A stretch of DNA of 64,000 nt from Agriterribacter humi (GTDB taxonomy: Bacteria > Bacteroidota > Bacteroidia > Chitinophagales > Chitinophagaceae): positions 434,001-498,000 of the forward strand of contig NZ_VOHQ01000003.1 in assembly GCF_009192765.1 (NCBI RefSeq), in the 5' to 3' direction. The translations under genes were made by a program, and so were the position numbers. Under the pieces are notes generated by a model that was given only the letters and a program-made list of their open reading frames with translations, had not been told where the DNA came from and ran no database searches. This document shows positions 1 to 64,000 of the stretch, in pieces. Position 1 is the stretch's first letter. Each line of letters begins with the position of its first letter.

Positions 1-1
1 T

Positions 2-3000
2 TGGGGTGAACCTGATTATTTTCCTTTTTTAAACAGGGCAAACAAAGCGAACCCTTGGCCCTTGTATGGCAGAACTGAGTTTTGTAACACAGGTCCGGGT
101 TCTGTTAATACAACTATTGGTGTTACTGCGGGGTTCGATGAATACCAATGGCGAAAAAATGATGTAGTGCTCACCGGGTTGGGAACCAGTTCCAATACGC
201 TTACGGTTACGGATATTGGCGTTTACTCATGCCGGATAAGAAAAGGAACAACCTGGTCAGGATGGTCTCCTATTCCGGTTGAGATTAAATACAAAACCAG
301 CACTATTCCGCCTGCAATAAAAGTGAGTGGTTTGGCAAGTAGAGTTTTGCCCGCTCCTGATGGGAAGACTACTGTAAATTTAGAAGTGCCTAAGGGTTTC
401 GCAGGATATAAATGGGAGAAAGTGGGTGATACTACAACACTCAGTACTGGTAACGCGGTAAATGGAGTTGGTATAGGTAGCTATAAGGTGAAGGTTACCG
501 AACAATTTGGTTGTGCCAGCGCATTTAGCGATCCTTTTACAGTTATTAATGCCAATGGTCCCAATAAACCAGATGCTGCAACCGGTCTGATCGCTATCCC
601 GCTTTCCTATACTTCTTTGAAATTGAATTGGAGTAGCAACCCGAACCCGGTTTACCCTCAAACCAATTTTGAAATTTACCAGGCAACCCAGTCCGGCGGC
701 CCTTATCAATTTATAAGCCTGGTTGATGGTAATGTGTTTTCCTTTGTAAAAGAAGGGTTAACTCCCGGAGTTAGATACTATTATATTGTAAGGTCTGTGA
801 GCGGTACAGCAGCAGCCCCTGTTTCAAATGAAGCTTCGGCCATTACGCAAAAGGATATCAATCCTCCAACGGCTCCGGGTAATTTGAATGTGACAGGCTC
901 AGCGAGAAATTACATATCGCTCGCCTGGGGCGAATCAACGGATGATGTGGGTATGGATCATTATGAGATTTATGTCAATAGCATCAAATCCTATGTTACC
1001 TCAGAGACGGAGTATACGGTATATGGGTTGGATTTTGGTAAATCGTATAATTTTACCGTTAAAGCAGTTGATATTGCGGGTAACAAATCCGCAGCCAGTA
1101 ACCAGGTTACAGCTCAGCCTCTGGCTAAAGGGTTAACCTTTAAGCATTATACAGGTATCTGGAATAATTTGCCTGACTTTAATACACTTACTCCAATATT
1201 AACCGGGGTAGTGCCTAATGTAACGCTCGCAAACGCCAGCCAGGCCGAGAATTACGCTTTTTTATGGGAGGGATATATTCGGATTCCGTCAACTGGCAAC
1301 TATATTTTCAGCACCACTTCTGACGACGGAAGCAAGTTATACCTTGCTCCATATAATAGTACAGCAACAGCATTGGTTAATAATGATGGACTTCATGGAT
1401 CTAAATATGCAGAGGGTGCTATTGATAACCTCGCAGCAGGCGTTTATCCCATAACTATTACCTTCTTCCAGCAAGGTGGCGGGGCAAACATGAGCGTATC
1501 CTGGCGGAAAACAGGTCAGAACGGCTGGTCAATGGCTCCCATTCCCGATTCTGCTTTTGTTGATCCTCCATCTACGCCTGCGGGAGCTGTGCCAGCAAAG
1601 CCGTCGAACCTGGCTGCTACAGCGGTTTCTTTTAAAAGAATTAATCTTACATGGACCGACAACGGCAATAATGAAAAATCTTTTGAGCTTTTCCGCTCCA
1701 CAAATCCTCAGGAAAACTTTGTTACTGTTGGAGTGGTGCCTGCTAATACTACCAGCTTTGCAGACACTTTGGTTGAGCCTGCCACAACTTATTATTACAA
1801 GATCAGGGCGATAAATCAATATGGGGAATCGCCGTTTGATAAGACAGGACCGGGTGTGGATTATGCTTATTATGAAAGAACCGGTATGTCGGTAGTGCCA
1901 GATTTCAATACAATGACTTCTGTCAGAACAGGAAGGGTGAGCGCATTTCAATTGGGTATGCAACTAAGGGGGGATAATTTTGCAGTAAAGTTTGATGGAT
2001 TTATTACAATACCGACTACGGGAAGTTATACTTTCTATCTCAAGTCTGACGATGGGTCCAGGTTATACATCAATAACAATCCGGTTGTGAATAATGACGG
2101 ATTGCATGATGCTACCGGTGAGCAGTCCGGTACAGTTTCATTAAACGCAGGCATATACCCGATAAGTGTTACCTTTTTTGAGGCAACAGGAGGCGAGGCA
2201 CTAACCGTAAGTTATCAGGGTCCGGGTATTAATAAGCAAACGATACCCGGGAATGTATTAGGCGATATATTAGCTAATGCCACTACTTTAGCACCACCGC
2301 CCACTCCAGCCGCTCCAACAAATCTAACAGCTCTTGGATTCAGTAACTCTGCTATTAATATTAAATGGGTCAATAGTAGTTTGGCAAACATTACAAATAT
2401 CGAATTGTATCGTTCATATAATGGTAATGCTGATTATGTATTGCTAGCCACACTTCCTGCGAACGCAACCTCCTATAATGATACAGAGTTATACCCCAGC
2501 TCTTTGTTTTATTACAAAGTGAGGGCTACAGGCGAAGGTGGTAATTCGGGGTATAGCAATGAAAAAGACGCTCGTACGCTTGGAGTTATTCCTTCTATAC
2601 TGCCTGTAGAAAATGTGTACATGCGTTTTAACAGCACAGTTCAGGTGCCGGTAGAAGCCACTTCAGGGTCGCCAGTTGCTATAACTTTACAGGTAAGCAA
2701 TCTTCCGGATTTTGCTGCATTTCAGCAAACTGACAATGGAAAAGGAATAATAACTTTTTCTCCTTCGGAAGGTCAGCAAGGCTTATATGGAAATATAGTG
2801 GTTACGGCCTCTAATCCGCAAAATGATAAAAGCACTGTCCAATTTAATCTTACTGTAAATTCGAATTATGTTCCGATTCTTAATAATAATTTAACCAGCT
2901 TATCTGTAAATGAAATGCAAACCAACCAAATTAACCTATCTGCTACCGATGATGATGCGGATGATTATTTGATATGGTCTTTTACAGGCTTGCCGGCATT

Positions 3001-5494
3001 TGCAACTATAACAACTACCAACCGCACTGCTTCTGTATCATTTGCCCCCAATTATGGAGATGCGGGTGTTTACAGAGTAAAAGCAACAGTTAAAGACGGA
3101 CGTAACGGTAAAGATACTTCCTCGTTTGATGTTAAGGTAATTCACGTAGATGCTTCTCATGACCCTAACGACGGAACCGTACCGGCTAAACCTAAAGATA
3201 TAGCTGTTCGGTTTGTTGGTAGTGTTAACGGAGTTCAGGTAACGTGGACAAATATGGCTTATAATGCTACCGGATTTGAGATTTACCGCGCAACGTCAGT
3301 AACAGGGTATTATACGTTATTGAATCCCGGAGCAACGAATAAGGATTCGACATCATATTATGATTATACTGCGGTGGGCAACAAAACATATTTTTATGCT
3401 GTTCGGGCTATAAATACCAATGGGGGAACCAATTCAACCATAGTGATGATTGTTACACCTAACAAAGCGCCTGTGATCAGCGCTGAAGATATATATATAA
3501 AAAGTGGAGATGTAAAAAGTATAGCTATTGTGGCTACAGATGACCCCGGAGATATAATAACGCTTGCAGTATCAAATTTACCCTCATTCGCTACATTTAC
3601 GGATAATGGCAACGGCAATGCTACAATTCATCTTTCCCCAACCGGCACACATATCGGTACATATAATATATCGGTAAAAGCAAGTGATCATTATGGAGCA
3701 ATCTCTGTTAAAACAATAAAGGTCACTGTTACGGATAAGTATATCACTTCCGTATTAGTAAATTTTAATAATAAGGATTATCCGATCAGTTTTGGGCACT
3801 GGAATAGCTTTAATGCTGCGCAGGTTGGGGCGACTGCAGTAGTTAAGAATACCTTACTCTCTAATCTTAAAGAAGAAACGGGTAGTGCTACTACGATGAG
3901 TGTTCAATTGCTTGAGGCATGGGCACAGACTTATACTGGTATGGTTACCGGCAATAATTCGGGAATTTTTCCTGATAGTGTAATGATGACCGGGTATTAT
4001 TTTTATACCAAGTCTACAGTTCCTCAGAAGACAATCAGGATTTCAGGATTGAATAGTGGTAAAAGGTATAATCTGATCTTTTTTGGTAGCAGATCGTACA
4101 CCCAGGCGCAGGTAACTTATTTTACAGCAGGGGGGCAAACCGTTTCATTAGACGCAACCAATAACAGTACTCAAACCACACAAATCAATAGTTTAACTCC
4201 CAGTCAGGGAGGTGTTATTGATGTGGTAATTAAAGCTGATATGGATAGATATGCAGTTATTAATGCAATGGTGATTCAGGAGTATGATAATACGATAATC
4301 CTACCTCCTTTTAATCTTAGTATGAGCAAAAGTACCAGGAGTACTATAAGCCTCTCATGGAAATGTAACGCAACAAACTTGACAGGTTTTGAGATTTGGC
4401 GGTCTGATGCTTCAAATGGTACATATGTAAAACTTCCTGTTACCATTCCCGCTAACACATTTACATATACGGATGGTGGGCTGCAAACCGGTAAGCTTTA
4501 TTATTATAAAGTACGAGCTGTATCAGGTTCAAGCTTTTCCGACTTTAGTGATTACGTTAGCGGTGCAACAATAAAATATTCTATTAATATTAATTTTAAT
4601 GATGGCTCGGAACTTGGACCATCTCAGCCTGCACCATGGAATAATACAAATCAATTGGTTTATGAAGGGTTTATTCTGCCGAATCTGTTGAATGATGATA
4701 ACCAGAACACCGGCATCAACATGACAATAGTAGGCAGCTTAAATTCCTTTAGTGGCACTAACCGGCAAGATAATACTCTAACTACAGGTAATAATTCTGG
4801 AGCTGTTCCCGATATCGTTATGTCTACTTTTTATTTCTTGGAATATGGGCAGATAGGTAAAATTCGGATTGATGGACTGAACCAGAGCATGCGGTACAAT
4901 TTTGTATTCTATGGCGGATGTAAAGATAGAGGCAAAGGCCAGATAACTACATACACAATAGAAAATGAGAACGTAAATTTGGATGCCAAAAACAATACGA
5001 TGAATACTGTACAAATTAATAATATAGTTCCTGATGCAGCGGGAAGTGTGCTAATATCACTTACCCCGACTATTCTTAGTGGATTTGGCTACATTAATAG
5101 TCTTAGTATTCAAGCCGTTGGTACGGACATAGATGGTACACCGTCCGGACGTAAAGTTATTCAGGCCGGAGACAGGAATGTAGCATTATTAGATATAGAT
5201 TCCGGTTCTGTATCAAAAACAGATAGAAATGTAATTTTGGGCGCTTATCCCAATCCGTTTGTAGATGATATCACACTTAAGCTTTCTTTGAATAACCCTG
5301 CCGGCAAGATTATTGCGGTACTTAAAGACATCTCAGGTAGACCAATATTCTCCACTACATTAACGAATCTTAAAAAAGGAATCAGTGAGCATAGGATGGG
5401 ATTAAAGGGAGGCAAACTTCCTGCGGGAACTTATGGAATTCAGCTTCTGGGATTACCAAAAGGAGAAAAAGCCGCAATTATTGTTGTGAAGTAG
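2..5494 (+). CDS. Giant multidomain secreted protein with T9SS sorting domain (5' end outside window)
   Basis: The frame is open to the left edge with no ATG, so this is the 3' part of a longer gene. Numbering residues from nt 62, I see an Ig-like region (1-165), FN3 repeats (about 170-262 and 268-350), a PA14 domain (about 357-500, with an SDDGSKLY core), FN3, a second PA14 (about 598-735, SDDGSRLYI), FN3, cadherin/dystroglycan-like beta-sandwiches, FN3, then two copies of an unrecognised domain of about 170 residues (1230-1408 and 1508-1685) separated by FN3. The last 85 residues (YPNPF start, ending in AAIIVVK) form a type IX secretion C-terminal sorting domain. PA14 and FN3 often bind or space out carbohydrate-active modules, so a cell-surface glycan-binding or glycan-degrading role is likely. 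Any catalytic domain would lie upstream, outside the window. Type IX secretion is well supported; the exact function is unknown. Confidence 0.85.
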   Translation, partial: WGEPDYFPFLNRANKANPWPLYGRTEFCNTGPGSVNTTIGVTAGFDEYQWRKNDVVLTGLGTSSNTLTVTDIGVYSCRIRKGTTWSGWSPIPVEIKYKTSTIPPAIKVSGLASRVLPAPDGKTTVNLEVPKGFAGYKWEKVGDTTTLSTGNAVNGVGIGSYKVKVTEQFGCASAFSDPFTVINANGPNKPDAATGLIAIPLSYTSLKLNWSSNPNPVYPQTNFEIYQATQSGGPYQFISLVDGNVFSFVKEGLTPGVRYYYIVRSVSGTAAAPVSNEASAITQKDINPPTAPGNLNVTGSARNYISLAWGESTDDVGMDHYEIYVNSIKSYVTSETEYTVYGLDFGKSYNFTVKAVDIAGNKSAASNQVTAQPLAKGLTFKHYTGIWNNLPDFNTLTPILTGVVPNVTLANASQAENYAFLWEGYIRIPSTGNYIFSTTSDDGSKLYLAPYNSTATALVNNDGLHGSKYAEGAIDNLAAGVYPITITFFQQGGGANMSVSWRKTGQNGWSMAPIPDSAFVDPPSTPAGAVPAKPSNLAATAVSFKRINLTWTDNGNNEKSFELFRSTNPQENFVTVGVVPANTTSFADTLVEPATTYYYKIRAINQYGESPFDKTGPGVDYAYYERTGMSVVPDFNTMTSVRTGRVSAFQLGMQLRGDNFAVKFDGFITIPTTGSYTFYLKSDDGSRLYINNNPVVNNDGLHDATGEQSGTVSLNAGIYPISVTFFEATGGEALTVSYQGPGINKQTIPGNVLGDILANATTLAPPPTPAAPTNLTALGFSNSAINIKWVNSSLANITNIELYRSYNGNADYVLLATLPANATSYNDTELYPSSLFYYKVRATGEGGNSGYSNEKDARTLGVIPSILPVENVYMRFNSTVQVPVEATSGSPVAITLQVSNLPDFAAFQQTDNGKGIITFSPSEGQQGLYGNIVVTASNPQNDKSTVQFNLTVNSNYVPILNNNLTSLSVNEMQTNQINLSATDDDADDYLIWSFTGLPAFATITTTNRTASVSFAPNYGDAGVYRVKATVKDGRNGKDTSSFDVKVIHVDASHDPNDGTVPAKPKDIAVRFVGSVNGVQVTWTNMAYNATGFEIYRATSVTGYYTLLNPGATNKDSTSYYDYTAVGNKTYFYAVRAINTNGGTNSTIVMIVTPNKAPVISAEDIYIKSGDVKSIAIVATDDPGDIITLAVSNLPSFATFTDNGNGNATIHLSPTGTHIGTYNISVKASDHYGAISVKTIKVTVTDKYITSVLVNFNNKDYPISFGHWNSFNAAQVGATAVVKNTLLSNLKEETGSATTMSVQLLEAWAQTYTGMVTGNNSGIFPDSVMMTGYYFYTKSTVPQKTIRISGLNSGKRYNLIFFGSRSYTQAQVTYFTAGGQTVSLDATNNSTQTTQINSLTPSQGGVIDVVIKADMDRYAVINAMVIQEYDNTIILPPFNLSMSKSTRSTISLSWKCNATNLTGFEIWRSDASNGTYVKLPVTIPANTFTYTDGGLQTGKLYYYKVRAVSGSSFSDFSDYVSGATIKYSININFNDGSELGPSQPAPWNNTNQLVYEGFILPNLLNDDNQNTGINMTIVGSLNSFSGTNRQDNTLTTGNNSGAVPDIVMSTFYFLEYGQIGKIRIDGLNQSMRYNFVFYGGCKDRGKGQITTYTIENENVNLDAKNNTMNTVQINNIVPDAAGSVLISLTPTILSGFGYINSLSIQAVGTDIDGTPSGRKVIQAGDRNVALLDIDSGSVSKTDRNVILGAYPNPFVDDITLKLSLNNPAGKIIAVLKDISGRPIFSTTLTNLKKGISEHRMGLKGGKLPAGTYGIQLLGLPKGEKAAIIVVK

Positions 5495-5512
5495 GTTTAG
5501 TTACTTAATTTT

Positions 5513-5550
5513 AAATGGAAGCATACTTGTTCTATGCTTCCATTTTTTTT
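5513..5550 (+). terminator. Rho-independent terminator after the T9SS protein gene
   Basis: A perfect 12-bp stem (left arm 5513-5524, right arm 5534-5545) encloses a 9-nt loop and runs into a T tract to 5550. It begins 18 nt after the stop codon. The in-frame ATG at 5515 sits inside the left arm and is therefore not a credible start for the next gene. Confidence 0.85.
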
Positions 5551-5580
5551 GAGCCAATTCTATTATTGTTAAAAAAGCTA

Positions 5581-7014
5581 ATGGAAAAGTTTGATCTTAT
5601 ACTGGTAGGCACTGGATTTGCCTCGAGTTTTTTTTTAAGGAAATATCTTGAAAAATCTCCTCTGGATAATCGGGTCCTCGTATTGGAAAGAGGAATAATG
5701 TGTCCTTATACGGAACGGCTAAAAGCTGCAGGAGGAAAACAATCAGATATATTTGAAAAAAGAGTTAAAACAGGGGATACTTTTATCAACGATAGCGAAG
5801 ACAAAGTATGGATGTTTGATCCCAATTTTGGAGGTAGCTCTAATTGCTGGACAGGCTGTACTCCGAGATTTTTACCTAATGACTTCAAGATTAAATCGCT
5901 TTATGGTATGGGTCAGGATTGGCCAATATCTTATGACGAAATAGAACCTTACTACACCCAGGCTGAAGAGATTATGATGATCGCCGGGCCAGAGATTACA
6001 CCCTTCCCCAGGAGTAAGCCTTACCCTTTGCCGCCGCAAACGCTTTCTTCAGTAGACAAATTACTTCAGGATAAGTATAAGGAATTGTACATTAGTCAGC
6101 CAACAGCCAGAGCTACAGTCCCAACAGGTAAAAGAAATGCCTGTTGCACAAGCGCAGTCTGCGGATTGTGCCCGGTAAACAGTAAGTTTACTATTGAAAA
6201 TACTTTAGATTATTTATATGCTGATAAGAGAGTTACGATACGTTATGGTTCGCAAGTACATCATTTGCTAACCGAAAATGACACGATAAAGGGAGTAGCT
6301 TACAAGTACAATGGTAAAGACTACGAGGTGAATGCTGAAATTGTCGCCTTAGGCGCAAATGCAATTTTTAATGCGCATATTTTATTGAATTCTGGTGACA
6401 CTAATCCAAAGACTGGTAAGGGTTTATGTGAACAAAGAGGAACATTTGCTTACCTGTATTTTAAGGATATTGACAATGTTGGAGGTAGCTCTATTATTAC
6501 GGCTAATGGATATATGCTCTATGATGGCGATCATAGAAAAAATGAGGCTGCCTGTATTATTGAAAGCTCCAATATTCCTTTTATTCGCAATGAACCTGGA
6601 AAATGGAGAAAGATAGCGAGATTGAAGTTTGTATTTGAGGACCTTCCTGATGATAATAATAAAGTTGTTTTGAGTGATAATTTTTTAAAACCTGGGGTTC
6701 AATACGCTAAGCATACTTCTTATGTAGACAAGGCAATGAAAAATTTGAAAGGTAACATTGATAAAATATTTTCTTTCTTACCTGTAGAAAAAATTGAGAT
6801 GGATGGCTACTTTCAGAAATCTGAGTACCACATTTGTTCAACTGTTCGGATGAGTGATTCAAAGGAAGAGGGTGTTGTAGACAAAAATCTCATTCATCAT
6901 CAGTATAGAAACCTGTTTATTCTGGGGAGTGGGGTTTATCCAAGCATTACACCGGCAAATCCCACTCTTACGCTATCTGCGCTATCGTTAATGGCTGCGG
7001 ATAAAATATTTTGA
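5581..7014 (+). CDS. GMC-family FAD-dependent oxidoreductase
   Basis: The protein is 477 residues from ATG 5581. The longer reading from 5515 runs through the terminator hairpin and is rejected. It opens with a Rossmann FAD-binding fold (LILVGTGFAS), has a GGSSNCWTG segment after about 80 residues, a Cys-rich patch (CCTSAVCGLCP) mid-protein, and a GMC C-terminal domain with YHICSTVRMS and PANPTLTLSA. These supply the His and Asn normally used by GMC enzymes to oxidise alcohols. The family oxidises sugars, sterols and other alcohols; the substrate here is unknown. The next gene, 22 nt downstream, encodes a small protein with an Arg-Arg signal. This resembles the GMC/small-subunit pairing seen again at 41.5-43.8 kb and suggests an exported complex whose small partner carries the export signal. 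Confidence 0.85.
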   Translation: MEKFDLILVGTGFASSFFLRKYLEKSPLDNRVLVLERGIMCPYTERLKAAGGKQSDIFEKRVKTGDTFINDSEDKVWMFDPNFGGSSNCWTGCTPRFLPNDFKIKSLYGMGQDWPISYDEIEPYYTQAEEIMMIAGPEITPFPRSKPYPLPPQTLSSVDKLLQDKYKELYISQPTARATVPTGKRNACCTSAVCGLCPVNSKFTIENTLDYLYADKRVTIRYGSQVHHLLTENDTIKGVAYKYNGKDYEVNAEIVALGANAIFNAHILLNSGDTNPKTGKGLCEQRGTFAYLYFKDIDNVGGSSIITANGYMLYDGDHRKNEAACIIESSNIPFIRNEPGKWRKIARLKFVFEDLPDDNNKVVLSDNFLKPGVQYAKHTSYVDKAMKNLKGNIDKIFSFLPVEKIEMDGYFQKSEYHICSTVRMSDSKEEGVVDKNLIHHQYRNLFILGSGVYPSITPANPTLTLSALSLMAADKIF

Positions 7015-7036
7015 TTAATATTTTTATTTTGGAATA

Positions 7037-7480
7037 ATGAAGAGAAGAAATTTTATCTGGTTATTAACGACAGGCGCAGCAGGTGTTGCTGCTGGCGGAT
7101 ATATTTTTTTTGAAAATTTTGAAGTGTTAGTGCGTAAGATTATAATAAAGGATACTTCATCTTTGAGCATTTCTACAGAAGAAATTGATAAGTATCTGCT
7201 GGCTTCAAGGGAAAATAAAAGTTTAGTTAATGCTCTGCCATTTTCCAATCAGCAACTATTGAAATGGCATTATCATTTTGATAATCCATTGTTTTCTCTT
7301 CCGTATAATACAAAGTATGAAATAGACCGTAGCCGGATTGTTGGTAACTTTTTGCTTTCAACGGATTTTTTTATTAATAAAATGGATGCTACAACACCTG
7401 TTAAATATATAGGAATATATGATCCATATCAAAAACCTTGTTCCAATCCATTTTCCAATCTATTTTATCCCGATGCGTAG
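7037..7480 (+). CDS. Small exported protein, probable partner of the GMC oxidoreductase
   Basis: This is a 147-residue protein with N-terminal MKRRNF followed by a hydrophobic, Ala/Gly-rich segment to about residue 26, which is a twin-arginine-like or uncleaved signal anchor. The rest is mostly polar and carries no motif I recognise. Position (22 nt after a GMC gene) and the Arg-Arg signal suggest it is a small subunit that carries or anchors the flavoprotein across the inner membrane, as gluconate-2-dehydrogenase subunit 3 does in related complexes. I do not see clear sequence similarity to that family, so the function is inferred from context only. Confidence 0.6.
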   Translation: MKRRNFIWLLTTGAAGVAAGGYIFFENFEVLVRKIIIKDTSSLSISTEEIDKYLLASRENKSLVNALPFSNQQLLKWHYHFDNPLFSLPYNTKYEIDRSRIVGNFLLSTDFFINKMDATTPVKYIGIYDPYQKPCSNPFSNLFYPDA

Positions 7481-7582
7481 CCTATACTTGAGCTGTGTTT
7501 AATTGATAAGACATTTTAGACGAGATTAAATTCTTCGGGTACTAATTTGTTTTCCTTTTTTTCAGGCCTATCTTTATTCTTC

Positions 7583-10072
7583 ATGACGGATATTCATCCA
7601 GATAAAGATCATATCGCTTCTTACGCCGCTCTTTTTGCAGAGATCATCATCCCTTTAGCGCTGCCTAAAAATTATACATGGCAAATACCCTATCATTTAA
7701 AGGATAAGGCAAAAACAGGTTGCCGGGTAGAAGTTATCCTGGGAAAGAATAAAAAATATGCCGGTATTATTAAACGGCTTCATGGTAATAAACCTGTGGC
7801 ATTTGAGCCAAAGGATATTTTGAATGTGCTGGATACAGAACCTATCGTGTTTGAACAGCAGATGAAATTGTGGGAATGGATAGCCCAATATTATATGTGC
7901 AGTGAAGGCGAAGTAATGGCTGCAGCCCTCCCCTCATATTTTAAGCTTAGCAGTGAAACTATTTTATTATGCAATGAGGAATACGGGGATGACTTTTCTG
8001 CGCTTGACAATGATGAATACATTATTGCTGAGGCCCTCCATATAAAAAAAGAATTAAAACTTGCGGAAGTGCAGCAGCTTCTCGATTCATCGCATGTATA
8101 CCCCGTTATTAAAAGATTGATCGAAAAAAATGTGTGTTTTGTATGGGAAGCACTTAAAGAAACATACCGTGCTAAAAAAGAGACCTATATCGTTCTTAAC
8201 CCGGTATATGCAAATGAAGATGCTTTATCCGAACTGATGAATAACTGGGGCAGAGCGCCTAAACAACTGGAATTATTGCTTAGTTACCTGCATCTTACAA
8301 AAACTGAGGGGGAGGTTACCAAATCGGCCCTGCTCAAAAAATCAGGCGCTTCCGATGCACAATTAAAAGGACTAAGTGAGAAAAATATTCTATGGCTTGA
8401 AAAGCGGGCGGTTGACCGTTTGCGTTATCTCCCGCTTCATATCAACGTTGATTTTAGCCTGACCTCCGCACAACAGGAAGCATATGAAAAGCTGAATGCA
8501 TTGTTTGTTGAGAAGCAGGTTTGCCTTTTACATGGCATCACCTCAAGTGGAAAAACGCAGATATATATAAAGTTAATTGAGCAGTATGTTCACCAGGGCA
8601 AACAGGTGCTTTACCTGCTACCTGAAATCGCGCTCACTTCCCAGATCATACGCCGTCTGCAAAAGCATTTTGGCGGGTATATAGGAATTTATCATAGTAA
8701 ATTTAGCCAGAACGAAAGGATAGAAATATGGAATAAGATCAAAAGCGGGGAACTGAAGATCATACTGGGGGCACGATCTTCCCTTTTTCTTCCATTTACC
8801 GACCTGGGTTTAATTGTAGTAGATGAAGAGCATGATACTTCCTTTAAGCAGCACGACCCGGCTCCCAGGTATAACGCAAGAGACAGTGCTATATATTATG
8901 CGGGACTTTTTGAGGCAAAAATTTTGTTAGGCAGTGCAACCCCATCTGTTGAAAGTTATTTTAATGCATCGCAGGGTAAATATGGCATAGTGGCGTTGAA
9001 CGAAAGATATGGGGGTGTGGATCTGCCGGCAATTGAAATTATAGATACAAAACAAATTGTAAGAAAAGATAAGTCGAAGATTATCCTTTCACCACAATTA
9101 AAGGAAGCGATAGAAAAATCATTAGAAAGAGACAAACAAGTTATATTATTTCAAAACCGGAGAGGTTATTCGCCTTACCAGATCTGTGCCGTTTGCGGAT
9201 GGATACCACAATGCAAGCACTGCGATGTTAGCCTCACTTATCACAAACTCAGTAACAAGCTGGTTTGTCATTATTGCGGAACAATATACCCTAATGTAAC
9301 CACTTGTGCTGCATGTGGCAGCTATGCTTTTGTACAACGTAATTTTGGAACAGAGAAAATTGAAGAATACCTGGAAGAGACTTTTCCAAAAGCAAAAATA
9401 GCACGGATGGATATAGACAGTGTGCGGGGCAAACATGCACACGATAGTCTTATACAATTGTTTGAACAGAAACGGATAGATATTCTTGTGGGTACTCAAA
9501 TGGTGGTAAAGGGTTTAGATTTTGAGCATGTCAGCCTGGTTGGTATCCTGGACGCTGACAGCCTTTTAAGTTTTGCAGATTTCAGGGTAAATGAAAGGGC
9601 CTTTCAGTTGATGGAACAGGTAAGCGGCCGGGCGGGCAGAAAAGAAGAGAGGGGCAGGGTACTGATCCAGGTGGTTAACACTAAGCATCCGGTACTTCAT
9701 TTTGTACAACAGCATGATTATGCTGCATTCTTCAGGTTTGAGATAGAAGGCCGCGAACGATTTTTCTATCCTCCGTATTCCCGTATTATACTTATTACAT
9801 TCCGGCATAAATTAAAAGAACGAACTTCGGAAGCGGCTCAATATTTTGCGTTGGGATTACAAAAGGAACTTGGGAAATATATAGTTGGGCCGGCTGAGCC
9901 TCCTGTTAACCGGGTGCGTAACCAATACCTGATGGAGCTATTATTGAAGATTCCGAAGGACACTGTTTTTATTAACCGCTGTAAGGCTTTTATAAAAGAT
10001 CAGATCGTTCTGTTGCATCAAAATAAAAAATTCAGAAGTGTAGTAATTGTTGTCAATGTAGACGCCGTATAA
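7583..10072 (+). CDS. priA: Primosomal protein N' (PriA DNA helicase)
   Basis: PriA is the 3'-to-5' helicase that recognises stalled forks and reloads the replisome. The start chosen is ATG 7583 (829 residues); the frame could extend 12 codons upstream only by using TTG 7547. Visible features are an N-terminal PriA-type DNA-binding region, Walker A GITSSGKT at about residue 317, a DEEH Walker B box at about 413, a pair-wise zinc-binding set of Cys residues between about 534 and 580 (CAVC, CKHC, CHYC, CAAC), the helicase segment VGTQMVVKGLDF and a QVSGRAGR motif near 685. Length and motif order are normal for the family. It is flanked by unrelated genes and seems to be monocistronic or to share a transcript with the EcsC gene. 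Confidence 0.97.
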   Translation: MTDIHPDKDHIASYAALFAEIIIPLALPKNYTWQIPYHLKDKAKTGCRVEVILGKNKKYAGIIKRLHGNKPVAFEPKDILNVLDTEPIVFEQQMKLWEWIAQYYMCSEGEVMAAALPSYFKLSSETILLCNEEYGDDFSALDNDEYIIAEALHIKKELKLAEVQQLLDSSHVYPVIKRLIEKNVCFVWEALKETYRAKKETYIVLNPVYANEDALSELMNNWGRAPKQLELLLSYLHLTKTEGEVTKSALLKKSGASDAQLKGLSEKNILWLEKRAVDRLRYLPLHINVDFSLTSAQQEAYEKLNALFVEKQVCLLHGITSSGKTQIYIKLIEQYVHQGKQVLYLLPEIALTSQIIRRLQKHFGGYIGIYHSKFSQNERIEIWNKIKSGELKIILGARSSLFLPFTDLGLIVVDEEHDTSFKQHDPAPRYNARDSAIYYAGLFEAKILLGSATPSVESYFNASQGKYGIVALNERYGGVDLPAIEIIDTKQIVRKDKSKIILSPQLKEAIEKSLERDKQVILFQNRRGYSPYQICAVCGWIPQCKHCDVSLTYHKLSNKLVCHYCGTIYPNVTTCAACGSYAFVQRNFGTEKIEEYLEETFPKAKIARMDIDSVRGKHAHDSLIQLFEQKRIDILVGTQMVVKGLDFEHVSLVGILDADSLLSFADFRVNERAFQLMEQVSGRAGRKEERGRVLIQVVNTKHPVLHFVQQHDYAAFFRFEIEGRERFFYPPYSRIILITFRHKLKERTSEAAQYFALGLQKELGKYIVGPAEPPVNRVRNQYLMELLLKIPKDTVFINRCKAFIKDQIVLLHQNKKFRSVVIVVNVDAV

Positions 10073-10119
10073 TGATCGCAGCACACAACAGTCTATATTC
10101 CATCTTTAATTTTAAATAA

Positions 10120-10872
10120 ATGAGCCGGTACTACGATCAAAAAGTATTGCGGGAATTAAAATTGTGGCAATACCGGATGCTGTCAGGGCCTTCTTTTTTT
10201 GATCGCCTTTCGAAACGTTTTCAGAATAAAGTGAACAGTTTCATTCCTGAAAAAATACACCAGGCCATTACGGTTACCATTAAACAAATGGTAAGGGGTG
10301 TTTTATATGGCGCAAATATAACGACAACCAAGTTTAAAAAAGATGTATCCCTTCAGGTAAAAGACGCTCTTGCTGAAGAAAAAATAAGCCTTTACCAAAA
10401 AACAGCCGCTGCCGAAGGCGGTCTTACCGGAGCTGGTGGCATTTTGCTGGGACTGGCTGATTTTCCTTTGCTTATAGGCATAAAACTTAAACTTCTTTTT
10501 GAACTGGCTACTATTTACGGCTATGATCTCAAGGATTATAAAGAACGGTTATATATTCTGTATATTTTCCAACTGGCTTTTTCCAGCCCGCAGCATCGTA
10601 AAAACATTTATCAGCGAATGGTTAACTGGGAAGAACAGCGGGAGCATTTACCGGAAGACATTCACCAGTTCGACTGGCGCAGTTTCCAGCAGGAATATCG
10701 TGATTATATTGATATAGCCAAAATGGCTCAACTGGTGCCCATCATTGGCGCCCCGGTTGGGGCAATAGTAAATTACAGGCTCATTAAAAAGCTGGGTGTA
10801 ACTGCTATCAATGCCTACCGGATGCGTTCTGTTAAAGCGCTGATAAAACCCAACAACGAATCAACCAAATAA
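10120..10872 (+). CDS. EcsC-family protein
   Basis: The 250-residue protein matches the EcsC family in layout: an N-terminal basic amphipathic region, a central Gly/Leu-rich hydrophobic stretch (about residues 103-135, containing GGILLGLADFPLLIGIKLK), then an aromatic and charged region, and a second hydrophobic segment near 205-225 (VPIIGAPVGAIVNY). The molecular function of EcsC proteins is poorly defined; the family name comes from a gene next to the Bacillus Ecs ABC transporter. The gene lies 47 nt after priA and converges on clpS. A degenerate tandem repeat runs across its stop codon. Confidence 0.8.
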   Translation: MSRYYDQKVLRELKLWQYRMLSGPSFFDRLSKRFQNKVNSFIPEKIHQAITVTIKQMVRGVLYGANITTTKFKKDVSLQVKDALAEEKISLYQKTAAAEGGLTGAGGILLGLADFPLLIGIKLKLLFELATIYGYDLKDYKERLYILYIFQLAFSSPQHRKNIYQRMVNWEEQREHLPEDIHQFDWRSFQQEYRDYIDIAKMAQLVPIIGAPVGAIVNYRLIKKLGVTAINAYRMRSVKALIKPNNESTK

Positions 10873-10905
10873 CGAATCAACTAAGTAACCAATCAATTAA
10901 TCAAC
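10852..10905. repeat. Degenerate short tandem repeat at the EcsC/clpS convergence
   Basis: About three imperfect units of the form AACGAATCAACnAA, roughly 15 nt long, run from the last codons of the EcsC gene through the 24-nt gap to the last codons of clpS. It supplies the stop codon region of the EcsC gene. No hairpin with a T tract is visible here, so I do not call it a terminator. Confidence 0.45.
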
Positions 10906-11190
10906 CATTACTTCTATCGTAGCACCTATGCCTCTTTCGGTAATAGCATCGCATTGGGGTTTAAGCTCATCATATTCGCCCTGTTTTACTGCGTATTTTC
11001 CTTTAAAATGTATAATATAAGCACATTGCTCTGCCTGTTCATGACTATGCCCGCACACTTCTTCCAGTGTTTCAATAACCCATTCAAAAGTATTCACCTC
11101 ATCATTCCATACAACAAGTTGGTATGGCTTTTCGGTTAAAACCAGGGTTTTTTTATCTTCCGCTGTTGATGTGTTGTACCCTGCCGTCAT
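10897..11190 (-). CDS. clpS: ATP-dependent Clp protease adaptor ClpS
   Basis: ClpS binds N-end-rule degrons and the N-terminal domain of ClpA/ClpC and delivers substrates to ClpP. The 97-residue length is normal. Family signatures are PYQLVVWNDEVNTFEWV (the substrate pocket with NDE and a following hydrophobic residue), HSHEQAEQ with the conserved His pair region, and a C-terminal YAVKQGEYDELKPQCDAI block. It is the only minus-strand gene between priA and the antiporter. Confidence 0.95.
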   Translation of the reverse strand: MTAGYNTSTAEDKKTLVLTEKPYQLVVWNDEVNTFEWVIETLEEVCGHSHEQAEQCAYIIHFKGKYAVKQGEYDELKPQCDAITERGIGATIEVMVD

Positions 11191-11383
11191 TGTTAATTAT
11201 TTTCATTTCAAAATTAGCATTTACTAACCACTTGTAATCGTGTCCGTTAAAAACGACAACCTGTTTTTAAAAAACAGATATATAAACCAGTATAGCATTG
11301 ATATTGGATACAATATTAAATACTGCCCCAACATTTGTATTTTTGAAACCATTCCGGACGATAACCGGTAAAATGGTCGCATT

Positions 11384-13528
11384 ATGATGATATTGAATGG
11401 TTTTACTTTTCCATTAAATGATCCGATTCCAATTTTCGTTATCGTATTGTTTATTATTTTACTGGCGCCTATTTTACTGCGGAAATTACGTATACCCAGC
11501 ATTATAGGTTTAATATTGGCGGGAATGGCTATTGGCGACCACGGCTTTAACCTGGTAGCCAACGGTAGCATTGACCTGTTCGGCAAAGCGGGATTATTAT
11601 ATATCATGTTTCTTGCCGGGCTTGAACTGGACATGGCCGAATTTAAAAAGAACAGGTATAAAAGCCTGGTTTTTGGCTTCTTTACATTTATTATTCCACT
11701 GGGTTTGGGCTTCTTTTTATGTAACTACCTATTGCATTTTAATTTTATGGCTTCATTGCTGGTATCCAGCATGTTCGCAACACATACGCTTGTGGCTTAC
11801 CCCTTAGCCAGCCGCATGGGAATTGCTAAAAATGAAGCGGTAACGATAACGGTGGGCGGCACTATTATTACCGATACAGCCGTTTTGCTGATCCTTGCTG
11901 TAATAACCGGATCTATCGAAGGTGAATTAAACCAGCAATTCTGGCTTAAACTCGGTTTTTCTTTCCTGGTATTTTCTTTAACGGTGCTTGTCGGGTTTCC
12001 TTTTGTGGGTCGCTGGTTTTTTAAGAAGATCAAGGATGATCAAACAACACATTTCATATTTGTATTTGCCATGGTTTTTCTTGGGGCATTTTTTGCAGAG
12101 TTAGCCGGTGTTGAAGGTATTATCGGGGCCTTTCTTGCAGGGTTGGCATTGAATCAATTAATACCTCATACTTCGCCATTAATGAACCGGATTGAATTTG
12201 CCGGCAACGCTTTATTCATACCTTTCTTTTTAATAAGCGTGGGCATGCTGGTAGATCTGAAGGTTTTGCTGAAAGGAAACCAGGCGCTTATCATTGCCGG
12301 AACCCTTACCGCTATGGCGCTTTCCACCAAATGGATCGCGGCGTTTATCACCCAAAAAATATTCAGGTATTCTGCAACCCAGCGCAATGTAATGTTCGGG
12401 CTAAGTACTTCCCATGCAGCGGCTACTATTGCAGTAATTCTTATTGGGTTTAATATGAAGATCATTGATGAGAATGTTTTGAATGGCACTATAATCCTGA
12501 TATTAATTACCTGCATGGTTGGTTCTTTTGTTACTGCTAATGCGGGTAAAAGGCTGGCGGTAGAGGAATCCGGCAGAGTTCCGGATATAATAAATATTCA
12601 GGAACGCATACTTATCCCTGTTAATGATACAAATCAAACGGATGGTTTGCTGGATTTTGCCGTAATGATTAACTCCTCTCAGCAAAAAACGCCTGTATAC
12701 ATGCTTACCGTAATGCAGGATGAAGACAGGTTAAAGGAAAAGGTAGTATTGAACAATAAAAATCTTGAGAAAGCAATAAAACACGGCGCCGAAACGGATA
12801 CAAAAGTACAGGCGGTTACAAGGGTTGATCTGAACATGGCCGACGGCATCAGGCGCGCGGTAAAAGAATTGCTCATATCTGATGTGGTGATGGAGTGGTC
12901 TGATAAAAGCAATACAGCAACCGGGTTCCTGTTCAATTCTTTATTTGGCACAACAACTCAGAATATTCTGAATAGTGTATGGGAAACCGTTTTCATATGC
13001 CGCTTCAGTTACCCGCTTAATACAACAGCCAAAATAATTTTGGTATTAACCAAAAATGCAGAGTACGAAATAGGCTTTCACCATTGGGTAAAAAGAGTTG
13101 TTGCATTGTCGAAACAGGCAGGGGCACGGGTGCAGGTATGCTGCGCCGCTGATACCCAAAAGGCCTTTGCCAAAGAGTTTGCTAAAAACAAGGTTAGTGC
13201 AGAAATTTCATACCGCCACTTTGAAGATGTAGAAGATTTCCTTGTACTGGCAAGGGAAATCCGCAGTAATGATCTCATTATAGCTGTTAGTGCAAGGAAA
13301 GGAACCGTTTCGTACCATTCTTATATGGAAACGATACCTTCAAAATTGCTGAAGCACTTTGAAAAGAACAACCTCATACTTTTATATCCCGAGCAAAGAC
13401 AATCTGAGTACCTGGAAACAGGTGTACAGCCTGAAGACCTGGTACTCACTCCAATACAGGACCAGATAGATAACTTTAATAAATTGGGGAGGGCGGTAAA
13501 AAAGATTATCAGGGGAAAGCAAAGATAG
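11384..13528 (+). CDS. CPA2-family cation:proton antiporter with C-terminal Usp-like domains
   Basis: The 714-residue inner-membrane protein has about 12 predicted transmembrane helices in residues 8-385, with CPA2/KefB-type segments (IPSIIGLILAGMAIG, GLLYIMFLAGLELD, GTIITDTAVLLILAV, GVEGIIGAFLAGLALN). After the membrane domain, residues from about 403 (RILIPVNDTN) form one or two universal-stress-protein-like cytosolic domains, a common fusion in Bacteroidota that may bind nucleotides to gate transport. It probably exchanges Na+ or K+ for H+; ion specificity cannot be read from sequence. A TATTTTTG box at 11339-11346 resembles a -7 element, but no -33 partner is evident. Confidence 0.9.
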   Translation: MMILNGFTFPLNDPIPIFVIVLFIILLAPILLRKLRIPSIIGLILAGMAIGDHGFNLVANGSIDLFGKAGLLYIMFLAGLELDMAEFKKNRYKSLVFGFFTFIIPLGLGFFLCNYLLHFNFMASLLVSSMFATHTLVAYPLASRMGIAKNEAVTITVGGTIITDTAVLLILAVITGSIEGELNQQFWLKLGFSFLVFSLTVLVGFPFVGRWFFKKIKDDQTTHFIFVFAMVFLGAFFAELAGVEGIIGAFLAGLALNQLIPHTSPLMNRIEFAGNALFIPFFLISVGMLVDLKVLLKGNQALIIAGTLTAMALSTKWIAAFITQKIFRYSATQRNVMFGLSTSHAAATIAVILIGFNMKIIDENVLNGTIILILITCMVGSFVTANAGKRLAVEESGRVPDIINIQERILIPVNDTNQTDGLLDFAVMINSSQQKTPVYMLTVMQDEDRLKEKVVLNNKNLEKAIKHGAETDTKVQAVTRVDLNMADGIRRAVKELLISDVVMEWSDKSNTATGFLFNSLFGTTTQNILNSVWETVFICRFSYPLNTTAKIILVLTKNAEYEIGFHHWVKRVVALSKQAGARVQVCCAADTQKAFAKEFAKNKVSAEISYRHFEDVEDFLVLAREIRSNDLIIAVSARKGTVSYHSYMETIPSKLLKHFEKNNLILLYPEQRQSEYLETGVQPEDLVLTPIQDQIDNFNKLGRAVKKIIRGKQR

Positions 13529-13732
13529 GAGTTCATTGTTTGCGGCTTTTCAATAATCATTTGGTAGTTTTAATAATGGAAATGGACCTGGTTTGGATAT
13601 TGATGTATTTCATGTAATTTACATATTAAGAAAAAAATCAGGTTTGCAGGTAATTTTCGGCCCACTTGTATGATGTTTCAAAAATAATTTTTATCATTGT
13701 TTGCTTTTGCTTAATAAATTTGATGCCATCAT

Positions 13733-14608
13733 ATGAACTTACAACCCATTCAGCGAGTAGAAGGTTTAACAAAGCAGGAGTTTACTGAAAAATTTATCAG
13801 AACAAAAACCCCTGTCATTCTCAAAGATTTTATCAAGGGAAGCCCTGCTATAGATCTTTGGAATTACGATTATTTTAAAGAAGTAGCGGGTGATCTTATT
13901 GTGCCTGTGCATGGCAGTGAAAATGCTCATCCTGATATGGTACACAGTGCCCCTATGGCTAAAATGAAATTCAGCGAATACCTGGATCTTATACAGCGCG
14001 AACCTACAGAATCGCGGTTGTTTCTTTTTAACCTGTTAATAGAAAAACCGGAAATACGCAGGCAGTTGGTTTTTAATAAGATTACCGACAATATTCTTAC
14101 CTGGCTGCCTTTAATGTTTTTTGGTGGCGGCGGATCCAGCACCCGGAATCACTTTGATATTGATATGTCGCATGTTTTTCTTACACAGTTTCATGGAGAA
14201 AAGAAGGTAACCTTATTTTCTAATAGTAATTCCTCCCTGCTGTATAAACTTCCCTATAATTTTCACGGAATTGGCGATATGAAAAACCTGGATTTTGAAA
14301 AATTTCCGGCCTTAAAATATGCCAATGGATGGGAATGTGTTATTCGTTTTGGAGAAACCTTGTTTATGCCTTCGGGTTACTGGCATTATATACAATATGT
14401 AACGGGTGGATATTCTGTAAGTGTACGGGCCTTATCTTCAGCCCGCGACAGGGTTACTGGTTTCAGCAACCTGGTATTTACACGTAACTTTGATAATGCC
14501 ATGAGAAAGCTGCTTAAAGATAAATGGTATAATTATAAGGTAAAGGAAGCGTACAACAGGGCCGAAAAGGCTATTCAGCAATTGGAGCAACATCGCAGCA
14601 ACGCTTAA
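13733..14608 (+). CDS. Cupin-like / JmjC-domain protein
   Basis: The 291-residue protein has the layout of bacterial cupin_8 (JmjC-like) proteins, which are Fe(II)/2-oxoglutarate oxygenases in many cases. The likely iron ligands are the His and Asp in NHFDID (around residue 140) and the His in SGYWHYIQY (around residue 220). GEKKVTLFS and GETLFMPSG are typical family blocks. The substrate is unknown; relatives hydroxylate protein or RNA side chains. It ends 4 nt from the convergent transglutaminase gene. Confidence 0.85.
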   Translation: MNLQPIQRVEGLTKQEFTEKFIRTKTPVILKDFIKGSPAIDLWNYDYFKEVAGDLIVPVHGSENAHPDMVHSAPMAKMKFSEYLDLIQREPTESRLFLFNLLIEKPEIRRQLVFNKITDNILTWLPLMFFGGGGSSTRNHFDIDMSHVFLTQFHGEKKVTLFSNSNSSLLYKLPYNFHGIGDMKNLDFEKFPALKYANGWECVIRFGETLFMPSGYWHYIQYVTGGYSVSVRALSSARDRVTGFSNLVFTRNFDNAMRKLLKDKWYNYKVKEAYNRAEKAIQQLEQHRSNA

Positions 14609-14612
14609 CCAA

Positions 14613-15524
14613 TCAAAATTCTACAATCGCGTATGCTTTATTGTCTACATAAGGCCCGCCGGGATGATGGGCTGTGTAGTCAAGATTGATCCAGAAATTG
14701 CCGTCTTCTTCGCGGTAATATAAACCGGTAAAATTTTCTGAAGCAAATAAATGAGTGATGGCTTCCTGTAGCTCTGTAAAATTTTTTTTATCGCCACAGT
14801 ATAACTCAGGATATACATGATTTTCTGTTAGCACCATTCTGCATTTGGCTCCAATGGCTTTAAGACTTGATATCATCATGATCGTATGATCATCACAATC
14901 GCCGCCCATTCCATTTTCGATGGTTTCCCTGGCAGAAGCGAAATATTCATCCCTGTTGGGGTCGGCTACATACTTGAAATTATTATTGATATACTTAAAC
15001 AGGGAAAGGTACCTTACTTTTGGTCCGTACTTTTTATGGTAATCATCAAAATATTCTATAGAGTGCTTTACGGCAAAATTCCTGGTAACTGAATCTTTGG
15101 GATTGATCTTCGACTTTAATCCCTTCACCGCTTTTTCCACGCCCGTATCAAATATATCAGGTTTTATCAGGTATAGATCTTTTTCTTTATTATCTCTTAT
15201 ATCCCAACTTTTTACCACCAGGTTTTTATAATCAAGGATCATATTGCCAAGGTTGTAGCCTTCTGTAAACTGGCTATACACTACAAAGCCTGCCACTACA
15301 ATAAACGCGGGAATAATAAGTGGTCGGAATATCCATAAAATAGCTCTTACCAGAAAAAAAGCTGCGATGATGGATATTAACAGGTCAACATTCCAGTAAC
15401 CCACAATTACCGGGGGTATAAAGCGATTGATTAAAGGAGCCAAAGGAAGAATGGTAAGCAATCCTATGGTATTTAATACAAGGCTTCTCGCAAAAAAATG
15501 TGTATTGTTTTCACCCATTGCCAT
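14613..15524 (-). CDS. Membrane-anchored transglutaminase-like protein
   Basis: The 303-residue protein has an N-terminal membrane region with about three hydrophobic helices (residues 10-90), followed by a transglutaminase/papain-like fold. The catalytic Cys is in GGDCDDHTIM (around residue 210), with a His in ENHVYPEL and a late Asp in NLDYTAHHPGG as candidates for the rest of the triad. Such proteins act as proteases or ligases at the cell envelope; the target is unknown. It converges on the cupin gene and diverges from lutA. Confidence 0.8.
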   Translation of the reverse strand: MAMGENNTHFFARSLVLNTIGLLTILPLAPLINRFIPPVIVGYWNVDLLISIIAAFFLVRAILWIFRPLIIPAFIVVAGFVVYSQFTEGYNLGNMILDYKNLVVKSWDIRDNKEKDLYLIKPDIFDTGVEKAVKGLKSKINPKDSVTRNFAVKHSIEYFDDYHKKYGPKVRYLSLFKYINNNFKYVADPNRDEYFASARETIENGMGGDCDDHTIMMISSLKAIGAKCRMVLTENHVYPELYCGDKKNFTELQEAITHLFASENFTGLYYREEDGNFWINLDYTAHHPGGPYVDNKAYAIVEF

Positions 15525-15727
15525 AATAATAACGCAAATTAGGGAGGAACTTATTATACAGCTTGTTAAAAAAGGATGATAAAGATATGCACATTGTTTG
15601 ATGGTAGTTTACAGTATGTTTCCCTTCCGGGGTTATTCATTCAGGTAAGTACAGGTCGGCTCCAAAATGAAATTGTATTAATTTCGGATATATTATTCAA
15701 CGCGCTCCCTTATAATTACTTTCATAA

Positions 15728-16462
15728 ATGACTGTAGCATTATTTGTTCCATGTTATATAGATCAGTTTTATCCGCATGTAGCCATAGCCACCTTACAGG
15801 TATTGGAAAAGGCCGGTGTAACCGTTGTATATCCACCAAAACAAACCTGTTGCGGACAACCCATGGCCAACTCCGGTTTTGAACATTTGACCAAAGGCTG
15901 TAATGAATTGTTTGTAAAGAACTTTACCGGATTCGACTATATAGTATGCCCTTCAGGCAGTTGTACATTACATGTAAAACAACATTTGCACGAGGCTGAA
16001 AACGAAAAGGAAGCGGAGTATATAAAAGCGCATGTATATGAACTAACCGAATTTTTAACGGATATAGTCCAGGTTGAACAATGGGATGCCAGGTTTCCGC
16101 ATAAAGTAGGCATGCACCAAAGCTGTCATGGCCAACGCGGATTAAAACTTTCACAAATGAGTGAATTGGTAGCAGAACCTTTTTCAAAGCCCGATAAGCT
16201 GCTTAAAATGGTGGAAGGGCTGGAAATAGTTGAATTGTCGCGAACCGATGAGTGTTGCGGATTTGGCGGAACCTTCTGCGTTGCTGAAGAATCCGTTAGT
16301 GTAAAAATGGGTAAAGACAGGGTGGATGATCATCTGAGCCACGGTGTGGAATATATAATTGGTGGCGACATGAGCTGCCTGATGCATATGGAAGGTATTT
16401 TACGGAGACAAAAAAGTAAAGTGCAGGTAAAGCATATCGCAGAGATATTGAACAGTCATTAA
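15728..16462 (+). CDS. lutA: Lactate utilization protein A (Fe-S, CCG domain)
   Basis: LutA is part of the LutABC complex that oxidises L-lactate to pyruvate without a flavin-dependent LldD. The 244-residue protein has the two-fold CCG architecture: an early Cys in VPCYIDQ, CCGQPMANSGF near residue 40, CHGQRG near 137 and CCGFGGTFCV near 176. It starts a cluster with lutB 32 nt downstream. Length and motifs are normal. Confidence 0.93.
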   Translation: MTVALFVPCYIDQFYPHVAIATLQVLEKAGVTVVYPPKQTCCGQPMANSGFEHLTKGCNELFVKNFTGFDYIVCPSGSCTLHVKQHLHEAENEKEAEYIKAHVYELTEFLTDIVQVEQWDARFPHKVGMHQSCHGQRGLKLSQMSELVAEPFSKPDKLLKMVEGLEIVELSRTDECCGFGGTFCVAEESVSVKMGKDRVDDHLSHGVEYIIGGDMSCLMHMEGILRRQKSKVQVKHIAEILNSH

Positions 16463-16494
16463 CGTATTGAGCATTTGTCATATAATAATAAATC

Positions 16495-17877
16495 ATGGAT
16501 CAGGGAAATAAAGATCACGCTGCATTGGCCGAACGGTTTAATGAAGATGAGCCGAGGGTAAACTGGCACGATGAAACCCTATGGTGGGTACGTGCAAAGC
16601 GCGATAAAGCAGCACATACTCTACCGGAGTGGGAGCAATTGAGGGAAGCCGCCTCGCAGATCAAGAACAATGTATTATCAAATCTCAGTGAATATTTATT
16701 GCAGTTTGAAGAAAAAGCAAAAGCCAATGGAGTTGTAGTACACTGGGCAGCAGATGCAAAAGACCACAATGAAATTGTATATGCTTTACTGCAGCAAAAT
16801 GGCATTAGCCGGATTGTGAAAAGCAAATCCATGTTAACGGAAGAATGCCATCTCAATGACTACCTGCAACAGCAGGGAATTGAAGTAATAGATACCGATC
16901 TGGGCGAACGTATTGTGCAATTGGCAAATGAACCGCCAAGTCATATTGTGTTGCCCTGCATACATAAAAAGAAAGAAGAAATAGGAGAATTATTTCACGA
17001 ACACCTGGGTACGCCTGCCGGTAATGCCGATCCAAAATTCCTGGCAAATGCTGCAAGACTGAATTTGAGAGAAAAATTTTTGACCCGGCGTGCAGCAATG
17101 ACGGGAGTAAATTTTGCTGTTGCGGAAACCGGAGAATTCGTGGTTTGTACCAATGAAGGCAATGCAGACATGGGCGCACATTTGGCCGATGTACATATTG
17201 CATGTATGGGTATTGAAAAGATTGTACCGCAACGAAACCATTTATCTGTTTTTTTACGCCTGCTTGCAAGGAGCGCTACGGGGCAGCCGGTAACCACTTA
17301 CTCCAGTCATTTTAAAAAGCCGCGAAAAGGGCAGCAAATGCATATTGTGCTGGTGGATAACGGAAGAAGTGTGCAATTGGGAAGAGCGGATTTTCGCAAT
17401 TCTCTTAAATGTATACGCTGCGGTGCATGTATGAACACCTGCCCGGTTTACAGAAGGAGTGGGGGGCATAGTTATCATACCGCTATAGCAGGACCTATTG
17501 GTTCTATATTAGCTCCCAATCTTGATATGCGCAAATATGCCGACCTGCCTTTTGCATCCACATTATGCGGCTCATGCAGTAATGTATGCCCTGTAAAAAT
17601 TGATATACACGATCAGTTATATAAATGGCGCCAGGTGTTGGTAAAAGAAGGCTATGCTCCTGCAGCAAAAAAAATAGCCATGCAGGGAATGACCTTTACC
17701 CTATCCAATCCGGGAGTATATCAGTTTGCGGGTAAAGCAGGCCGGTGGATAATGGATAAAATACCATTTATTGTAAATAATAAATTGAATCCCTGGTATA
17801 AGCAACGCGAAATGCCGGAGCCTCCAAAGCAATCATTTGGAGAATGGTATAAAAAGAACAGGAAAGATAATTTATGA
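16495..17877 (+). CDS. lutB: Lactate utilization protein B (4Fe-4S / LUD protein)
   Basis: This is the 460-residue LutB subunit. The N-terminal two thirds form a LUD-type domain, including EEIGELFHEHLG, GVNFAVAETGE and a TNEGNAD segment. The C-terminal part holds two 4Fe-4S cluster motifs, CIRCGACMNTCP at about residue 305 and CGSCSNVCP at about 359, the latter preceded by GPIGSILAP. It relays electrons in lactate oxidation. The gene is 32 nt after lutA, but the next lut gene is separated by an unusual 214-nt spacer full of short repeats. Confidence 0.95.
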   Translation: MDQGNKDHAALAERFNEDEPRVNWHDETLWWVRAKRDKAAHTLPEWEQLREAASQIKNNVLSNLSEYLLQFEEKAKANGVVVHWAADAKDHNEIVYALLQQNGISRIVKSKSMLTEECHLNDYLQQQGIEVIDTDLGERIVQLANEPPSHIVLPCIHKKKEEIGELFHEHLGTPAGNADPKFLANAARLNLREKFLTRRAAMTGVNFAVAETGEFVVCTNEGNADMGAHLADVHIACMGIEKIVPQRNHLSVFLRLLARSATGQPVTTYSSHFKKPRKGQQMHIVLVDNGRSVQLGRADFRNSLKCIRCGACMNTCPVYRRSGGHSYHTAIAGPIGSILAPNLDMRKYADLPFASTLCGSCSNVCPVKIDIHDQLYKWRQVLVKEGYAPAAKKIAMQGMTFTLSNPGVYQFAGKAGRWIMDKIPFIVNNKLNPWYKQREMPEPPKQSFGEWYKKNRKDNL

Positions 17878-18060
17878 TTTGAGATTTGAGATTGATCCGG
17901 GTTACAGGTTGCAGGGTACAAGTTGCAGGGGTACCGTTTCAATATTGAGTTTATTGTTTATGATTAGTAGTTTATTGTTAGAATTTCGTTTCGAATTTCG
18001 AATTTCAGGCTTCAGATTTACCATTTGAAATTTATCCGCCACGGCGGACAGGTTTGGCTC
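17878..18060. repeat. Repeat-rich spacer inside the lut cluster
   Basis: The lutB-lutC spacer is made of short degenerate repeats: GAGATTTGA copies at its start, two copies of a 14-nt unit around GTTGCAGGG (17907-17931), a run of TTTCGAATTTC words (17983-18006), and a GC-rich inverted repeat (TCCGCC at 18035-18040 and GGCGGA at 18043-18048). The neighbouring lut genes are packed much more tightly, so the spacer looks inserted. I see no gene in it. Confidence 0.55.
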
Positions 18061-18091
18061 TTGTTTTTTAGAATTTGTCATTTATATCATC

Positions 18092-18670
18092 ATGAACAGC
18101 AGAGAAAAAATCCTTTCCGCAGTAAAAAATAATCAACCGGCGCAAAATATATTACCTGAACTGCAATCCTTTTTGAAACCGGATACGAAAGTTCTTGAAA
18201 AATATATAAATGTATTAACAGCAATTGGCGGCTTGGCGCATGTGGTGAACAGCTACGCAGAAATAGATAATATTATCGGGCAGGAATATAAAGAAGCCCA
18301 AAGAATAATATCGTTATCCAAGGAACTGCCAATGCCGGGTAGAGCGGAAAAGTATGCGGATCCGCATGAGCTGGAAACAGTAGACCTTGCTATTATAAAT
18401 GCGCAATTTGGCGTAGCCGAAAATGCGGCGGTATGGGTAACAGATGATATGCTTCCGCAAAGAGTGCTGCCTTTTATAACTCAGCAGTTAGCTGTTATCA
18501 TTAAAAGAACCGATATTGTTCCAACCATGCATTATGCCTATGAAAGAATTGGGAATGCGGATTATGGTTTCGGCGTATTTATTGCCGGACCTTCTAAAAC
18601 AGCCGACATAGAACAATCATTAGTATTGGGTGCACATGGTCCCAAAACCATGCGCGTTTTTATATTGTAA
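18092..18670 (+). CDS. lutC: Lactate utilization protein C (LUD domain)
   Basis: The 192-residue LUD-domain protein is the third LutABC subunit. Typical blocks are ENAAVWVTDD, a hydrophobic strand before the LAVIIKRTDIVPTMHYAY segment and the C-terminal GPSKTADIEQSLVLGAHGP, which is diagnostic of LutC/YkgG. It follows lutB in the same direction. The esterase gene begins 12 nt downstream, so the two may be cotranscribed. Confidence 0.92.
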   Translation: MNSREKILSAVKNNQPAQNILPELQSFLKPDTKVLEKYINVLTAIGGLAHVVNSYAEIDNIIGQEYKEAQRIISLSKELPMPGRAEKYADPHELETVDLAIINAQFGVAENAAVWVTDDMLPQRVLPFITQQLAVIIKRTDIVPTMHYAYERIGNADYGFGVFIAGPSKTADIEQSLVLGAHGPKTMRVFIL

Positions 18671-18682
18671 TATTTTAAGTTT

Positions 18683-19585
18683 ATGCGTTTACAATTATCC
18701 TTGTGTGTTTTTATTTTGACGGTTGGTTTGCAAACTTCTTTTGCACAACAAACGATTCCTCTATACGAAGAAAATATTCCGGGAGCATTAAACGCTCCCA
18801 GTGAAGAACGCTATGATTCTGCTAATGCAGTTGCTTTTAAAGTGTTTACGCCAACATTAACCGTTTATCTTCCACCAAAAGAAAAAGCGAATGGTGCAGC
18901 AGTAATAGTTTGTCCCGGGGGCGGATATGGTGCGCTGGTAATGAACAAAGAGGGATTTGCTATTGCTGAATATTTTGCAAAGCAGGGCGTAGCGGCATTT
19001 GTATTGAAATACAGGCTGCCCGATGATAAAATAATGAAAGACAAAAGCGCTGGCCCCTTGCAGGATGCTCAGCAAGCTATAACCCTGATAAGGCAAAATG
19101 CCCGGCAATGGAATGTAGATACAACGAAGGTTGGTATTATGGGATTTTCGGCCGGCGGACACCTGGCTTCTACTGCCGGTACGCATTTTAATCACCCTGT
19201 TATTGCCGTTAAACCACGGGTAAGTGTTCGTCCTGATTTTATGATATTGGTATATCCTGTCATCAGTATGACAGACAGCCTGGGGCATCGTGGATCAAGG
19301 GATAACCTGCTTGGTAAAAATCCATCTTCCGAAAAAATACAATTATTCTCCAATGAACTGCAGGTTACAGCACAAACACCACCCGCTTTCTTAATTCATG
19401 CCGGCGATGATAAAGTAGTGGATGTAGACAACAGCATTTCCTTTTATGAAGCATTGCGGCATAAAAAAATTCCTTCCGAAATGCATATTTATCCTAAAGG
19501 CGATCACGGCTTTGTTTTGAAAATGCCTGTAGAAGAATGGATGAATGTTTGTACAAAATGGATGAAGCATAGCGGGTTCCTGTAA
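18683..19585 (+). CDS. Secreted alpha/beta-hydrolase (xylan-esterase-like)
   Basis: The 300-residue exported protein has a Sec signal peptide (hydrophobic core to about residue 20, ending SFAQQ). The alpha/beta-hydrolase fold shows an oxyanion segment CPGGGYGALV, the nucleophile elbow GFSAGGH (Ser near residue 157), the acid in HAGDDKVVDV (about 239) and the catalytic His in KGDHGF (about 274). This arrangement is typical of BD-FAE/acetyl-esterase-like enzymes found in Bacteroidota glycan loci. It lies 12 nt after lutC, but its role fits better with the PUL that starts 90 nt downstream. Substrate unproven. Confidence 0.85.
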   Translation: MRLQLSLCVFILTVGLQTSFAQQTIPLYEENIPGALNAPSEERYDSANAVAFKVFTPTLTVYLPPKEKANGAAVIVCPGGGYGALVMNKEGFAIAEYFAKQGVAAFVLKYRLPDDKIMKDKSAGPLQDAQQAITLIRQNARQWNVDTTKVGIMGFSAGGHLASTAGTHFNHPVIAVKPRVSVRPDFMILVYPVISMTDSLGHRGSRDNLLGKNPSSEKIQLFSNELQVTAQTPPAFLIHAGDDKVVDVDNSISFYEALRHKKIPSEMHIYPKGDHGFVLKMPVEEWMNVCTKWMKHSGFL

Positions 19586-19620
19586 TGGCAACTGACCGTC
19601 CTGCCCCTAAGTGCAGGATG

Positions 19621-19648
19621 GTTGTGCAAACGAAGTCGTTTATTTTTG
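19621..19648 (+). promoter_or_regulatory. Candidate Bacteroidota promoter for the ECF sigma gene
   Basis: A -33-like GTTG at 19621-19624 is followed after 16 nt by TATTTTTG at 19641-19648, matching the TAnnTTTG -7 consensus of Bacteroidota. The sigma-factor ATG lies 29 nt downstream of the box. Confidence 0.5.
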
Positions 19649-19677
19649 AACAACATTAACGATCCTTTTGGGTTATT

Positions 19678-20259
19678 ATGCTTGCCCATAATGTACATAA
19701 CGATACCAAACTGCTGCAATCATTGAAGTCCGGTGATCAGTCTGCATTTAATGCACTCTACGAATTATATGCAGCTTCATTAACTGGTTATGCAGCCTCA
19801 AGGTTAGCCTCCCTTGAAGAAGCCCGGGACATTATACACGATCTTTTTGTATATATATGGGACGAAAGAGCCAGCATTACCATCACCACTTCCTTCAAAT
19901 CTTTTCTTTTTGCTGCTGTACGGTATCGCATCATTGATCATATCCGTAAAAATATTACCCGTCGCGAGTACGCAGAAATGACGCAGCGCCTTACTAATGA
20001 TTTTATTAATAATGCAGAAGATGAATTGACTGCTAAAAATCTTAATCAAACGCTGGAGCTTGCGGTAAATAACCTCCCGTTGCGTACCAAAGAAATATAC
20101 CGGTTAAGCCGTCACCGCCAATTGGCTGTTAAGGAAATTGCATGCCAGCTTCATCTTTCTGAACAAACCGTAAAAAACCAGCTTACCACAGCACTCAGTT
20201 ATCTGCGTGCCTCATTGGAAAGACTGGCTGTATTGGCAGTGTTGTTATTGTTGCACTAA
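19678..20259 (+). CDS. ECF-type RNA polymerase sigma factor (PUL regulator)
   Basis: This is a 193-residue sigma-70 family ECF factor of the Bacteroidota type. Sigma region 2 spans about 22-90 (EEARDIIHDLFVYIWDER, followed by a hydrophobic FLFAAVRYRIIDHIR block) and region 4 about 125-180, with a helix-turn-helix (LAVKEIACQLHLSEQTVKNQL). The last dozen residues are unusually hydrophobic. It is followed 116 nt later by a FecR anti-sigma and then an STN-bearing SusC, the standard trans-envelope switch in which substrate binding at SusC frees sigma from FecR to activate the locus. Confidence 0.95.
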   Translation: MLAHNVHNDTKLLQSLKSGDQSAFNALYELYAASLTGYAASRLASLEEARDIIHDLFVYIWDERASITITTSFKSFLFAAVRYRIIDHIRKNITRREYAEMTQRLTNDFINNAEDELTAKNLNQTLELAVNNLPLRTKEIYRLSRHRQLAVKEIACQLHLSEQTVKNQLTTALSYLRASLERLAVLAVLLLLH

Positions 20260-20375
20260 TGTAACGATATTGTTATTTTTTATTTTTTTATAGTACTACT
20301 CCTCTTTTCATCCGACTAATTACCAGGAATTATTTTTCAATAGTCCGGTTCCCTGTTTTTAATGCTGTAGAACTA

Positions 20376-21620
20376 ATGAGTATTTCGCAGATCAAAAGTT
20401 TATTAGACCGTTATATCGCAGGCAATGTCACTTCGCAGGAGCAAAAACTTGTGGAGCAATGGCTGGAAGAAAATAGCCAGCACAATACGGAATGGCAGTT
20501 AATGAATAATAAGGACAAAGCCATATGGTTGTTAGAGCTATACCATGATATTAATGATAGCATTACCAATAAAGAAGCTGAAGAGGGAAATGATAGCCTT
20601 ATAGATCCATCGCTTCCCTGGTATAAGAAATTCTGGCTTCCTGTGGCGGCCATGCTTATTGTAAGCATTGGCACAGGTATTTATTATTTTTTGCTTCCCC
20701 GGCACGAAAGAACAGTACCCGTAAGCGTTACTGTTCCACCATTGCAAAATGATGCGCTTCCGGGAACCAATAAGGCGATACTTACCCTGGACAATGGGAA
20801 AACAATATTGCTGGATGATTCACAGGATGGCGTACTGGCAAAGCAGGGCGGTACTGCTGTTCGCAAACAGGGAGAAAATTTAATGTACAATGCAAAAGGA
20901 AGTGCTGATAAACCTGCACCGGCAGTGTTTAACACATTAACAACACCACGTGGGGGGCAATATAAACTGGTATTATCGGATGGAAGCAAAGTATGGTTGA
21001 ATGCGTCTTCATCTATACGTTATCCTGCCTCTTTTGCCGGTGATGAAAGAAAAGTGGAAATAACAGGCGAAGTATACTTTGAAATAAGTCATCTTACTGC
21101 TGAGACCTCAAAGGGGAAGGCAGCGAAAAGAATACCCTTTAAAGTAAAAATAAATACGCCGGGCAGAAACGGAGCGGAAGTTGAAGTGCTGGGTACCCAT
21201 TTTAATATAAATGCTTATGATGACGAAGATGCAATAAGCACAACCCTGCTTGAAGGAAGTATAAAAATATCGCCATCCAAACCGAAAGAAAAATCATTGG
21301 AGGCTGTTATTATTAAACCGGGGCAGCAGGCCAGGCTTAATAAAACCGGGTCGCTGCAATTGCTGAAAGACGTGAATCTGGAAGAAACGGTAGCATGGAA
21401 GAATGGATTATTTATGATGAGCAGCGCTGCTATCCCTGCTGTATTGCGCCAGTTAGCACGCTGGTACGATGTTGATATAGTTTACGATAATGGTATACCG
21501 GAAGGACGTATCACCGGTGATATTCCCAGGGATATGAATTTATCGGAAGTATTAAAAGTAATGGAACTCAGCGGGGTTCATTTTAAAATTGATAACAAAA
21601 AGATTATCGTGAACCCGTAA
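20376..21620 (+). CDS. FecR-family anti-sigma factor
   Basis: The 414-residue protein has a cytosolic N-terminal sigma-binding region (about 1-85), a single transmembrane helix (about 88-107, LPVAAMLIVSIGTGIYYFLL), a periplasmic FecR domain (about 190-300, with TPRGGQYKLVLSDGSKVWLNA and VEVLGTHFNINAY) and a C-terminal DUF4974-like domain (about 340-412). It holds the adjacent ECF sigma inactive until the SusC STN domain signals occupancy. Full length and intact. Confidence 0.95.
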   Translation: MSISQIKSLLDRYIAGNVTSQEQKLVEQWLEENSQHNTEWQLMNNKDKAIWLLELYHDINDSITNKEAEEGNDSLIDPSLPWYKKFWLPVAAMLIVSIGTGIYYFLLPRHERTVPVSVTVPPLQNDALPGTNKAILTLDNGKTILLDDSQDGVLAKQGGTAVRKQGENLMYNAKGSADKPAPAVFNTLTTPRGGQYKLVLSDGSKVWLNASSSIRYPASFAGDERKVEITGEVYFEISHLTAETSKGKAAKRIPFKVKINTPGRNGAEVEVLGTHFNINAYDDEDAISTTLLEGSIKISPSKPKEKSLEAVIIKPGQQARLNKTGSLQLLKDVNLEETVAWKNGLFMMSSAAIPAVLRQLARWYDVDIVYDNGIPEGRITGDIPRDMNLSEVLKVMELSGVHFKIDNKKIIVNP

Positions 21621-21762
21621 AAGATAAACTTATTATTAGTAAAAGCGTGATCTGAAAAACCGAAGTCCCGCGGCAACGGAACTCCGGCAAGTATTCAGGT
21701 TAACCTCTTAATAATAATCGTAGCGGATCATTTTATTCATTTAACCTAAACTAAGCAAAACT

Positions 21763-24700
21763 ATGCGATTGATTGCGTTTCGCAAAGCATTATCCTGCAC
21801 GAGGCGGGTGCGTATGTTTCTTCATCCCAAAACATGGCTGATTATGAGGTTGACCATTGTTTTATTAATTGCTGCCTGCATGCAGGTGCACGCCAGTGGA
21901 TACGCCCAGCGTATTTCCTTGTCAGCGCAAAATACTTCCCTCGAAAAAGTACTGCAAAAGATCAGGAAGCAATCAAAGCTTCATATGGTGTACAGGGAAG
22001 AATGGCTGGATCTTGCCGGAAAAGTGACCTTATCACTTAAAGATGTTTCCATTGAAGAGGCTTTGGAAGCCAGCTTCAAAAACCAACCATTAACTTATGA
22101 ACTGGTTGGCAATACCATAGTAGTAAAGAAAAGGGAGCGTTACAATGTTGCCGCTCCTTTGCCGCCTGCTGTTGCAGAAGTTCCGGCCATTGTTATTACA
22201 GGCCGGGTAACAGGCGGCGATGGGACCCCTCTCGGCAATGTAAGTGTTATGTTAAAAGGCAGCACAACAGGCGTAACCACCGATGCCAATGGTTCATTCA
22301 GCATCAATGTACCCAATGAAAAAGCAGTGCTCGTATTTTCATCTGTTGGGTTCCAGATACAGGAGCTTACCGTAGGCAATAGAAAAAATATTGAGATCGT
22401 ATTATTGCCTGCTGTTTCTGAATTGGAAGATGTGGTGGTAGTGGCATATGGCTCGCAAAAGAAAGTATCGGTAACCGGTGCTGTTTCTTCTGTAAATTCC
22501 GATGAGCTCAGGCAAAGCTCTTCTGCAAGCCTTGCCAATGCTTTGGCAGGAAGACTCTCGGGATTAACCTCCATTCAGTCGGGCGGTGGCCAACCTGGCC
22601 GCGATGACGCTACCATGTATTTGCGTGGGGCTGCTACTACAAACGGGCAGTCACCGCTTATTCTTATAGATGGTGTGCCAAGAGACAATATACGAACACT
22701 GGATCCTAACGAGGTAGAGTCTGTTTCTATTTTAAAAGATGCTTCTTCAACAGCCGTATTTGGGGTAAGGGGTGCCAATGGCGTTATTCTCATCACTACC
22801 AAACGTGGTTCTATAGGAAAAACAAAGCTGACCATTAATGCTGAACAGAGTTTTACTTCCTTCACCCGCGAACCAGAGCGCCTTCATTCGCTTGATTATA
22901 TGCGTTTGAGAAATGAAGCAGCCGCCAATGATGGTATTACGGATATTCCTTTTCCGCAGGAGGTAATGGATAAATATGCCAACCCGCTTGCCGGGCTTGA
23001 TCCGAATGATCCTGATTACGAAAGCAAGGCGGCGCTCAGAAGATATATCTATCCCGACCACGATTATTACCGTGAATATATTGCACGCTATTCCCCGCAA
23101 ACCCGCGTAAACGTAAGCGCCAGCGGCGGTACCAGCAAGCTCTCTTATTTTGTGAATGGTGTATACCTTCACCAGGGTGGTAACCTCAAAACAGAGCCGG
23201 AATCGGTGCTGGGTTATGATGCTTCTTCCTGGATGGATCGCTATAACTTCAGGGCTAACCTGGACTATAAAATAACATCTAACCTTAAGGCATTTTTAAA
23301 TATCGGAAGCTATATTGAACAGGTGAATATGCCTGCAGCATGGCTGTATGGAGGCGATACCCACTGGATGATCTCAGATCTTATGTACCAGGCGCAAACC
23401 ATTCTTCCCATAACGCCCGGACCAACTACTATTGATGGCTATGGCGTAGCACCGGGCCAAATTGTGGACCCGGGTTATATGGATCGTTCAGCCTTTGAGA
23501 TCATGAACCGTTTTGGATACCGCAACGAAGTAAGATCTAATTTGAATAGTTCCTTTGGACTGGATTGGGATTTAAGTGAAACTGTAACAGAAGGGTTAAG
23601 CATAAAGGGCATGATTTCCTACGATTCAAAGGCAACCACTGCCATGCAGGGAAGCAAATCGGAACGGCTTTACCTTGCTAATGTTAATTACGAAACAGAC
23701 GAGTTAAGCTATGCCATTAAGCGTTCCGATGAAAGCTTGCTTTCATTGGTGAAAGGAGCCGATTCGCGTTATAATATTAACCTCCAGGGTTCTGTTAACT
23801 ATAAACAACAGTTCGGAAAGCACGATGTTGGTGGTCTGGTTCTGGTGCAGCGCGATAACTGGGAATCAACACTCGGAGAAATACCATTCAACGTATTGGG
23901 TGTTGCGGCAAGAGCAACCTATGGTTACGATAACCGCTATCTGGCCGAAGTAAATATGGGCTACAACGGTTCAGAACAATTTGCACCCAGCCATCGCTTT
24001 GGCTTTTTTCCCGCGGTATCTGCAGGATGGGTAGTGAGCAATGAGGCATTCATGCAACCTTTCTCAAATGTTGTTTCCAACCTTAAATTCAGGGCCTCTT
24101 ATGGTAAAGTGGGTAATGACAGGATGGGCAATGCCCGCTTTCTATACCAGGATAACATTACTATGGGGGGAGGGCCACTGGGCAGTTTAGGTTTGGGGCA
24201 GGGTGTTAACCAGGGACTTTTGGGAAATCCAAATATAAGCTGGGAAGTGGCCGAAAAGCAAAACTTTGGTGTGGATTTCGGTCTCTTTGGTGACCTAAAC
24301 ATTTCCTTCGATTATTTTGTAGAAAACAGGAGCCAGATACTGATCTCCAGGGGAACGATTCCTGAACTACAGGGTGTGCCACTAGGCAATATTCCGAAAG
24401 CAAATTTGGGACGGGTTGATAACCGGGGTTATGAAATTGAACTGACCTACAACAAGTCGCTCTCTAAAGATTTTTCCTTAACAGTTAGAGGCAATTTTGG
24501 CTATAATCATAATACGGTGAAGTTTGTAGATGAATCCATGCGCGATGACACCTATGCATATCAATACAGGAGCACAGGCTATGCACTCGGGCAACAATGG
24601 GGCTACAAAATTGACTACAGCAACGGCAACGGCTATTTTAACAGCCAGCAGGAACTGGATGCCTATCTTGCTAAAACGGCCTATGGTTTTGGCGTACCCC

Positions 24701-25269
24701 GATTGGGCGATTTTATATACCAGGATTTAAACGGCGATGGCACCATTGATGCCAAAGATGAGGCGCCCATTAAATACACCAGCATTCCTGGTATAACCTA
24801 TGGATTTTCGTTGGGTTTGCGGTATAAGGGCTTTGATTTTACAGCATTTTTCCAGGGTGTAGGACGATATTCCAGTATGTTTGGCAGTCCACAGGGTGTA
24901 TATGAATATATTATACGAGGCACCTATTTCGGCTATCACAAAACCGCGTGGACACCTGAACGTTATGCCAGCGGTGAAAAGATCACCTACCCCGCTTTAA
25001 GCACACATACTACCACCAATCACCGGGCGAACGACTTCTTTATTATGAACCGCGCCTTTACAAGGTTAAAGAATATTGAACTGGCATATACGCTTCCCGC
25101 CAGATCCCTTACAAAAATTGGCGTACAGGAACTGCGATTGTACGTAAGCGGACAAAATCTTATTACCTGGGATCATTTGCCTTTAAATCATCTTGATCCG
25201 GAAAATGTAGGATCAATAGATTATCCTGTAACCAGGATGGCAAATATTGGCGTAAACATTACTTTCTAA
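21763..25269 (+). CDS. SusC/RagA TonB-dependent transporter with STN signalling domain
   Basis: This 1168-residue outer-membrane transporter starts with a long basic segment and signal peptide (core around residues 28-44), then an STN (secretin/TonB N-terminal) domain at about 50-125 (SLEKVLQKIRKQSKLHMVY), a CarboxypepD_reg-like domain (about 145-215), a TonB-dependent plug (from VVVVAYGSQKKVSVTGAV) and a 22-strand barrel ending in NITF. The STN domain is the periplasmic contact for FecR, which pairs this transporter with the upstream sigma/FecR. It imports oligosaccharides across the outer membrane with its SusD lid, encoded 19 nt downstream. Calcium-like DLNGDGTIDAKDEAP near residue 985 is a usual SusC plug-barrel feature. 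Confidence 0.96.
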   Translation: MRLIAFRKALSCTRRVRMFLHPKTWLIMRLTIVLLIAACMQVHASGYAQRISLSAQNTSLEKVLQKIRKQSKLHMVYREEWLDLAGKVTLSLKDVSIEEALEASFKNQPLTYELVGNTIVVKKRERYNVAAPLPPAVAEVPAIVITGRVTGGDGTPLGNVSVMLKGSTTGVTTDANGSFSINVPNEKAVLVFSSVGFQIQELTVGNRKNIEIVLLPAVSELEDVVVVAYGSQKKVSVTGAVSSVNSDELRQSSSASLANALAGRLSGLTSIQSGGGQPGRDDATMYLRGAATTNGQSPLILIDGVPRDNIRTLDPNEVESVSILKDASSTAVFGVRGANGVILITTKRGSIGKTKLTINAEQSFTSFTREPERLHSLDYMRLRNEAAANDGITDIPFPQEVMDKYANPLAGLDPNDPDYESKAALRRYIYPDHDYYREYIARYSPQTRVNVSASGGTSKLSYFVNGVYLHQGGNLKTEPESVLGYDASSWMDRYNFRANLDYKITSNLKAFLNIGSYIEQVNMPAAWLYGGDTHWMISDLMYQAQTILPITPGPTTIDGYGVAPGQIVDPGYMDRSAFEIMNRFGYRNEVRSNLNSSFGLDWDLSETVTEGLSIKGMISYDSKATTAMQGSKSERLYLANVNYETDELSYAIKRSDESLLSLVKGADSRYNINLQGSVNYKQQFGKHDVGGLVLVQRDNWESTLGEIPFNVLGVAARATYGYDNRYLAEVNMGYNGSEQFAPSHRFGFFPAVSAGWVVSNEAFMQPFSNVVSNLKFRASYGKVGNDRMGNARFLYQDNITMGGGPLGSLGLGQGVNQGLLGNPNISWEVAEKQNFGVDFGLFGDLNISFDYFVENRSQILISRGTIPELQGVPLGNIPKANLGRVDNRGYEIELTYNKSLSKDFSLTVRGNFGYNHNTVKFVDESMRDDTYAYQYRSTGYALGQQWGYKIDYSNGNGYFNSQQELDAYLAKTAYGFGVPRLGDFIYQDLNGDGTIDAKDEAPIKYTSIPGITYGFSLGLRYKGFDFTAFFQGVGRYSSMFGSPQGVYEYIIRGTYFGYHKTAWTPERYASGEKITYPALSTHTTTNHRANDFFIMNRAFTRLKNIELAYTLPARSLTKIGVQELRLYVSGQNLITWDHLPLNHLDPENVGSIDYPVTRMANIGVNITF

Positions 25270-25288
25270 CAATTTAGATAAAGCAATT

Positions 25289-27187
25289 ATGAAAATTAAA
25301 CAAATCATATTATTGTTAACCGTGTCGTTGCTTACACTGGAGTCCTGTAAAAAGGCGCTGGATATGGCGCCCGACGGAAAGGTTACAATGGATGAAATTT
25401 TTTCCGACAACGATAAAACGGCTGCATTTCTGAACAGTTGCTATAATAATATGCCGGCAAAAGGAACCCGGTACTTTTTCTGGAGCCGCGGACCTGTGGT
25501 ATGGAGTGATGATGCCTGGGATACGGATGCGGAAGCGGAGTCCTGGATCATGGCAGGACGCATGTACAACGGCGATGCATCTGCCGGCAGTCACCCGATA
25601 ACCAATATCAGCACAGATGCAGGCAATGGCGACTATTGGGCAAGATATTGGAGCGCTATACGCAACTGTACTATTTTTATCAGCCGCATTGATGAAGCTG
25701 CTGTAAAAAATGAAGCTGACCGCAGCCGGTGGAAAGCTGAAGCACATTTGCTGAGGGCATACTATTACGCTGAATTGCTGAAATGGTTTGGACCCGTTTT
25801 ACCTGTTAGCCGTGAACCTTTTGAGTTTTCGGATGACTTTTCTAGCCTTGAAAAAGCAAGTTATTATGATGTGGCCAAGTTTATTATGGAAGATTGTGAT
25901 GTGGCCATAAATACAGCAGAATTACCCTGGAGAATTACCACCAATGGTGAAGCAGGGCGTGTTAATAAAGCCATGGCCGAAGCCATCAAATCGAAGATGA
26001 TCCTCTTTGCAGCCAGCCCGCTTAATAATGGTGGCGCCAATTACTGGCAGGAAGCATACGAGGTTAATAAAGCTTCACTTCAAAACCTGCGCAGCAACGG
26101 CTATGAATTATACAACAAAGTAAATCTGCCCCAAACCTATCTTTCCGATGTTGCTTTTATAGGTCCTGATAAAAATGAAAAATCAGCGCTCTACAATGAA
26201 TATTTCACACAAAACATGGCGTATACAGCCAATCCTGTAGATAAAGAAACGATATACCAAAGCAGGGATGGTCAGGGAAACATCTGGAATATTGATGGTA
26301 TAGGCGCACAGGATGGTTATAAATCCGGCACCTGTCCTTCACAGGAACTGGTAGATTCCTATGAAACGATTGACGGGAAGCCTGTTCTTAATCTTGAAAA
26401 TCCCTACCTCGATGAAAAGCATCTCCAGCCCAACTACAATACGGATAATGCTTTATATGATCCAAACAATCCTTACGAAAACCGTGACCCCCGTTTTTAT
26501 GCTTCCATTTATTATAATGGTTCTAAAAGAAAATGTTTCTGGAATTTTTCGGAATCGCCGGAATCGCCTGAAAATTACCCTGCGGGCATTGGTAATCGCA
26601 CAAGAGTTATTGCCACCTATGTTGGTGAACCGCAAACGGGTATTGATGGCACTGTAAGAAAAGCTACCCGCACAGGATATTTCGAACGCAAGTTTTTGCA
26701 TCCCAATTCAGGAGGAGATAACCCCGTGGGAGGCGCTAACTGGAAACTCTTCCGCCTGGGAGAGGTGATCCTCAATTTTGCGGAAGCCGCTGCAGAAGCC
26801 GACCAGTTAACAGAAGCGGCTGATGCCGTTAATGAAATAAGAAGAAGAGCAGGAATGCCTGATTTACCGGCCGGACTTTCAAAAGATGAACTCATCCGGC
26901 GTGTGCGTAATGAACGCAGGGTAGAACTGGCGATGGAAGAAAACCGTTATTTCGATATACGGCGCTGGACGGAACCCGGTGGCGATCTGTCTAAAACAGA
27001 CAAGTGGATCACCGCGATGGAAATCAAGCGCAACAATGATGGTAGCTATACATATGGCCGCCGCACGGTACGCGATTCGGAGCGTAAATGTTATACCAAT
27101 AAATTTTTGTGGGTACCCATGCCGCTTGCCGAAGCCAATCGCCTGCTCTCTATTACAGGAGAAAACTGGCAGAACGCGGGTTGGTAA
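25289..27187 (+). CDS. SusD/RagB starch-binding-like lipoprotein
   Basis: The 632-residue surface lipoprotein has a type II signal with the acylated Cys in LESCKKA (about residue 20), a SusD-like N-terminal TPR fold (WKAEAHLLRAYYYAELLKWFG) and the C-terminal SusD/RagB domain (LAEVILNFAEAAAEA-type helix, AVNEIRRRAGMP, RNERRVELAMEENRYFDIRRW). It forms the glycan-binding lid on the preceding SusC. Ligand unknown. Coupled to SusC by a 19-nt gap. Confidence 0.95.
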   Translation: MKIKQIILLLTVSLLTLESCKKALDMAPDGKVTMDEIFSDNDKTAAFLNSCYNNMPAKGTRYFFWSRGPVVWSDDAWDTDAEAESWIMAGRMYNGDASAGSHPITNISTDAGNGDYWARYWSAIRNCTIFISRIDEAAVKNEADRSRWKAEAHLLRAYYYAELLKWFGPVLPVSREPFEFSDDFSSLEKASYYDVAKFIMEDCDVAINTAELPWRITTNGEAGRVNKAMAEAIKSKMILFAASPLNNGGANYWQEAYEVNKASLQNLRSNGYELYNKVNLPQTYLSDVAFIGPDKNEKSALYNEYFTQNMAYTANPVDKETIYQSRDGQGNIWNIDGIGAQDGYKSGTCPSQELVDSYETIDGKPVLNLENPYLDEKHLQPNYNTDNALYDPNNPYENRDPRFYASIYYNGSKRKCFWNFSESPESPENYPAGIGNRTRVIATYVGEPQTGIDGTVRKATRTGYFERKFLHPNSGGDNPVGGANWKLFRLGEVILNFAEAAAEADQLTEAADAVNEIRRRAGMPDLPAGLSKDELIRRVRNERRVELAMEENRYFDIRRWTEPGGDLSKTDKWITAMEIKRNNDGSYTYGRRTVRDSERKCYTNKFLWVPMPLAEANRLLSITGENWQNAGW

Positions 27188-27225
27188 ATAGTAAACAGGT
27201 TTAATTGACTTACAACGATACATAC

Positions 27226-30200
27226 ATGCAACATACATCAACGATAACAATCAAAACAATACGGCTGCTTGCATTTTTGCTGATCTATTTCTGCGGATCA
27301 GCACTGCATGCACAAACACCATCTACCACCGTAAGCGGTAAGGTTACCGATGCATTTGGTAAACCGCTTTCAGGTGTATTGATCAATTCCTCAAATGGAA
27401 AAAACGGGACATCCACCGACAGAAATGGCGAATACAATATCATTGTGGATGATAACAGCGATATACTCGTTTTTTCAAACAGGCGCTACACTACTCAAAA
27501 AATAGCAATTGGCGATAAAGAAAATATCAATATCAAACTCCTGCAGGATATATATGGAAGAGATGACGTGATTGAACTGGGCTATACATCTCAATTGCGG
27601 AAGGAAGTTTCCGGGGCTGTATCTGCTATTACCGGGGAGGAGCTCGAAAGCGCTCCTGTTGCCAACTTTACACAAACTTTGGCCGGCCGGCTTGCGGGAC
27701 TTACCACGCAGGAAACATTTTCAGAATTGTCGCGTGCCAATACCAATTTATATGTAAGAGGTCTTTCCTCCGCCCGTTTGAACGGACCGCTGGTTATTAT
27801 AGATGGAATTATATGTGCCTACAACAGCAATCAAACGCTGGAATATATATCTCCCAATGAAATTGAATCGGTTACCCTTCTTAAAGATGCGTCTACTCAG
27901 GCGTTGTATGGCATACAGGGTGCTAACGGTTTAATTGTTATTAAAACCAAACGTGGCAGAAAAGGGGAGTTGCAGATCAAAGGAAGATTCGACCAGTCTG
28001 TACAGCAGGTAACAACAAAGCCTGCTTTTTACGATGCCGCAAGCTATGCGGAAATGAGAAACCAGGCTGCGTTTAATGACGGGCAGGGTCAGAACTATTT
28101 TTATTCTCCTGAACAAATTGAAAATTATCGTTCGGGTGCTAATAAAGATTTGTATCCGAATAACAACTGGTACAACCAGTACATGAAAGACATGGCATCC
28201 ATGCAGCGTGCCAGTGTTAATTTATCGGGTGGAAACGATAAGATACTTTTCTACTCCAATATCAATTTCATGCACCAGGGCGGGCAGTTTAAAACGGATC
28301 AATCCAAATACAACCCCAATGCAAACAATGTATGGTTTAACTACAGGTCCAATGTAGATATGACCATTAATAAATACCTGAAAGCTTTTGTACGGCTGAG
28401 TGGTAATATTAAAAGAGAACGTACGCCCGGCGCCAGCAATGAAGCTGTTTACAGCAGCATTTTCCAGATACCTTCAAATGTATATGGCCCGGTTACGCCG
28501 CCCGAAGTTGATAAGGGCACTGGTGAAATGATTGATGATGGCGGTAAGGTTATCACAACAGAAAGAGTAGCTTCTCCTACATATGGCATGCTTAACCGTA
28601 CCGGTTACCGAAGACATACAGTAACCAATATAACTTCGCAGTTTGGGCTGGATCTTGATATGGGCTTTCTTACCAAAGGATTAAACCTGAGTGGTGTATT
28701 TGCTTATCAAACCAATTCCGTAGGCAGCTTGTCTACCACGCAAAATTATGAACGCTGGGTAAGAACAGATAATGCCGATACACTGGCATTTATTAAAAAA
28801 GGCGGAGAAACCAATACACCGCTTGCATATAGTAAATCGCATTCTTATTATTACCATCTTACCTATAATACCGCTTTGAATTATAAGCGCGATTTTGGCA
28901 AACACAATATTAGCGGCATGGCCTATATGTTCTATCAAAATCTTACAAAAGCCGATGTGAGTTCACCGTGGTTGCTTCCTTATAACCGGGTGAGCTCGGG
29001 CGTTGAAGCTACTTATGGGTATGATAACAGGTATTTGGTAAAGTTTGATATTGGATATTCAGGATCGGAGCAGTATGAACGCAGCCAGCGTTATATTGCA
29101 ACACCTGCTGTATCGGCTGCATGGGTAGTCTCTAATGAAGCTTTTTTGCAGAACACAGCGTGGTTAAGTAATCTTAAATTAAGAGCCTCGTATGGCAAAA
29201 CGGCCAATGATCAAAGTGGGCTTAACCGTTATGCATATCTCGACAATGTAACCGTAAGCGGGGGAGGCCCAATCGGCTATCTCCAGTATTATATTAATGA
29301 AAATCAAAGAGGCAATCCTTATATCCAGGCGGAGATTTCTACGAAGAAAAACTTTGGTATTGACCTGGGTTTGTTCAATTCAATTTCTGTTTCTGTAGAT
29401 GTATTCAACGAGAAGATGGAGAACATGATTGTAAGCGCGGTATCTACCATACCCAGCTACCAGGGCATTCCGTTGAATTTTTATCCGAGTACCAATTCCG
29501 GAACATTTAAAAACACGGGATATGAAATTGTTGCCAGTTATGATAAGGTGGTTAACCGCGACCTGTCTTTTTCGGCGGGTGGTATGATGAGTTATGCCAG
29601 GAATACACTTGTGAAAGTAAATGAGGCTACCAAAACAACGGATTACGCCTATATAAAATGGCAGGAAGGATATTCTTATGGACAGCAGTTTGGTTACCAG
29701 GTTGATTACAGCAATGGTAACGGCTTCTTTAATACACAGGCCGAATTAGACAACAGCAATCTGGAATACGGTTTTGGCAATCCACGATTGGGCGATCTTA
29801 AATATAAAGATCTGAACGGAGACAGTAAAATTGATGACCGCGACCAGGCGCCTGTTGGCACAGGAGCATTACCGCGGGTAGTGTATGGAATACATGGAGG
29901 ATTTAATTATAAGGCATTCGAGTTAAATTTTCTTTTCCAGGGCGTGAGCAATTATTCAACAATGATTGGTGGCACAGGCATTTGGGAAACTTCTTTCGAT
30001 GGCGTATTTGGAGCTTTGCATGCCAATGCCTGGACGCAGGAGCGGTACGATAACGGAGAAAAAATTAGTTCACCGGCGCTTTCTTTGGCTAAAACAGTTA
30101 ATCATGAAGCAAGCGATTATTATATCTATAACCGCGCTTACCTGCGACTCAAAAACCTTGAGTTGGCCTATACGCTGCCCGCGTCTTTGGCCAATGCCAT

Positions 30201-30351
30201 TACAGCAGAGAAAGTAAGATTCGTACTGAGCGGGCAAAACCTGGTTACATGGGATAAAATGAAGTCGGATGATTTTGGACCGGAAGGCGGCGGTTACTCC
30301 GCATTCCCTGTTTACAAAGTATACAACGTGGGCATTAGTGTAACCTTTTGA
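27226..30351 (+). CDS. SusC/RagA TonB-dependent transporter (second copy, no STN domain)
   Basis: I choose ATG 27226; an in-frame TTG lies 7 codons upstream. The 1041-residue protein has a signal peptide ending in LHAQ, a CarboxypepD_reg-like domain (VSGKVTDAFGKPLSGVLI), plug and barrel ending in SVTF. It lacks an STN domain, so it is not wired to FecR. The usual plug-start motif VVVGYG is degenerate here (IELGYTSQ). It is a clear paralogue of the upstream SusC: the GYxxGQQxGYxxDYSNGNG and GxPRLGDxxYxDLNGD blocks match closely. It lies 38 nt after the first SusD, so the four genes look like a tandemly duplicated susCD unit. Confidence 0.93.
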   Translation: MQHTSTITIKTIRLLAFLLIYFCGSALHAQTPSTTVSGKVTDAFGKPLSGVLINSSNGKNGTSTDRNGEYNIIVDDNSDILVFSNRRYTTQKIAIGDKENINIKLLQDIYGRDDVIELGYTSQLRKEVSGAVSAITGEELESAPVANFTQTLAGRLAGLTTQETFSELSRANTNLYVRGLSSARLNGPLVIIDGIICAYNSNQTLEYISPNEIESVTLLKDASTQALYGIQGANGLIVIKTKRGRKGELQIKGRFDQSVQQVTTKPAFYDAASYAEMRNQAAFNDGQGQNYFYSPEQIENYRSGANKDLYPNNNWYNQYMKDMASMQRASVNLSGGNDKILFYSNINFMHQGGQFKTDQSKYNPNANNVWFNYRSNVDMTINKYLKAFVRLSGNIKRERTPGASNEAVYSSIFQIPSNVYGPVTPPEVDKGTGEMIDDGGKVITTERVASPTYGMLNRTGYRRHTVTNITSQFGLDLDMGFLTKGLNLSGVFAYQTNSVGSLSTTQNYERWVRTDNADTLAFIKKGGETNTPLAYSKSHSYYYHLTYNTALNYKRDFGKHNISGMAYMFYQNLTKADVSSPWLLPYNRVSSGVEATYGYDNRYLVKFDIGYSGSEQYERSQRYIATPAVSAAWVVSNEAFLQNTAWLSNLKLRASYGKTANDQSGLNRYAYLDNVTVSGGGPIGYLQYYINENQRGNPYIQAEISTKKNFGIDLGLFNSISVSVDVFNEKMENMIVSAVSTIPSYQGIPLNFYPSTNSGTFKNTGYEIVASYDKVVNRDLSFSAGGMMSYARNTLVKVNEATKTTDYAYIKWQEGYSYGQQFGYQVDYSNGNGFFNTQAELDNSNLEYGFGNPRLGDLKYKDLNGDSKIDDRDQAPVGTGALPRVVYGIHGGFNYKAFELNFLFQGVSNYSTMIGGTGIWETSFDGVFGALHANAWTQERYDNGEKISSPALSLAKTVNHEASDYYIYNRAYLRLKNLELAYTLPASLANAITAEKVRFVLSGQNLVTWDKMKSDDFGPEGGGYSAFPVYKVYNVGISVTF

Positions 30352-30384
30352 TGGAGGACAATTTATTAACCTGGATTTTTCATA

Positions 30385-30434
30385 GCTCATTACATGTGCT
30401 AAAATCAAAATAAAAATCTACACATGAAATGAGC
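30385..30434 (+). promoter_or_regulatory. Stem-loop between second susC and second susD
   Basis: Arms at 30385-30398 and 30421-30434 pair over 14 positions with one mismatch and a 22-nt loop. No T tract follows. It sits in the 158-nt gap between susC and susD, where the first pair has only 19 nt. It could be an mRNA processing or stability element, which is inference. Confidence 0.4.
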
Positions 30435-30509
30435 CTTGATAATGCTTATCACTAACCAGGATGATTATTTGGCGAATTCCATTTGGCTAAAAAAATAAAA
30501 AATAAACAA

Positions 30510-32279
30510 ATGAAACATTATTATAAAATCATTATTTCTTCCATATTCCTGCTTGTTCTGTTTTCCTGCAACAAGAAACTGGATCTGCCCAGTGATGGCC
30601 GGATTACCATTGACCAGGTATTCAGCGATTATAACAGAACGCGTGGATATCTTAATTCCTGTTACGGGCATTTACCTGCTCCTTATATGGACAGGGCTTC
30701 GTTTACAGATGAAGCGCAGGATGCAGATGACATTACTTCCGGTTCAAGATATACCATGTGGTATGGCGGTAATATTACTTCCCAAACCTATGCCCTGTAT
30801 TCTTCGGATGGAAGCCCCTGGGCACAACTTTTCCAGGGAATCACCAAGTGCAATACATTTATTGAAAACATAAGAACCGCTACGGTATATGCCAGCGAGG
30901 AAGTGAAAGCAGGATGGACAGCGCAGGCGCATACCTTAAGGGCTTTGTATTACCTGCAATTGATCAAGCGATATGGTGGTGTACCTATTTTTGATAAACC
31001 TTTGGATATCCTGCACGATTTTAGCAAAGACAACCGTGCTACGTTTGGAGAGGTGGTGAAATTTATTATGGCCGATTGCGATTCGGCGCTGGCTGTACCC
31101 AATACACAAAATGGGTTTTCCTGGAACATTTACGATAACCAGTTTGGTATTATGAGCCGTGCTGTAGCATATGCTATTAAATCGCAGGCAATAACGTATG
31201 CCGCCAGCCCCTTATGGGCCGATGGCACTTACAGTTGGGCAGATGCGGCCCAGGTAACGGCTGAAGCTTTGCAGCAGTGCCTGGCAAACGGATATAAACT
31301 CTTTGATGAAGTACCTGCCTCCGGCATTGCACAAAACTCTTACGCGTTGTACTTTTTTACAACATCCAACGATCAGCGTGCTGTGGATAAAGAAACTATA
31401 TACCAGGGTGGTGGTCAAATGCAGGTATGGAAATTTGCCGGGCTGCCCAGTACCCCGGGTATGGAAAAAGCAGGCCCATGTCCTACGCAGGAACTGGTAG
31501 ACAGTTATGAAATGGCCAATGGCGAAGCGCCCATCAGCGGGTATTCAGATGCCAGCCGCCTGATTCCCATTGTCAATCCTGCTTCAGGATACGATGAAAC
31601 AAATCCCTATGCCGGCCGCGACCCCAGGTTTTATGCTTCTATTTATTACAATGGTGCAGTGCGGAACCTGGATCAGCCCGCCGGGAAAAAAGTAGAAACA
31701 TATGTGGGTGGTGAAGAAGAGATATCAGCACTAAACCGTAAGCATACACGAACCGGTTATTACCAGCGTAAGTTTAATAATTATAAGTCTGGACAAAACA
31801 ATGACGCCGACGGTGCTATACGGTTGTTTCGTTTGGCCGAGCTGTACTTAAATTTTGCAGAAGCCGCTAACCAGTCTGTTGGGCCGGATGCAGCGGTTAC
31901 AGCCAACGGACAGTCCATGACGGCAAGAGAAGCCGTAAGTGCAGTAAGGGCAAGAGTTGGAATGCCTGCTTTTCCGATAGGCATGTCTAAGGAAGATTTT
32001 GATAAAAAATACCGTAATGAACGAAGGATAGAATTGGCATTTGAAGAGCATCGTTTCTTCGATGTTCGCCGCTGGAAAATATTAAACCAGACAGATCAGT
32101 TTGTTACAGGTGTTGAGATCACGAAAAATGGGGCAGACTTTACATACAACCGCTTCAAATTTGAAGACAGGGATTGTTCGTCAGATAAATACCTGATGTA
32201 CCCCATTGACCAGGATGAAGTAAATAAAATAATCGGTCTTTCTGATGTGAACTGGCAGAATCCGGGATGGCTGGATTAG
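30510..32279 (+). CDS. SusD/RagB starch-binding-like lipoprotein (second copy)
   Basis: ATG 30510 is preferred over the upstream in-frame TTG at 30483. The 589-residue lipoprotein has its acylated Cys in LFSCNKK. It is paralogous to the first SusD of this locus: both open with K-x-L-D-(M/L)-x-(S/P)DG, share an F-S-D-x-(N/D)-x-T-R/A-x-(Y/F)LNSCY segment, and have the C-terminal RNERRIELAFEEHRFFDVRRW signature. It would form the lid of the second SusC. A terminator lies about 215 nt downstream, which closes the susCD-susCD block. Confidence 0.95.
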   Translation: MKHYYKIIISSIFLLVLFSCNKKLDLPSDGRITIDQVFSDYNRTRGYLNSCYGHLPAPYMDRASFTDEAQDADDITSGSRYTMWYGGNITSQTYALYSSDGSPWAQLFQGITKCNTFIENIRTATVYASEEVKAGWTAQAHTLRALYYLQLIKRYGGVPIFDKPLDILHDFSKDNRATFGEVVKFIMADCDSALAVPNTQNGFSWNIYDNQFGIMSRAVAYAIKSQAITYAASPLWADGTYSWADAAQVTAEALQQCLANGYKLFDEVPASGIAQNSYALYFFTTSNDQRAVDKETIYQGGGQMQVWKFAGLPSTPGMEKAGPCPTQELVDSYEMANGEAPISGYSDASRLIPIVNPASGYDETNPYAGRDPRFYASIYYNGAVRNLDQPAGKKVETYVGGEEEISALNRKHTRTGYYQRKFNNYKSGQNNDADGAIRLFRLAELYLNFAEAANQSVGPDAAVTANGQSMTAREAVSAVRARVGMPAFPIGMSKEDFDKKYRNERRIELAFEEHRFFDVRRWKILNQTDQFVTGVEITKNGADFTYNRFKFEDRDCSSDKYLMYPIDQDEVNKIIGLSDVNWQNPGWLD

Positions 32280-32385
32280 TGTGGTGAGTAGGGAGTGGTG
32301 AATGGTGAATAGTGAGACGTGAAAGGTGAGAAGTGAAAGGTGAGTGGTGAGAAGAGAGACGTGAGAAGTGAAATGTTGAGTGAAC
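32280..32385. repeat. GTGA-rich degenerate repeat after second susD
   Basis: Immediately after the stop codon, about 105 nt consist of purine-rich words such as GGTGAGAAGTGAAA, GAATGGTGAATAG and GAGAGACGTGAG in no fixed period. The same words recur after the stop of the 1177-residue protein (47531-47709) and, shorter, after the GMC gene (43800-43829). Confidence 0.6.
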
Positions 32386-32492
32386 AACATTATTGAAACA
32401 GACATGATGTTTTTTGAATAGTTAACTGTAAATTTTTCATAAACGAGGCTATAAATCTCCGATGGTAATTTTCTCAGGCAGTTGGTTCAACT

Positions 32493-32527
32493 TACCGCTC
32501 CTGGCTTTTCAGGGGCGGTATATTTTT
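32493..32527 (+). terminator. Rho-independent terminator of the susCD-susCD block
   Basis: An 11-bp stem (32493-32503 with 32510-32520, one G-U pair) and 6-nt loop are followed by TATTTTT. It lies 214 nt past the second susD stop and separates the transporter block from the hydrolase genes. Confidence 0.75.
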
Positions 32528-32717
32528 ACCCGTATGAATGATTTTTTTACTGCTGTTTGCGGTCACATTAATCCCCGGAAAAAACAATACCTGTCTTACG
32601 CTTATGGTCCGGACTGGGGTAAGTGGAATACAGCATGGCACCCTGTTCGTTTTTAATATAGTACTATAACATCCGCTAATGTAAAACCCGGGTGTTGCAT
32701 TAAACCTGTTTAACATT

Positions 32718-34721
32718 ATGAAAAGAAGAATACTGTTTATTGCGCTTGTTGCCTTATTAAGTAAACTGCATGGATATACTCAAACCACCGATGAAAACGA
32801 TTACCGCGATATATATCCCGACACCTGGGTGGCTACCGATGGCATTGGCAGAACCATGCCGGGGTTTAATGCGGTGGGGCCGGTTAAGCATGATCAGCGC
32901 CGTGTTGTGGGCATTTTTTATATCACCTGGCATAGTGATAATCTCGCCAATCTTAAGCCTCCTTATAGTGCCGATGTAACCAAAGTGTTTGCCGAAGATC
33001 CATCTGCCCGGCTTGATGCCAAACATCCTTTATGGAAAGAAGGATCATATCACTGGGGCGAACCGGAAGCCGGGTATTTTTTGAGTAAGGATGAATATGT
33101 GATCCGCAAAGACATGTCTATGCTTGCCGATGCAGGTGTGGATGTGCTGATCATGGACGTAACCAATGCGGTTCGGTACTGGAGTGAGTGGGACGCTGTT
33201 TTTTCGGTAATGCAAAAAATGAAGGCAGAAGGAAATAAAGTGCCTAAATTTTGTTTTTGGGCATTTAACGGACCGGTCATTACAGTAGTCCAGGATTTAT
33301 ACGACAGAATTTACAAAGAAAATAAATACAAAGACCTGTGGTTTCACTGGGACGATAAGCCTTTGATGTTGTATAATGGCGACCCAAGTGTGGATGCAAA
33401 CGGAAACGGCGTAAAGAATCCCAATCTACATTATGATTCCACGGCATTAACCAACCGCAATAACCCTCATTACGGAAATCCTGATTACACTGAAAAATTT
33501 TATAAAGACTATACCAAAGAAGTAAAAAAATATTTTACCCTGCGCACAATGTGGTGGGGATATTATAAATGGGCAGGTAGGCGTTTTGTAGGCACCGAAG
33601 ATAACTGGAGCTTTGGGTATGATTTGGGTAACGACAAAGTGAAAGCTATGCATCCCGACAGCCTTGTCTCTACACACAATGGAAAAAAAGAGGAAGCGGC
33701 CGTTACGCCTGCGCAGCATCCGTCGAGCTTAGTGGGCAAATCCTGGTCCAGGGAAAAAGGAGAGCCGCCGTTAAACCAATATGATCTTCCTGAACCTACC
33801 TACGTACCGTGGTTGAAGAAAACGGTAAGCAATCCGGAAGGCTATGGTATTTACTTCCAGGAAAGATGGGAAGAAGCATTGAAAAGCGATCCTCAGTTTT
33901 TATATATCAACGACTGGAACGAATGGACTGCAGGCAAGTACCAGCCGGCAGATGGAAAAACATTTGATTTCATGCGCCGCAAAAGTCCCTATTTTTTTGT
34001 TGACCAGTACAACGCCGAATTTAACCGTGCCATACAGCCCATGAAAGGCGGCTATACGGATAATTATTACATGCAGATGGCACAAAACATCCGCAGGTAT
34101 AAAGGTGTGCGTGCCATACCGGAATTAAAAGGATTGTCGAGGATGAAAGTGGATGGAAACTTTGATGACTGGAAAAAAATATCGGTAGAATACCGCGATA
34201 CCAAAGGCGATGTTTTTCACCGTGATCATAAAGGATACGGTGGTCTGCATTACAGCAACAATTCGGGACGTAACGATATTGTAACCTGTAAAGTAGCAGT
34301 AGATAAAAACAATGTATTCTTTTACGCCGAAACAGACCAGCCGCTTACCCCTTCTATTGGCAATAACTGGATGCTGCTGCTGATAGATGCGGATCAGAAC
34401 CCGGCTACCGGATGGCATGGATATGATTTCCTTATCAATAAAAAAATTAAGGACGATAAAACCACAACCCTGATGCGTTATGATGCCAATACCGCAAGCA
34501 ATCACTGGACAGAAATCGCCGAACTAACGTATCGATATAACGGCGCTGTGCTGGAGTTGTCTGTTCCGCGCAGCATTTTGGGCTTAAAAGGTGATGGATT
34601 TACTTTCGATTATCATTGGGCAGACAATCCCGAAGACCTCGAAACGCCCATTTCGCTTAGCATTAACGGCGACAGTGCACCCAACCGCCGGTTCAACTAT
34701 CGGAGCATCTGGAAAAAATAA
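32718..34721 (+). CDS. GH71/99-like secreted protein with CBM9-like domain, paralogue 1
   Basis: The 667-residue exported protein has a signal peptide to about residue 21. Residues about 35-450 look like a TIM-barrel hydrolase of the GH71/99-like group found in Bacteroidota: VGIFYITWHSDN near the first strand, MLADAGVDVLIMDVTN, and DWNEWTAG at 398-406 with Glu402. In GH99 and WbsX relatives the equivalent motif is NEWxEG with a second Glu; here the second position is Ala405. The C-terminal part (from about 475, GNFDDWKKISVEY to the end) resembles a CBM9/DOMON-like carbohydrate-binding sandwich. It is the first of three tandem paralogues. A glycan-cleaving role is likely from family and context, but the missing Glu leaves the mechanism open. 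Confidence 0.75.
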   Translation: MKRRILFIALVALLSKLHGYTQTTDENDYRDIYPDTWVATDGIGRTMPGFNAVGPVKHDQRRVVGIFYITWHSDNLANLKPPYSADVTKVFAEDPSARLDAKHPLWKEGSYHWGEPEAGYFLSKDEYVIRKDMSMLADAGVDVLIMDVTNAVRYWSEWDAVFSVMQKMKAEGNKVPKFCFWAFNGPVITVVQDLYDRIYKENKYKDLWFHWDDKPLMLYNGDPSVDANGNGVKNPNLHYDSTALTNRNNPHYGNPDYTEKFYKDYTKEVKKYFTLRTMWWGYYKWAGRRFVGTEDNWSFGYDLGNDKVKAMHPDSLVSTHNGKKEEAAVTPAQHPSSLVGKSWSREKGEPPLNQYDLPEPTYVPWLKKTVSNPEGYGIYFQERWEEALKSDPQFLYINDWNEWTAGKYQPADGKTFDFMRRKSPYFFVDQYNAEFNRAIQPMKGGYTDNYYMQMAQNIRRYKGVRAIPELKGLSRMKVDGNFDDWKKISVEYRDTKGDVFHRDHKGYGGLHYSNNSGRNDIVTCKVAVDKNNVFFYAETDQPLTPSIGNNWMLLLIDADQNPATGWHGYDFLINKKIKDDKTTTLMRYDANTASNHWTEIAELTYRYNGAVLELSVPRSILGLKGDGFTFDYHWADNPEDLETPISLSINGDSAPNRRFNYRSIWKK

Positions 34722-34770
34722 GTTCGGAAAGCAAACAAAATCATTGGTCAGTCACACTAAAAATTAAGAG

Positions 34771-36549
34771 ATGAAATATTGCACAGGTTTATTGCTTCTT
34801 GCTTTTTGTATACAATCAAGGGCCCAGTCGCCAGGCATTAGCGCTATAGCCACAGATGCCGTTGGCAGATCTTTACCTGGTTATGAACAAGCAGGCGCAC
34901 CTAAGAAAGATAGGTTTGTAGGATTGTTTTACTGGACATGGCATACACAACAAAGCAAAAACAATCCACCTTATAACGTTACCGAATACCTTTCGCGCGA
35001 TCCCAAAGCAATCCATGATTACAATAATCCCATATGGCCCAAAGGCAAAAGTCCCTGGTTTTGGGGCGAGCCTTTGTTTGGTTATTATATTGATACCGAT
35101 GCATGGGTGTTGCGTAAGCATGCAGAGATGCTTGCCGATGCAGGCGTTGATGTAATCATTTTTGATTGCACCAATGGTAATATTACCTGGAAAGAATCGT
35201 ATATGAAATTGTGTGAAGTATTTACACAGGCACGGAAAGATGGTGTTAAAACACCTCAAATTGCTTTTATGCTGCCCTTTTGGGTAGGCGTTGGCGGTAA
35301 AGAAATATTAAGGGAGATATACAATGATCTGTATAAGCCAGGTAAATACAAAGACCTTTGGTTTAAATGGAAAGGGAAGCCTTTTGTAATGGGATCTCCC
35401 GAATTTGCCGAAGACATACCTGGCAGAGCGAATGATCCCGCACTCAAAAAAGAATTGCAGCAATTCTTCACCTTTCGTACGGGTCAGCCGGTATACAACA
35501 AAGGCCCCGAAAAACCAGACCATTGGGGATGGCTGGAAATTTACCCGCAGCATGGTTTTGTAAAAAAAGAAGATGGCGGCTTCGAACAGGTAACTGTTGG
35601 GGCAGCGCAGAACTGGACTAAGGAAAGAGGGCTAACTGCGTTGAATGCTACCGGTGCTTTTGGCCGTAGCTATACACATGCAAAAGGCCACATTACAGAG
35701 CCCGGAGCGGTAAACTATGGGTACAACTTCCAGGAACAGTGGGAGCGGGCGCTGGAAATTGATCCTGAATTTATTTTTATTACAGGATGGAATGAATGGA
35801 TTGCGGGGAGGTATGATGTTTGGCAGGAGCAAACCAACGCATTTCCCGATGAATTTAACCAGGAAAACAGCCGCGATATTGAACCCATGAAGGGCGGACA
35901 TGGCGATAATTATTACTACCAGATGGTAAGCAATATCCGAAGGTTTAAAGGTGTACCAGCTACGCAGCCTGTATCTGCGCCTATAACCATTGCCGTTGAC
36001 GGAAGATTTGCAGAATGGAATAAAGTAACACCGGCTTTCACATCTCACAAAGGCAGTACCATTCACCGCAACAGCGCGGGTTGGGGCAGCTTGCATTATA
36101 CGAACAATACAGGAAGAAATGATATTGTGCTTGCCAAAGTGGCCAGGGATAATGATCATGTTTATTTTTATGTTGAATCCGCTAAGGCATTAACGCCCAA
36201 AACAGACCCTGCATGGATGCGTTTGTTTATTGATATTGATCTGGATAAGAATACCGGGTGGGAAGGATATGATTTTGTGATCAACCGCATTAATCCGGGT
36301 AAGAAAGCTATAGTGGAAAAAACGTATGCAGCATGGAACTGGCAAAAAGCCGGTGAGGTGGATTATGCAGTGAATGGCAATAAACTGGAAATTAAAGTAC
36401 CAAAAGATTTGCTGGGCATTACCGGCGAGCCTGATTTTGGTTTTAAATGGAGCGATAATATGCAGGAGCAGAACAATATCATGGATTTTTGGATCAATGG
36501 CGATACAGCGCCTGCCGGAAGATTTAATTATCATTATACAGCAAAATAA
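34771..36549 (+). CDS. GH71/99-like secreted protein with CBM9-like domain, paralogue 2
   Basis: The 592-residue paralogue of the upstream gene starts 49 nt after it. Signal peptide to about residue 18 (SRAQ). The same landmarks occur in the same order: VGLFYWTWHTQQ, WGEPLFGYY, MLADAGVDVIIFDCTN, YNFQEQWERALE and GWNEWIAG with Glu342 and Ala345, then EPMKGGHGDNYYYQMVSNIRRFKG linking to a C-terminal CBM9-like domain (from about 410). It lacks the extended loop around residues 240-270 of paralogue 1 and so is shorter. Probably secreted to the periplasm or beyond. Substrate unknown. Confidence 0.75.
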   Translation: MKYCTGLLLLAFCIQSRAQSPGISAIATDAVGRSLPGYEQAGAPKKDRFVGLFYWTWHTQQSKNNPPYNVTEYLSRDPKAIHDYNNPIWPKGKSPWFWGEPLFGYYIDTDAWVLRKHAEMLADAGVDVIIFDCTNGNITWKESYMKLCEVFTQARKDGVKTPQIAFMLPFWVGVGGKEILREIYNDLYKPGKYKDLWFKWKGKPFVMGSPEFAEDIPGRANDPALKKELQQFFTFRTGQPVYNKGPEKPDHWGWLEIYPQHGFVKKEDGGFEQVTVGAAQNWTKERGLTALNATGAFGRSYTHAKGHITEPGAVNYGYNFQEQWERALEIDPEFIFITGWNEWIAGRYDVWQEQTNAFPDEFNQENSRDIEPMKGGHGDNYYYQMVSNIRRFKGVPATQPVSAPITIAVDGRFAEWNKVTPAFTSHKGSTIHRNSAGWGSLHYTNNTGRNDIVLAKVARDNDHVYFYVESAKALTPKTDPAWMRLFIDIDLDKNTGWEGYDFVINRINPGKKAIVEKTYAAWNWQKAGEVDYAVNGNKLEIKVPKDLLGITGEPDFGFKWSDNMQEQNNIMDFWINGDTAPAGRFNYHYTAK

Positions 36550-36583
36550 AAACGCTGCATGGTTTGCTGCCGGGGCAATCGCC

Positions 36584-36606
36584 GTGGTACGTGTCTCACG
36601 TACCAC
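36584..36606. repeat. Perfect 10-bp hairpin between paralogues 2 and 3
   Basis: GTGGTACGTG (36584-36593) and CACGTACCAC (36597-36606) are exact reverse complements around a TCT loop. It has the look of a REP-type palindrome. A related but imperfect hairpin follows at 36693-36713. Confidence 0.6.
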
Positions 36607-36692
36607 CACCAGGGCTTCTTTTTATTTAAGTTGACCGGCGACAATTTGAACTTTTCTCACCGGAGGTAAGTGCATCCGTTTCTACTGCCCTG

Positions 36693-36713
36693 GCTGGTGT
36701 CTCCACCACCAGC
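36693..36713. repeat. Second hairpin between paralogues 2 and 3
   Basis: GCTGGTG and the CACCACCAGC region pair around a TCTC loop. The flanking GCCCTGG (36687-36693) is the inverted counterpart of CCAGGGC beside the first hairpin (36607-36613). Both hairpins are followed by a GCGACAATT(T)GAA word. Confidence 0.45.
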
Positions 36714-36768
36714 AGCGACAATTGAATACACCACCTTTAGTTAACTTTTAAAATTGTAGTCAATTCAA

Positions 36769-38508
36769 ATGAGAAAGTTTATCCTTATTGTTTGTATGAG
36801 TTGCTTCATTGCTGAATCAGCCATCTCACAAACGCTGGCTGCAACCGACGGGCTGGGTCGTACGCTGGTGCAAAATGATGCCGCAGGAAATCCAAAATCC
36901 AATCGTCATGTTGCACTGTTCTATTTTTTGTGGCAGGGCGATAAAGGTTCACCAACATCGCCCAACAACTGGGATTTGCACGAACTGTATACAAACCACC
37001 GGGAAGTTTTTGATGATGCCGGTGATCCCAATTGGGGTGGTGGTAAAGGAACTTATTATTTTTGGGGTAAGCCTATTTACGGATATTACCGTGGCGATGA
37101 TTACTGGGTGCATCTGCGCAATGTTCAACTGCTTACCGATGCAGGCGTAGATATGCTGGTGATAGATGCTACCAACCGGGTTACTTATCCGCTTCAGTCT
37201 GAAGCATTGATGAAAGCAATGGATGCAGTGCGGGCACAGGGAAAAAATCCTCCTAAAATTGTGTTCTACACCAATACAGCTTCGGGAGAAACCATGCAGG
37301 AGATTTATGAGAATTTTTATAAAGAAGGAGCGCCTTACCGTCATCCGGATTGCTGGTATTATTTAGATAATAAACCCCTGATTATAGGAGTAACCAAAGA
37401 AACGGAAGGTAAAGCGTATAAGAATTTTTTCACTTTCAGGGAGTCGCAATGGCCAACGGTGCCCAAAGTACCAAATGGTTGGCCCTGGATTAGTTTTACC
37501 CGGAAGCCCGAAGTACACTACAATGAACGTGGTGAAAAAGAAATTATCAACGTGTCTGTGGCGCAACACCCAAATCCCACTGCCGGCATGGGAGGTTCGG
37601 CATTCTATGGGAACATGGACAACTGGGGACGCAGTTATCATAACAACACGCATGGCAATCCGGAAACCGATATACGGTATGGTTACAATTTCCAGGAACA
37701 ATGGGATTATGCGCTTAAGGAAGACATTCCGTTTGTATTTGTTACCGGGTGGAATGAATGGATTGCAGGCCGCTGGAAGAGCATGGATAGTAATCCAAAG
37801 CATTCCTGGTTTTGCGACCAGGCAAGTCCTGAATACAGTCGCGATATTGAACCTTCTTTAACCGCCGGACTAAAAGATCATTATTACATGCAAATGGTTA
37901 ATAACATACGACGGTATAAAGGCGTTGAAAAAAATCTGGCAGACAAGGGATTGATAACAATTCGCAATATGCAGGATTGGAAAAAAGTAGCGCTTGTATA
38001 TACCGATTATACCGGTGACACACAACACCGCAATCATCCCGGGGCACAGTCAAAACCCGAAACCATTTACACCAGCAATACAGGCCGGAATGACTTTCAT
38101 ATTATAAAAGTGGCAAAGGATGATAAGCATTTATTTTTTTACACCGAAACAGTACATGATATTACAGAGCCATCGGGCAACAACTGGATGCGCCTCTATA
38201 TTGATTGGGATAAGAATGCCAAAACCGGCTGGAAGGGCTATGATTACCGGGTTGTAAAGGGTACTGTACTGGAACATTATAGCAATGGTAAATGGACAGT
38301 CATTAATAAAAAAGCAATCAAGCCTGTTATTAACGGAAACAAAATGATGCTTACGATTCCGCTTTCGCTTTTTAGTAAGTTGGCTGGCCCACTCCGTTTT
38401 GAATTTAAATGGACGGATAACATGCAGGAAGAAAACCCTTTAGACTGGTATATCAACGGAGATGCCGCACCGGGAGGCAGATTTAATTATCAGTATACGG
38501 CACAATAG
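36769..38508 (+). CDS. GH71/99-like secreted protein with CBM9-like domain, paralogue 3
   Basis: The 579-residue third tandem paralogue has a signal peptide to about residue 20, VALFYFLWQGDKG, WGKPIYGYYRGDDYWV, LLTDAGVDMLVIDATN, YNFQEQWDYALK and GWNEWIAG with Glu330 and Ala333. The C-terminal CBM9-like domain begins near residue 400 (MQDWKKVALVYTDYTGD) and ends in WYINGDAAPGGRFNYQY, the same ending as paralogue 2. It is separated from paralogue 2 by 219 nt holding two hairpins, so its expression may differ. Confidence 0.75.
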   Translation: MRKFILIVCMSCFIAESAISQTLAATDGLGRTLVQNDAAGNPKSNRHVALFYFLWQGDKGSPTSPNNWDLHELYTNHREVFDDAGDPNWGGGKGTYYFWGKPIYGYYRGDDYWVHLRNVQLLTDAGVDMLVIDATNRVTYPLQSEALMKAMDAVRAQGKNPPKIVFYTNTASGETMQEIYENFYKEGAPYRHPDCWYYLDNKPLIIGVTKETEGKAYKNFFTFRESQWPTVPKVPNGWPWISFTRKPEVHYNERGEKEIINVSVAQHPNPTAGMGGSAFYGNMDNWGRSYHNNTHGNPETDIRYGYNFQEQWDYALKEDIPFVFVTGWNEWIAGRWKSMDSNPKHSWFCDQASPEYSRDIEPSLTAGLKDHYYMQMVNNIRRYKGVEKNLADKGLITIRNMQDWKKVALVYTDYTGDTQHRNHPGAQSKPETIYTSNTGRNDFHIIKVAKDDKHLFFYTETVHDITEPSGNNWMRLYIDWDKNAKTGWKGYDYRVVKGTVLEHYSNGKWTVINKKAIKPVINGNKMMLTIPLSLFSKLAGPLRFEFKWTDNMQEENPLDWYINGDAAPGGRFNYQYTAQ

Positions 38509-38614
38509 ATTACACTTCGCTCCTGCTTTTTACAAAGAGCCCAATGTGTAGGATAAAATTAATTTTTCCGGTTACATACATAACCTTCGGAAAGGACACC
38601 TGTTTTATATATAG

Positions 38615-38642
38615 TTTGATAACGATTGGAATATTAGATTTG
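38615..38642 (+). promoter_or_regulatory. Candidate promoter for the six-hairpin glycosidase gene
   Basis: TTTG at 38615-38618, 16 nt, then TAGATTTG at 38635-38642 matches the Bacteroidota -33/-7 pattern. The ATG is 17 nt beyond the -7 box. This would give the 909-residue protein its own start of transcription. Confidence 0.5.
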
Positions 38643-38659
38643 TAAATAACCATTTAGCC

Positions 38660-41389
38660 ATGGATGAATTATGTAAGAGAACTTCTATTGCCATGATTGC
38701 TGCGCTGTGCATATTGTTTGCTGTTTCTGCTCAGGCATTGGGGCAGCAACAAATACAGTGGAAAGATACTGTTGAGGTGGAATGGGAAAAAGCACCAACA
38801 TCAGGAACGATTGAAGTGCTTAATGGACGGGTTGAGAAAATAACCATACTAAAAGGCAAAGGAAAAATAAAAGGAACCCATTTTCAATTTGCTTCATCAG
38901 GTAGTGCGCGTATTGCCATTAATCTGGACAGTATTCAAAATAATCCGGGCCCGGGCGCTACGCTTCTTACTGTTCAAACCGGGAAACGGCCATTTTCTTT
39001 TTTTACGAGAGATGTAAGCACAGCGTTTCCGGTATACATCCCCATATACGGCGTGGTGGTACTACCGGGTAAGGATAACCGGTCTTATACAACCATAAAA
39101 GATCATATTGCATCGCTGAAGCATCACACAAAACTCGGAAAAATACAGCTTGAACCGGAAGCCTCCTTTGCTTCCGCAGAACATTTTGTTCGCCGGCAGT
39201 ATGTGCCCACCTGGCTAGGCATCAGCAGGGATTTCCGAATTTTTCAGCTTACAGAAAGTATGCCCGGTATGCCGCGGGAAGCCAGCATCATTACCCCTAA
39301 GTATGCAGCCAGCAATGTTAACCTGCCCGAAACAAAGAATAATGCTTCAGCCTATTTGTTTGTAACAGGGCGTGGCCAGGGTGTAGAACTCAGTACAAAG
39401 CGCTGGCTGGATGATGGAGTGTTGCCTGTTTTACATTCTGTTACTAAGGATGAAGATGTACAATACCATTCCATTTCATTTGTTGCGCTGGAAAAATCTT
39501 CACTTGCGGAACAAGGCCCACGCGGTACTGACTTTCTTGTTGCCGATAATTACAGCCATGGACATATGTTTACAAAGCAACAGGAGGGAGTATTAAAACA
39601 TAAACTGCAAAAAGCCTTTGATACGCGCGAGGAAACGGTTTTTTATTTCAGGTCTGTTGCAGAAAACAAAGGTAGTGCTCCGGTGTATGCATGGTTTAAA
39701 ACAGCACGACCGGGCAGTGGATGGTATGAGCAATATCCGTACACTTATGATAGCGCAACCGGTCTTTCAACCTATGCGCCGGATAAAGTTTTTTGCATTT
39801 CAACCCTAAACGGGAAACCATTGCCCAATGAAGAAATAGCTATTTTATTAAAGCCTGGCGAAAAAGCCGTGTTCGAATTTTTTCTTCCGCATACACCTGT
39901 TTCCTATACACGTGCCATAGCGCTGTCGAAACAATCGTTTGACGAAAAATGGAATGATTGTAAATCCTTTTGGAAAGCGAAGCTTAAAAGCGGGGCACAA
40001 ATCCATTTACCCGAGCAGCGTATTGAAAACATGTTGCAGGCGGGACTGCTTCATTTGGATTTGATCACTTACGGAACAGAACCAGATAGCACACTGGCTC
40101 CTTCTATTGGCGTATATTCTCCCATTGGTACAGAAAGCGCTCCGATCATCCAGTTCTATGCTTCAATGGGCTGGCATGATATAGCCAAACGATCCTTACA
40201 ATATTTCCTTGATAAGCAGCACGATGATGGTATGATCCAGAATTTTGGCGGATACATGGTAGAAACCGGCGCGGCATTATGGAGTATGGGCGAATATTAT
40301 CGCTATACAAATGATAAAGCATGGGTAGAAAAGATAAAACCGCAATTGCTTAAATCATGCGATTTTTTGCTGGCATGGCGAAACCGGAATAAAAAGGAAA
40401 ATCTGCGCGGCAAAGGTTATGGTATGATTGATGGAAAAGTAGCCGATCCTGAAGACCAGTTTCACCAATTTATGCTTAATGGATACGCTTACCTTGGTTG
40501 TATACGTGTTGCCGAAATGCTTGCTGGTACAGACGATGTGCAGGCAGAACGTATAAAAAAAGAAGCGGAAGCCTGGAGGGCAGATATACGCGAATCTTTT
40601 TTTAATTCAATGGCGCATTCGCCCGTGATTCCCATGGGTAACGGAAACTGGTTGCCTACTGTGGCGCCCTGGCCCGAAATGACAGGCCCCAGGGCTTTGT
40701 ACATTAAACCGGAAAACTTTTTCTCTCATGCCACATTTACTACCGCCGATGCATTATTGGGTCCCTTATACCTCGTGTTTTGCGAAGTGCTGGATGTTAA
40801 CGAACCCGCATCAGCCATACTACTGAATTACCACAGTGAAATGTTCTACCAGCATAATGTTGCATTTAGTCAGCCCTATTACAGCCGCCATAACTGGATG
40901 CAGGTAAAACTCGGCATGGTAAAACCTTTTTTGCAAACTTATTATAATGCTTTTGCTGCGCTTGCCGACAGGGAAACATTTACCTTTTGGGAACATTTTT
41001 ACCATGTAAGTGTGCATAAAACCCATGAAGAAGCCTGGTTTTTAATGGAAACGAGGTGGATGCTGTATATGGAGGAAGGCTCTACGCTACATCTGTTGCG
41101 TACTATACCCCGCAACTGGATGGAGGATGGTAAAATCATCGAACTTAAAAATGTTTCCTCCTATTACGGGCCCTTAAATGTGAAAGTTAATTCCGCTGTA
41201 AGTAAAGGATATATAGAAGCTGCTGTTGAATGTAAAACAGGCAGGGGCCTGAAGTCGGTAAATATTCGCTTACCTCATCCCGATGGTAAAAAACCAATCA
41301 AAATAACAGGGGGTGTATATAATGAAGAAACGGAAACAGTAAGTATCCCTTCCTTTAATGGCACTGCCTATGTTAAGCTGGAATACTGA
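38660..41389 (+). CDS. Secreted six-hairpin glycosidase-like protein
   Basis: The 909-residue protein has a signal peptide (hydrophobic core 9-30). The N-terminal half (about 35-440) is beta-rich. From about 450 to 790 it shows the helical repeats of an (alpha/alpha)6 barrel: MLQAGLLHLDLITYG, FYASMGWHDIAKRSLQYFLDKQHDDGMIQNFGGYMVETGAALWSMGEYYRY, WVEKIKPQLLKSCDFLLAWRN. The C-terminal 110 residues form a beta-sandwich similar in layout to those of GH78/GH65-type proteins. Family assignment inside the six-hairpin glycosidases is not possible by eye. It sits between the GH71/99-like genes and the GMC pair, which supports a role on the same glycan. Confidence 0.7.
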   Translation: MDELCKRTSIAMIAALCILFAVSAQALGQQQIQWKDTVEVEWEKAPTSGTIEVLNGRVEKITILKGKGKIKGTHFQFASSGSARIAINLDSIQNNPGPGATLLTVQTGKRPFSFFTRDVSTAFPVYIPIYGVVVLPGKDNRSYTTIKDHIASLKHHTKLGKIQLEPEASFASAEHFVRRQYVPTWLGISRDFRIFQLTESMPGMPREASIITPKYAASNVNLPETKNNASAYLFVTGRGQGVELSTKRWLDDGVLPVLHSVTKDEDVQYHSISFVALEKSSLAEQGPRGTDFLVADNYSHGHMFTKQQEGVLKHKLQKAFDTREETVFYFRSVAENKGSAPVYAWFKTARPGSGWYEQYPYTYDSATGLSTYAPDKVFCISTLNGKPLPNEEIAILLKPGEKAVFEFFLPHTPVSYTRAIALSKQSFDEKWNDCKSFWKAKLKSGAQIHLPEQRIENMLQAGLLHLDLITYGTEPDSTLAPSIGVYSPIGTESAPIIQFYASMGWHDIAKRSLQYFLDKQHDDGMIQNFGGYMVETGAALWSMGEYYRYTNDKAWVEKIKPQLLKSCDFLLAWRNRNKKENLRGKGYGMIDGKVADPEDQFHQFMLNGYAYLGCIRVAEMLAGTDDVQAERIKKEAEAWRADIRESFFNSMAHSPVIPMGNGNWLPTVAPWPEMTGPRALYIKPENFFSHATFTTADALLGPLYLVFCEVLDVNEPASAILLNYHSEMFYQHNVAFSQPYYSRHNWMQVKLGMVKPFLQTYYNAFAALADRETFTFWEHFYHVSVHKTHEEAWFLMETRWMLYMEEGSTLHLLRTIPRNWMEDGKIIELKNVSSYYGPLNVKVNSAVSKGYIEAAVECKTGRGLKSVNIRLPHPDGKKPIKITGGVYNEETETVSIPSFNGTAYVKLEY

Positions 41390-41534
41390 GCAGGACATTT
41401 AAAAAATAGGTTTCGTTAGTAAATATTTTTTTATCTTAACCCGTAATTAATGGTGCATTGATAGCGTATAGTAATAGGATGCCACGCCGGCATCATTGAT
41501 ATAAGCATTCATGATCAAAGAAAAATTGCCTTTA

Positions 41535-42065
41535 ATGAAACGACGTTCAGCCATAAAAAACCTCATGATCTTTGCGGGAGGGATATACCTTCTCCCATCC
41601 TGCGCAGGAAACGGCAAATCGTCCATTGAACTTAAGAACCTTGACATACTGGTAGGTGAAGAAGCCTTGTTGGGGGAAGTTGCCGAAGCAATGATCCCCA
41701 AAACGGCTGATGCCCCCGGGGCCAGGGACCTTAACCTGCACTTGTTTACTTTAAAAATGGTAGATGATTGTCATAATGCCGAAGATCAAAAAGCTTTTAA
41801 AGCAGGACTTGCTTCTCTGAATAAAATCTCGCTGGAAAAAAACAACAAACCCTTTAACCAGTTAGACGCTATTACCAGAATTCAGTTTATTGAAAGTACC
41901 CTGAAGGATACTACCGATAATCCCGCGCTTCGTACTTTTTTTGAGATCACCAAACAAAGAGTGATACAGGGGTTCATCAATTCAAAATATGTAATGACAG
42001 ACCTGAAGCAATATGAAATGGTTCCGGGAAGATATAACGGATATTTTCCCGTAGGTAAGGGTTAA
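41535..42065 (+). CDS. Gluconate 2-dehydrogenase subunit 3-family protein
   Basis: The small subunit that usually escorts a GMC flavoprotein through the Tat system. Starting at ATG 41535 gives MKRRSAIKN and a hydrophobic stretch ending in LLPSCAG, a Tat-like lipoprotein signal; the in-frame ATG at 41511 would add 8 residues. The mature region (about 175 residues) has the family's helical layout, with EEALLGEVAEAMIPKT, GARDLNLHLFTLKMVDDCH and a C-terminal TDLKQYEMVPGRYNGYFP block. The GMC gene begins 18 nt downstream, a typical operon pairing. The complex should act in the periplasm and pass electrons to a cytochrome. Confidence 0.88.
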   Translation: MKRRSAIKNLMIFAGGIYLLPSCAGNGKSSIELKNLDILVGEEALLGEVAEAMIPKTADAPGARDLNLHLFTLKMVDDCHNAEDQKAFKAGLASLNKISLEKNNKPFNQLDAITRIQFIESTLKDTTDNPALRTFFEITKQRVIQGFINSKYVMTDLKQYEMVPGRYNGYFPVGKG

Positions 42066-42083
42066 TAAAACGCAATAAAAATT

Positions 42084-43799
42084 ATGCCTCAGTTAAATAC
42101 AGACAGCATTAAAGAACGCACATTCGATGCGATTGTAATTGGCTCGGGGATCAGTGGTGGCTGGTCGGCAAAAGAACTTACTGAAAAAGGATTGAAAACA
42201 TTGCTGCTCGAACGTGGCAGGGATGTAAAGCATATCAAAGATTACCCTACCACCAATATGCTTCCTTACGAGTTTGAGCACAGGAACGAAGTGCCGCTGG
42301 CGATAAAGGAGAAGTCGCCTATCGTTAGCAAGTGTTATGCTTTCAGGGAAGATGCCATGCATTTTTTTGTTAAGGATGACGAACATCCCTACATACAGGA
42401 AAAACCATTCGACTGGATACGGGGTTACCAGGTAGGCGGAAAATCGTTACTATGGGCCCGTCATACACAGCGCTGGAGTGATTTTGATTTTGAAGGCCCG
42501 GCACGGGATGGCTTTGCGGTGGATTGGCCGATTCGTTATAAAGACATTGCTCCCTGGTACAGCTATGTGGAAAAATTTGCAGGCATAGCGGGTAATAAAG
42601 ACGGCTTAAAAGAATTGCCTGATGGTGAGTTCCTTCCTGCTTTTCAACTTAATGCAGTAGAGGATTATTTTAAAGAACAGGTAGCGCTTAAATATAAAAA
42701 CCGTCATTTGATCAGTGCACGGCTGGCACATTTGTCTCAACCGCAGCCTGTTCACCTGGAACAGGGCCGGGGGCAGTGCCAGAACCGAACCCTGTGCCAG
42801 CGCGGATGCCCGTTTGGCGGATATTTCAGCAGCAATGCTTCTACTATTCCCTGGGCGCAAAAAACAGGTAATCTAACACTGCGCCCTTTTTCTGTAGTGC
42901 ATTCCATCATATACGATGAAAAGAAAGGAAGGGCAACCGGTGTTAAAGTAATTGATACCAATACAAAGGAAGAGATAGAATATTTTTCCAGGATCATTTT
43001 TGTAAATGCATCTGCCATCAATACCAATCTTATTTTGCTCAATTCAAAATCAAGCCGTTTTCCAAACGGATTGGGTAACGATAGCGGTGTATTGGGAAAG
43101 TATGTAGCCTTTCACCACTATGGTGGTAACGTGAGCGGCAGGTATGAAGGCCCGTTAGATAAATTCACAACGGATGGGCGTAGTCCGGGAAGTGGCTATA
43201 TCCCCCGCTTTAGAAATGTATACAAACAGGAAACAGATTTCCTCCGTGGCTATGCAGCAGGGTTTAGCGCGGGACGTGGATTTTACAGCGATACATCTGC
43301 AATAGGTGAAACATTAAAAGATAATTTGCTGAACCGGAAACTCGGTTCATGGCATGTGGGTTCGCACATGATGGGCGAAACCATTCCTAAAGAACAAAGC
43401 TTTATAAAGCTGGATGCAGATAAAAAAGATGACTGGGGCGTTCCGTTATTAAAAATTTCAGTAGACTTTGATGATAATGATGCAAAGATGCTGAATGATT
43501 ATTTTGAGCAGGTTAGTGAAATGTTTACAGCCGCAGGATTTAAAGACGTAAAAACCAGAAAACGCCCCGGCGCGCCGGGCCTGGATATTCATGAAATGGG
43601 TGGTGTTCGCATGGGGCATGATCCCGGAACATCCATGCTTAATAAATGGCATCAGTTGCACGCATGTAAAAATGTATTTGTAACCGATGGCGCCTGCATG
43701 ACTTCAACTTCTACTCAAAATCCATCACTCACGTATATGGCTTTTTCTGCAAGGGCGGCCAATTTTGCGGTGGACGAAATGAAGAAAGGGAATATGTAG
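42084..43799 (+). CDS. GMC oxidoreductase, likely periplasmic sugar/glycoside dehydrogenase
   Basis: The 571-residue FAD enzyme has a Rossmann start (AIVIGSGISGGWSAKEL, about 16-33), ELLLERG-type second strand, a GGKSLLWARHTQRW segment, a Cys-rich patch (CQNRTLCQRGCPFGGY), and the GMC C-terminal catalytic region with HEMGGVRMG (about 504) and TQNPSLTYMAFSA (about 548). It has no signal peptide of its own, consistent with Tat export together with the subunit 3 protein encoded just upstream. In this subfamily known members oxidise sugar hydroxyls, including glycoside 3-hydroxyls; substrate here is inference. Ends with a short GTGA repeat. Confidence 0.9.
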   Translation: MPQLNTDSIKERTFDAIVIGSGISGGWSAKELTEKGLKTLLLERGRDVKHIKDYPTTNMLPYEFEHRNEVPLAIKEKSPIVSKCYAFREDAMHFFVKDDEHPYIQEKPFDWIRGYQVGGKSLLWARHTQRWSDFDFEGPARDGFAVDWPIRYKDIAPWYSYVEKFAGIAGNKDGLKELPDGEFLPAFQLNAVEDYFKEQVALKYKNRHLISARLAHLSQPQPVHLEQGRGQCQNRTLCQRGCPFGGYFSSNASTIPWAQKTGNLTLRPFSVVHSIIYDEKKGRATGVKVIDTNTKEEIEYFSRIIFVNASAINTNLILLNSKSSRFPNGLGNDSGVLGKYVAFHHYGGNVSGRYEGPLDKFTTDGRSPGSGYIPRFRNVYKQETDFLRGYAAGFSAGRGFYSDTSAIGETLKDNLLNRKLGSWHVGSHMMGETIPKEQSFIKLDADKKDDWGVPLLKISVDFDDNDAKMLNDYFEQVSEMFTAAGFKDVKTRKRPGAPGLDIHEMGGVRMGHDPGTSMLNKWHQLHACKNVFVTDGACMTSTSTQNPSLTYMAFSARAANFAVDEMKKGNM

Positions 43800-43829
43800 A
43801 AAAGTGGTAAGTGATAAGTAGTGAGTATT
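43800..43829. repeat. Short GTGA-type repeat after the GMC gene
   Basis: About 30 nt of GTGGTAAGTGATAAGTAGTGAGT-type sequence follow the stop codon directly. It shares words with the longer tracts at 32280-32385 and 47531-47709. Confidence 0.4.
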
Positions 43830-43996
43830 AATTAGTAAATGCTGTAGCTCATTGCTGAGACCTGACTGCCATACTACTCTTTATAAAAGGTAAGTGCAGG
43901 ATGCTCATGTAAAATAAACTGCCTATTTTACATTTATTTCTATAATATGATATTTTCAATATCCATGGTATAATTTTTTAAACGATTGTATTCAAT

Positions 43997-46900
43997 ATGC
44001 GCCAATATCTTTTTACCATCTCCTGCATTTTTCTTTTGTATAGTTGTCTTTTGTCCTGCGATCAGTCTTCTGGTACAAAACCAGGTGAGCGCGACGAGAA
44101 AAAATTTTCCGAACATGTTCGAAGTACAGCATTTCAAACGCCTGAACAGGAACGTGCCGGGTTTATATTGCCGGAAGGTTTTGAAATAACACTCTTTGCT
44201 TCTGAGCCCGATATCACTAAACCTATGAATATTGCTTTTGACGACCAGGGAAGGCTATGGGTTACACAATCATCAGAATACCCGATGGCGGCAGGTTCCG
44301 GCAGAGGCGGAGACCGCATCAGCATACTGGAAGATACAGACGGGGATGGAAAGGCGGATAAATTCAGTCATTTTGAAGACACCTTGAATATCCCTATCGG
44401 CATATTGCCCGTAAGCGATGGCGCCATTGCTTACAGCATTCCCAATGTATACCGGTTTACCGATACCAATAAGGATGGCAAAGCCGATAAGCAAAAAGTG
44501 TTATTGGGCCCCTTTGGTTTTAAAGATACCCATGGTATGGTAAATAATTTCATCCGCGGGTTCGATGGATGGATTCATTCTTCCCATGGTTTTACCAACA
44601 CATCTACCATAGCCGGGGCGGATGGCGATTCCATTACTATGACATCGGGTAATACCTTTCGGTTTAAGCCCGATGGGAGCCGCGTGGAGCAAACTACTTT
44701 TGGAAGGGTGAACCCCTTTGGTTATAGTTACGATGAATGGGGTTACCTGTACTCTTTAGATTGTCATACCAAACCCATCTACCAGCTCATCCCCGGTGGC
44801 GATTATCCCCATTTTGGCAAGATTGCCCCTGCCGGCATAGGGTTTGCCCCTGAAATGACCAGCTATGAGCTGGGCTCTACTGCGCTTGCCGGGCTGGACT
44901 ATTATACCGGCGAACAATTTCCCGAAGCATACAGGAACAGTTTTTTTTCGGGTGATGTGGTAACCTGCAAGGTTAACCGCAATACCATGACGTTTAACGG
45001 ATCTACGCCTATTGCTAAACGTGAGGAGGATTTCTTGGTGAGTAACGATCCCTGGTTTCGACCGGTTGATGTAAAAACAGGACCGGATGGCGCATTGTAT
45101 ATAGCCGATTTTTATAACCGTATTATAGGCCATTATGAAGTGCCTTTAAACCATCCGGGCAGGGACAGGATAAGCGGGCGTATATGGAAAATTACATACA
45201 AAGGCAGTGACGCGCATAAGGATGCGGAGGTTAAAGACTGGTCGAAAGCCGGCCTGGAAGAACTGTTAACTGGTTTGCAAAGTACACAGTTAACTACCCG
45301 CTTTGCGCTTGCCAACCGTATTGCAGATGTATGGAAAGAAAAAGCTGTTGAACCTGTAAAGAAGCTACTTACTGCTGCATCATCACAAAAAGCATATATA
45401 CAGGCATTATGGATACTGAATCGTTTAAATGCATTACCCGGTGAGCAGCTTAATGAAGCGCTGCACCACAAGGATCCGGTAATAAAAGTACATGCGCTAA
45501 GGATACTCACAGAGATGAATACCCTAAGCCCTTCGTACCATGATATGGCTGTAGAGGCGATGACTGATCAAAACCCTCATGTGCGGCGTATTGCGGCCGG
45601 TGTGCTCACCAAATTTACCAATGCTGAAAATATTGCGCCGTTGCTGAACCTGTATAGTAAGTCTGATGAAAACGATTCGCATCTAAGGTATACAGCGCTG
45701 CTGGCCATTCGCAATAACCTGAGAGATAATAAGGAAATAAAAAAAGCATTGGGCATGCAGTGGGATGAGCAGCAGTTGGCTATCCTGTGCAAAGTAATGC
45801 TGGATGTACCTTCGGCTGAGGCGGCAGATTTTGTTTTGAACTATATGAAAAACCATGAAATGCCGCGGCAGCAGCTTATTCACAGCTTTGAATACGCCGG
45901 CCGTTATCTTCCTTCTTCCAGGGTAGATGATGCCATTGCGCTGATCAGGCAGCGTTTTGAAAAAGATAAGGATGTGCAGTTTATGCTGTACAATACTATA
46001 CGACAGGGTATAGCACAAAAGGGAGCGAGGCCTTCGCAGCAGATGCAGCAATGGGGTATCGGGCTAACCAAATATTTTCTTGAAAACATTTCCGAAGCCG
46101 GTGATATCTGGAAAAGCCGCCCGCTCGACAGCACCGGTGAACCTGCGGATCCATGGAGGGTGTCTGATGAGTTTTTAACAAATGTGGCTCCGGCCTTCCG
46201 TATCATCTTCAGCGAGGCGCATGGTTATAATCCAATGGCAGTACTATATTCGGTTCCGTTTACATTGCCTGCCACCCTGCATATGAATGTTTTTGATAAC
46301 GATATACACAATAGTGATACCAAAAAGGGTACATCAAAAAATGTTGTTCGCATACGCCTGCAGGGTAATAATGAAGTGGTAGCTGAATACAGGATGGAGC
46401 AGAAGGAAACCATGGAATTTAAAGATCTCATCAAAGAAAAAGTGCCTTTTGATCTTTCGGATTGGCAGGGAAAATTGGGCTATATAGAAGTTGTTGACAG
46501 TACAAAAACGGGTTCCATTGGTATAGGCAAGCTGGAACCGGCGGTTGTGCCCATTCCTGACCAGGGAACAGATGAAATTAATGAACGTCGCATACAGGCG
46601 GCCGAAATTGCCGGCGAATATAAAGTAGCTGCACTACAGCCTGCTTTGCAAAAAATAGTGGCATCCGAATGGTTGAATTATAAAGTTCGTGCAGCAGCGG
46701 CCAATGCGCTCATGAATATTGCTCCCGGTAATAATACAGCATTGATCGGGAAGCTGTTCAATGATAAAACAGCATTGCCCGCACTTCGGCAAAAAATGGC
46801 CGCGGCACTGGCACAGGTTCCTTCCGCCGCTGTTTACAACACATTGCAGAGGGGATTGACCGGGAGCAGCTTTTCAGTACAAACGGCTGTTGTTTCCAAT

Positions 46901-47530
46901 CTCTCTGCTTCACAGGAGGGCATCAATTACATATTAGATGCCTTTAAAGCAAAGCAGTTTAACCCGGCTGTGTTAACAGAGCCATCCGTGCGTGAAAGGC
47001 TGGCTGCCAATATTACACCGGCTCAGCAAAAGCAATTGGATGCGCTTTGGGGCAGTAATAAAACCGATGCGGAAGAAAGACAAAAATTGATTGAAGCCCG
47101 GATAGCCGGCGTTGGTATTTCTACTGCCACTGCCGAAGCCGGAAAAAATATTTTTATCCAGAACTGCAGTATGTGCCACCAGGTAAAGAGTGAAGGAGGT
47201 TTGGTAGGGCCGCAGTTAGATGGAATAGGCAACTGGGGTCTTAAGGCGCTTACTGAAAAAATCCTTGATCCCAACCGGAATATATCGCAGGCTTTTCGTA
47301 CCTATAACATTACCTTGAAGAATGGAAAGCTGCTGAGTGGATTATACCGGAGAACGGAAGGTGAAGTAATGGTGTATGCCGACCCATCGGGCAAAGAATT
47401 TTCTGTAGCTAAAAATGATATTAAAGAAAATAAACCATCGCAATACACTTTAATGCCCGATCAGTTCAGGAATACCATTAAAGAAGAAGATTTTTATGCG
47501 CTGTTGAAATATTTGTTGAGTGTGAAGTGA
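43997..47530 (+). CDS. PVC-type dehydrogenase-like lipoprotein: beta-propeller, HEAT repeats, cytochrome c
   Basis: The 1177-residue lipoprotein has its acylated Cys in the LLSCDQS region (about residue 21). Residues about 50-410 form a beta-propeller of the membrane-bound dehydrogenase/sorbosone-dehydrogenase-like type (LPEGFEITLFASEPDITKPMNIAFDDQGRLWV). Next come HEAT-like helical repeats (about 420-650 and 860-1000), interrupted by a predicted beta domain (about 735-850). The last 130 residues carry one heme-c site, CSMCH at about 1056, and a likely Met ligand in TLMPDQ. This architecture is well known from Planctomycetes and Bacteroidota. Coming 197 nt after the GMC pair, it is a good candidate for the electron acceptor or an independent sugar oxidase. 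Role is inference. Confidence 0.88.
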   Translation: MRQYLFTISCIFLLYSCLLSCDQSSGTKPGERDEKKFSEHVRSTAFQTPEQERAGFILPEGFEITLFASEPDITKPMNIAFDDQGRLWVTQSSEYPMAAGSGRGGDRISILEDTDGDGKADKFSHFEDTLNIPIGILPVSDGAIAYSIPNVYRFTDTNKDGKADKQKVLLGPFGFKDTHGMVNNFIRGFDGWIHSSHGFTNTSTIAGADGDSITMTSGNTFRFKPDGSRVEQTTFGRVNPFGYSYDEWGYLYSLDCHTKPIYQLIPGGDYPHFGKIAPAGIGFAPEMTSYELGSTALAGLDYYTGEQFPEAYRNSFFSGDVVTCKVNRNTMTFNGSTPIAKREEDFLVSNDPWFRPVDVKTGPDGALYIADFYNRIIGHYEVPLNHPGRDRISGRIWKITYKGSDAHKDAEVKDWSKAGLEELLTGLQSTQLTTRFALANRIADVWKEKAVEPVKKLLTAASSQKAYIQALWILNRLNALPGEQLNEALHHKDPVIKVHALRILTEMNTLSPSYHDMAVEAMTDQNPHVRRIAAGVLTKFTNAENIAPLLNLYSKSDENDSHLRYTALLAIRNNLRDNKEIKKALGMQWDEQQLAILCKVMLDVPSAEAADFVLNYMKNHEMPRQQLIHSFEYAGRYLPSSRVDDAIALIRQRFEKDKDVQFMLYNTIRQGIAQKGARPSQQMQQWGIGLTKYFLENISEAGDIWKSRPLDSTGEPADPWRVSDEFLTNVAPAFRIIFSEAHGYNPMAVLYSVPFTLPATLHMNVFDNDIHNSDTKKGTSKNVVRIRLQGNNEVVAEYRMEQKETMEFKDLIKEKVPFDLSDWQGKLGYIEVVDSTKTGSIGIGKLEPAVVPIPDQGTDEINERRIQAAEIAGEYKVAALQPALQKIVASEWLNYKVRAAAANALMNIAPGNNTALIGKLFNDKTALPALRQKMAAALAQVPSAAVYNTLQRGLTGSSFSVQTAVVSNLSASQEGINYILDAFKAKQFNPAVLTEPSVRERLAANITPAQQKQLDALWGSNKTDAEERQKLIEARIAGVGISTATAEAGKNIFIQNCSMCHQVKSEGGLVGPQLDGIGNWGLKALTEKILDPNRNISQAFRTYNITLKNGKLLSGLYRRTEGEVMVYADPSGKEFSVAKNDIKENKPSQYTLMPDQFRNTIKEEDFYALLKYLLSVK

Positions 47531-47709
47531 GTGAATGGTCAATGGTGAGAAGAGAGAAGTGAGGAGATGTGAAGAGTGGATGGTCAATAGGCAATGGTGA
47601 GATGTGAGAAGTGAAGAATTGTCAATAGTGGGGTTTCGTTTCAAGTTTATCGTTTCACGAGATGAAAGGTGATAGGAGAAACGTGTGAATGGTGAATAGG
47701 GAATGGGTA
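47531..47709. repeat. GTGA-rich degenerate repeat after the cytochrome-bearing gene
   Basis: The first 90 nt after the stop codon consist of words such as AATGGTGAGAAGAGAGAAGTGAGG and AATGGTGAGATGTGAGAAGTGAAG. Next comes GTTTCGTTTCAAGTTTATCGTTTC, similar to part of the lutB-lutC spacer, and then more GTGAATGG words. It has the same character as 32280-32385. Confidence 0.6.
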
Positions 47710-47733
47710 TCTGTATGTTTCGTAAATTTATAA

Positions 47734-48939
47734 ATGTTTAAAATAGAAATTATGATAGCAGAGGTGCGTAAAATATTATTAAGCGGTTTAGTATTGGGCT
47801 TAATGGCTGCTGGCTGTACTGCGCAGGGCAAGCAAAAAAAATCCCGGGCGGTTGCATTCAGCAAGCAGGTGTTAACCAAAGATTTCGTTAGCGAAGGTGC
47901 AGCAATCGGAGACGTGAACAAGGATGGCAAAACAGATGTGATAGCCGGCGCTTTCTGGTTTGAAGCACCGGACTGGAAGAAACATGAAATAGCAGAACCG
48001 GAAAAATATGTGGTGGGAGTGGGTTACAGTAATTCGTTTTTGAATTTCAGCATGGATGTAAACCAGGACGGATGGATTGACCAGGTGCGGATTGACTGGC
48101 CGGGTAAAACCGCTGTATGGCATGAAAATCCACAAAACAAACCAGGCCACTGGCCCATGCATATTATTCATGCATCGGTAGGTAATGAGGCCCCGTTGTT
48201 TGTTGACGTAGACGGAGATGGCAGGAAAGATATATTGTGCAATGATCCTGAAAAGAAACAGATCATCTGGCTGCAATCGCCACAAAAAAAGGGTGACACC
48301 GCCTGGGCACTTACGGTGATAGATGGTAAGGAAGGGATACCCGGCACGCATATGTATACGCATGGCTTGGGTTATGATGATATAAACGGAGATGGAAAAA
48401 AAGATGTGCTGATCAGCAAAGGATGGTGGGAAGGCCCTTCAGATGCCAAACAACCCAATTGGACATTTCACCCGGCAGAACTGAGTGAAGATTGCGCGCA
48501 AATGTATGTGATGGATTTAAATAGAGACCGGTTAGCAGATATTTTGAGCTCTTCCGCCCACAATTACGGTATATGGTGGCATGAGCAGCAAAAAGATGCA
48601 GGTGGCAACATCACGTTTAAGCATCATCACATTGACTCCAGCTTTTCACAAAGCCACAGTTTGGCGTTGGCGGATGTTAATGGTGATGGTCATCCGGACC
48701 TGGTTACCGGTAAACGGTATTTTGCGCACAATGGCGGAGATCCCGGCGCACATGAGCCTGCCGTATTGTACTGGTTTGAATATAAACCGGGTAAAATGCC
48801 TGCCTGGGTAAAACATGAAGTGGACAATGATTCCGGTTCGGGTTTGAATCTTGTTGTAGAAGATATTAATGGCGACAAACTGCCCGATATTATCGTGTCA
48901 AACAAAAAAGGCGTGCATGTTTTTTTGCAGAAAAAGTAA
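47734..48939 (+). CDS. FG-GAP/VCBS repeat lipoprotein
   Basis: The 401-residue lipoprotein has its acylated Cys in MAAGCTAQ. ATG 47752 is as good a start as ATG 47734 and gives a more usual signal. The mature part consists of about six FG-GAP/VCBS blades, each with a calcium-binding DxNxDGxxD loop (GDVNKDGKTDVI, DVNQDGWIDQV, DVDGDGRKDIL, DINGDGKKDVL, DVNGDGHPDLV, DINGDKLPDII), making a beta-propeller. Such proteins bind ligands or glycans at the surface; no catalytic residues are evident. It follows the cytochrome-bearing gene and ends at a strong terminator. Confidence 0.85.
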   Translation: MFKIEIMIAEVRKILLSGLVLGLMAAGCTAQGKQKKSRAVAFSKQVLTKDFVSEGAAIGDVNKDGKTDVIAGAFWFEAPDWKKHEIAEPEKYVVGVGYSNSFLNFSMDVNQDGWIDQVRIDWPGKTAVWHENPQNKPGHWPMHIIHASVGNEAPLFVDVDGDGRKDILCNDPEKKQIIWLQSPQKKGDTAWALTVIDGKEGIPGTHMYTHGLGYDDINGDGKKDVLISKGWWEGPSDAKQPNWTFHPAELSEDCAQMYVMDLNRDRLADILSSSAHNYGIWWHEQQKDAGGNITFKHHHIDSSFSQSHSLALADVNGDGHPDLVTGKRYFAHNGGDPGAHEPAVLYWFEYKPGKMPAWVKHEVDNDSGSGLNLVVEDINGDKLPDIIVSNKKGVHVFLQKK

Positions 48940-49061
48940 AGAGGTCCAAAGGCAGATGCATTTCAAGGCTGTAGTTTTATCAGGTTATCCGAATTAAGGC
49001 CAGCAATAACGTCCTGCTGCAGAAACCACAGTAGTACAAAAGCTTTAATCAGGGAACCATA

Positions 49062-49102
49062 CCGAAAACGGGGTGTAATCGTTTTCGGGCGCCTTTTTTT
49101 TT
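49062..49102 (+). terminator. Rho-independent terminator after the FG-GAP gene
   Basis: A 9-bp stem (CCGAAAACG at 49062-49070 with CGTTTTCGG at 49080-49088) and 9-nt loop are followed by a T tract from 49094. This splits the operon from the epimerase-like gene. Confidence 0.8.
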
Positions 49103-49225
49103 TCTTTTTTGGACGAGCAAAAAAGAAAAAAAAGAAGAAAAAGCAGATTTCACTCTCCTGTAAGAATTAATACGAGGCGTAAATACTTTCATTTTTTATT
49201 GTATGAAAAAAATTGAAATGTGTAC

Positions 49226-49255
49226 TTGCAAAGCAGTCTGTCCTTCTTATATTTA
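49226..49255 (+). promoter_or_regulatory. Candidate promoter for the epimerase-like gene
   Basis: TTG at 49226-49228, a 19-nt spacer and TATATTTA at 49248-49255 (one mismatch to TAnnTTTG) lie 33 nt before the ATG and just after a terminator, where a new promoter would be expected. Confidence 0.45.
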
Positions 49256-49287
49256 CAACTAACATTCACTAATTAAATATTTGATTC

Positions 49288-50148
49288 ATGAGATTTGGTA
49301 TCAACACGTTTTTATTTACCTCTCCTTTTACCACAGAAAGCATTTCATTATTTCCCCAGTTTAAAAAATGGGGATTTGATTCCGTTGAAATTGCCCTGGA
49401 AGATGCATCACATATTGATCCGGTTACTGTGAAAAAGGCATTGGATGATAACGGGCTGGTTTGCGGTTCCATTTGCGCCGCTATGGGCGGAGGACGTGAT
49501 CTGCGGGGTACTGCCGAAGAACAGAAAGGGTCGCTGGACTATTTGAAAGCGGTAATTGACCTGTCTCCGGCATTGGGTCATCCTACGTTAATTGGTCCTT
49601 TATATTCTGCAGTAGGCAGGGCAGAGCTAGTGGCGCCTGATGACTATAAAAAGCAATGGGATACCGTTGTAAAACATTTGCGTGGGCTGGCGGCACATGC
49701 AGGCAAGCTCAATGTAAAGCTGGCTATTGAGCCGCTTAACCGCTTTGAAACGGATTTCATCAATACCTGCGACCAGGCATTGAAAATGGTGAATGATGTT
49801 AATGAAGGTTCACTGTTTGTGCATTTGGATTCCTTTCATATGAACATTGAAGAAAAAGATTCGGCAAAGGCGATATTGAAAGCGGGTAATAAGCTGGGGC
49901 ATTTTCACGCCTGCGGCAGCGACAGGGGCACACCCGGCAATGATCACATTAACTGGACAGGAATATTCGACGCCTTAAAGCAGGTGGGTTATGATGGTGA
50001 TGTAGTAATTGAATCCTTTACTCCCGCCATTGAAATCATCGCCAGGGCTGCATGCATCTGGAGAGAGATGGAACCTTCGAGGGAGGGCATAGCCATTGAT
50101 GGTGTGAAGTTTTTAAAGAAGCAATATGAAGCTACGGTTGCTTCCTGA
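49288..50148 (+). CDS. Ketose 3-epimerase-like TIM-barrel (sugar phosphate isomerase/epimerase family)
   Basis: The 286-residue cytosolic protein has the metal-binding set of the D-tagatose/D-psicose 3-epimerase group: Glu148 (IEPLNRFE), Asp181 (HLDSFHMN), His207 (GHFHACGSDRG) and Glu242 (VIESFTP). The spacings of 33, 26 and 35 residues are those I recall for the Pseudomonas cichorii enzyme. There is no signal peptide, so it acts in the cytoplasm on an imported sugar. The same fold is used for isomerising keto-sugars and, in related proteins, for C-glycoside cleavage after 3-oxidation. The family call is firm; the exact substrate is not. Confidence 0.9.
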   Translation: MRFGINTFLFTSPFTTESISLFPQFKKWGFDSVEIALEDASHIDPVTVKKALDDNGLVCGSICAAMGGGRDLRGTAEEQKGSLDYLKAVIDLSPALGHPTLIGPLYSAVGRAELVAPDDYKKQWDTVVKHLRGLAAHAGKLNVKLAIEPLNRFETDFINTCDQALKMVNDVNEGSLFVHLDSFHMNIEEKDSAKAILKAGNKLGHFHACGSDRGTPGNDHINWTGIFDALKQVGYDGDVVIESFTPAIEIIARAACIWREMEPSREGIAIDGVKFLKKQYEATVAS

Positions 50149-50314
50149 TATATTGATATATCTGTTTGGAGCCGAATATTTACCGGAAGGCAGCTGGGCT
50201 AAAGTTTCAACTGTCTTCCGATCATAATAAGATATCGTGGTAAGTATATGTGCATATCGTTATCTTTTTTCTTGCATATCGTTTTATGACCAATGTTCAT
50301 AGTTATACCTGTTA

Positions 50315-51676
50315 TTGTTTCTGTTTATCTGCCTTGCAGGTAAAGCACAAAGAAATACAGATGTTGCATCAACTTCCCGTCCCAATATTATTTTTATTCT
50401 TACTGATGATCAGCGCCTTGATGCCTTAGGCGCTACAGGCAATACAATTATCCATACACCCAATATAGATAAGATAGCCCGCAAAGGAATTCTGTTCAGC
50501 AATGCGTATGTAACAACTTCCATTTGTTGTGTAAGCCGAGCCAGTATCCTTAGCGGGCAATACATGCTCCGGCATAAGATAGAGGATTTCGCCACTCCTT
50601 TCACCGATGAGGCTTTACAGCAAACCTATCCTTTATTGCTACGAAAAGCTGGTTATACAACAGGCTTTATTGGCAAATTCGGTATAGGAACGAAAGATCC
50701 TTCTCCTGCTCTTTTTGATTACTGGGCTTGTTCAAAAGAGATGGATCACCAGTATCATCTTTCCAATACTAAAAGCGAAAAGGTACACAATACAGATAGC
50801 ATAAGCAATGCCATCTTACAATTTCTCGGACAGCATGGCACGCAAACCCCATTCTGTTTGTCGGTAAGTTTTAAAGCGCCGCACGAATTAGATGGAAGTC
50901 CTCCCACATATCCCGTGCAGGAAAAATTTAAAACGTTGTATGTAAATGATAATATTCCTGAACCACTCACGGCCGATCCGGCATATTGGAACAATTTTCC
51001 GGATTTTTTCAGAACGGATAAAAATATTGCAAGGATAAGGTGGAAACCACTTTTCTCCACGCCTGAGCTGTATCAGCAAACGGTAAAAAACTACTACCGC
51101 ATGATCACCGGTGTAGATGAGGCGATGGGTAAGATGATGGAAAAATTGCAGCAATTGGGAATAGCCGGTAATACTGTTATTGTATATATGAGTGACAACG
51201 GTTTTTCATTAGGAGAACATGGTTTAGAGGGAAAATGGTATCCGTATGAAGAATCTGTTCGTGTACCGCTTATTATATTTGATCCGCGGCGTGCGCCGGC
51301 TCAAAATGGGAAAATAGCCAGGCAAATGGCACTGAATATTGATATTGCACCTACCCTGTTATCACTGGCCGGGGTAGCTACACCCGGACGAATGCAGGGA
51401 CAGGATCTTTTTGCATTAACAGATAATAAGATTCCTGAAAGAAAAGATTTTTTCTACAAGCATACATTCGCCGGAACACCAGCCTTGCCGCAATCCGAAG
51501 CGGTGATCAGCAAATCCATGAAATACATTATTTATACAGAGCATCATTACGAAGAACTGTATGATCTTTCCCGCGACCCGTACGAAACCACCAACCTCGC
51601 AGGAAATGGAAAATATAAAAAGCAAATGGCGTATTTTAGAAAACGCCTTGAAACCTTGAAGCGGAATGCGCTCTGA
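50315..51676 (+). CDS. Sulfatase (alkaline-phosphatase fold), 5' end apparently frameshifted
   Basis: The intact frame starts at TTG 50315 (453 residues). No in-frame ATG exists: a stop codon lies at 50300-50302. ATG 50293 is in another frame and ends after 16 codons, but ignoring the single G at 50302 joins it to this frame and yields a full signal peptide ending LAGKAQ. Sulfatase features are ILTDDQR (metal Asp pair), CCVSRASILSG (formylglycine site, Cys71-x-Val73-Ser74-Arg75, with Val for the usual Pro), YMSDNGFSLGEHG and the GKWYPYEESVRVPLII block. It would remove sulfate esters from glycans, so the target is probably a sulfated polysaccharide. Formylglycine maturation needs an enzyme not seen in this window. 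Confidence 0.85.
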   Translation: MFLFICLAGKAQRNTDVASTSRPNIIFILTDDQRLDALGATGNTIIHTPNIDKIARKGILFSNAYVTTSICCVSRASILSGQYMLRHKIEDFATPFTDEALQQTYPLLLRKAGYTTGFIGKFGIGTKDPSPALFDYWACSKEMDHQYHLSNTKSEKVHNTDSISNAILQFLGQHGTQTPFCLSVSFKAPHELDGSPPTYPVQEKFKTLYVNDNIPEPLTADPAYWNNFPDFFRTDKNIARIRWKPLFSTPELYQQTVKNYYRMITGVDEAMGKMMEKLQQLGIAGNTVIVYMSDNGFSLGEHGLEGKWYPYEESVRVPLIIFDPRRAPAQNGKIARQMALNIDIAPTLLSLAGVATPGRMQGQDLFALTDNKIPERKDFFYKHTFAGTPALPQSEAVISKSMKYIIYTEHHYEELYDLSRDPYETTNLAGNGKYKKQMAYFRKRLETLKRNAL

Positions 51677-51772
51677 TTCAGCAAAATGATTTGAATACGT
51701 CTACCCGCAAACTTCTGAATATATAATCTTTTTCAGGAAGGTACAGGATGAAATTATGCTGTATCGCAATTA

Positions 51773-51788
51773 CCTTCAGCGCTGAAGG
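51773..51788. promoter_or_regulatory. Perfect 16-nt palindrome upstream of the GH78-like gene
   Basis: CCTTCAGC followed directly by its reverse complement GCTGAAGG, 55 nt before the chosen ATG. It might be an operator half-site pair. No known regulator match is claimed. Confidence 0.3.
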
Positions 51789-51842
51789 GAACGACTGCTA
51801 TTGTTATTCCCGCACATCAGAAAACTGATGAAACACTTACAA

Positions 51843-53600
51843 ATGAAAAAAAGATTTTTATCCGCATTGCTCCTTTGCGCTATAGCTTGCGGAACAACAT
51901 ATGCACAGTTGCCTCCTGTATTTAACCAAACCCGGCAGGCACAATCCACCGAAACTGTAACCCGGTATCTGTCGCCGGTTAAAATTTTATGGCAAACAGA
52001 AAATGCATCCGCAAATATTAAAAATGAACAGCGACTGTTGAAACCCGGGAATGGCCAGGCCGATCTTGCCAATAAAGACATGTGTGTGCTTAAAAGTGAT
52101 GCAAAAATAAAACCCGCCTTATTGTTTGACTTTGGAAGAGAATTGCACGGCGGGTTGCAAATAGTAACCGGCATGTATCCGGGTAATAAACCCGTTAAAC
52201 TGAGGGTTCGTTTTGGAGAATCGGCCAGCGAAGCAATGAGCGATATTGAGCCCAAACAAAATGCCACAAATGATCATGCTATGCGCGATATGATCGTGGA
52301 AGTTCCCTGGTTGGGTAAACTGGAAGTGGGCAATACAGGATTTCGTTTTGTACGCATTGACCTGCTCGATGAAAATGTAGAATTGCAGTTAAAAGAAGTG
52401 CGTGCCATTTTTGTATTCAGGGATATTCCTTACCTCGGATCATTCAACAGCAGCGATACTTTGCTGAATAAAATATGGATGACAGGCGCTTATACCGTGC
52501 ACCTGAATATGCAGGATTATTTGTGGGATGGCATCAAACGCGACAGGCTGGTTTGGGTTGGCGATATGCATCCCGAAACCTCTACCATCAGCGCAGTTTT
52601 TGGCAATAACGAAGTAGTGCCCAAGAGTCTTGATCTTTCGCGCGATATAACCCCGCTGCCCGGTTGGATGAATAGTATCAGCACCTATTCTATGTGGTGG
52701 ATCATTATTCACCGCGACTGGTATTATCATAACGGCGATTTAAAATACCTGCAGCAGCAAAAAGATTACCTGGTAAAGCTGCTGGCTTACATCATTACAA
52801 AAATTGATAAAGATGGCAAAGAACAATTGGATGGTACCCGGTTTTTAGACTGGCCTTCGAGCGAAAATAAAAAAGGCGTGGATGCAGGTTTACAGGCCAT
52901 GATGGTATGGTCATTAACAGCCGGGGCAGAACTGTGCAAAATCTTAAACGAACCGGTAACGGAAAAAAATTGCGAAGCTGCTGTTGCCCGTTTAAAAAAA
53001 TATGTTCCCGATCATAATCGTTCCAAACAAGGGGCAGCGCTTATGGCGCTTACGGATTTGATGCCGGCTGCAAAAGCCAATAAGGACGTGCTGGCGGTAA
53101 ACGGCGCGCACAATTTTTCTACTTTTTATGGATACTATATGTTGCAGGCTAAAGCAAAAGCGGGAGATTACCAGGGCGCTTTAGACGCCATCAGGGAATA
53201 TTGGGGCGCTATGCTGAATCTTGGCGCAACCTCGTTCTGGGAGGACTTTAACTTAGATTGGTTGCCCAATGCATCCCGTATTGATGAATTGCCAAAACCC
53301 GGACAAAAAGATATTCATGGCGACTACGGCGCCTATTGTTATATCGGCTTCAGGCATAGCTTAAGTCATGGCTGGGCAAGTGGCCCAACACCGTGGCTAA
53401 CCGAACACGTGCTGGGCATTAAGGTAATGGCGCCAGGTTGTAAGGTAATAGAAATAAAACCACACCTGGGCGATCTCCGGTTTGCGGAAGGAAGTTTTCC
53501 CACACCCTATGGTTTGCTGAAAGTAAAACATGTGAAACAGGCAAATGGAAAAGTAGTTACTACAGTAGATGCGCCTAAAGGCATAAAAGTGATGCAGTAA
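51843..53600 (+). CDS. GH78-type alpha-L-rhamnosidase-like protein, short form
   Basis: I choose ATG 51843 (585 residues), which gives a clean signal peptide ending TYAQ; the frame also extends upstream through ATG 51828 to TTG 51801. It holds a concanavalin-like domain (about 60-200) followed by an (alpha/alpha)6 barrel and a C-terminal beta domain. The barrel carries DGIKRDRLVWVGD at 229-241 where classical GH78 enzymes have a D..QRDERLGWTGD block: one residue is missing and the Glu is absent. GATSFWEDF with Glu467 corresponds to the catalytic-base segment. It may hydrolyse rhamnosides or another alpha-L-sugar. It lies 83 nt before a full GH78. Confidence 0.78.
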   Translation: MKKRFLSALLLCAIACGTTYAQLPPVFNQTRQAQSTETVTRYLSPVKILWQTENASANIKNEQRLLKPGNGQADLANKDMCVLKSDAKIKPALLFDFGRELHGGLQIVTGMYPGNKPVKLRVRFGESASEAMSDIEPKQNATNDHAMRDMIVEVPWLGKLEVGNTGFRFVRIDLLDENVELQLKEVRAIFVFRDIPYLGSFNSSDTLLNKIWMTGAYTVHLNMQDYLWDGIKRDRLVWVGDMHPETSTISAVFGNNEVVPKSLDLSRDITPLPGWMNSISTYSMWWIIIHRDWYYHNGDLKYLQQQKDYLVKLLAYIITKIDKDGKEQLDGTRFLDWPSSENKKGVDAGLQAMMVWSLTAGAELCKILNEPVTEKNCEAAVARLKKYVPDHNRSKQGAALMALTDLMPAAKANKDVLAVNGAHNFSTFYGYYMLQAKAKAGDYQGALDAIREYWGAMLNLGATSFWEDFNLDWLPNASRIDELPKPGQKDIHGDYGAYCYIGFRHSLSHGWASGPTPWLTEHVLGIKVMAPGCKVIEIKPHLGDLRFAEGSFPTPYGLLKVKHVKQANGKVVTTVDAPKGIKVMQ

Positions 53601-53683
53601 AAGGGCATTGCACATAGTTGCGCAGGCTGATAATTGATTTTAAAATTACGTTCTAAATAAATTCATCATACTAAAGCCTAACG

Positions 53684-56557
53684 ATGATAACATCATTATC
53701 AAGAGCTTTTCAAGCGGTTGTAAAGCTATCTTTCTTTTGTTGCCTCTTTGTGTTTACTGTTCAGGCGCAATCTGATCTGAAACCCCTGTACCTGCGGGTA
53801 GAGTATAAAACCAATGCATTTGTTGATGCAGAGCGACCCAGGTTTAGCTGGGAATTGCACTCTGCTGTTCTTAACCAGAAGCAAACAGCCCGGCAAATTC
53901 TGGTAGCTGGTTCTGTTGCTTTATTAAACAATGAGAAGGCTAATGTATGGAACTCAGGGAAGATCGCTTCCGATGCTACCAACCAGGTTGCATACGCAGG
54001 AAAACGACTTGAATATAACAAAGACTATTACTGGAAAGTACGCAGCTGGGATAAAAATGGTAAACCGGGTCCATGGAGTGATCCCGCATACTTTAGCACA
54101 GGCCTCCTGCAGCAAAGCGACTGGAAGGCAGATTGGATCGGTTATGATCTAAACGATTTATCAGTAAATAAAAAATATCATCTTCCACCTTCTCCTTATT
54201 TGCGTAAAGAAGCTGCAGTAAGCAGTACAATAAAAAAAGCAAATTTGTATGTTACCGCTTTGGGCCTATATGAGTTTTATATTAATGGCAAGCGAATTGG
54301 CGATGATTATTTTGCTCCCGGCTGGACAGATTATAATAAAAGAGTTTACTACAGCGCTTACGATGTAACTAGGGAACTGAAAAATGGTAACAATGCTTTT
54401 GGCGCTGTGCTCTCCACGGGATGGTATGCGGGATATCTGGGGTATGCCTTACTGGTAGGCAGTCCCGTTACGCATAGCTTTTACGGGAAAGTGCCCCTGC
54501 TTAAGGCGCAGGTAGAAATTGAGTATACGAATGGTAAAAAAGAAGTGATCAGTACCGATGATTCATGGAAAGCATCTGCCGGTGCTATCCTTGAAGCAGA
54601 TATATTAAATGGGGAAACCTATAACGCTAATCTGGAACCTGAAGGTTGGAAAAGAACAGGCTTCAATGACGCGGGGTGGAAGCAGGTGAAAACCTACCCG
54701 GCGAAAGCTGCTTTGCCATTGCAGTTATATCCCGGTAACCCGGTTAAAATTATTAAAGAAATTACTCCTGTAAGTGTAAAAGAAAACTCCGGAAAATATG
54801 TAGTGGACATGGGACAAAATTTTTCGGGCGTGGTGAGGCTTACGGTTAAAGGCAACAAAGGTGATACCATTATTATTAAGTATGGCGAAATGCTGCATTT
54901 GGATGGAAATGTGATGACGGAAAACCTGAGGAAGGCACGTGCTACCGATACCTATATTCTAAAAGGAGATGCAAACGGAGAAACCTGGATGCCACGCTTT
55001 ACCTATCACGGATTTCAATATGTGGAAATGGCAGGTGTAAGAGCAAAACTTACTGTAAAAGATATTACCGGGATTGTAATGAGTTCCGCAACGCCTGTAG
55101 TGGGAAATTTTGAAACAGATAATGCTATGCTGAACCAGTTGTATAAAAACATTGTGTGGACACAGCGATCTAACTATTTTGATATCCCTACCGATTGTCC
55201 CCAACGTGATGAGCGCTTAGGCTGGACAGGAGACGCCCAGGTCTATATCCGTTCCGCTGCATTCAACAGTGATATCGCTGCGTTTCATACCAAATGGATC
55301 ACTGACCTGAACGATGCCCAGTGGCCATCGGGCGCCTATCCTGTGTATGCACCGCTGCCTGTGGACGCCAATGGCAAAGCCGCCATACGGGCAACAGATA
55401 CTTTTTCGCCCGGATGGGCCGAAGCAGGTATCGTATGCCCTTACAATATTTATAAAATGTATGGCGATACCAGGATCATTGAACAGTCGTGGCCCTATAT
55501 GATAAAGTATATGGCATTTCTTGAAACAGGGAGTAAAGGCAGCCATTATTTTACTGAAGGAAGTTTCGAAGATTTTAATCCCAAAGGTGGTTTTGGCGAC
55601 TGGCTGTCGGTAGGCAAAAAAACACCGCCCGATATGCTCGCTACCATGTATTATAATTACTGCGCTTTGCTGATGGCCGAAATGGCAGATGCGACTGGTA
55701 ATAAAAAAGACGCTGATCATTTTAAAGATGTATCTCAAAAAATTAAAAAAGCGTTTGCTTCACACTATATGGATGCTGATGGGAAATTAAAAACCAATGC
55801 TGCTGCCTATGGAGATGGGAAAGGTTATGTAGACGGGCAGTTGGGTTTTTCAGGACATACGCAAACAGCATATGCGAATGCTGTTTATTTAAAAATGCTT
55901 TCACCTGGAAACTTAATGAAAGCCGGTCAATACCTGTCAGCACTGGTACGGGGTAACAACAACCAGCTTTCGACAGGTTTCCTCGGGTTTAAACCATTGC
56001 TGCCTGCACTTTCAGCTACGGGCAACAGTGATATGGCATATGCTTTAATTCAGGATACCGCCTATCCTTCCCTTGGTTTTGAAGTAGTGAATGGAGCCAC
56101 CACCATTTGGGAACGCTGGAACAGTTTTACAAAAGACAAAGGTTTTGAAAACAATGCGGGCATGAATTCTTTCAATCATTACGCATTTGGCGCGGTTTGC
56201 GAATGGATGTTTCAAAACATGGCAGGAATACAACCGCTTGATGCAGGATTTAAGACTTTTATTATCAGGCCTGAGATTGCGGATTCGGGCATTCATTATG
56301 TAAGTGCAAATTACCATTCCATTTATGGAAAGATCAGCGCATCATGGAAAAATGAAAGTAAACAACTTATACAACGGGTAAGTATTCCGGTAAATACAAC
56401 TGCGCAGGTATATGTACCGGCAACTATCAACGCTATTTCATATAAAGGAAAGGCGCTTAATTCCGGTACGCATATTACTGTTATTGATAACGAGAACGGG
56501 TATACGAAATTAGCGCTGGGCTCCGGAACGTACGAATTTGTAATAACGAAGCAATGA
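53684..56557 (+). CDS. Alpha-L-rhamnosidase (GH78)
   Basis: The 957-residue secreted enzyme has a signal peptide ending VQAQ. Domains in order are an N-terminal Ig-like rhamnosidase_N (about 30-140), a CBM67-like domain (about 165-340, with ALGLYEFYINGKRIGDDYF), a concanavalin-like domain (about 350-465), the (alpha/alpha)6 catalytic barrel and a C-terminal beta-sandwich (about 860-957). The catalytic acid block DCPQRDERLGWTGD (504-517, with Glu510 and Asp517) and the base segment TTIWERWNS (Glu810) are intact. It removes terminal alpha-L-rhamnose. Tandem with the short GH78-like gene, which suggests a rhamnose-containing substrate for this part of the locus. Confidence 0.95.
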   Translation: MITSLSRAFQAVVKLSFFCCLFVFTVQAQSDLKPLYLRVEYKTNAFVDAERPRFSWELHSAVLNQKQTARQILVAGSVALLNNEKANVWNSGKIASDATNQVAYAGKRLEYNKDYYWKVRSWDKNGKPGPWSDPAYFSTGLLQQSDWKADWIGYDLNDLSVNKKYHLPPSPYLRKEAAVSSTIKKANLYVTALGLYEFYINGKRIGDDYFAPGWTDYNKRVYYSAYDVTRELKNGNNAFGAVLSTGWYAGYLGYALLVGSPVTHSFYGKVPLLKAQVEIEYTNGKKEVISTDDSWKASAGAILEADILNGETYNANLEPEGWKRTGFNDAGWKQVKTYPAKAALPLQLYPGNPVKIIKEITPVSVKENSGKYVVDMGQNFSGVVRLTVKGNKGDTIIIKYGEMLHLDGNVMTENLRKARATDTYILKGDANGETWMPRFTYHGFQYVEMAGVRAKLTVKDITGIVMSSATPVVGNFETDNAMLNQLYKNIVWTQRSNYFDIPTDCPQRDERLGWTGDAQVYIRSAAFNSDIAAFHTKWITDLNDAQWPSGAYPVYAPLPVDANGKAAIRATDTFSPGWAEAGIVCPYNIYKMYGDTRIIEQSWPYMIKYMAFLETGSKGSHYFTEGSFEDFNPKGGFGDWLSVGKKTPPDMLATMYYNYCALLMAEMADATGNKKDADHFKDVSQKIKKAFASHYMDADGKLKTNAAAYGDGKGYVDGQLGFSGHTQTAYANAVYLKMLSPGNLMKAGQYLSALVRGNNNQLSTGFLGFKPLLPALSATGNSDMAYALIQDTAYPSLGFEVVNGATTIWERWNSFTKDKGFENNAGMNSFNHYAFGAVCEWMFQNMAGIQPLDAGFKTFIIRPEIADSGIHYVSANYHSIYGKISASWKNESKQLIQRVSIPVNTTAQVYVPATINAISYKGKALNSGTHITVIDNENGYTKLALGSGTYEFVITKQ

Positions 56558-57035
56558 TATGAAAGTCCTGGCTACTCTGATCGCTATTATAATCATTAAC
56601 CAAAATAAAGAAGAGGGTCATGCTGTGGAAAATATGATATGCACTCAATGATTCCTTGCATCCTTCAGTATGCTACAAGACAGTACGTGGAGGTACGGGA
56701 CAGTTGTATAAAAGAATGTTAATATTTTCGACTAGATTATAATGAGTGGGTTTACCCATTCAGTTTGATAACCCCCAAAATTGATTGCTATGCAAAAACA
56801 AATACCATTGGAAAATGGTTTGAACACTTCTTAAAACAGGATACCTGTCTGTTTACATTGAATACCCCGGAGCAGTTTGTTCTGAAATATTAATCCTTTT
56901 TTACTCAATGTAAAAATATTGACCCGTAAAATCTGTGGAGATTTTGCTGCAGGGAAGTATTGCCCAATCTATCCCGTATAATTTAGATCCCCCCTACAAA
57001 AAAAATTGTAATTCACCTCAATTCAAAAAAGTGTT
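56558..57035. other. 478-nt region before the third susC
   Basis: A 30-codon open frame (56559-56651) overlaps the preceding stop and encodes a short hydrophobic N-terminus, but has nothing else to support it. A possible promoter, TTG at 56704-56706 and TATTTTCG at 56723-56730, would leave a 5' leader of about 300 nt for susC. I see no terminator with a T tract and no tRNA or known riboswitch. Confidence 0.4.
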
Positions 57036-60000
57036 ATGCAAAAAAAAACCATTACTTACATCAAATGTTTTACAACCCTGCTGGTTGTTACATTGTTTTC
57101 ATTACAGGTATTTTCCCAACAGCAAACCATTACCGGAACGGTAACAGATGCAGGCTCTTCTGCAGGTTTGCCGGGCGTAACGGTTTCCGTTAAGGGAACC
57201 AATATCAGCACACAAACAAATAACGATGGGAGGTTTTCCATAAATGCCGGAGCAGGGAAAACACTTGTTTTTTCTTTTGTAGGTTACGAGGGCAAGGAAG
57301 TGGATATTAATAGCAGGAGCACTATTAATATAAGTTTGGCTGCTTCTACGAAAGGCCTGGAAGAGGTTGTAGTGGTTGGTTATGGTAACCAGATCAGGAG
57401 ACAGGTAACAGGAGCCGTGCAGAATATACGCGCAGAGGAATTTAAAGACATACCTGTTTCGCAAATGACACAAAAACTGCAAGGTAAGCTGGCAGGCGTG
57501 CAAATTAATCAAACAACAGGCAAGCCCGGGCAGGGAATGTCGGTTAGAATTCGCGGACAATTATCGGTTTCTGCAGGAAGCGATCCTTTATATGTAATTG
57601 ACGGATTTCCGATTACAGGCAACATTGGCGCGATTAACCCGGACGAGATAGAAACTATTTCTGTATTGAAAGATGCTGCTTCCACCTCCTTATATGGCTC
57701 AAGAGCAGCTAACGGTGTCGTTTTGATCACCACTAAAAAAGCACAGAAAGGAAGAACAAATGTGAGTTTCAATACGTTTGTGGGTTTGCAACAAGTCCCT
57801 GAAAGAGGAAGGATAAAGATGATGGATGCAGTTGAATTTGCGCAATTTAAAAAAGAATATTATGAAGATGCAGGGCAGGCTGTACCCGTGGAGTTTCAAA
57901 ATCCTTCACAATACGAAGGCAAAAATAACGACTGGTATGGCGCTTTGCTGAGAAAGGCGCCTTTGCAGAGCTATAATCTTACTGTAACATCCAATACTGA
58001 AAAAACCAGTACGGCATTGGTAGCGGGAGTATATAACCAGGAAGGCGTTGTGCTCAATAACTCCTATAAAAGATATTCACTCCGCATGAACACGGATTAT
58101 GCGCTGTCCGATAAAGTAAAACTCGGCTTTAATATTGCACCTTCCTACGTTTATGATAACACGCCCAGAACCGATGGAGACCGTGGTACAGGTATTTTAT
58201 TTAACGCTCTGCATACCTGGCCCGTAATGCCTATTTACGATGCGAATGGCGAACTTACGCTATATAATAAGTTTCCCGGAAATACAGGCAATATCTTCGA
58301 TTATCCCAACTGGGTAAGAGCAGCGGAGCAATTAACGAATGAAACAAAAGACATTAACCTGCTGGGAAATGTATATGCGCAGTATCAGCCCATTAAAGGA
58401 TTGACCCTGAAATCAACCTTCAATGTTGAATACCTGGCTTCCAAGTTCTTTTTCTTCAATCCATCTACAGCAACCAGCGCCATGAACGTGCCTGTACCCA
58501 CTACGGCCGTTTCCATCAGGCAGAATGTTGAAAATACTACCTGGCTGAACGAAAACCTGGCTACATACACAAGGAGTTTCAATGACCATAATTTTGAATT
58601 ACTGGCAGGCTATACCAACCAGCACTTCCGCCAGGAAAATACCCGTATCCAGGCAGATACCTATACCGATGACAGGCTGCCCACCATCCAGGGTGCACTT
58701 AATATAAACAGGGGTGGCACTAATAATGGCGTGCAGGAATGGGCACTAACCTCTTATTTAGCACGACTTACTTATGATTTTAAAGGTAAATACCTGTTAA
58801 CCGCCGCTGTTCGTAGTGATGGATCTTCCCGCTTTGGATCCGCCAATCGTTGGGGTACTTTCCCTTCCGCTTCCGTAGGCTGGATTATTTCTGATGAAAA
58901 CTTCATGCAAAACCTGCGGCATGTATCTTTTGCCAAAATCAGGGCCAGTTATGGTGTAATTGGAAACAACAATATAGGTAATTACACACAGTATGCCCTT
59001 GTTAACAATACCGTAAATGCCGTTTTTGGCAATAATGTAGCAACAGGTGCAGTGGTAACTTCTTTGGCAAACAACAATCTGGGCTGGGAAACAACCAAAC
59101 AATTTGATCTTGGATTGGACTTGTCTTTATTTAACGACAGGGTGCAGTTCATTTATGATTTTTACACGAAAAATACAACCAACTTATTGTATAGTGTGCA
59201 GGTGCCCCAGGAAGCGGGATTTAGTAATTTCAACGACAACATTGGTGAAATTAAATTCTGGGGTCACGAATTTGCGGTAACCACCAGGAATACCGTTGGC
59301 AAACTGAAATGGACTACCAACGCTAATATTTCATTTAACCGCAACAAGGTGATTGCGTTGGCTGATGGCATAGACAGGGTATATGGTAGCTTCCACATTA
59401 CCCAGGTAGGTAAACCATTCGGGCAATTTTACGGACTTATAGCCCAGGGCGTGTATATGAACCAGGATGATCTGGATAAATCTCCTCAAATTCCCGGACG
59501 TTCCACCGTGGGCAGCATTAAAATTAAAGATGTAAACGGAGATGGTGTGATTACTTATGGCGGCAACGAAGATGACCGGACTATTATTGGTAATCCTTTC
59601 CCCAATTTCATTTACGGTATAACCAATACTTTGCAATACGGCAACTTTGATCTTTCAATTGTGGGATCAGGCTCAAAAGGAAATCAACTCCTTGTACGTC
59701 ATTTGTATAGTACAGCCAACTTAGATGGTGTGTTCAACATGGTGGAGGAAGTAAAGTATCGTTTCAGATCGGTTGACAATCCCGGTAAAGGTTTTTATGG
59801 TACTACCGTTGGCGGAGGTACTGTTACCGGAGTAGAAAGAGACTGGATGAACAGCCGCTTTATTGCCAATGCATCCTATTTTACCATCAGGAACGTTACA
59901 CTTGGTTATAACCTTGATTTTAAGAGGAGCAAAACCATCAGGTCTGCAAGGTTGTATGCGGCAATTCAGCAGTTATATACTTTTACCAATTACTGGGGCG

Positions 60001-60128
60001 GTCCAAATCCTGAAACCAGTGCACAGGGCAATGGCGCCGGTGATGGTGGAAACCTGAGTCAGGGGGTGGATCTTTCTAACTACCCGGTTCCGCGTACATT
60101 TACTTTAGGGATTAACCTGAATTTTTAG
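57036..60128 (+). CDS. SusC/RagA TonB-dependent transporter (third locus)
   Basis: The 1030-residue outer-membrane transporter has a signal peptide ending VFSQQ, a CarboxypepD_reg-like domain (ITGTVTDAGSSAGLPGVTVSVKG), a canonical plug start (EEVVVVGYGNQIRRQVTGAV), plug with DGFPITGNIGAINPDEIETISVLKDAAS, and a barrel ending in GINLNF. There is no STN domain. It is more typical and less related to the 21-32 kb pairs than those are to each other. Its SusD follows almost immediately. Confidence 0.95.
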   Translation: MQKKTITYIKCFTTLLVVTLFSLQVFSQQQTITGTVTDAGSSAGLPGVTVSVKGTNISTQTNNDGRFSINAGAGKTLVFSFVGYEGKEVDINSRSTINISLAASTKGLEEVVVVGYGNQIRRQVTGAVQNIRAEEFKDIPVSQMTQKLQGKLAGVQINQTTGKPGQGMSVRIRGQLSVSAGSDPLYVIDGFPITGNIGAINPDEIETISVLKDAASTSLYGSRAANGVVLITTKKAQKGRTNVSFNTFVGLQQVPERGRIKMMDAVEFAQFKKEYYEDAGQAVPVEFQNPSQYEGKNNDWYGALLRKAPLQSYNLTVTSNTEKTSTALVAGVYNQEGVVLNNSYKRYSLRMNTDYALSDKVKLGFNIAPSYVYDNTPRTDGDRGTGILFNALHTWPVMPIYDANGELTLYNKFPGNTGNIFDYPNWVRAAEQLTNETKDINLLGNVYAQYQPIKGLTLKSTFNVEYLASKFFFFNPSTATSAMNVPVPTTAVSIRQNVENTTWLNENLATYTRSFNDHNFELLAGYTNQHFRQENTRIQADTYTDDRLPTIQGALNINRGGTNNGVQEWALTSYLARLTYDFKGKYLLTAAVRSDGSSRFGSANRWGTFPSASVGWIISDENFMQNLRHVSFAKIRASYGVIGNNNIGNYTQYALVNNTVNAVFGNNVATGAVVTSLANNNLGWETTKQFDLGLDLSLFNDRVQFIYDFYTKNTTNLLYSVQVPQEAGFSNFNDNIGEIKFWGHEFAVTTRNTVGKLKWTTNANISFNRNKVIALADGIDRVYGSFHITQVGKPFGQFYGLIAQGVYMNQDDLDKSPQIPGRSTVGSIKIKDVNGDGVITYGGNEDDRTIIGNPFPNFIYGITNTLQYGNFDLSIVGSGSKGNQLLVRHLYSTANLDGVFNMVEEVKYRFRSVDNPGKGFYGTTVGGGTVTGVERDWMNSRFIANASYFTIRNVTLGYNLDFKRSKTIRSARLYAAIQQLYTFTNYWGGPNPETSAQGNGAGDGGNLSQGVDLSNYPVPRTFTLGINLNF

Positions 60129-60167
60129 TTGCTGCCAAATTATTTTCTAACATTTTATTTTGTAAGA

Positions 60168-61676
60168 ATGAAAACAAAAATCACAATAATCGCACTGTTA
60201 GTTATTGCTACAACTGGTTGTAAAAAGTTTTTAGATGTACCACCGGAAACAGCATTGAGCTCGGCTACTTTTTTTACTAAAGAAGCCGATTTTCAACAGG
60301 CGGTTAATGGCGCTTATGCACCATTGAGGACTATATTTAATGACAGGTCCTGGGTTTTGGGTGAAATGCACTCCGACAATACCTACTATCCGCGCAATAT
60401 CCTGTTTGGAGCAGTAGATGCAACGGAAAACGTTGCAGATTTTGCTTTGCCAATGAGCAATGGTGTAACAACCAACGGGCATGTACTTAATCAGTATCGC
60501 CAGGATTACCAGATCATAGCCCGTACAAATCAAATTCTGGCAACTATTGATGATATAGAGTTTGATGCTACTTCAAAGAATAACTTAAAAGGACAGGCAC
60601 TTTTTTTAAGAGCTTTTGCCTACTTTGAACTGGTGCGGTATTTTGGAAAGGCGCCATTGCATTTAACACCGGTTACCAATCGCCAGGAAGCAGCTTTACC
60701 ATTGGCTACTGCTGATGAATTATATGCCCAGGTTGAAAGCGATGCAAAAGAAGCGGCGCAACTGCTGCCGCCAAAATCAGTTCAGGAACCGGGCAGGGTT
60801 ACATCGGGTACGGCAAAAACATTGCTTGCCGATTTGTACCTGTGGCAAAAAAGATGGAGTGATGCAGAAACAGTTGCCAGGGATGTAGTAACCAGTGCGG
60901 AATATTCGCTAATCACTTCAGGCTACGAAGATGTTTTTTCTACTTCTACGGGTAATAAAAACAACAAGGAATCTGTTTTTGAAATTCAGTTTATGGAAGG
61001 GTCCGCAGGGTATAATGGCAGTTTCATCTATAACTTTTTGCCCCGGCCAATGACTTCAACAGAATTGGCGCCCATTACCGGAACTTCTAATCCTCAATCT
61101 CTTTCGGGAGAAGGAAATAATATCCCTACTCCTGATATTATTGCGGCTTATGAACCTGGCGATGAAAGAAAGGACGCTTCCATCGCTTATGTTACATTGA
61201 GTCAGAGTTTAAGAACCAATAAAGTATATCCTTACATTAAAAAATTTGCTAAACCCCATGCCTTGCATGGCAATACAGGCACTAACTGGCCGGTTTACAG
61301 GTATGCGGAAGTATTATTGTTTTTGGCTGAGGCGCTCAATGAGCAGAACAAACCGCTCGATGCAGCGCCTTATTTGAACGAGGTGCGTGATCGCGCAGGA
61401 CTGGGAAGTACCACTGCCACTTCACAAACTGATATGCGCGATGCGATTTACCAGGAAAGGAGAGTAGAGTTGGCGTTTGAAAATAAACGTTGGTTCGACC
61501 TGGTTAGAACAGACAGGATACAGTCTGTAATTGTTCCTTACGGCAACAGGGTAAAAGCAAACCCACTGGATTATTATTACCCCGATGGTGCTGTTCCGCC
61601 TAATAATGCATTCACTATCCTGGATCCTTATTATGGGTTGCCTGCTGATGAGTCAGCATTGACACCAAATTTTTAA
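60168..61676 (+). CDS. SusD/RagB lipoprotein (third locus)
   Basis: ATG 60168 (502 residues) gives a lipoprotein signal with Cys in ATTGCKK; an upstream in-frame TTG abuts the susC stop. The N-terminal TPR region includes LKGQALFLRAFAYFELVRYFGKAPLH, and the C-terminal SusD/RagB region includes YRYAEVLLFLAEALNEQ, YLNEVRDRAGL and ERRVELAFENKRWFDLVR. It forms the lid for the preceding SusC. A terminator lies 71 nt downstream. Confidence 0.95.
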   Translation: MKTKITIIALLVIATTGCKKFLDVPPETALSSATFFTKEADFQQAVNGAYAPLRTIFNDRSWVLGEMHSDNTYYPRNILFGAVDATENVADFALPMSNGVTTNGHVLNQYRQDYQIIARTNQILATIDDIEFDATSKNNLKGQALFLRAFAYFELVRYFGKAPLHLTPVTNRQEAALPLATADELYAQVESDAKEAAQLLPPKSVQEPGRVTSGTAKTLLADLYLWQKRWSDAETVARDVVTSAEYSLITSGYEDVFSTSTGNKNNKESVFEIQFMEGSAGYNGSFIYNFLPRPMTSTELAPITGTSNPQSLSGEGNNIPTPDIIAAYEPGDERKDASIAYVTLSQSLRTNKVYPYIKKFAKPHALHGNTGTNWPVYRYAEVLLFLAEALNEQNKPLDAAPYLNEVRDRAGLGSTTATSQTDMRDAIYQERRVELAFENKRWFDLVRTDRIQSVIVPYGNRVKANPLDYYYPDGAVPPNNAFTILDPYYGLPADESALTPNF

Positions 61677-61747
61677 TCAACATAGCCGGTTTCAAAAGGC
61701 AAAAATATTAAACACTAAAGTTCGTTTTGGGGCCGTTAACTGTAAGT

Positions 61748-61790
61748 CCGGTGAAAGATCATTCAAACTGATCTCACCGGGCTTTTTTTT
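61748..61790 (+). terminator. Terminator after the third susD
   Basis: CCGGTGA..GATCA (61748-61762) pairs with TGATCTCACCGG (61769-61780) with a small bulge, followed by GC and eight T. The corresponding hairpin in copy 2 (63153-63195) has decayed and has a broken T tract. Confidence 0.75.
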
Positions 61791-61880
61791 AACTTACAGG
61801 TATAATCAACTTAAGGTAACAATGAACTGCGCAGGAGAATTGGTATGAACAATAAAGAGGTGATCTGAATAAATTGAACA

Positions 61881-61907
61881 ATGAAAGAGATTACAATAGT
61901 ATTTTGA
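61881..61907 (+). pseudogene. Decapitated gene start, remnant of the gene at 63289
   Basis: ATG 61881 opens an 8-codon frame (MKEITIVF, then TGA) that matches the first codons of the gene starting at 63289 (MKKITIAF). It is preceded by the same upstream sequence. It seems to be a leftover of the duplication that surrounds the Gfo/Idh/MocA gene. Confidence 0.6.
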
Positions 61908-61965
61908 AAGAACATTGGGAATAAGCTAAATTTAATCTTCAACGCTTGTCATAAAAAAGAAGTCC

Positions 61966-63096
61966 ATGAAACAATCTATTCTTAACCGACGCCGGTTTAT
62001 AACGAATGGCTCTAAAGCTGCCGCAGGCATAGCCCTGTTCTCATCATTGTCCAAAAAATCAATTGCTTTGATGCATAACGAGCCCAAAATTAAATTTTCG
62101 GTGATCAATATCAACCACTCTCATATATACGGTATGGTTGATGCCGTAACAAGAGGGGGCGGGGAACTGGTTTCTTTTTATGCCAAAGAACCTGACCTGG
62201 CATCTGCTTTTGCGAAAAAATATCCACAGGCAAAGCCTGTCCGTAGTAAAAAAGAAATACTCGAAGACAATGCTATACAACTCATCCTGAGCTCCGGCAT
62301 CCCGGTGGAACGTGCCCCGTTAGGCGTTGAAGTGATGCAGCATGGGAAAGACTATCTTGTTGATAAGCCCGGCATTACCACGCTGGAGCAGCTTGAAGCG
62401 GTGCGTCGTGTACAAAAGGAAACCAAACGAATGTATACGATCATGTATAGCGAGCGATTAGAGAACCGGGCAACGGTAAAAGCGGGTGAGCTGGTAAAGG
62501 CCGGCATTATAGGGAACGTTATTCAAACGATTGGTATGGGCCCACATCGTATGAATCCCGCATCAAGACCGGAATGGTTTTTTGATAAAAAATATTTTGG
62601 CGGCATCATTACCGATATCGGCTCACACCAGTTTGACCAGTTTTTATTTTTCACAGGTTCCACCAAAGCGGACATCGTTTCTGCGCAGGTTGGCAATGTG
62701 CATTATCCCCAATACCCGGAATTTGAAGACTTTGGTGATGTGATGTTAAGAGGGAACAATGGAACAGGATATATCCGCGTGGATTGGTTTACACCCGATG
62801 GATTAAACACATGGGGAGATGCAAGGCTCACCATTCTTGGTACAGAAGGATACATTGAAATTCGTAAGAATATTGATATTGGCGGGCGTGAAGGCGGCAA
62901 TCATCTTTTTATTGTAAACCAAAAAGAAACCCGCTATATTAACTGTAACAAAGATCCGCTTCCTTTCGGTGAATTGTTTGTAAATGATATCGTCAACCGC
63001 ACTGAAATTGCTATTCCACAGGAACATTGCTTCCTTGCTACTGAGCTTGCATTGAAAGCGCAAAAAAGCGCGCAGAAGCTGGGTTTTAAAAAGTAA
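61966..63096 (+). CDS. Exported Gfo/Idh/MocA-family oxidoreductase
   Basis: The 376-residue protein starts with a twin-arginine signal (LNRRRFITNGSKAAAG, residues 5-20), so it should be folded with its cofactor and exported. The Rossmann part has a degenerate nucleotide loop (INHSHIYGMVDAV in place of GxGxxG). VDKPG (about 132-136) is the family EKP motif with Asp for Glu, and DIGSHQFDQ has His221 in the catalytic position. Family members oxidise or reduce sugar hydroxyls with NAD(P); exported versions keep a tightly bound cofactor. It lies between two direct copies of an intergenic block, which suggests it was inserted or duplicated in. Confidence 0.88.
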   Translation: MKQSILNRRRFITNGSKAAAGIALFSSLSKKSIALMHNEPKIKFSVININHSHIYGMVDAVTRGGGELVSFYAKEPDLASAFAKKYPQAKPVRSKKEILEDNAIQLILSSGIPVERAPLGVEVMQHGKDYLVDKPGITTLEQLEAVRRVQKETKRMYTIMYSERLENRATVKAGELVKAGIIGNVIQTIGMGPHRMNPASRPEWFFDKKYFGGIITDIGSHQFDQFLFFTGSTKADIVSAQVGNVHYPQYPEFEDFGDVMLRGNNGTGYIRVDWFTPDGLNTWGDARLTILGTEGYIEIRKNIDIGGREGGNHLFIVNQKETRYINCNKDPLPFGELFVNDIVNRTEIAIPQEHCFLATELALKAQKSAQKLGFKK

Positions 63097-63140
63097 AGCT
63101 AACCCTCTTAACTATTGTTTCCCCGATGGCGCTGTTTCGC

Positions 63141-63313
63141 GTTAACCTAAGTGCGGTGAAAGATCATTCAAATTGATCTCACCAGGCTTTTATTTTTAAC
63201 TTCAGATAAAATTCAACTTAAAATAACAAATGAATGGTGCGGGAGAATTGGGATAAACAATAAACACGTGATCTGAATAAACTGAACAATGAAAAAAATT
63301 ACAATAGCATTTT
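63141..63313. repeat. Duplicated intergenic block, copy 2
   Basis: Direct repeat of 61735-61910, with the gene start at 63289 intact. The terminator stem equivalent is at 63153-63187, shorter and followed by an interrupted T tract. Confidence 0.8.
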
Positions 63314-64000
63314 ATGCGCTGCTGCATGGTTGGATAACAGTTGATGCAACAGCGCAGGCGAATGATGCAGACAGTATTAGTAAAATGAGCTATATTCAGA
63401 ATGCCTATATCAAAGTGGGTATTGATCTGAGCCTTGGCGGCGCTATCACCTATATCGCTGATACGAAGAAACAGATCAACCTGATCAATAATTTTGATTG
63501 GGGCCGGCAGGTGCAGATGTCTTTTTACAGTGGTCCCGTTCCTTATGAGCCTGGCAATAAAAAAGCTCATGCGTCATGGACTTTTATTGGCTGGAACCCT
63601 ATACAATCGGGTGATGTAGCCGGCAACCGTTCAAAAGTGCTGGAGTATAAAAATACTGGCAAAACCTTGTATGTAAAATGCATCCCTATGCATTGGCCGC
63701 TGGATAGTGTACCGGGTGAATGTGTTTTTGAATCGTGGATACAATTAAAAGCTAATGCTGTTGAAGTGAAAAGCAGGATAGTGAATAACCGTTCAGATAC
63801 TACACAGTATAAAGCAAGAGGACAGGAGCTGCCTGCCGTATATACCAATGCACCGTGGCACAGGCTGGTTAGTTACAAAGGCGATAAACCTTTTACGCAT
63901 GATACCCTAAGCGTTATTGCCAATCATAATTTTCCCGGCGCTCCTTCCATACAATGGGCGCACTGGCAGGCAACAGAAAACTGGGCGGCTAATGTTGATG
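63289..64000 (+). CDS. Secreted protein of unknown function (3' end outside window)
   Basis: An open frame from ATG 63289 runs to the right edge (237 codons) with no stop. The N-terminus (MKKITIAFYALLHG...ATAQ) is a signal peptide cleaved near residue 23. The visible region is beta-rich, with IDLSLGGAITYI, DWGRQVQMSFYSGPVPY and VFESWIQLKANAVEVKSRIVNN, which is reminiscent of mutarotase-like or glycoside-hydrolase-associated beta-sandwiches. I do not recognise a family. It is downstream of the Gfo/Idh/MocA gene and probably part of the same glycan locus. Confidence 0.75.
   Translation, partial: MKKITIAFYALLHGWITVDATAQANDADSISKMSYIQNAYIKVGIDLSLGGAITYIADTKKQINLINNFDWGRQVQMSFYSGPVPYEPGNKKAHASWTFIGWNPIQSGDVAGNRSKVLEYKNTGKTLYVKCIPMHWPLDSVPGECVFESWIQLKANAVEVKSRIVNNRSDTTQYKARGQELPAVYTNAPWHRLVSYKGDKPFTHDTLSVIANHNFPGAPSIQWAHWQATENWAANVD

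Follow-up and report, generated by a model that had tools for sequence, protein, structure and literature searches.

A protein family of the GH99/GH71 fold group that lacks the second dyad glutamate and carries an invariant aspartate, a candidate replacement acid, on an inserted loop

Three tandem genes (P1–P3) are located in a 64,000-nucleotide stretch of the Agriterribacter humi genome, referred to below as the window, and each encodes a protein with the motif WNEWxAG. In related glycoside hydrolases the corresponding motif contains a second Glu. The locus raises the question of whether this acid is truly missing from the active site and, if so, which residue could act in its place.

Fold and active-site register of the three proteins

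The genes and their motifs are the following:

32718..34721, plus strand: P1 gene, 667 aa; signal peptide, GH99/GH71-like barrel, C-terminal CBM9-like domain
33915..33935, plus strand: P1 WNEWTAG, residues 400–406 (E402, A405)
34771..36549, plus strand: P2 gene, 592 aa; architecture as in P1; the protein that was modelled
35788..35808, plus strand: P2 WNEWIAG, residues 340–346 (E342, A345), aligned to E329/E332 of BtGH99
36769..38508, plus strand: P3 gene, 579 aa; architecture as in P1
37750..37770, plus strand: P3 WNEWIAG, residues 328–334 (E330, A333)

All three reading frames are intact. The motif had been reported for each protein in the first-pass annotation, and its Glu/Ala numbering proved exact when the frames and motifs were re-read. 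The proteins are 39–40% identical in pairs and can be aligned end to end, including the C-terminal domain of about 195 residues; a genome-wide search found no copies beyond P1–P3. The barrel has zero matches in Pfam, even at E=10, and no meaningful ones in NCBIfam. In particular, PF16317 (GH99) matches none of P1–P3 up to E=10 and has no match in their own genome, and PF14307 (WbsX) gave no Pfam match. Single P1–P3 sequences retrieved nothing from PDB, and no work on the family was found in the literature. P1–P3 are secreted, probably sugar-cleaving proteins of a family that has neither a name nor a Pfam or NCBIfam model.

A profile of the family matched BtGH99 (PDB ID 4ACY) with E=5.9e-6, NEWiaG facing NEWHEG and A345 standing opposite E332 (BtGH99 residue numbers were counted from the alignment). 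Alignment by hhalign gave the same register, both to two GH99 sequences (E=1e-11) and to nine GH99-like sequences of the WNDFGEG type (E=1.1e-5); for WbsX, the hhalign alignment was confined to a portion of the N-terminal half. P2 was modelled with AlphaFold2 (mean pLDDT 95.1), and the model was compared with PDB structures using Foldseek and VIA-align. It forms a (beta/alpha)8 barrel of the GH99 type, and its best PDB matches are GH99 structures (4acy: Z 19.6, 276 aligned residues, rmsd 5.0; 4ad0: 257 aligned, rmsd 3.8). OpGH99A (5NGW) follows with Z 17.5, 257 aligned residues and rmsd 3.9. The fold of GH71 is also recovered, with Z 14.8–15.8, compared to about 11–12 for unrelated barrels.

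The GH99 dyad has the form EW[H/G]E (PMC11025385). The GH71 dyad is found where the beta8-alpha8 loop begins, and neither of its acids is dispensable (PMC12394665). By the structure comparison, the profile match and hhalign alike, the NEW segment coincides with the GH99 dyad and so lies in the active site, from which the acid/base Glu is genuinely absent. The alignment to GH99 that had been made by eye is therefore correct in setting A345 against the second Glu; among the solved GH99 enzymes, no relative bearing Ala was found.

Loss of the second glutamate across the family

The alignment of P1–P3 was scanned against 84,980 species genomes, which yielded 80 loci and, from them, 136 homologous reading frames. 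Members are found in seven phyla, namely Bacteroidota, Bacillota (Clostridia), Planctomycetota, Kiritimatiellota, Armatimonadota, Hydrogenedentota and Chlamydiota (one MAG). The family is sparse, given that only 2 of the 296 sampled Bacteroidota genomes, the window's genome and one other, contain full-length members. Nothing was found for the family in PHROGs or by the plasmid search, nor by the genome search with the remote member P0004 as a query.

The first Glu (E342 in the P2 numbering, which is used below) is retained in 136 of the 136 aligned members; N341, D360, P372 and Y382 are also invariant. Position 345 is occupied by Ala (116 sequences), Met (13), Val (4), Ser (2) or Thr (1), and by Asp or Glu in none. 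The family dyad region therefore differs from EW[H/G]E of GH99, E-x-x being followed by A/M/V/S/T in all 136 members, from DxxE of GH71, since the first acid is Glu and the second is missing, and from NEWxEG of WbsX, the second Glu again being absent. The consistent Ala emphasized in the first-pass annotation does hold for all three proteins, but it is not a signature: in addition to Met, Val, Ser and Thr, one remote member has Gly. As the position varies without ever being acidic, "never an acid" describes it better than "consistent Ala". Ala as a functional residue is ruled out by the M/V/S/T found at the same position in other members. Similarly, NEWx followed by a non-acidic residue does mark a separate family, as had been suggested for NEWxAG, but the defining feature is the loss of the acid together with the gain of an insertion, and not the Ala.

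Comparison with known systems places the family as follows. With GH99 (endo-alpha-1,2-mannosidase/mannanase; BtGH99 4ACY, BxGH99 4AD1) it shares the barrel fold, the NEW register, the first Glu, the downstream IEP motif and the GxYxxxD motif before the second strand. Unlike GH99, it has neither the second Glu, nor the His and Glu of the substrate-binding motif H[I/L]EPY (P2 reads AFMLPFW), nor a match to PF16317, and it has in addition an insertion of 22 or more residues with an invariant Asp and the C-terminal CBM9-like domain. GH71 alpha-1,3-glucanase (AnGH71C, 9FNF) has the same fold (Z about 15), an acid after beta8 and, as the alignment suggests, Trp as the aromatic residue adjoining the first acid; it differs by DxxE instead of ExxA and by the absence of the insertion in the beta8-alpha8 loop. 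WbsX (PF14307) and the WNDFGEG proteins have the same local architecture N[E/D][W/F]xxG...EP; unlike the P1–P3 family, they keep the second Glu and have no insertion. GH195, a recently named endo-alpha-1,3-mannanase family acting on sulfated mannan, is a distant GH99 relative from Bacteroidota PULs (PMC13063451); compared by description only, it resembles the P1–P3 family in being related to GH99 and in occurring in such loci. By the defining motifs of GH99, GH71 and WbsX, the P1–P3 family is outside all three and is a separate new family within the known GH99/GH71 fold group, probably working on the same general plan.

The gap in the dyad could in principle reflect decay or misassembly of the paralogues, one catalytic residue being gone. 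On the tree, P1, P2 and P3 fall in three distinct lines (P1 and P3 clades, 100 each), and their orthologues are found in identical order at loci L005, L006, L007 and L009, so that the triplet is old and did not arise by recent duplication. Relative to the orthologues, pN is 0.12–0.19 and pS is 0.70–0.79 (pS is saturated), which indicates strong purifying selection. Given a pN/pS ratio well under 1, the persistence of all three lines of orthologues across genera and the same change in 136 homologues, decay of P1–P3 is ruled out and the chance of this explanation, misassembly included, is negligible; the original reading of the motif as "not decay" agrees with this and with the universal first Glu.

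It is also conceivable, but quite unlikely, that these are non-catalytic glycan-binding proteins that capture the substrate for a SusC/D system. Apart from the missing acid, this would be in line with the CBM9-like domain on each protein and with three copies in one locus, and there is a precedent: OpGH99A, whose crystal structure has the GH99-related fold, is described by the title of the original paper (Robb 2017) as lacking catalytic machinery. However, OpGH99A lost both dyad acids (NNWNIG) and has no insertion. The loss of both acids is not seen in the P1–P3 family, where the first Glu is universal and W252, R236 and N135 are near invariant; moreover, the family spans seven phyla.

The inserted loop and candidate acids

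In every family member NEWxAG and the matching [I/A/V][E/Q/H]P motif are at least 22 residues apart, whereas in the GH99, WbsX and WNDFGEG proteins compared the second Glu is followed by G-x-x and then [I/L/M/F]EP, with no insertion. This conserved insertion escaped the first-pass annotation. Its positions in the window are:

35809..35877, plus strand: P2 family-specific insertion, residues 347–369, between NEWxAG and the superfamily IEP motif
35848..35850, plus strand: P2 Asp360 codon, candidate replacement acid (136/136)
34002..34004, plus strand: P1 Asp429 codon, counterpart of D360
37816..37818, plus strand: P3 Asp350 codon, counterpart of D360

According to DSSP applied to the P2 model, the insertion starts with a predicted hairpin (strands 348–351 and 354–357), followed by F358-x-D360-x7-R368. 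Among members, the 345–360 spacing ranges from 14 to 30 residues, and the hypervariable tip has column entropies of 1.8–3.4 bits, compared to zero at D360; the spacings D360–R368 (8) and R368–P372 (4) are the same in 136 of 136 members. Given the two-residue turn, 348 would pair with 357, and 345 would face 360 if the ladder were extended; judging by these strand limits, D360 is predicted to lie opposite A345.

The remote proteins P0005 (393 aa; NEWAAG...FVD...DIEP) and P0004 (NEFAG...YLD...DFEP) also have Asp at the D360 position and no second Glu, and L130 (NEWTGC) has Glu at this position. R368 is present in 134 of 136 family members and is replaced by Ala, Asp or Asn in the remote ones, so it was rejected as a key residue; its loss in proteins that keep the Asp makes D360 the more fundamental feature. 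In every sequence seen, the loss of Glu and the gain of the acid-bearing loop co-occur. Highly divergent relatives located beside ordinary members (L054:2986-4812 and L009:6719-7897) keep E342, D132 and D360 and have no second Glu.

Other acids were considered as replacements and rejected. E365 is conserved in just 114 of 136 sequences, and in the P1 clade Gln or His takes the place of E371 of the IEP motif. E272 is invariant, but it sits at the start of its strand and thus is probably on the far side of the barrel.

The reading that we prefer, and to which we would give an even chance, is that P1–P3 are active glycoside hydrolases that have retained E342 and use D360 in place of the lost acid: the active site looks rebuilt, not broken. 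Taken separately, catalytic activity of the family is highly probable, and the role of D360 as the catalytic acid is about evenly balanced against other possibilities. Glu342 would keep the role of the first dyad acid (general base), the inserted hairpin would return Asp360 beside the emptied position of the second Glu, and Asp360 would protonate the leaving group. In GH71, Trp185 stands where BxGH99 has Tyr252, and this residue has been linked to the inverting or retaining outcome (PMC12394665). As W252 would correspond to Trp185, by analogy in the sequence alignment, a single displacement may be the likelier, and we regard an inverting mechanism as a prospect of roughly equal weight with its opposite. 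The three paralogues would then be old, separately maintained lines, probably cutting different linkages of one complex glycan.

D360 could instead be structural or bind a metal. One such alternative, which we consider unlikely, is an active hydrolase where E342 pairs with D132 or another residue and D360 has a structural or substrate-binding role. D132 is present in 135 of 135 sequences and in remote members too. Together with N135 it lies at the C-terminal end of strand beta2, where GH99 has a SWLG-type sequence. The WNDFGEG group also has Asp there, and W252 (134 of 136) aligns with the invariant Trp of that group. This Asp, however, coexists with a complete dyad and so is not obviously a replacement, and it is D360 that arrived together with the loss of Glu. 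Very unlikely, in our estimate, is catalysis with no protein acid, where the leaving group needs none or the substrate supplies it, or another reaction such as elimination. In favour of this, all members have lost the acid/base, its position accepts A, M, V, S or T, and an acidic substrate could be held by R236 and R368, both near invariant; but the invariant D360 would then need another reason, and no lyase-like family was matched in Pfam or NCBIfam. Of the two options proposed initially, a different acid or a different reaction, the former has thus gained a specific candidate in Asp360 on the family-specific insertion, and the latter is not borne out.

On the scale of the family, the preferred reading, with D360 as the substitute, would mean relocation of an acid within the GH99/GH71 fold: the Glu lost everywhere, and an invariant Asp on an inserted beta-hairpin of variable length in its place. 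The family would then be new to CAZy and would differ from GH99 in dyad geometry and perhaps in stereochemical outcome. We propose this tentatively, at slightly less than even chances. GH99 enzymes act on alpha-mannosides with retention, through a 1,2-anhydro sugar, and GH71 enzymes hydrolyse alpha-1,3-glucan with inversion. GH99 and GH71, with a shared fold and dyad position and differing mechanisms, already serve studies of mechanism change in evolution (PMC12394665). If the reading holds, acid relocation could be studied as a natural experiment in a widespread family that lost a dyad acid and gained one on a loop. The activity of the family would also put a name to a recurrent gene type, lacking a Pfam or NCBIfam model, in glycan loci of Bacteroidota, Clostridia and Planctomycetota.

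C-terminal domain and genomic context

The relevant features of the window are:

35962..36546, plus strand: P2 C-terminal CBM9-like beta-sandwich, residues 398–592 (model of the domain alone, pLDDT 91.4)
21763..32279, plus strand: two SusC/SusD pairs immediately upstream of the triplet (Pfam for the first pair, homology for both)
50315..56557, plus strand: sulfatase and two GH78-type alpha-L-rhamnosidase-like genes downstream; membership in the same cluster is uncertain

The model of the C-terminal domain matches the Sas6/CBM74 beta-sandwich (Z 11.7, 179 aligned residues, rmsd 3.7) and CBM9 modules (Z 8.8–9.1, 150–156 aligned, rmsd 4.0–4.2); this predicted structure suggests that the domain is probably a carbohydrate-binding module.

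SusC/SusD genes flank the family in 26 of 81 loci. Downstream of the triplet, the window contains a gene of a 909-residue protein, a set of gluconate-dehydrogenase-subunit-3, GMC and cytochrome c genes, an epimerase-like TIM barrel, the sulfatase and the two GH78-type genes. Homologues of both GH78-type genes are found close to family members at L023 and L055. Rhamnose genes are found near about 12 of 81 loci (raw count): GH106 alpha-L-rhamnosidase at six loci, GH78 at L023, L038, L055 and in the window, and, at L045 and likewise L051, a member just before rhamnulokinase and L-rhamnose isomerase (RhaA/RhaB). Similar frequencies are seen for GH130-like (12 loci) and DUF5722 (10 loci) neighbours. 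A glycan containing L-rhamnose, taken up via a SusC/D-type locus, is a possible target, with a probability that we put a little under one half.

Several neighbours merit mention in their own right. DUF5722 (PF18989) proteins at L008:6302-8446 and nine other loci provide a functional link for another uncharacterised family. Weak similarity to GH130/beta-1,2-mannobiose phosphorylase was observed at L005:6453-7943 and eleven other loci of Chitinophagaceae and Clostridia. The 909-aa protein beside the triplet (38660-41389) is without a Pfam or PDB match; given its weak similarity to oligosaccharide amylase/alpha-glucosidase models, it is perhaps a glycosidase. The region 41511-47530 encodes in a row a Gluconate_2-dh3 subunit, a GMC oxidoreductase (its closest PDB entry is the large subunit of fructose dehydrogenase, 1.4e-32) and a DUF7133/HEAT/cytochrome c protein, and resembles a locus for a periplasmic sugar dehydrogenase accompanied by its electron carrier. 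Finally, degenerate GTGAGAAGTGAAAGGTGAG repeats with 7-, 14- and 21-bp periods occupy intergenic regions 32282-32380 and 47545-47615 (six matches at no more than three mismatches vs 0.03 expected). Across the genome the exact pattern is matched eight times, including seven matches on six other contigs, vs zero for the reversed control, and possibly represents a dispersed repeat family.
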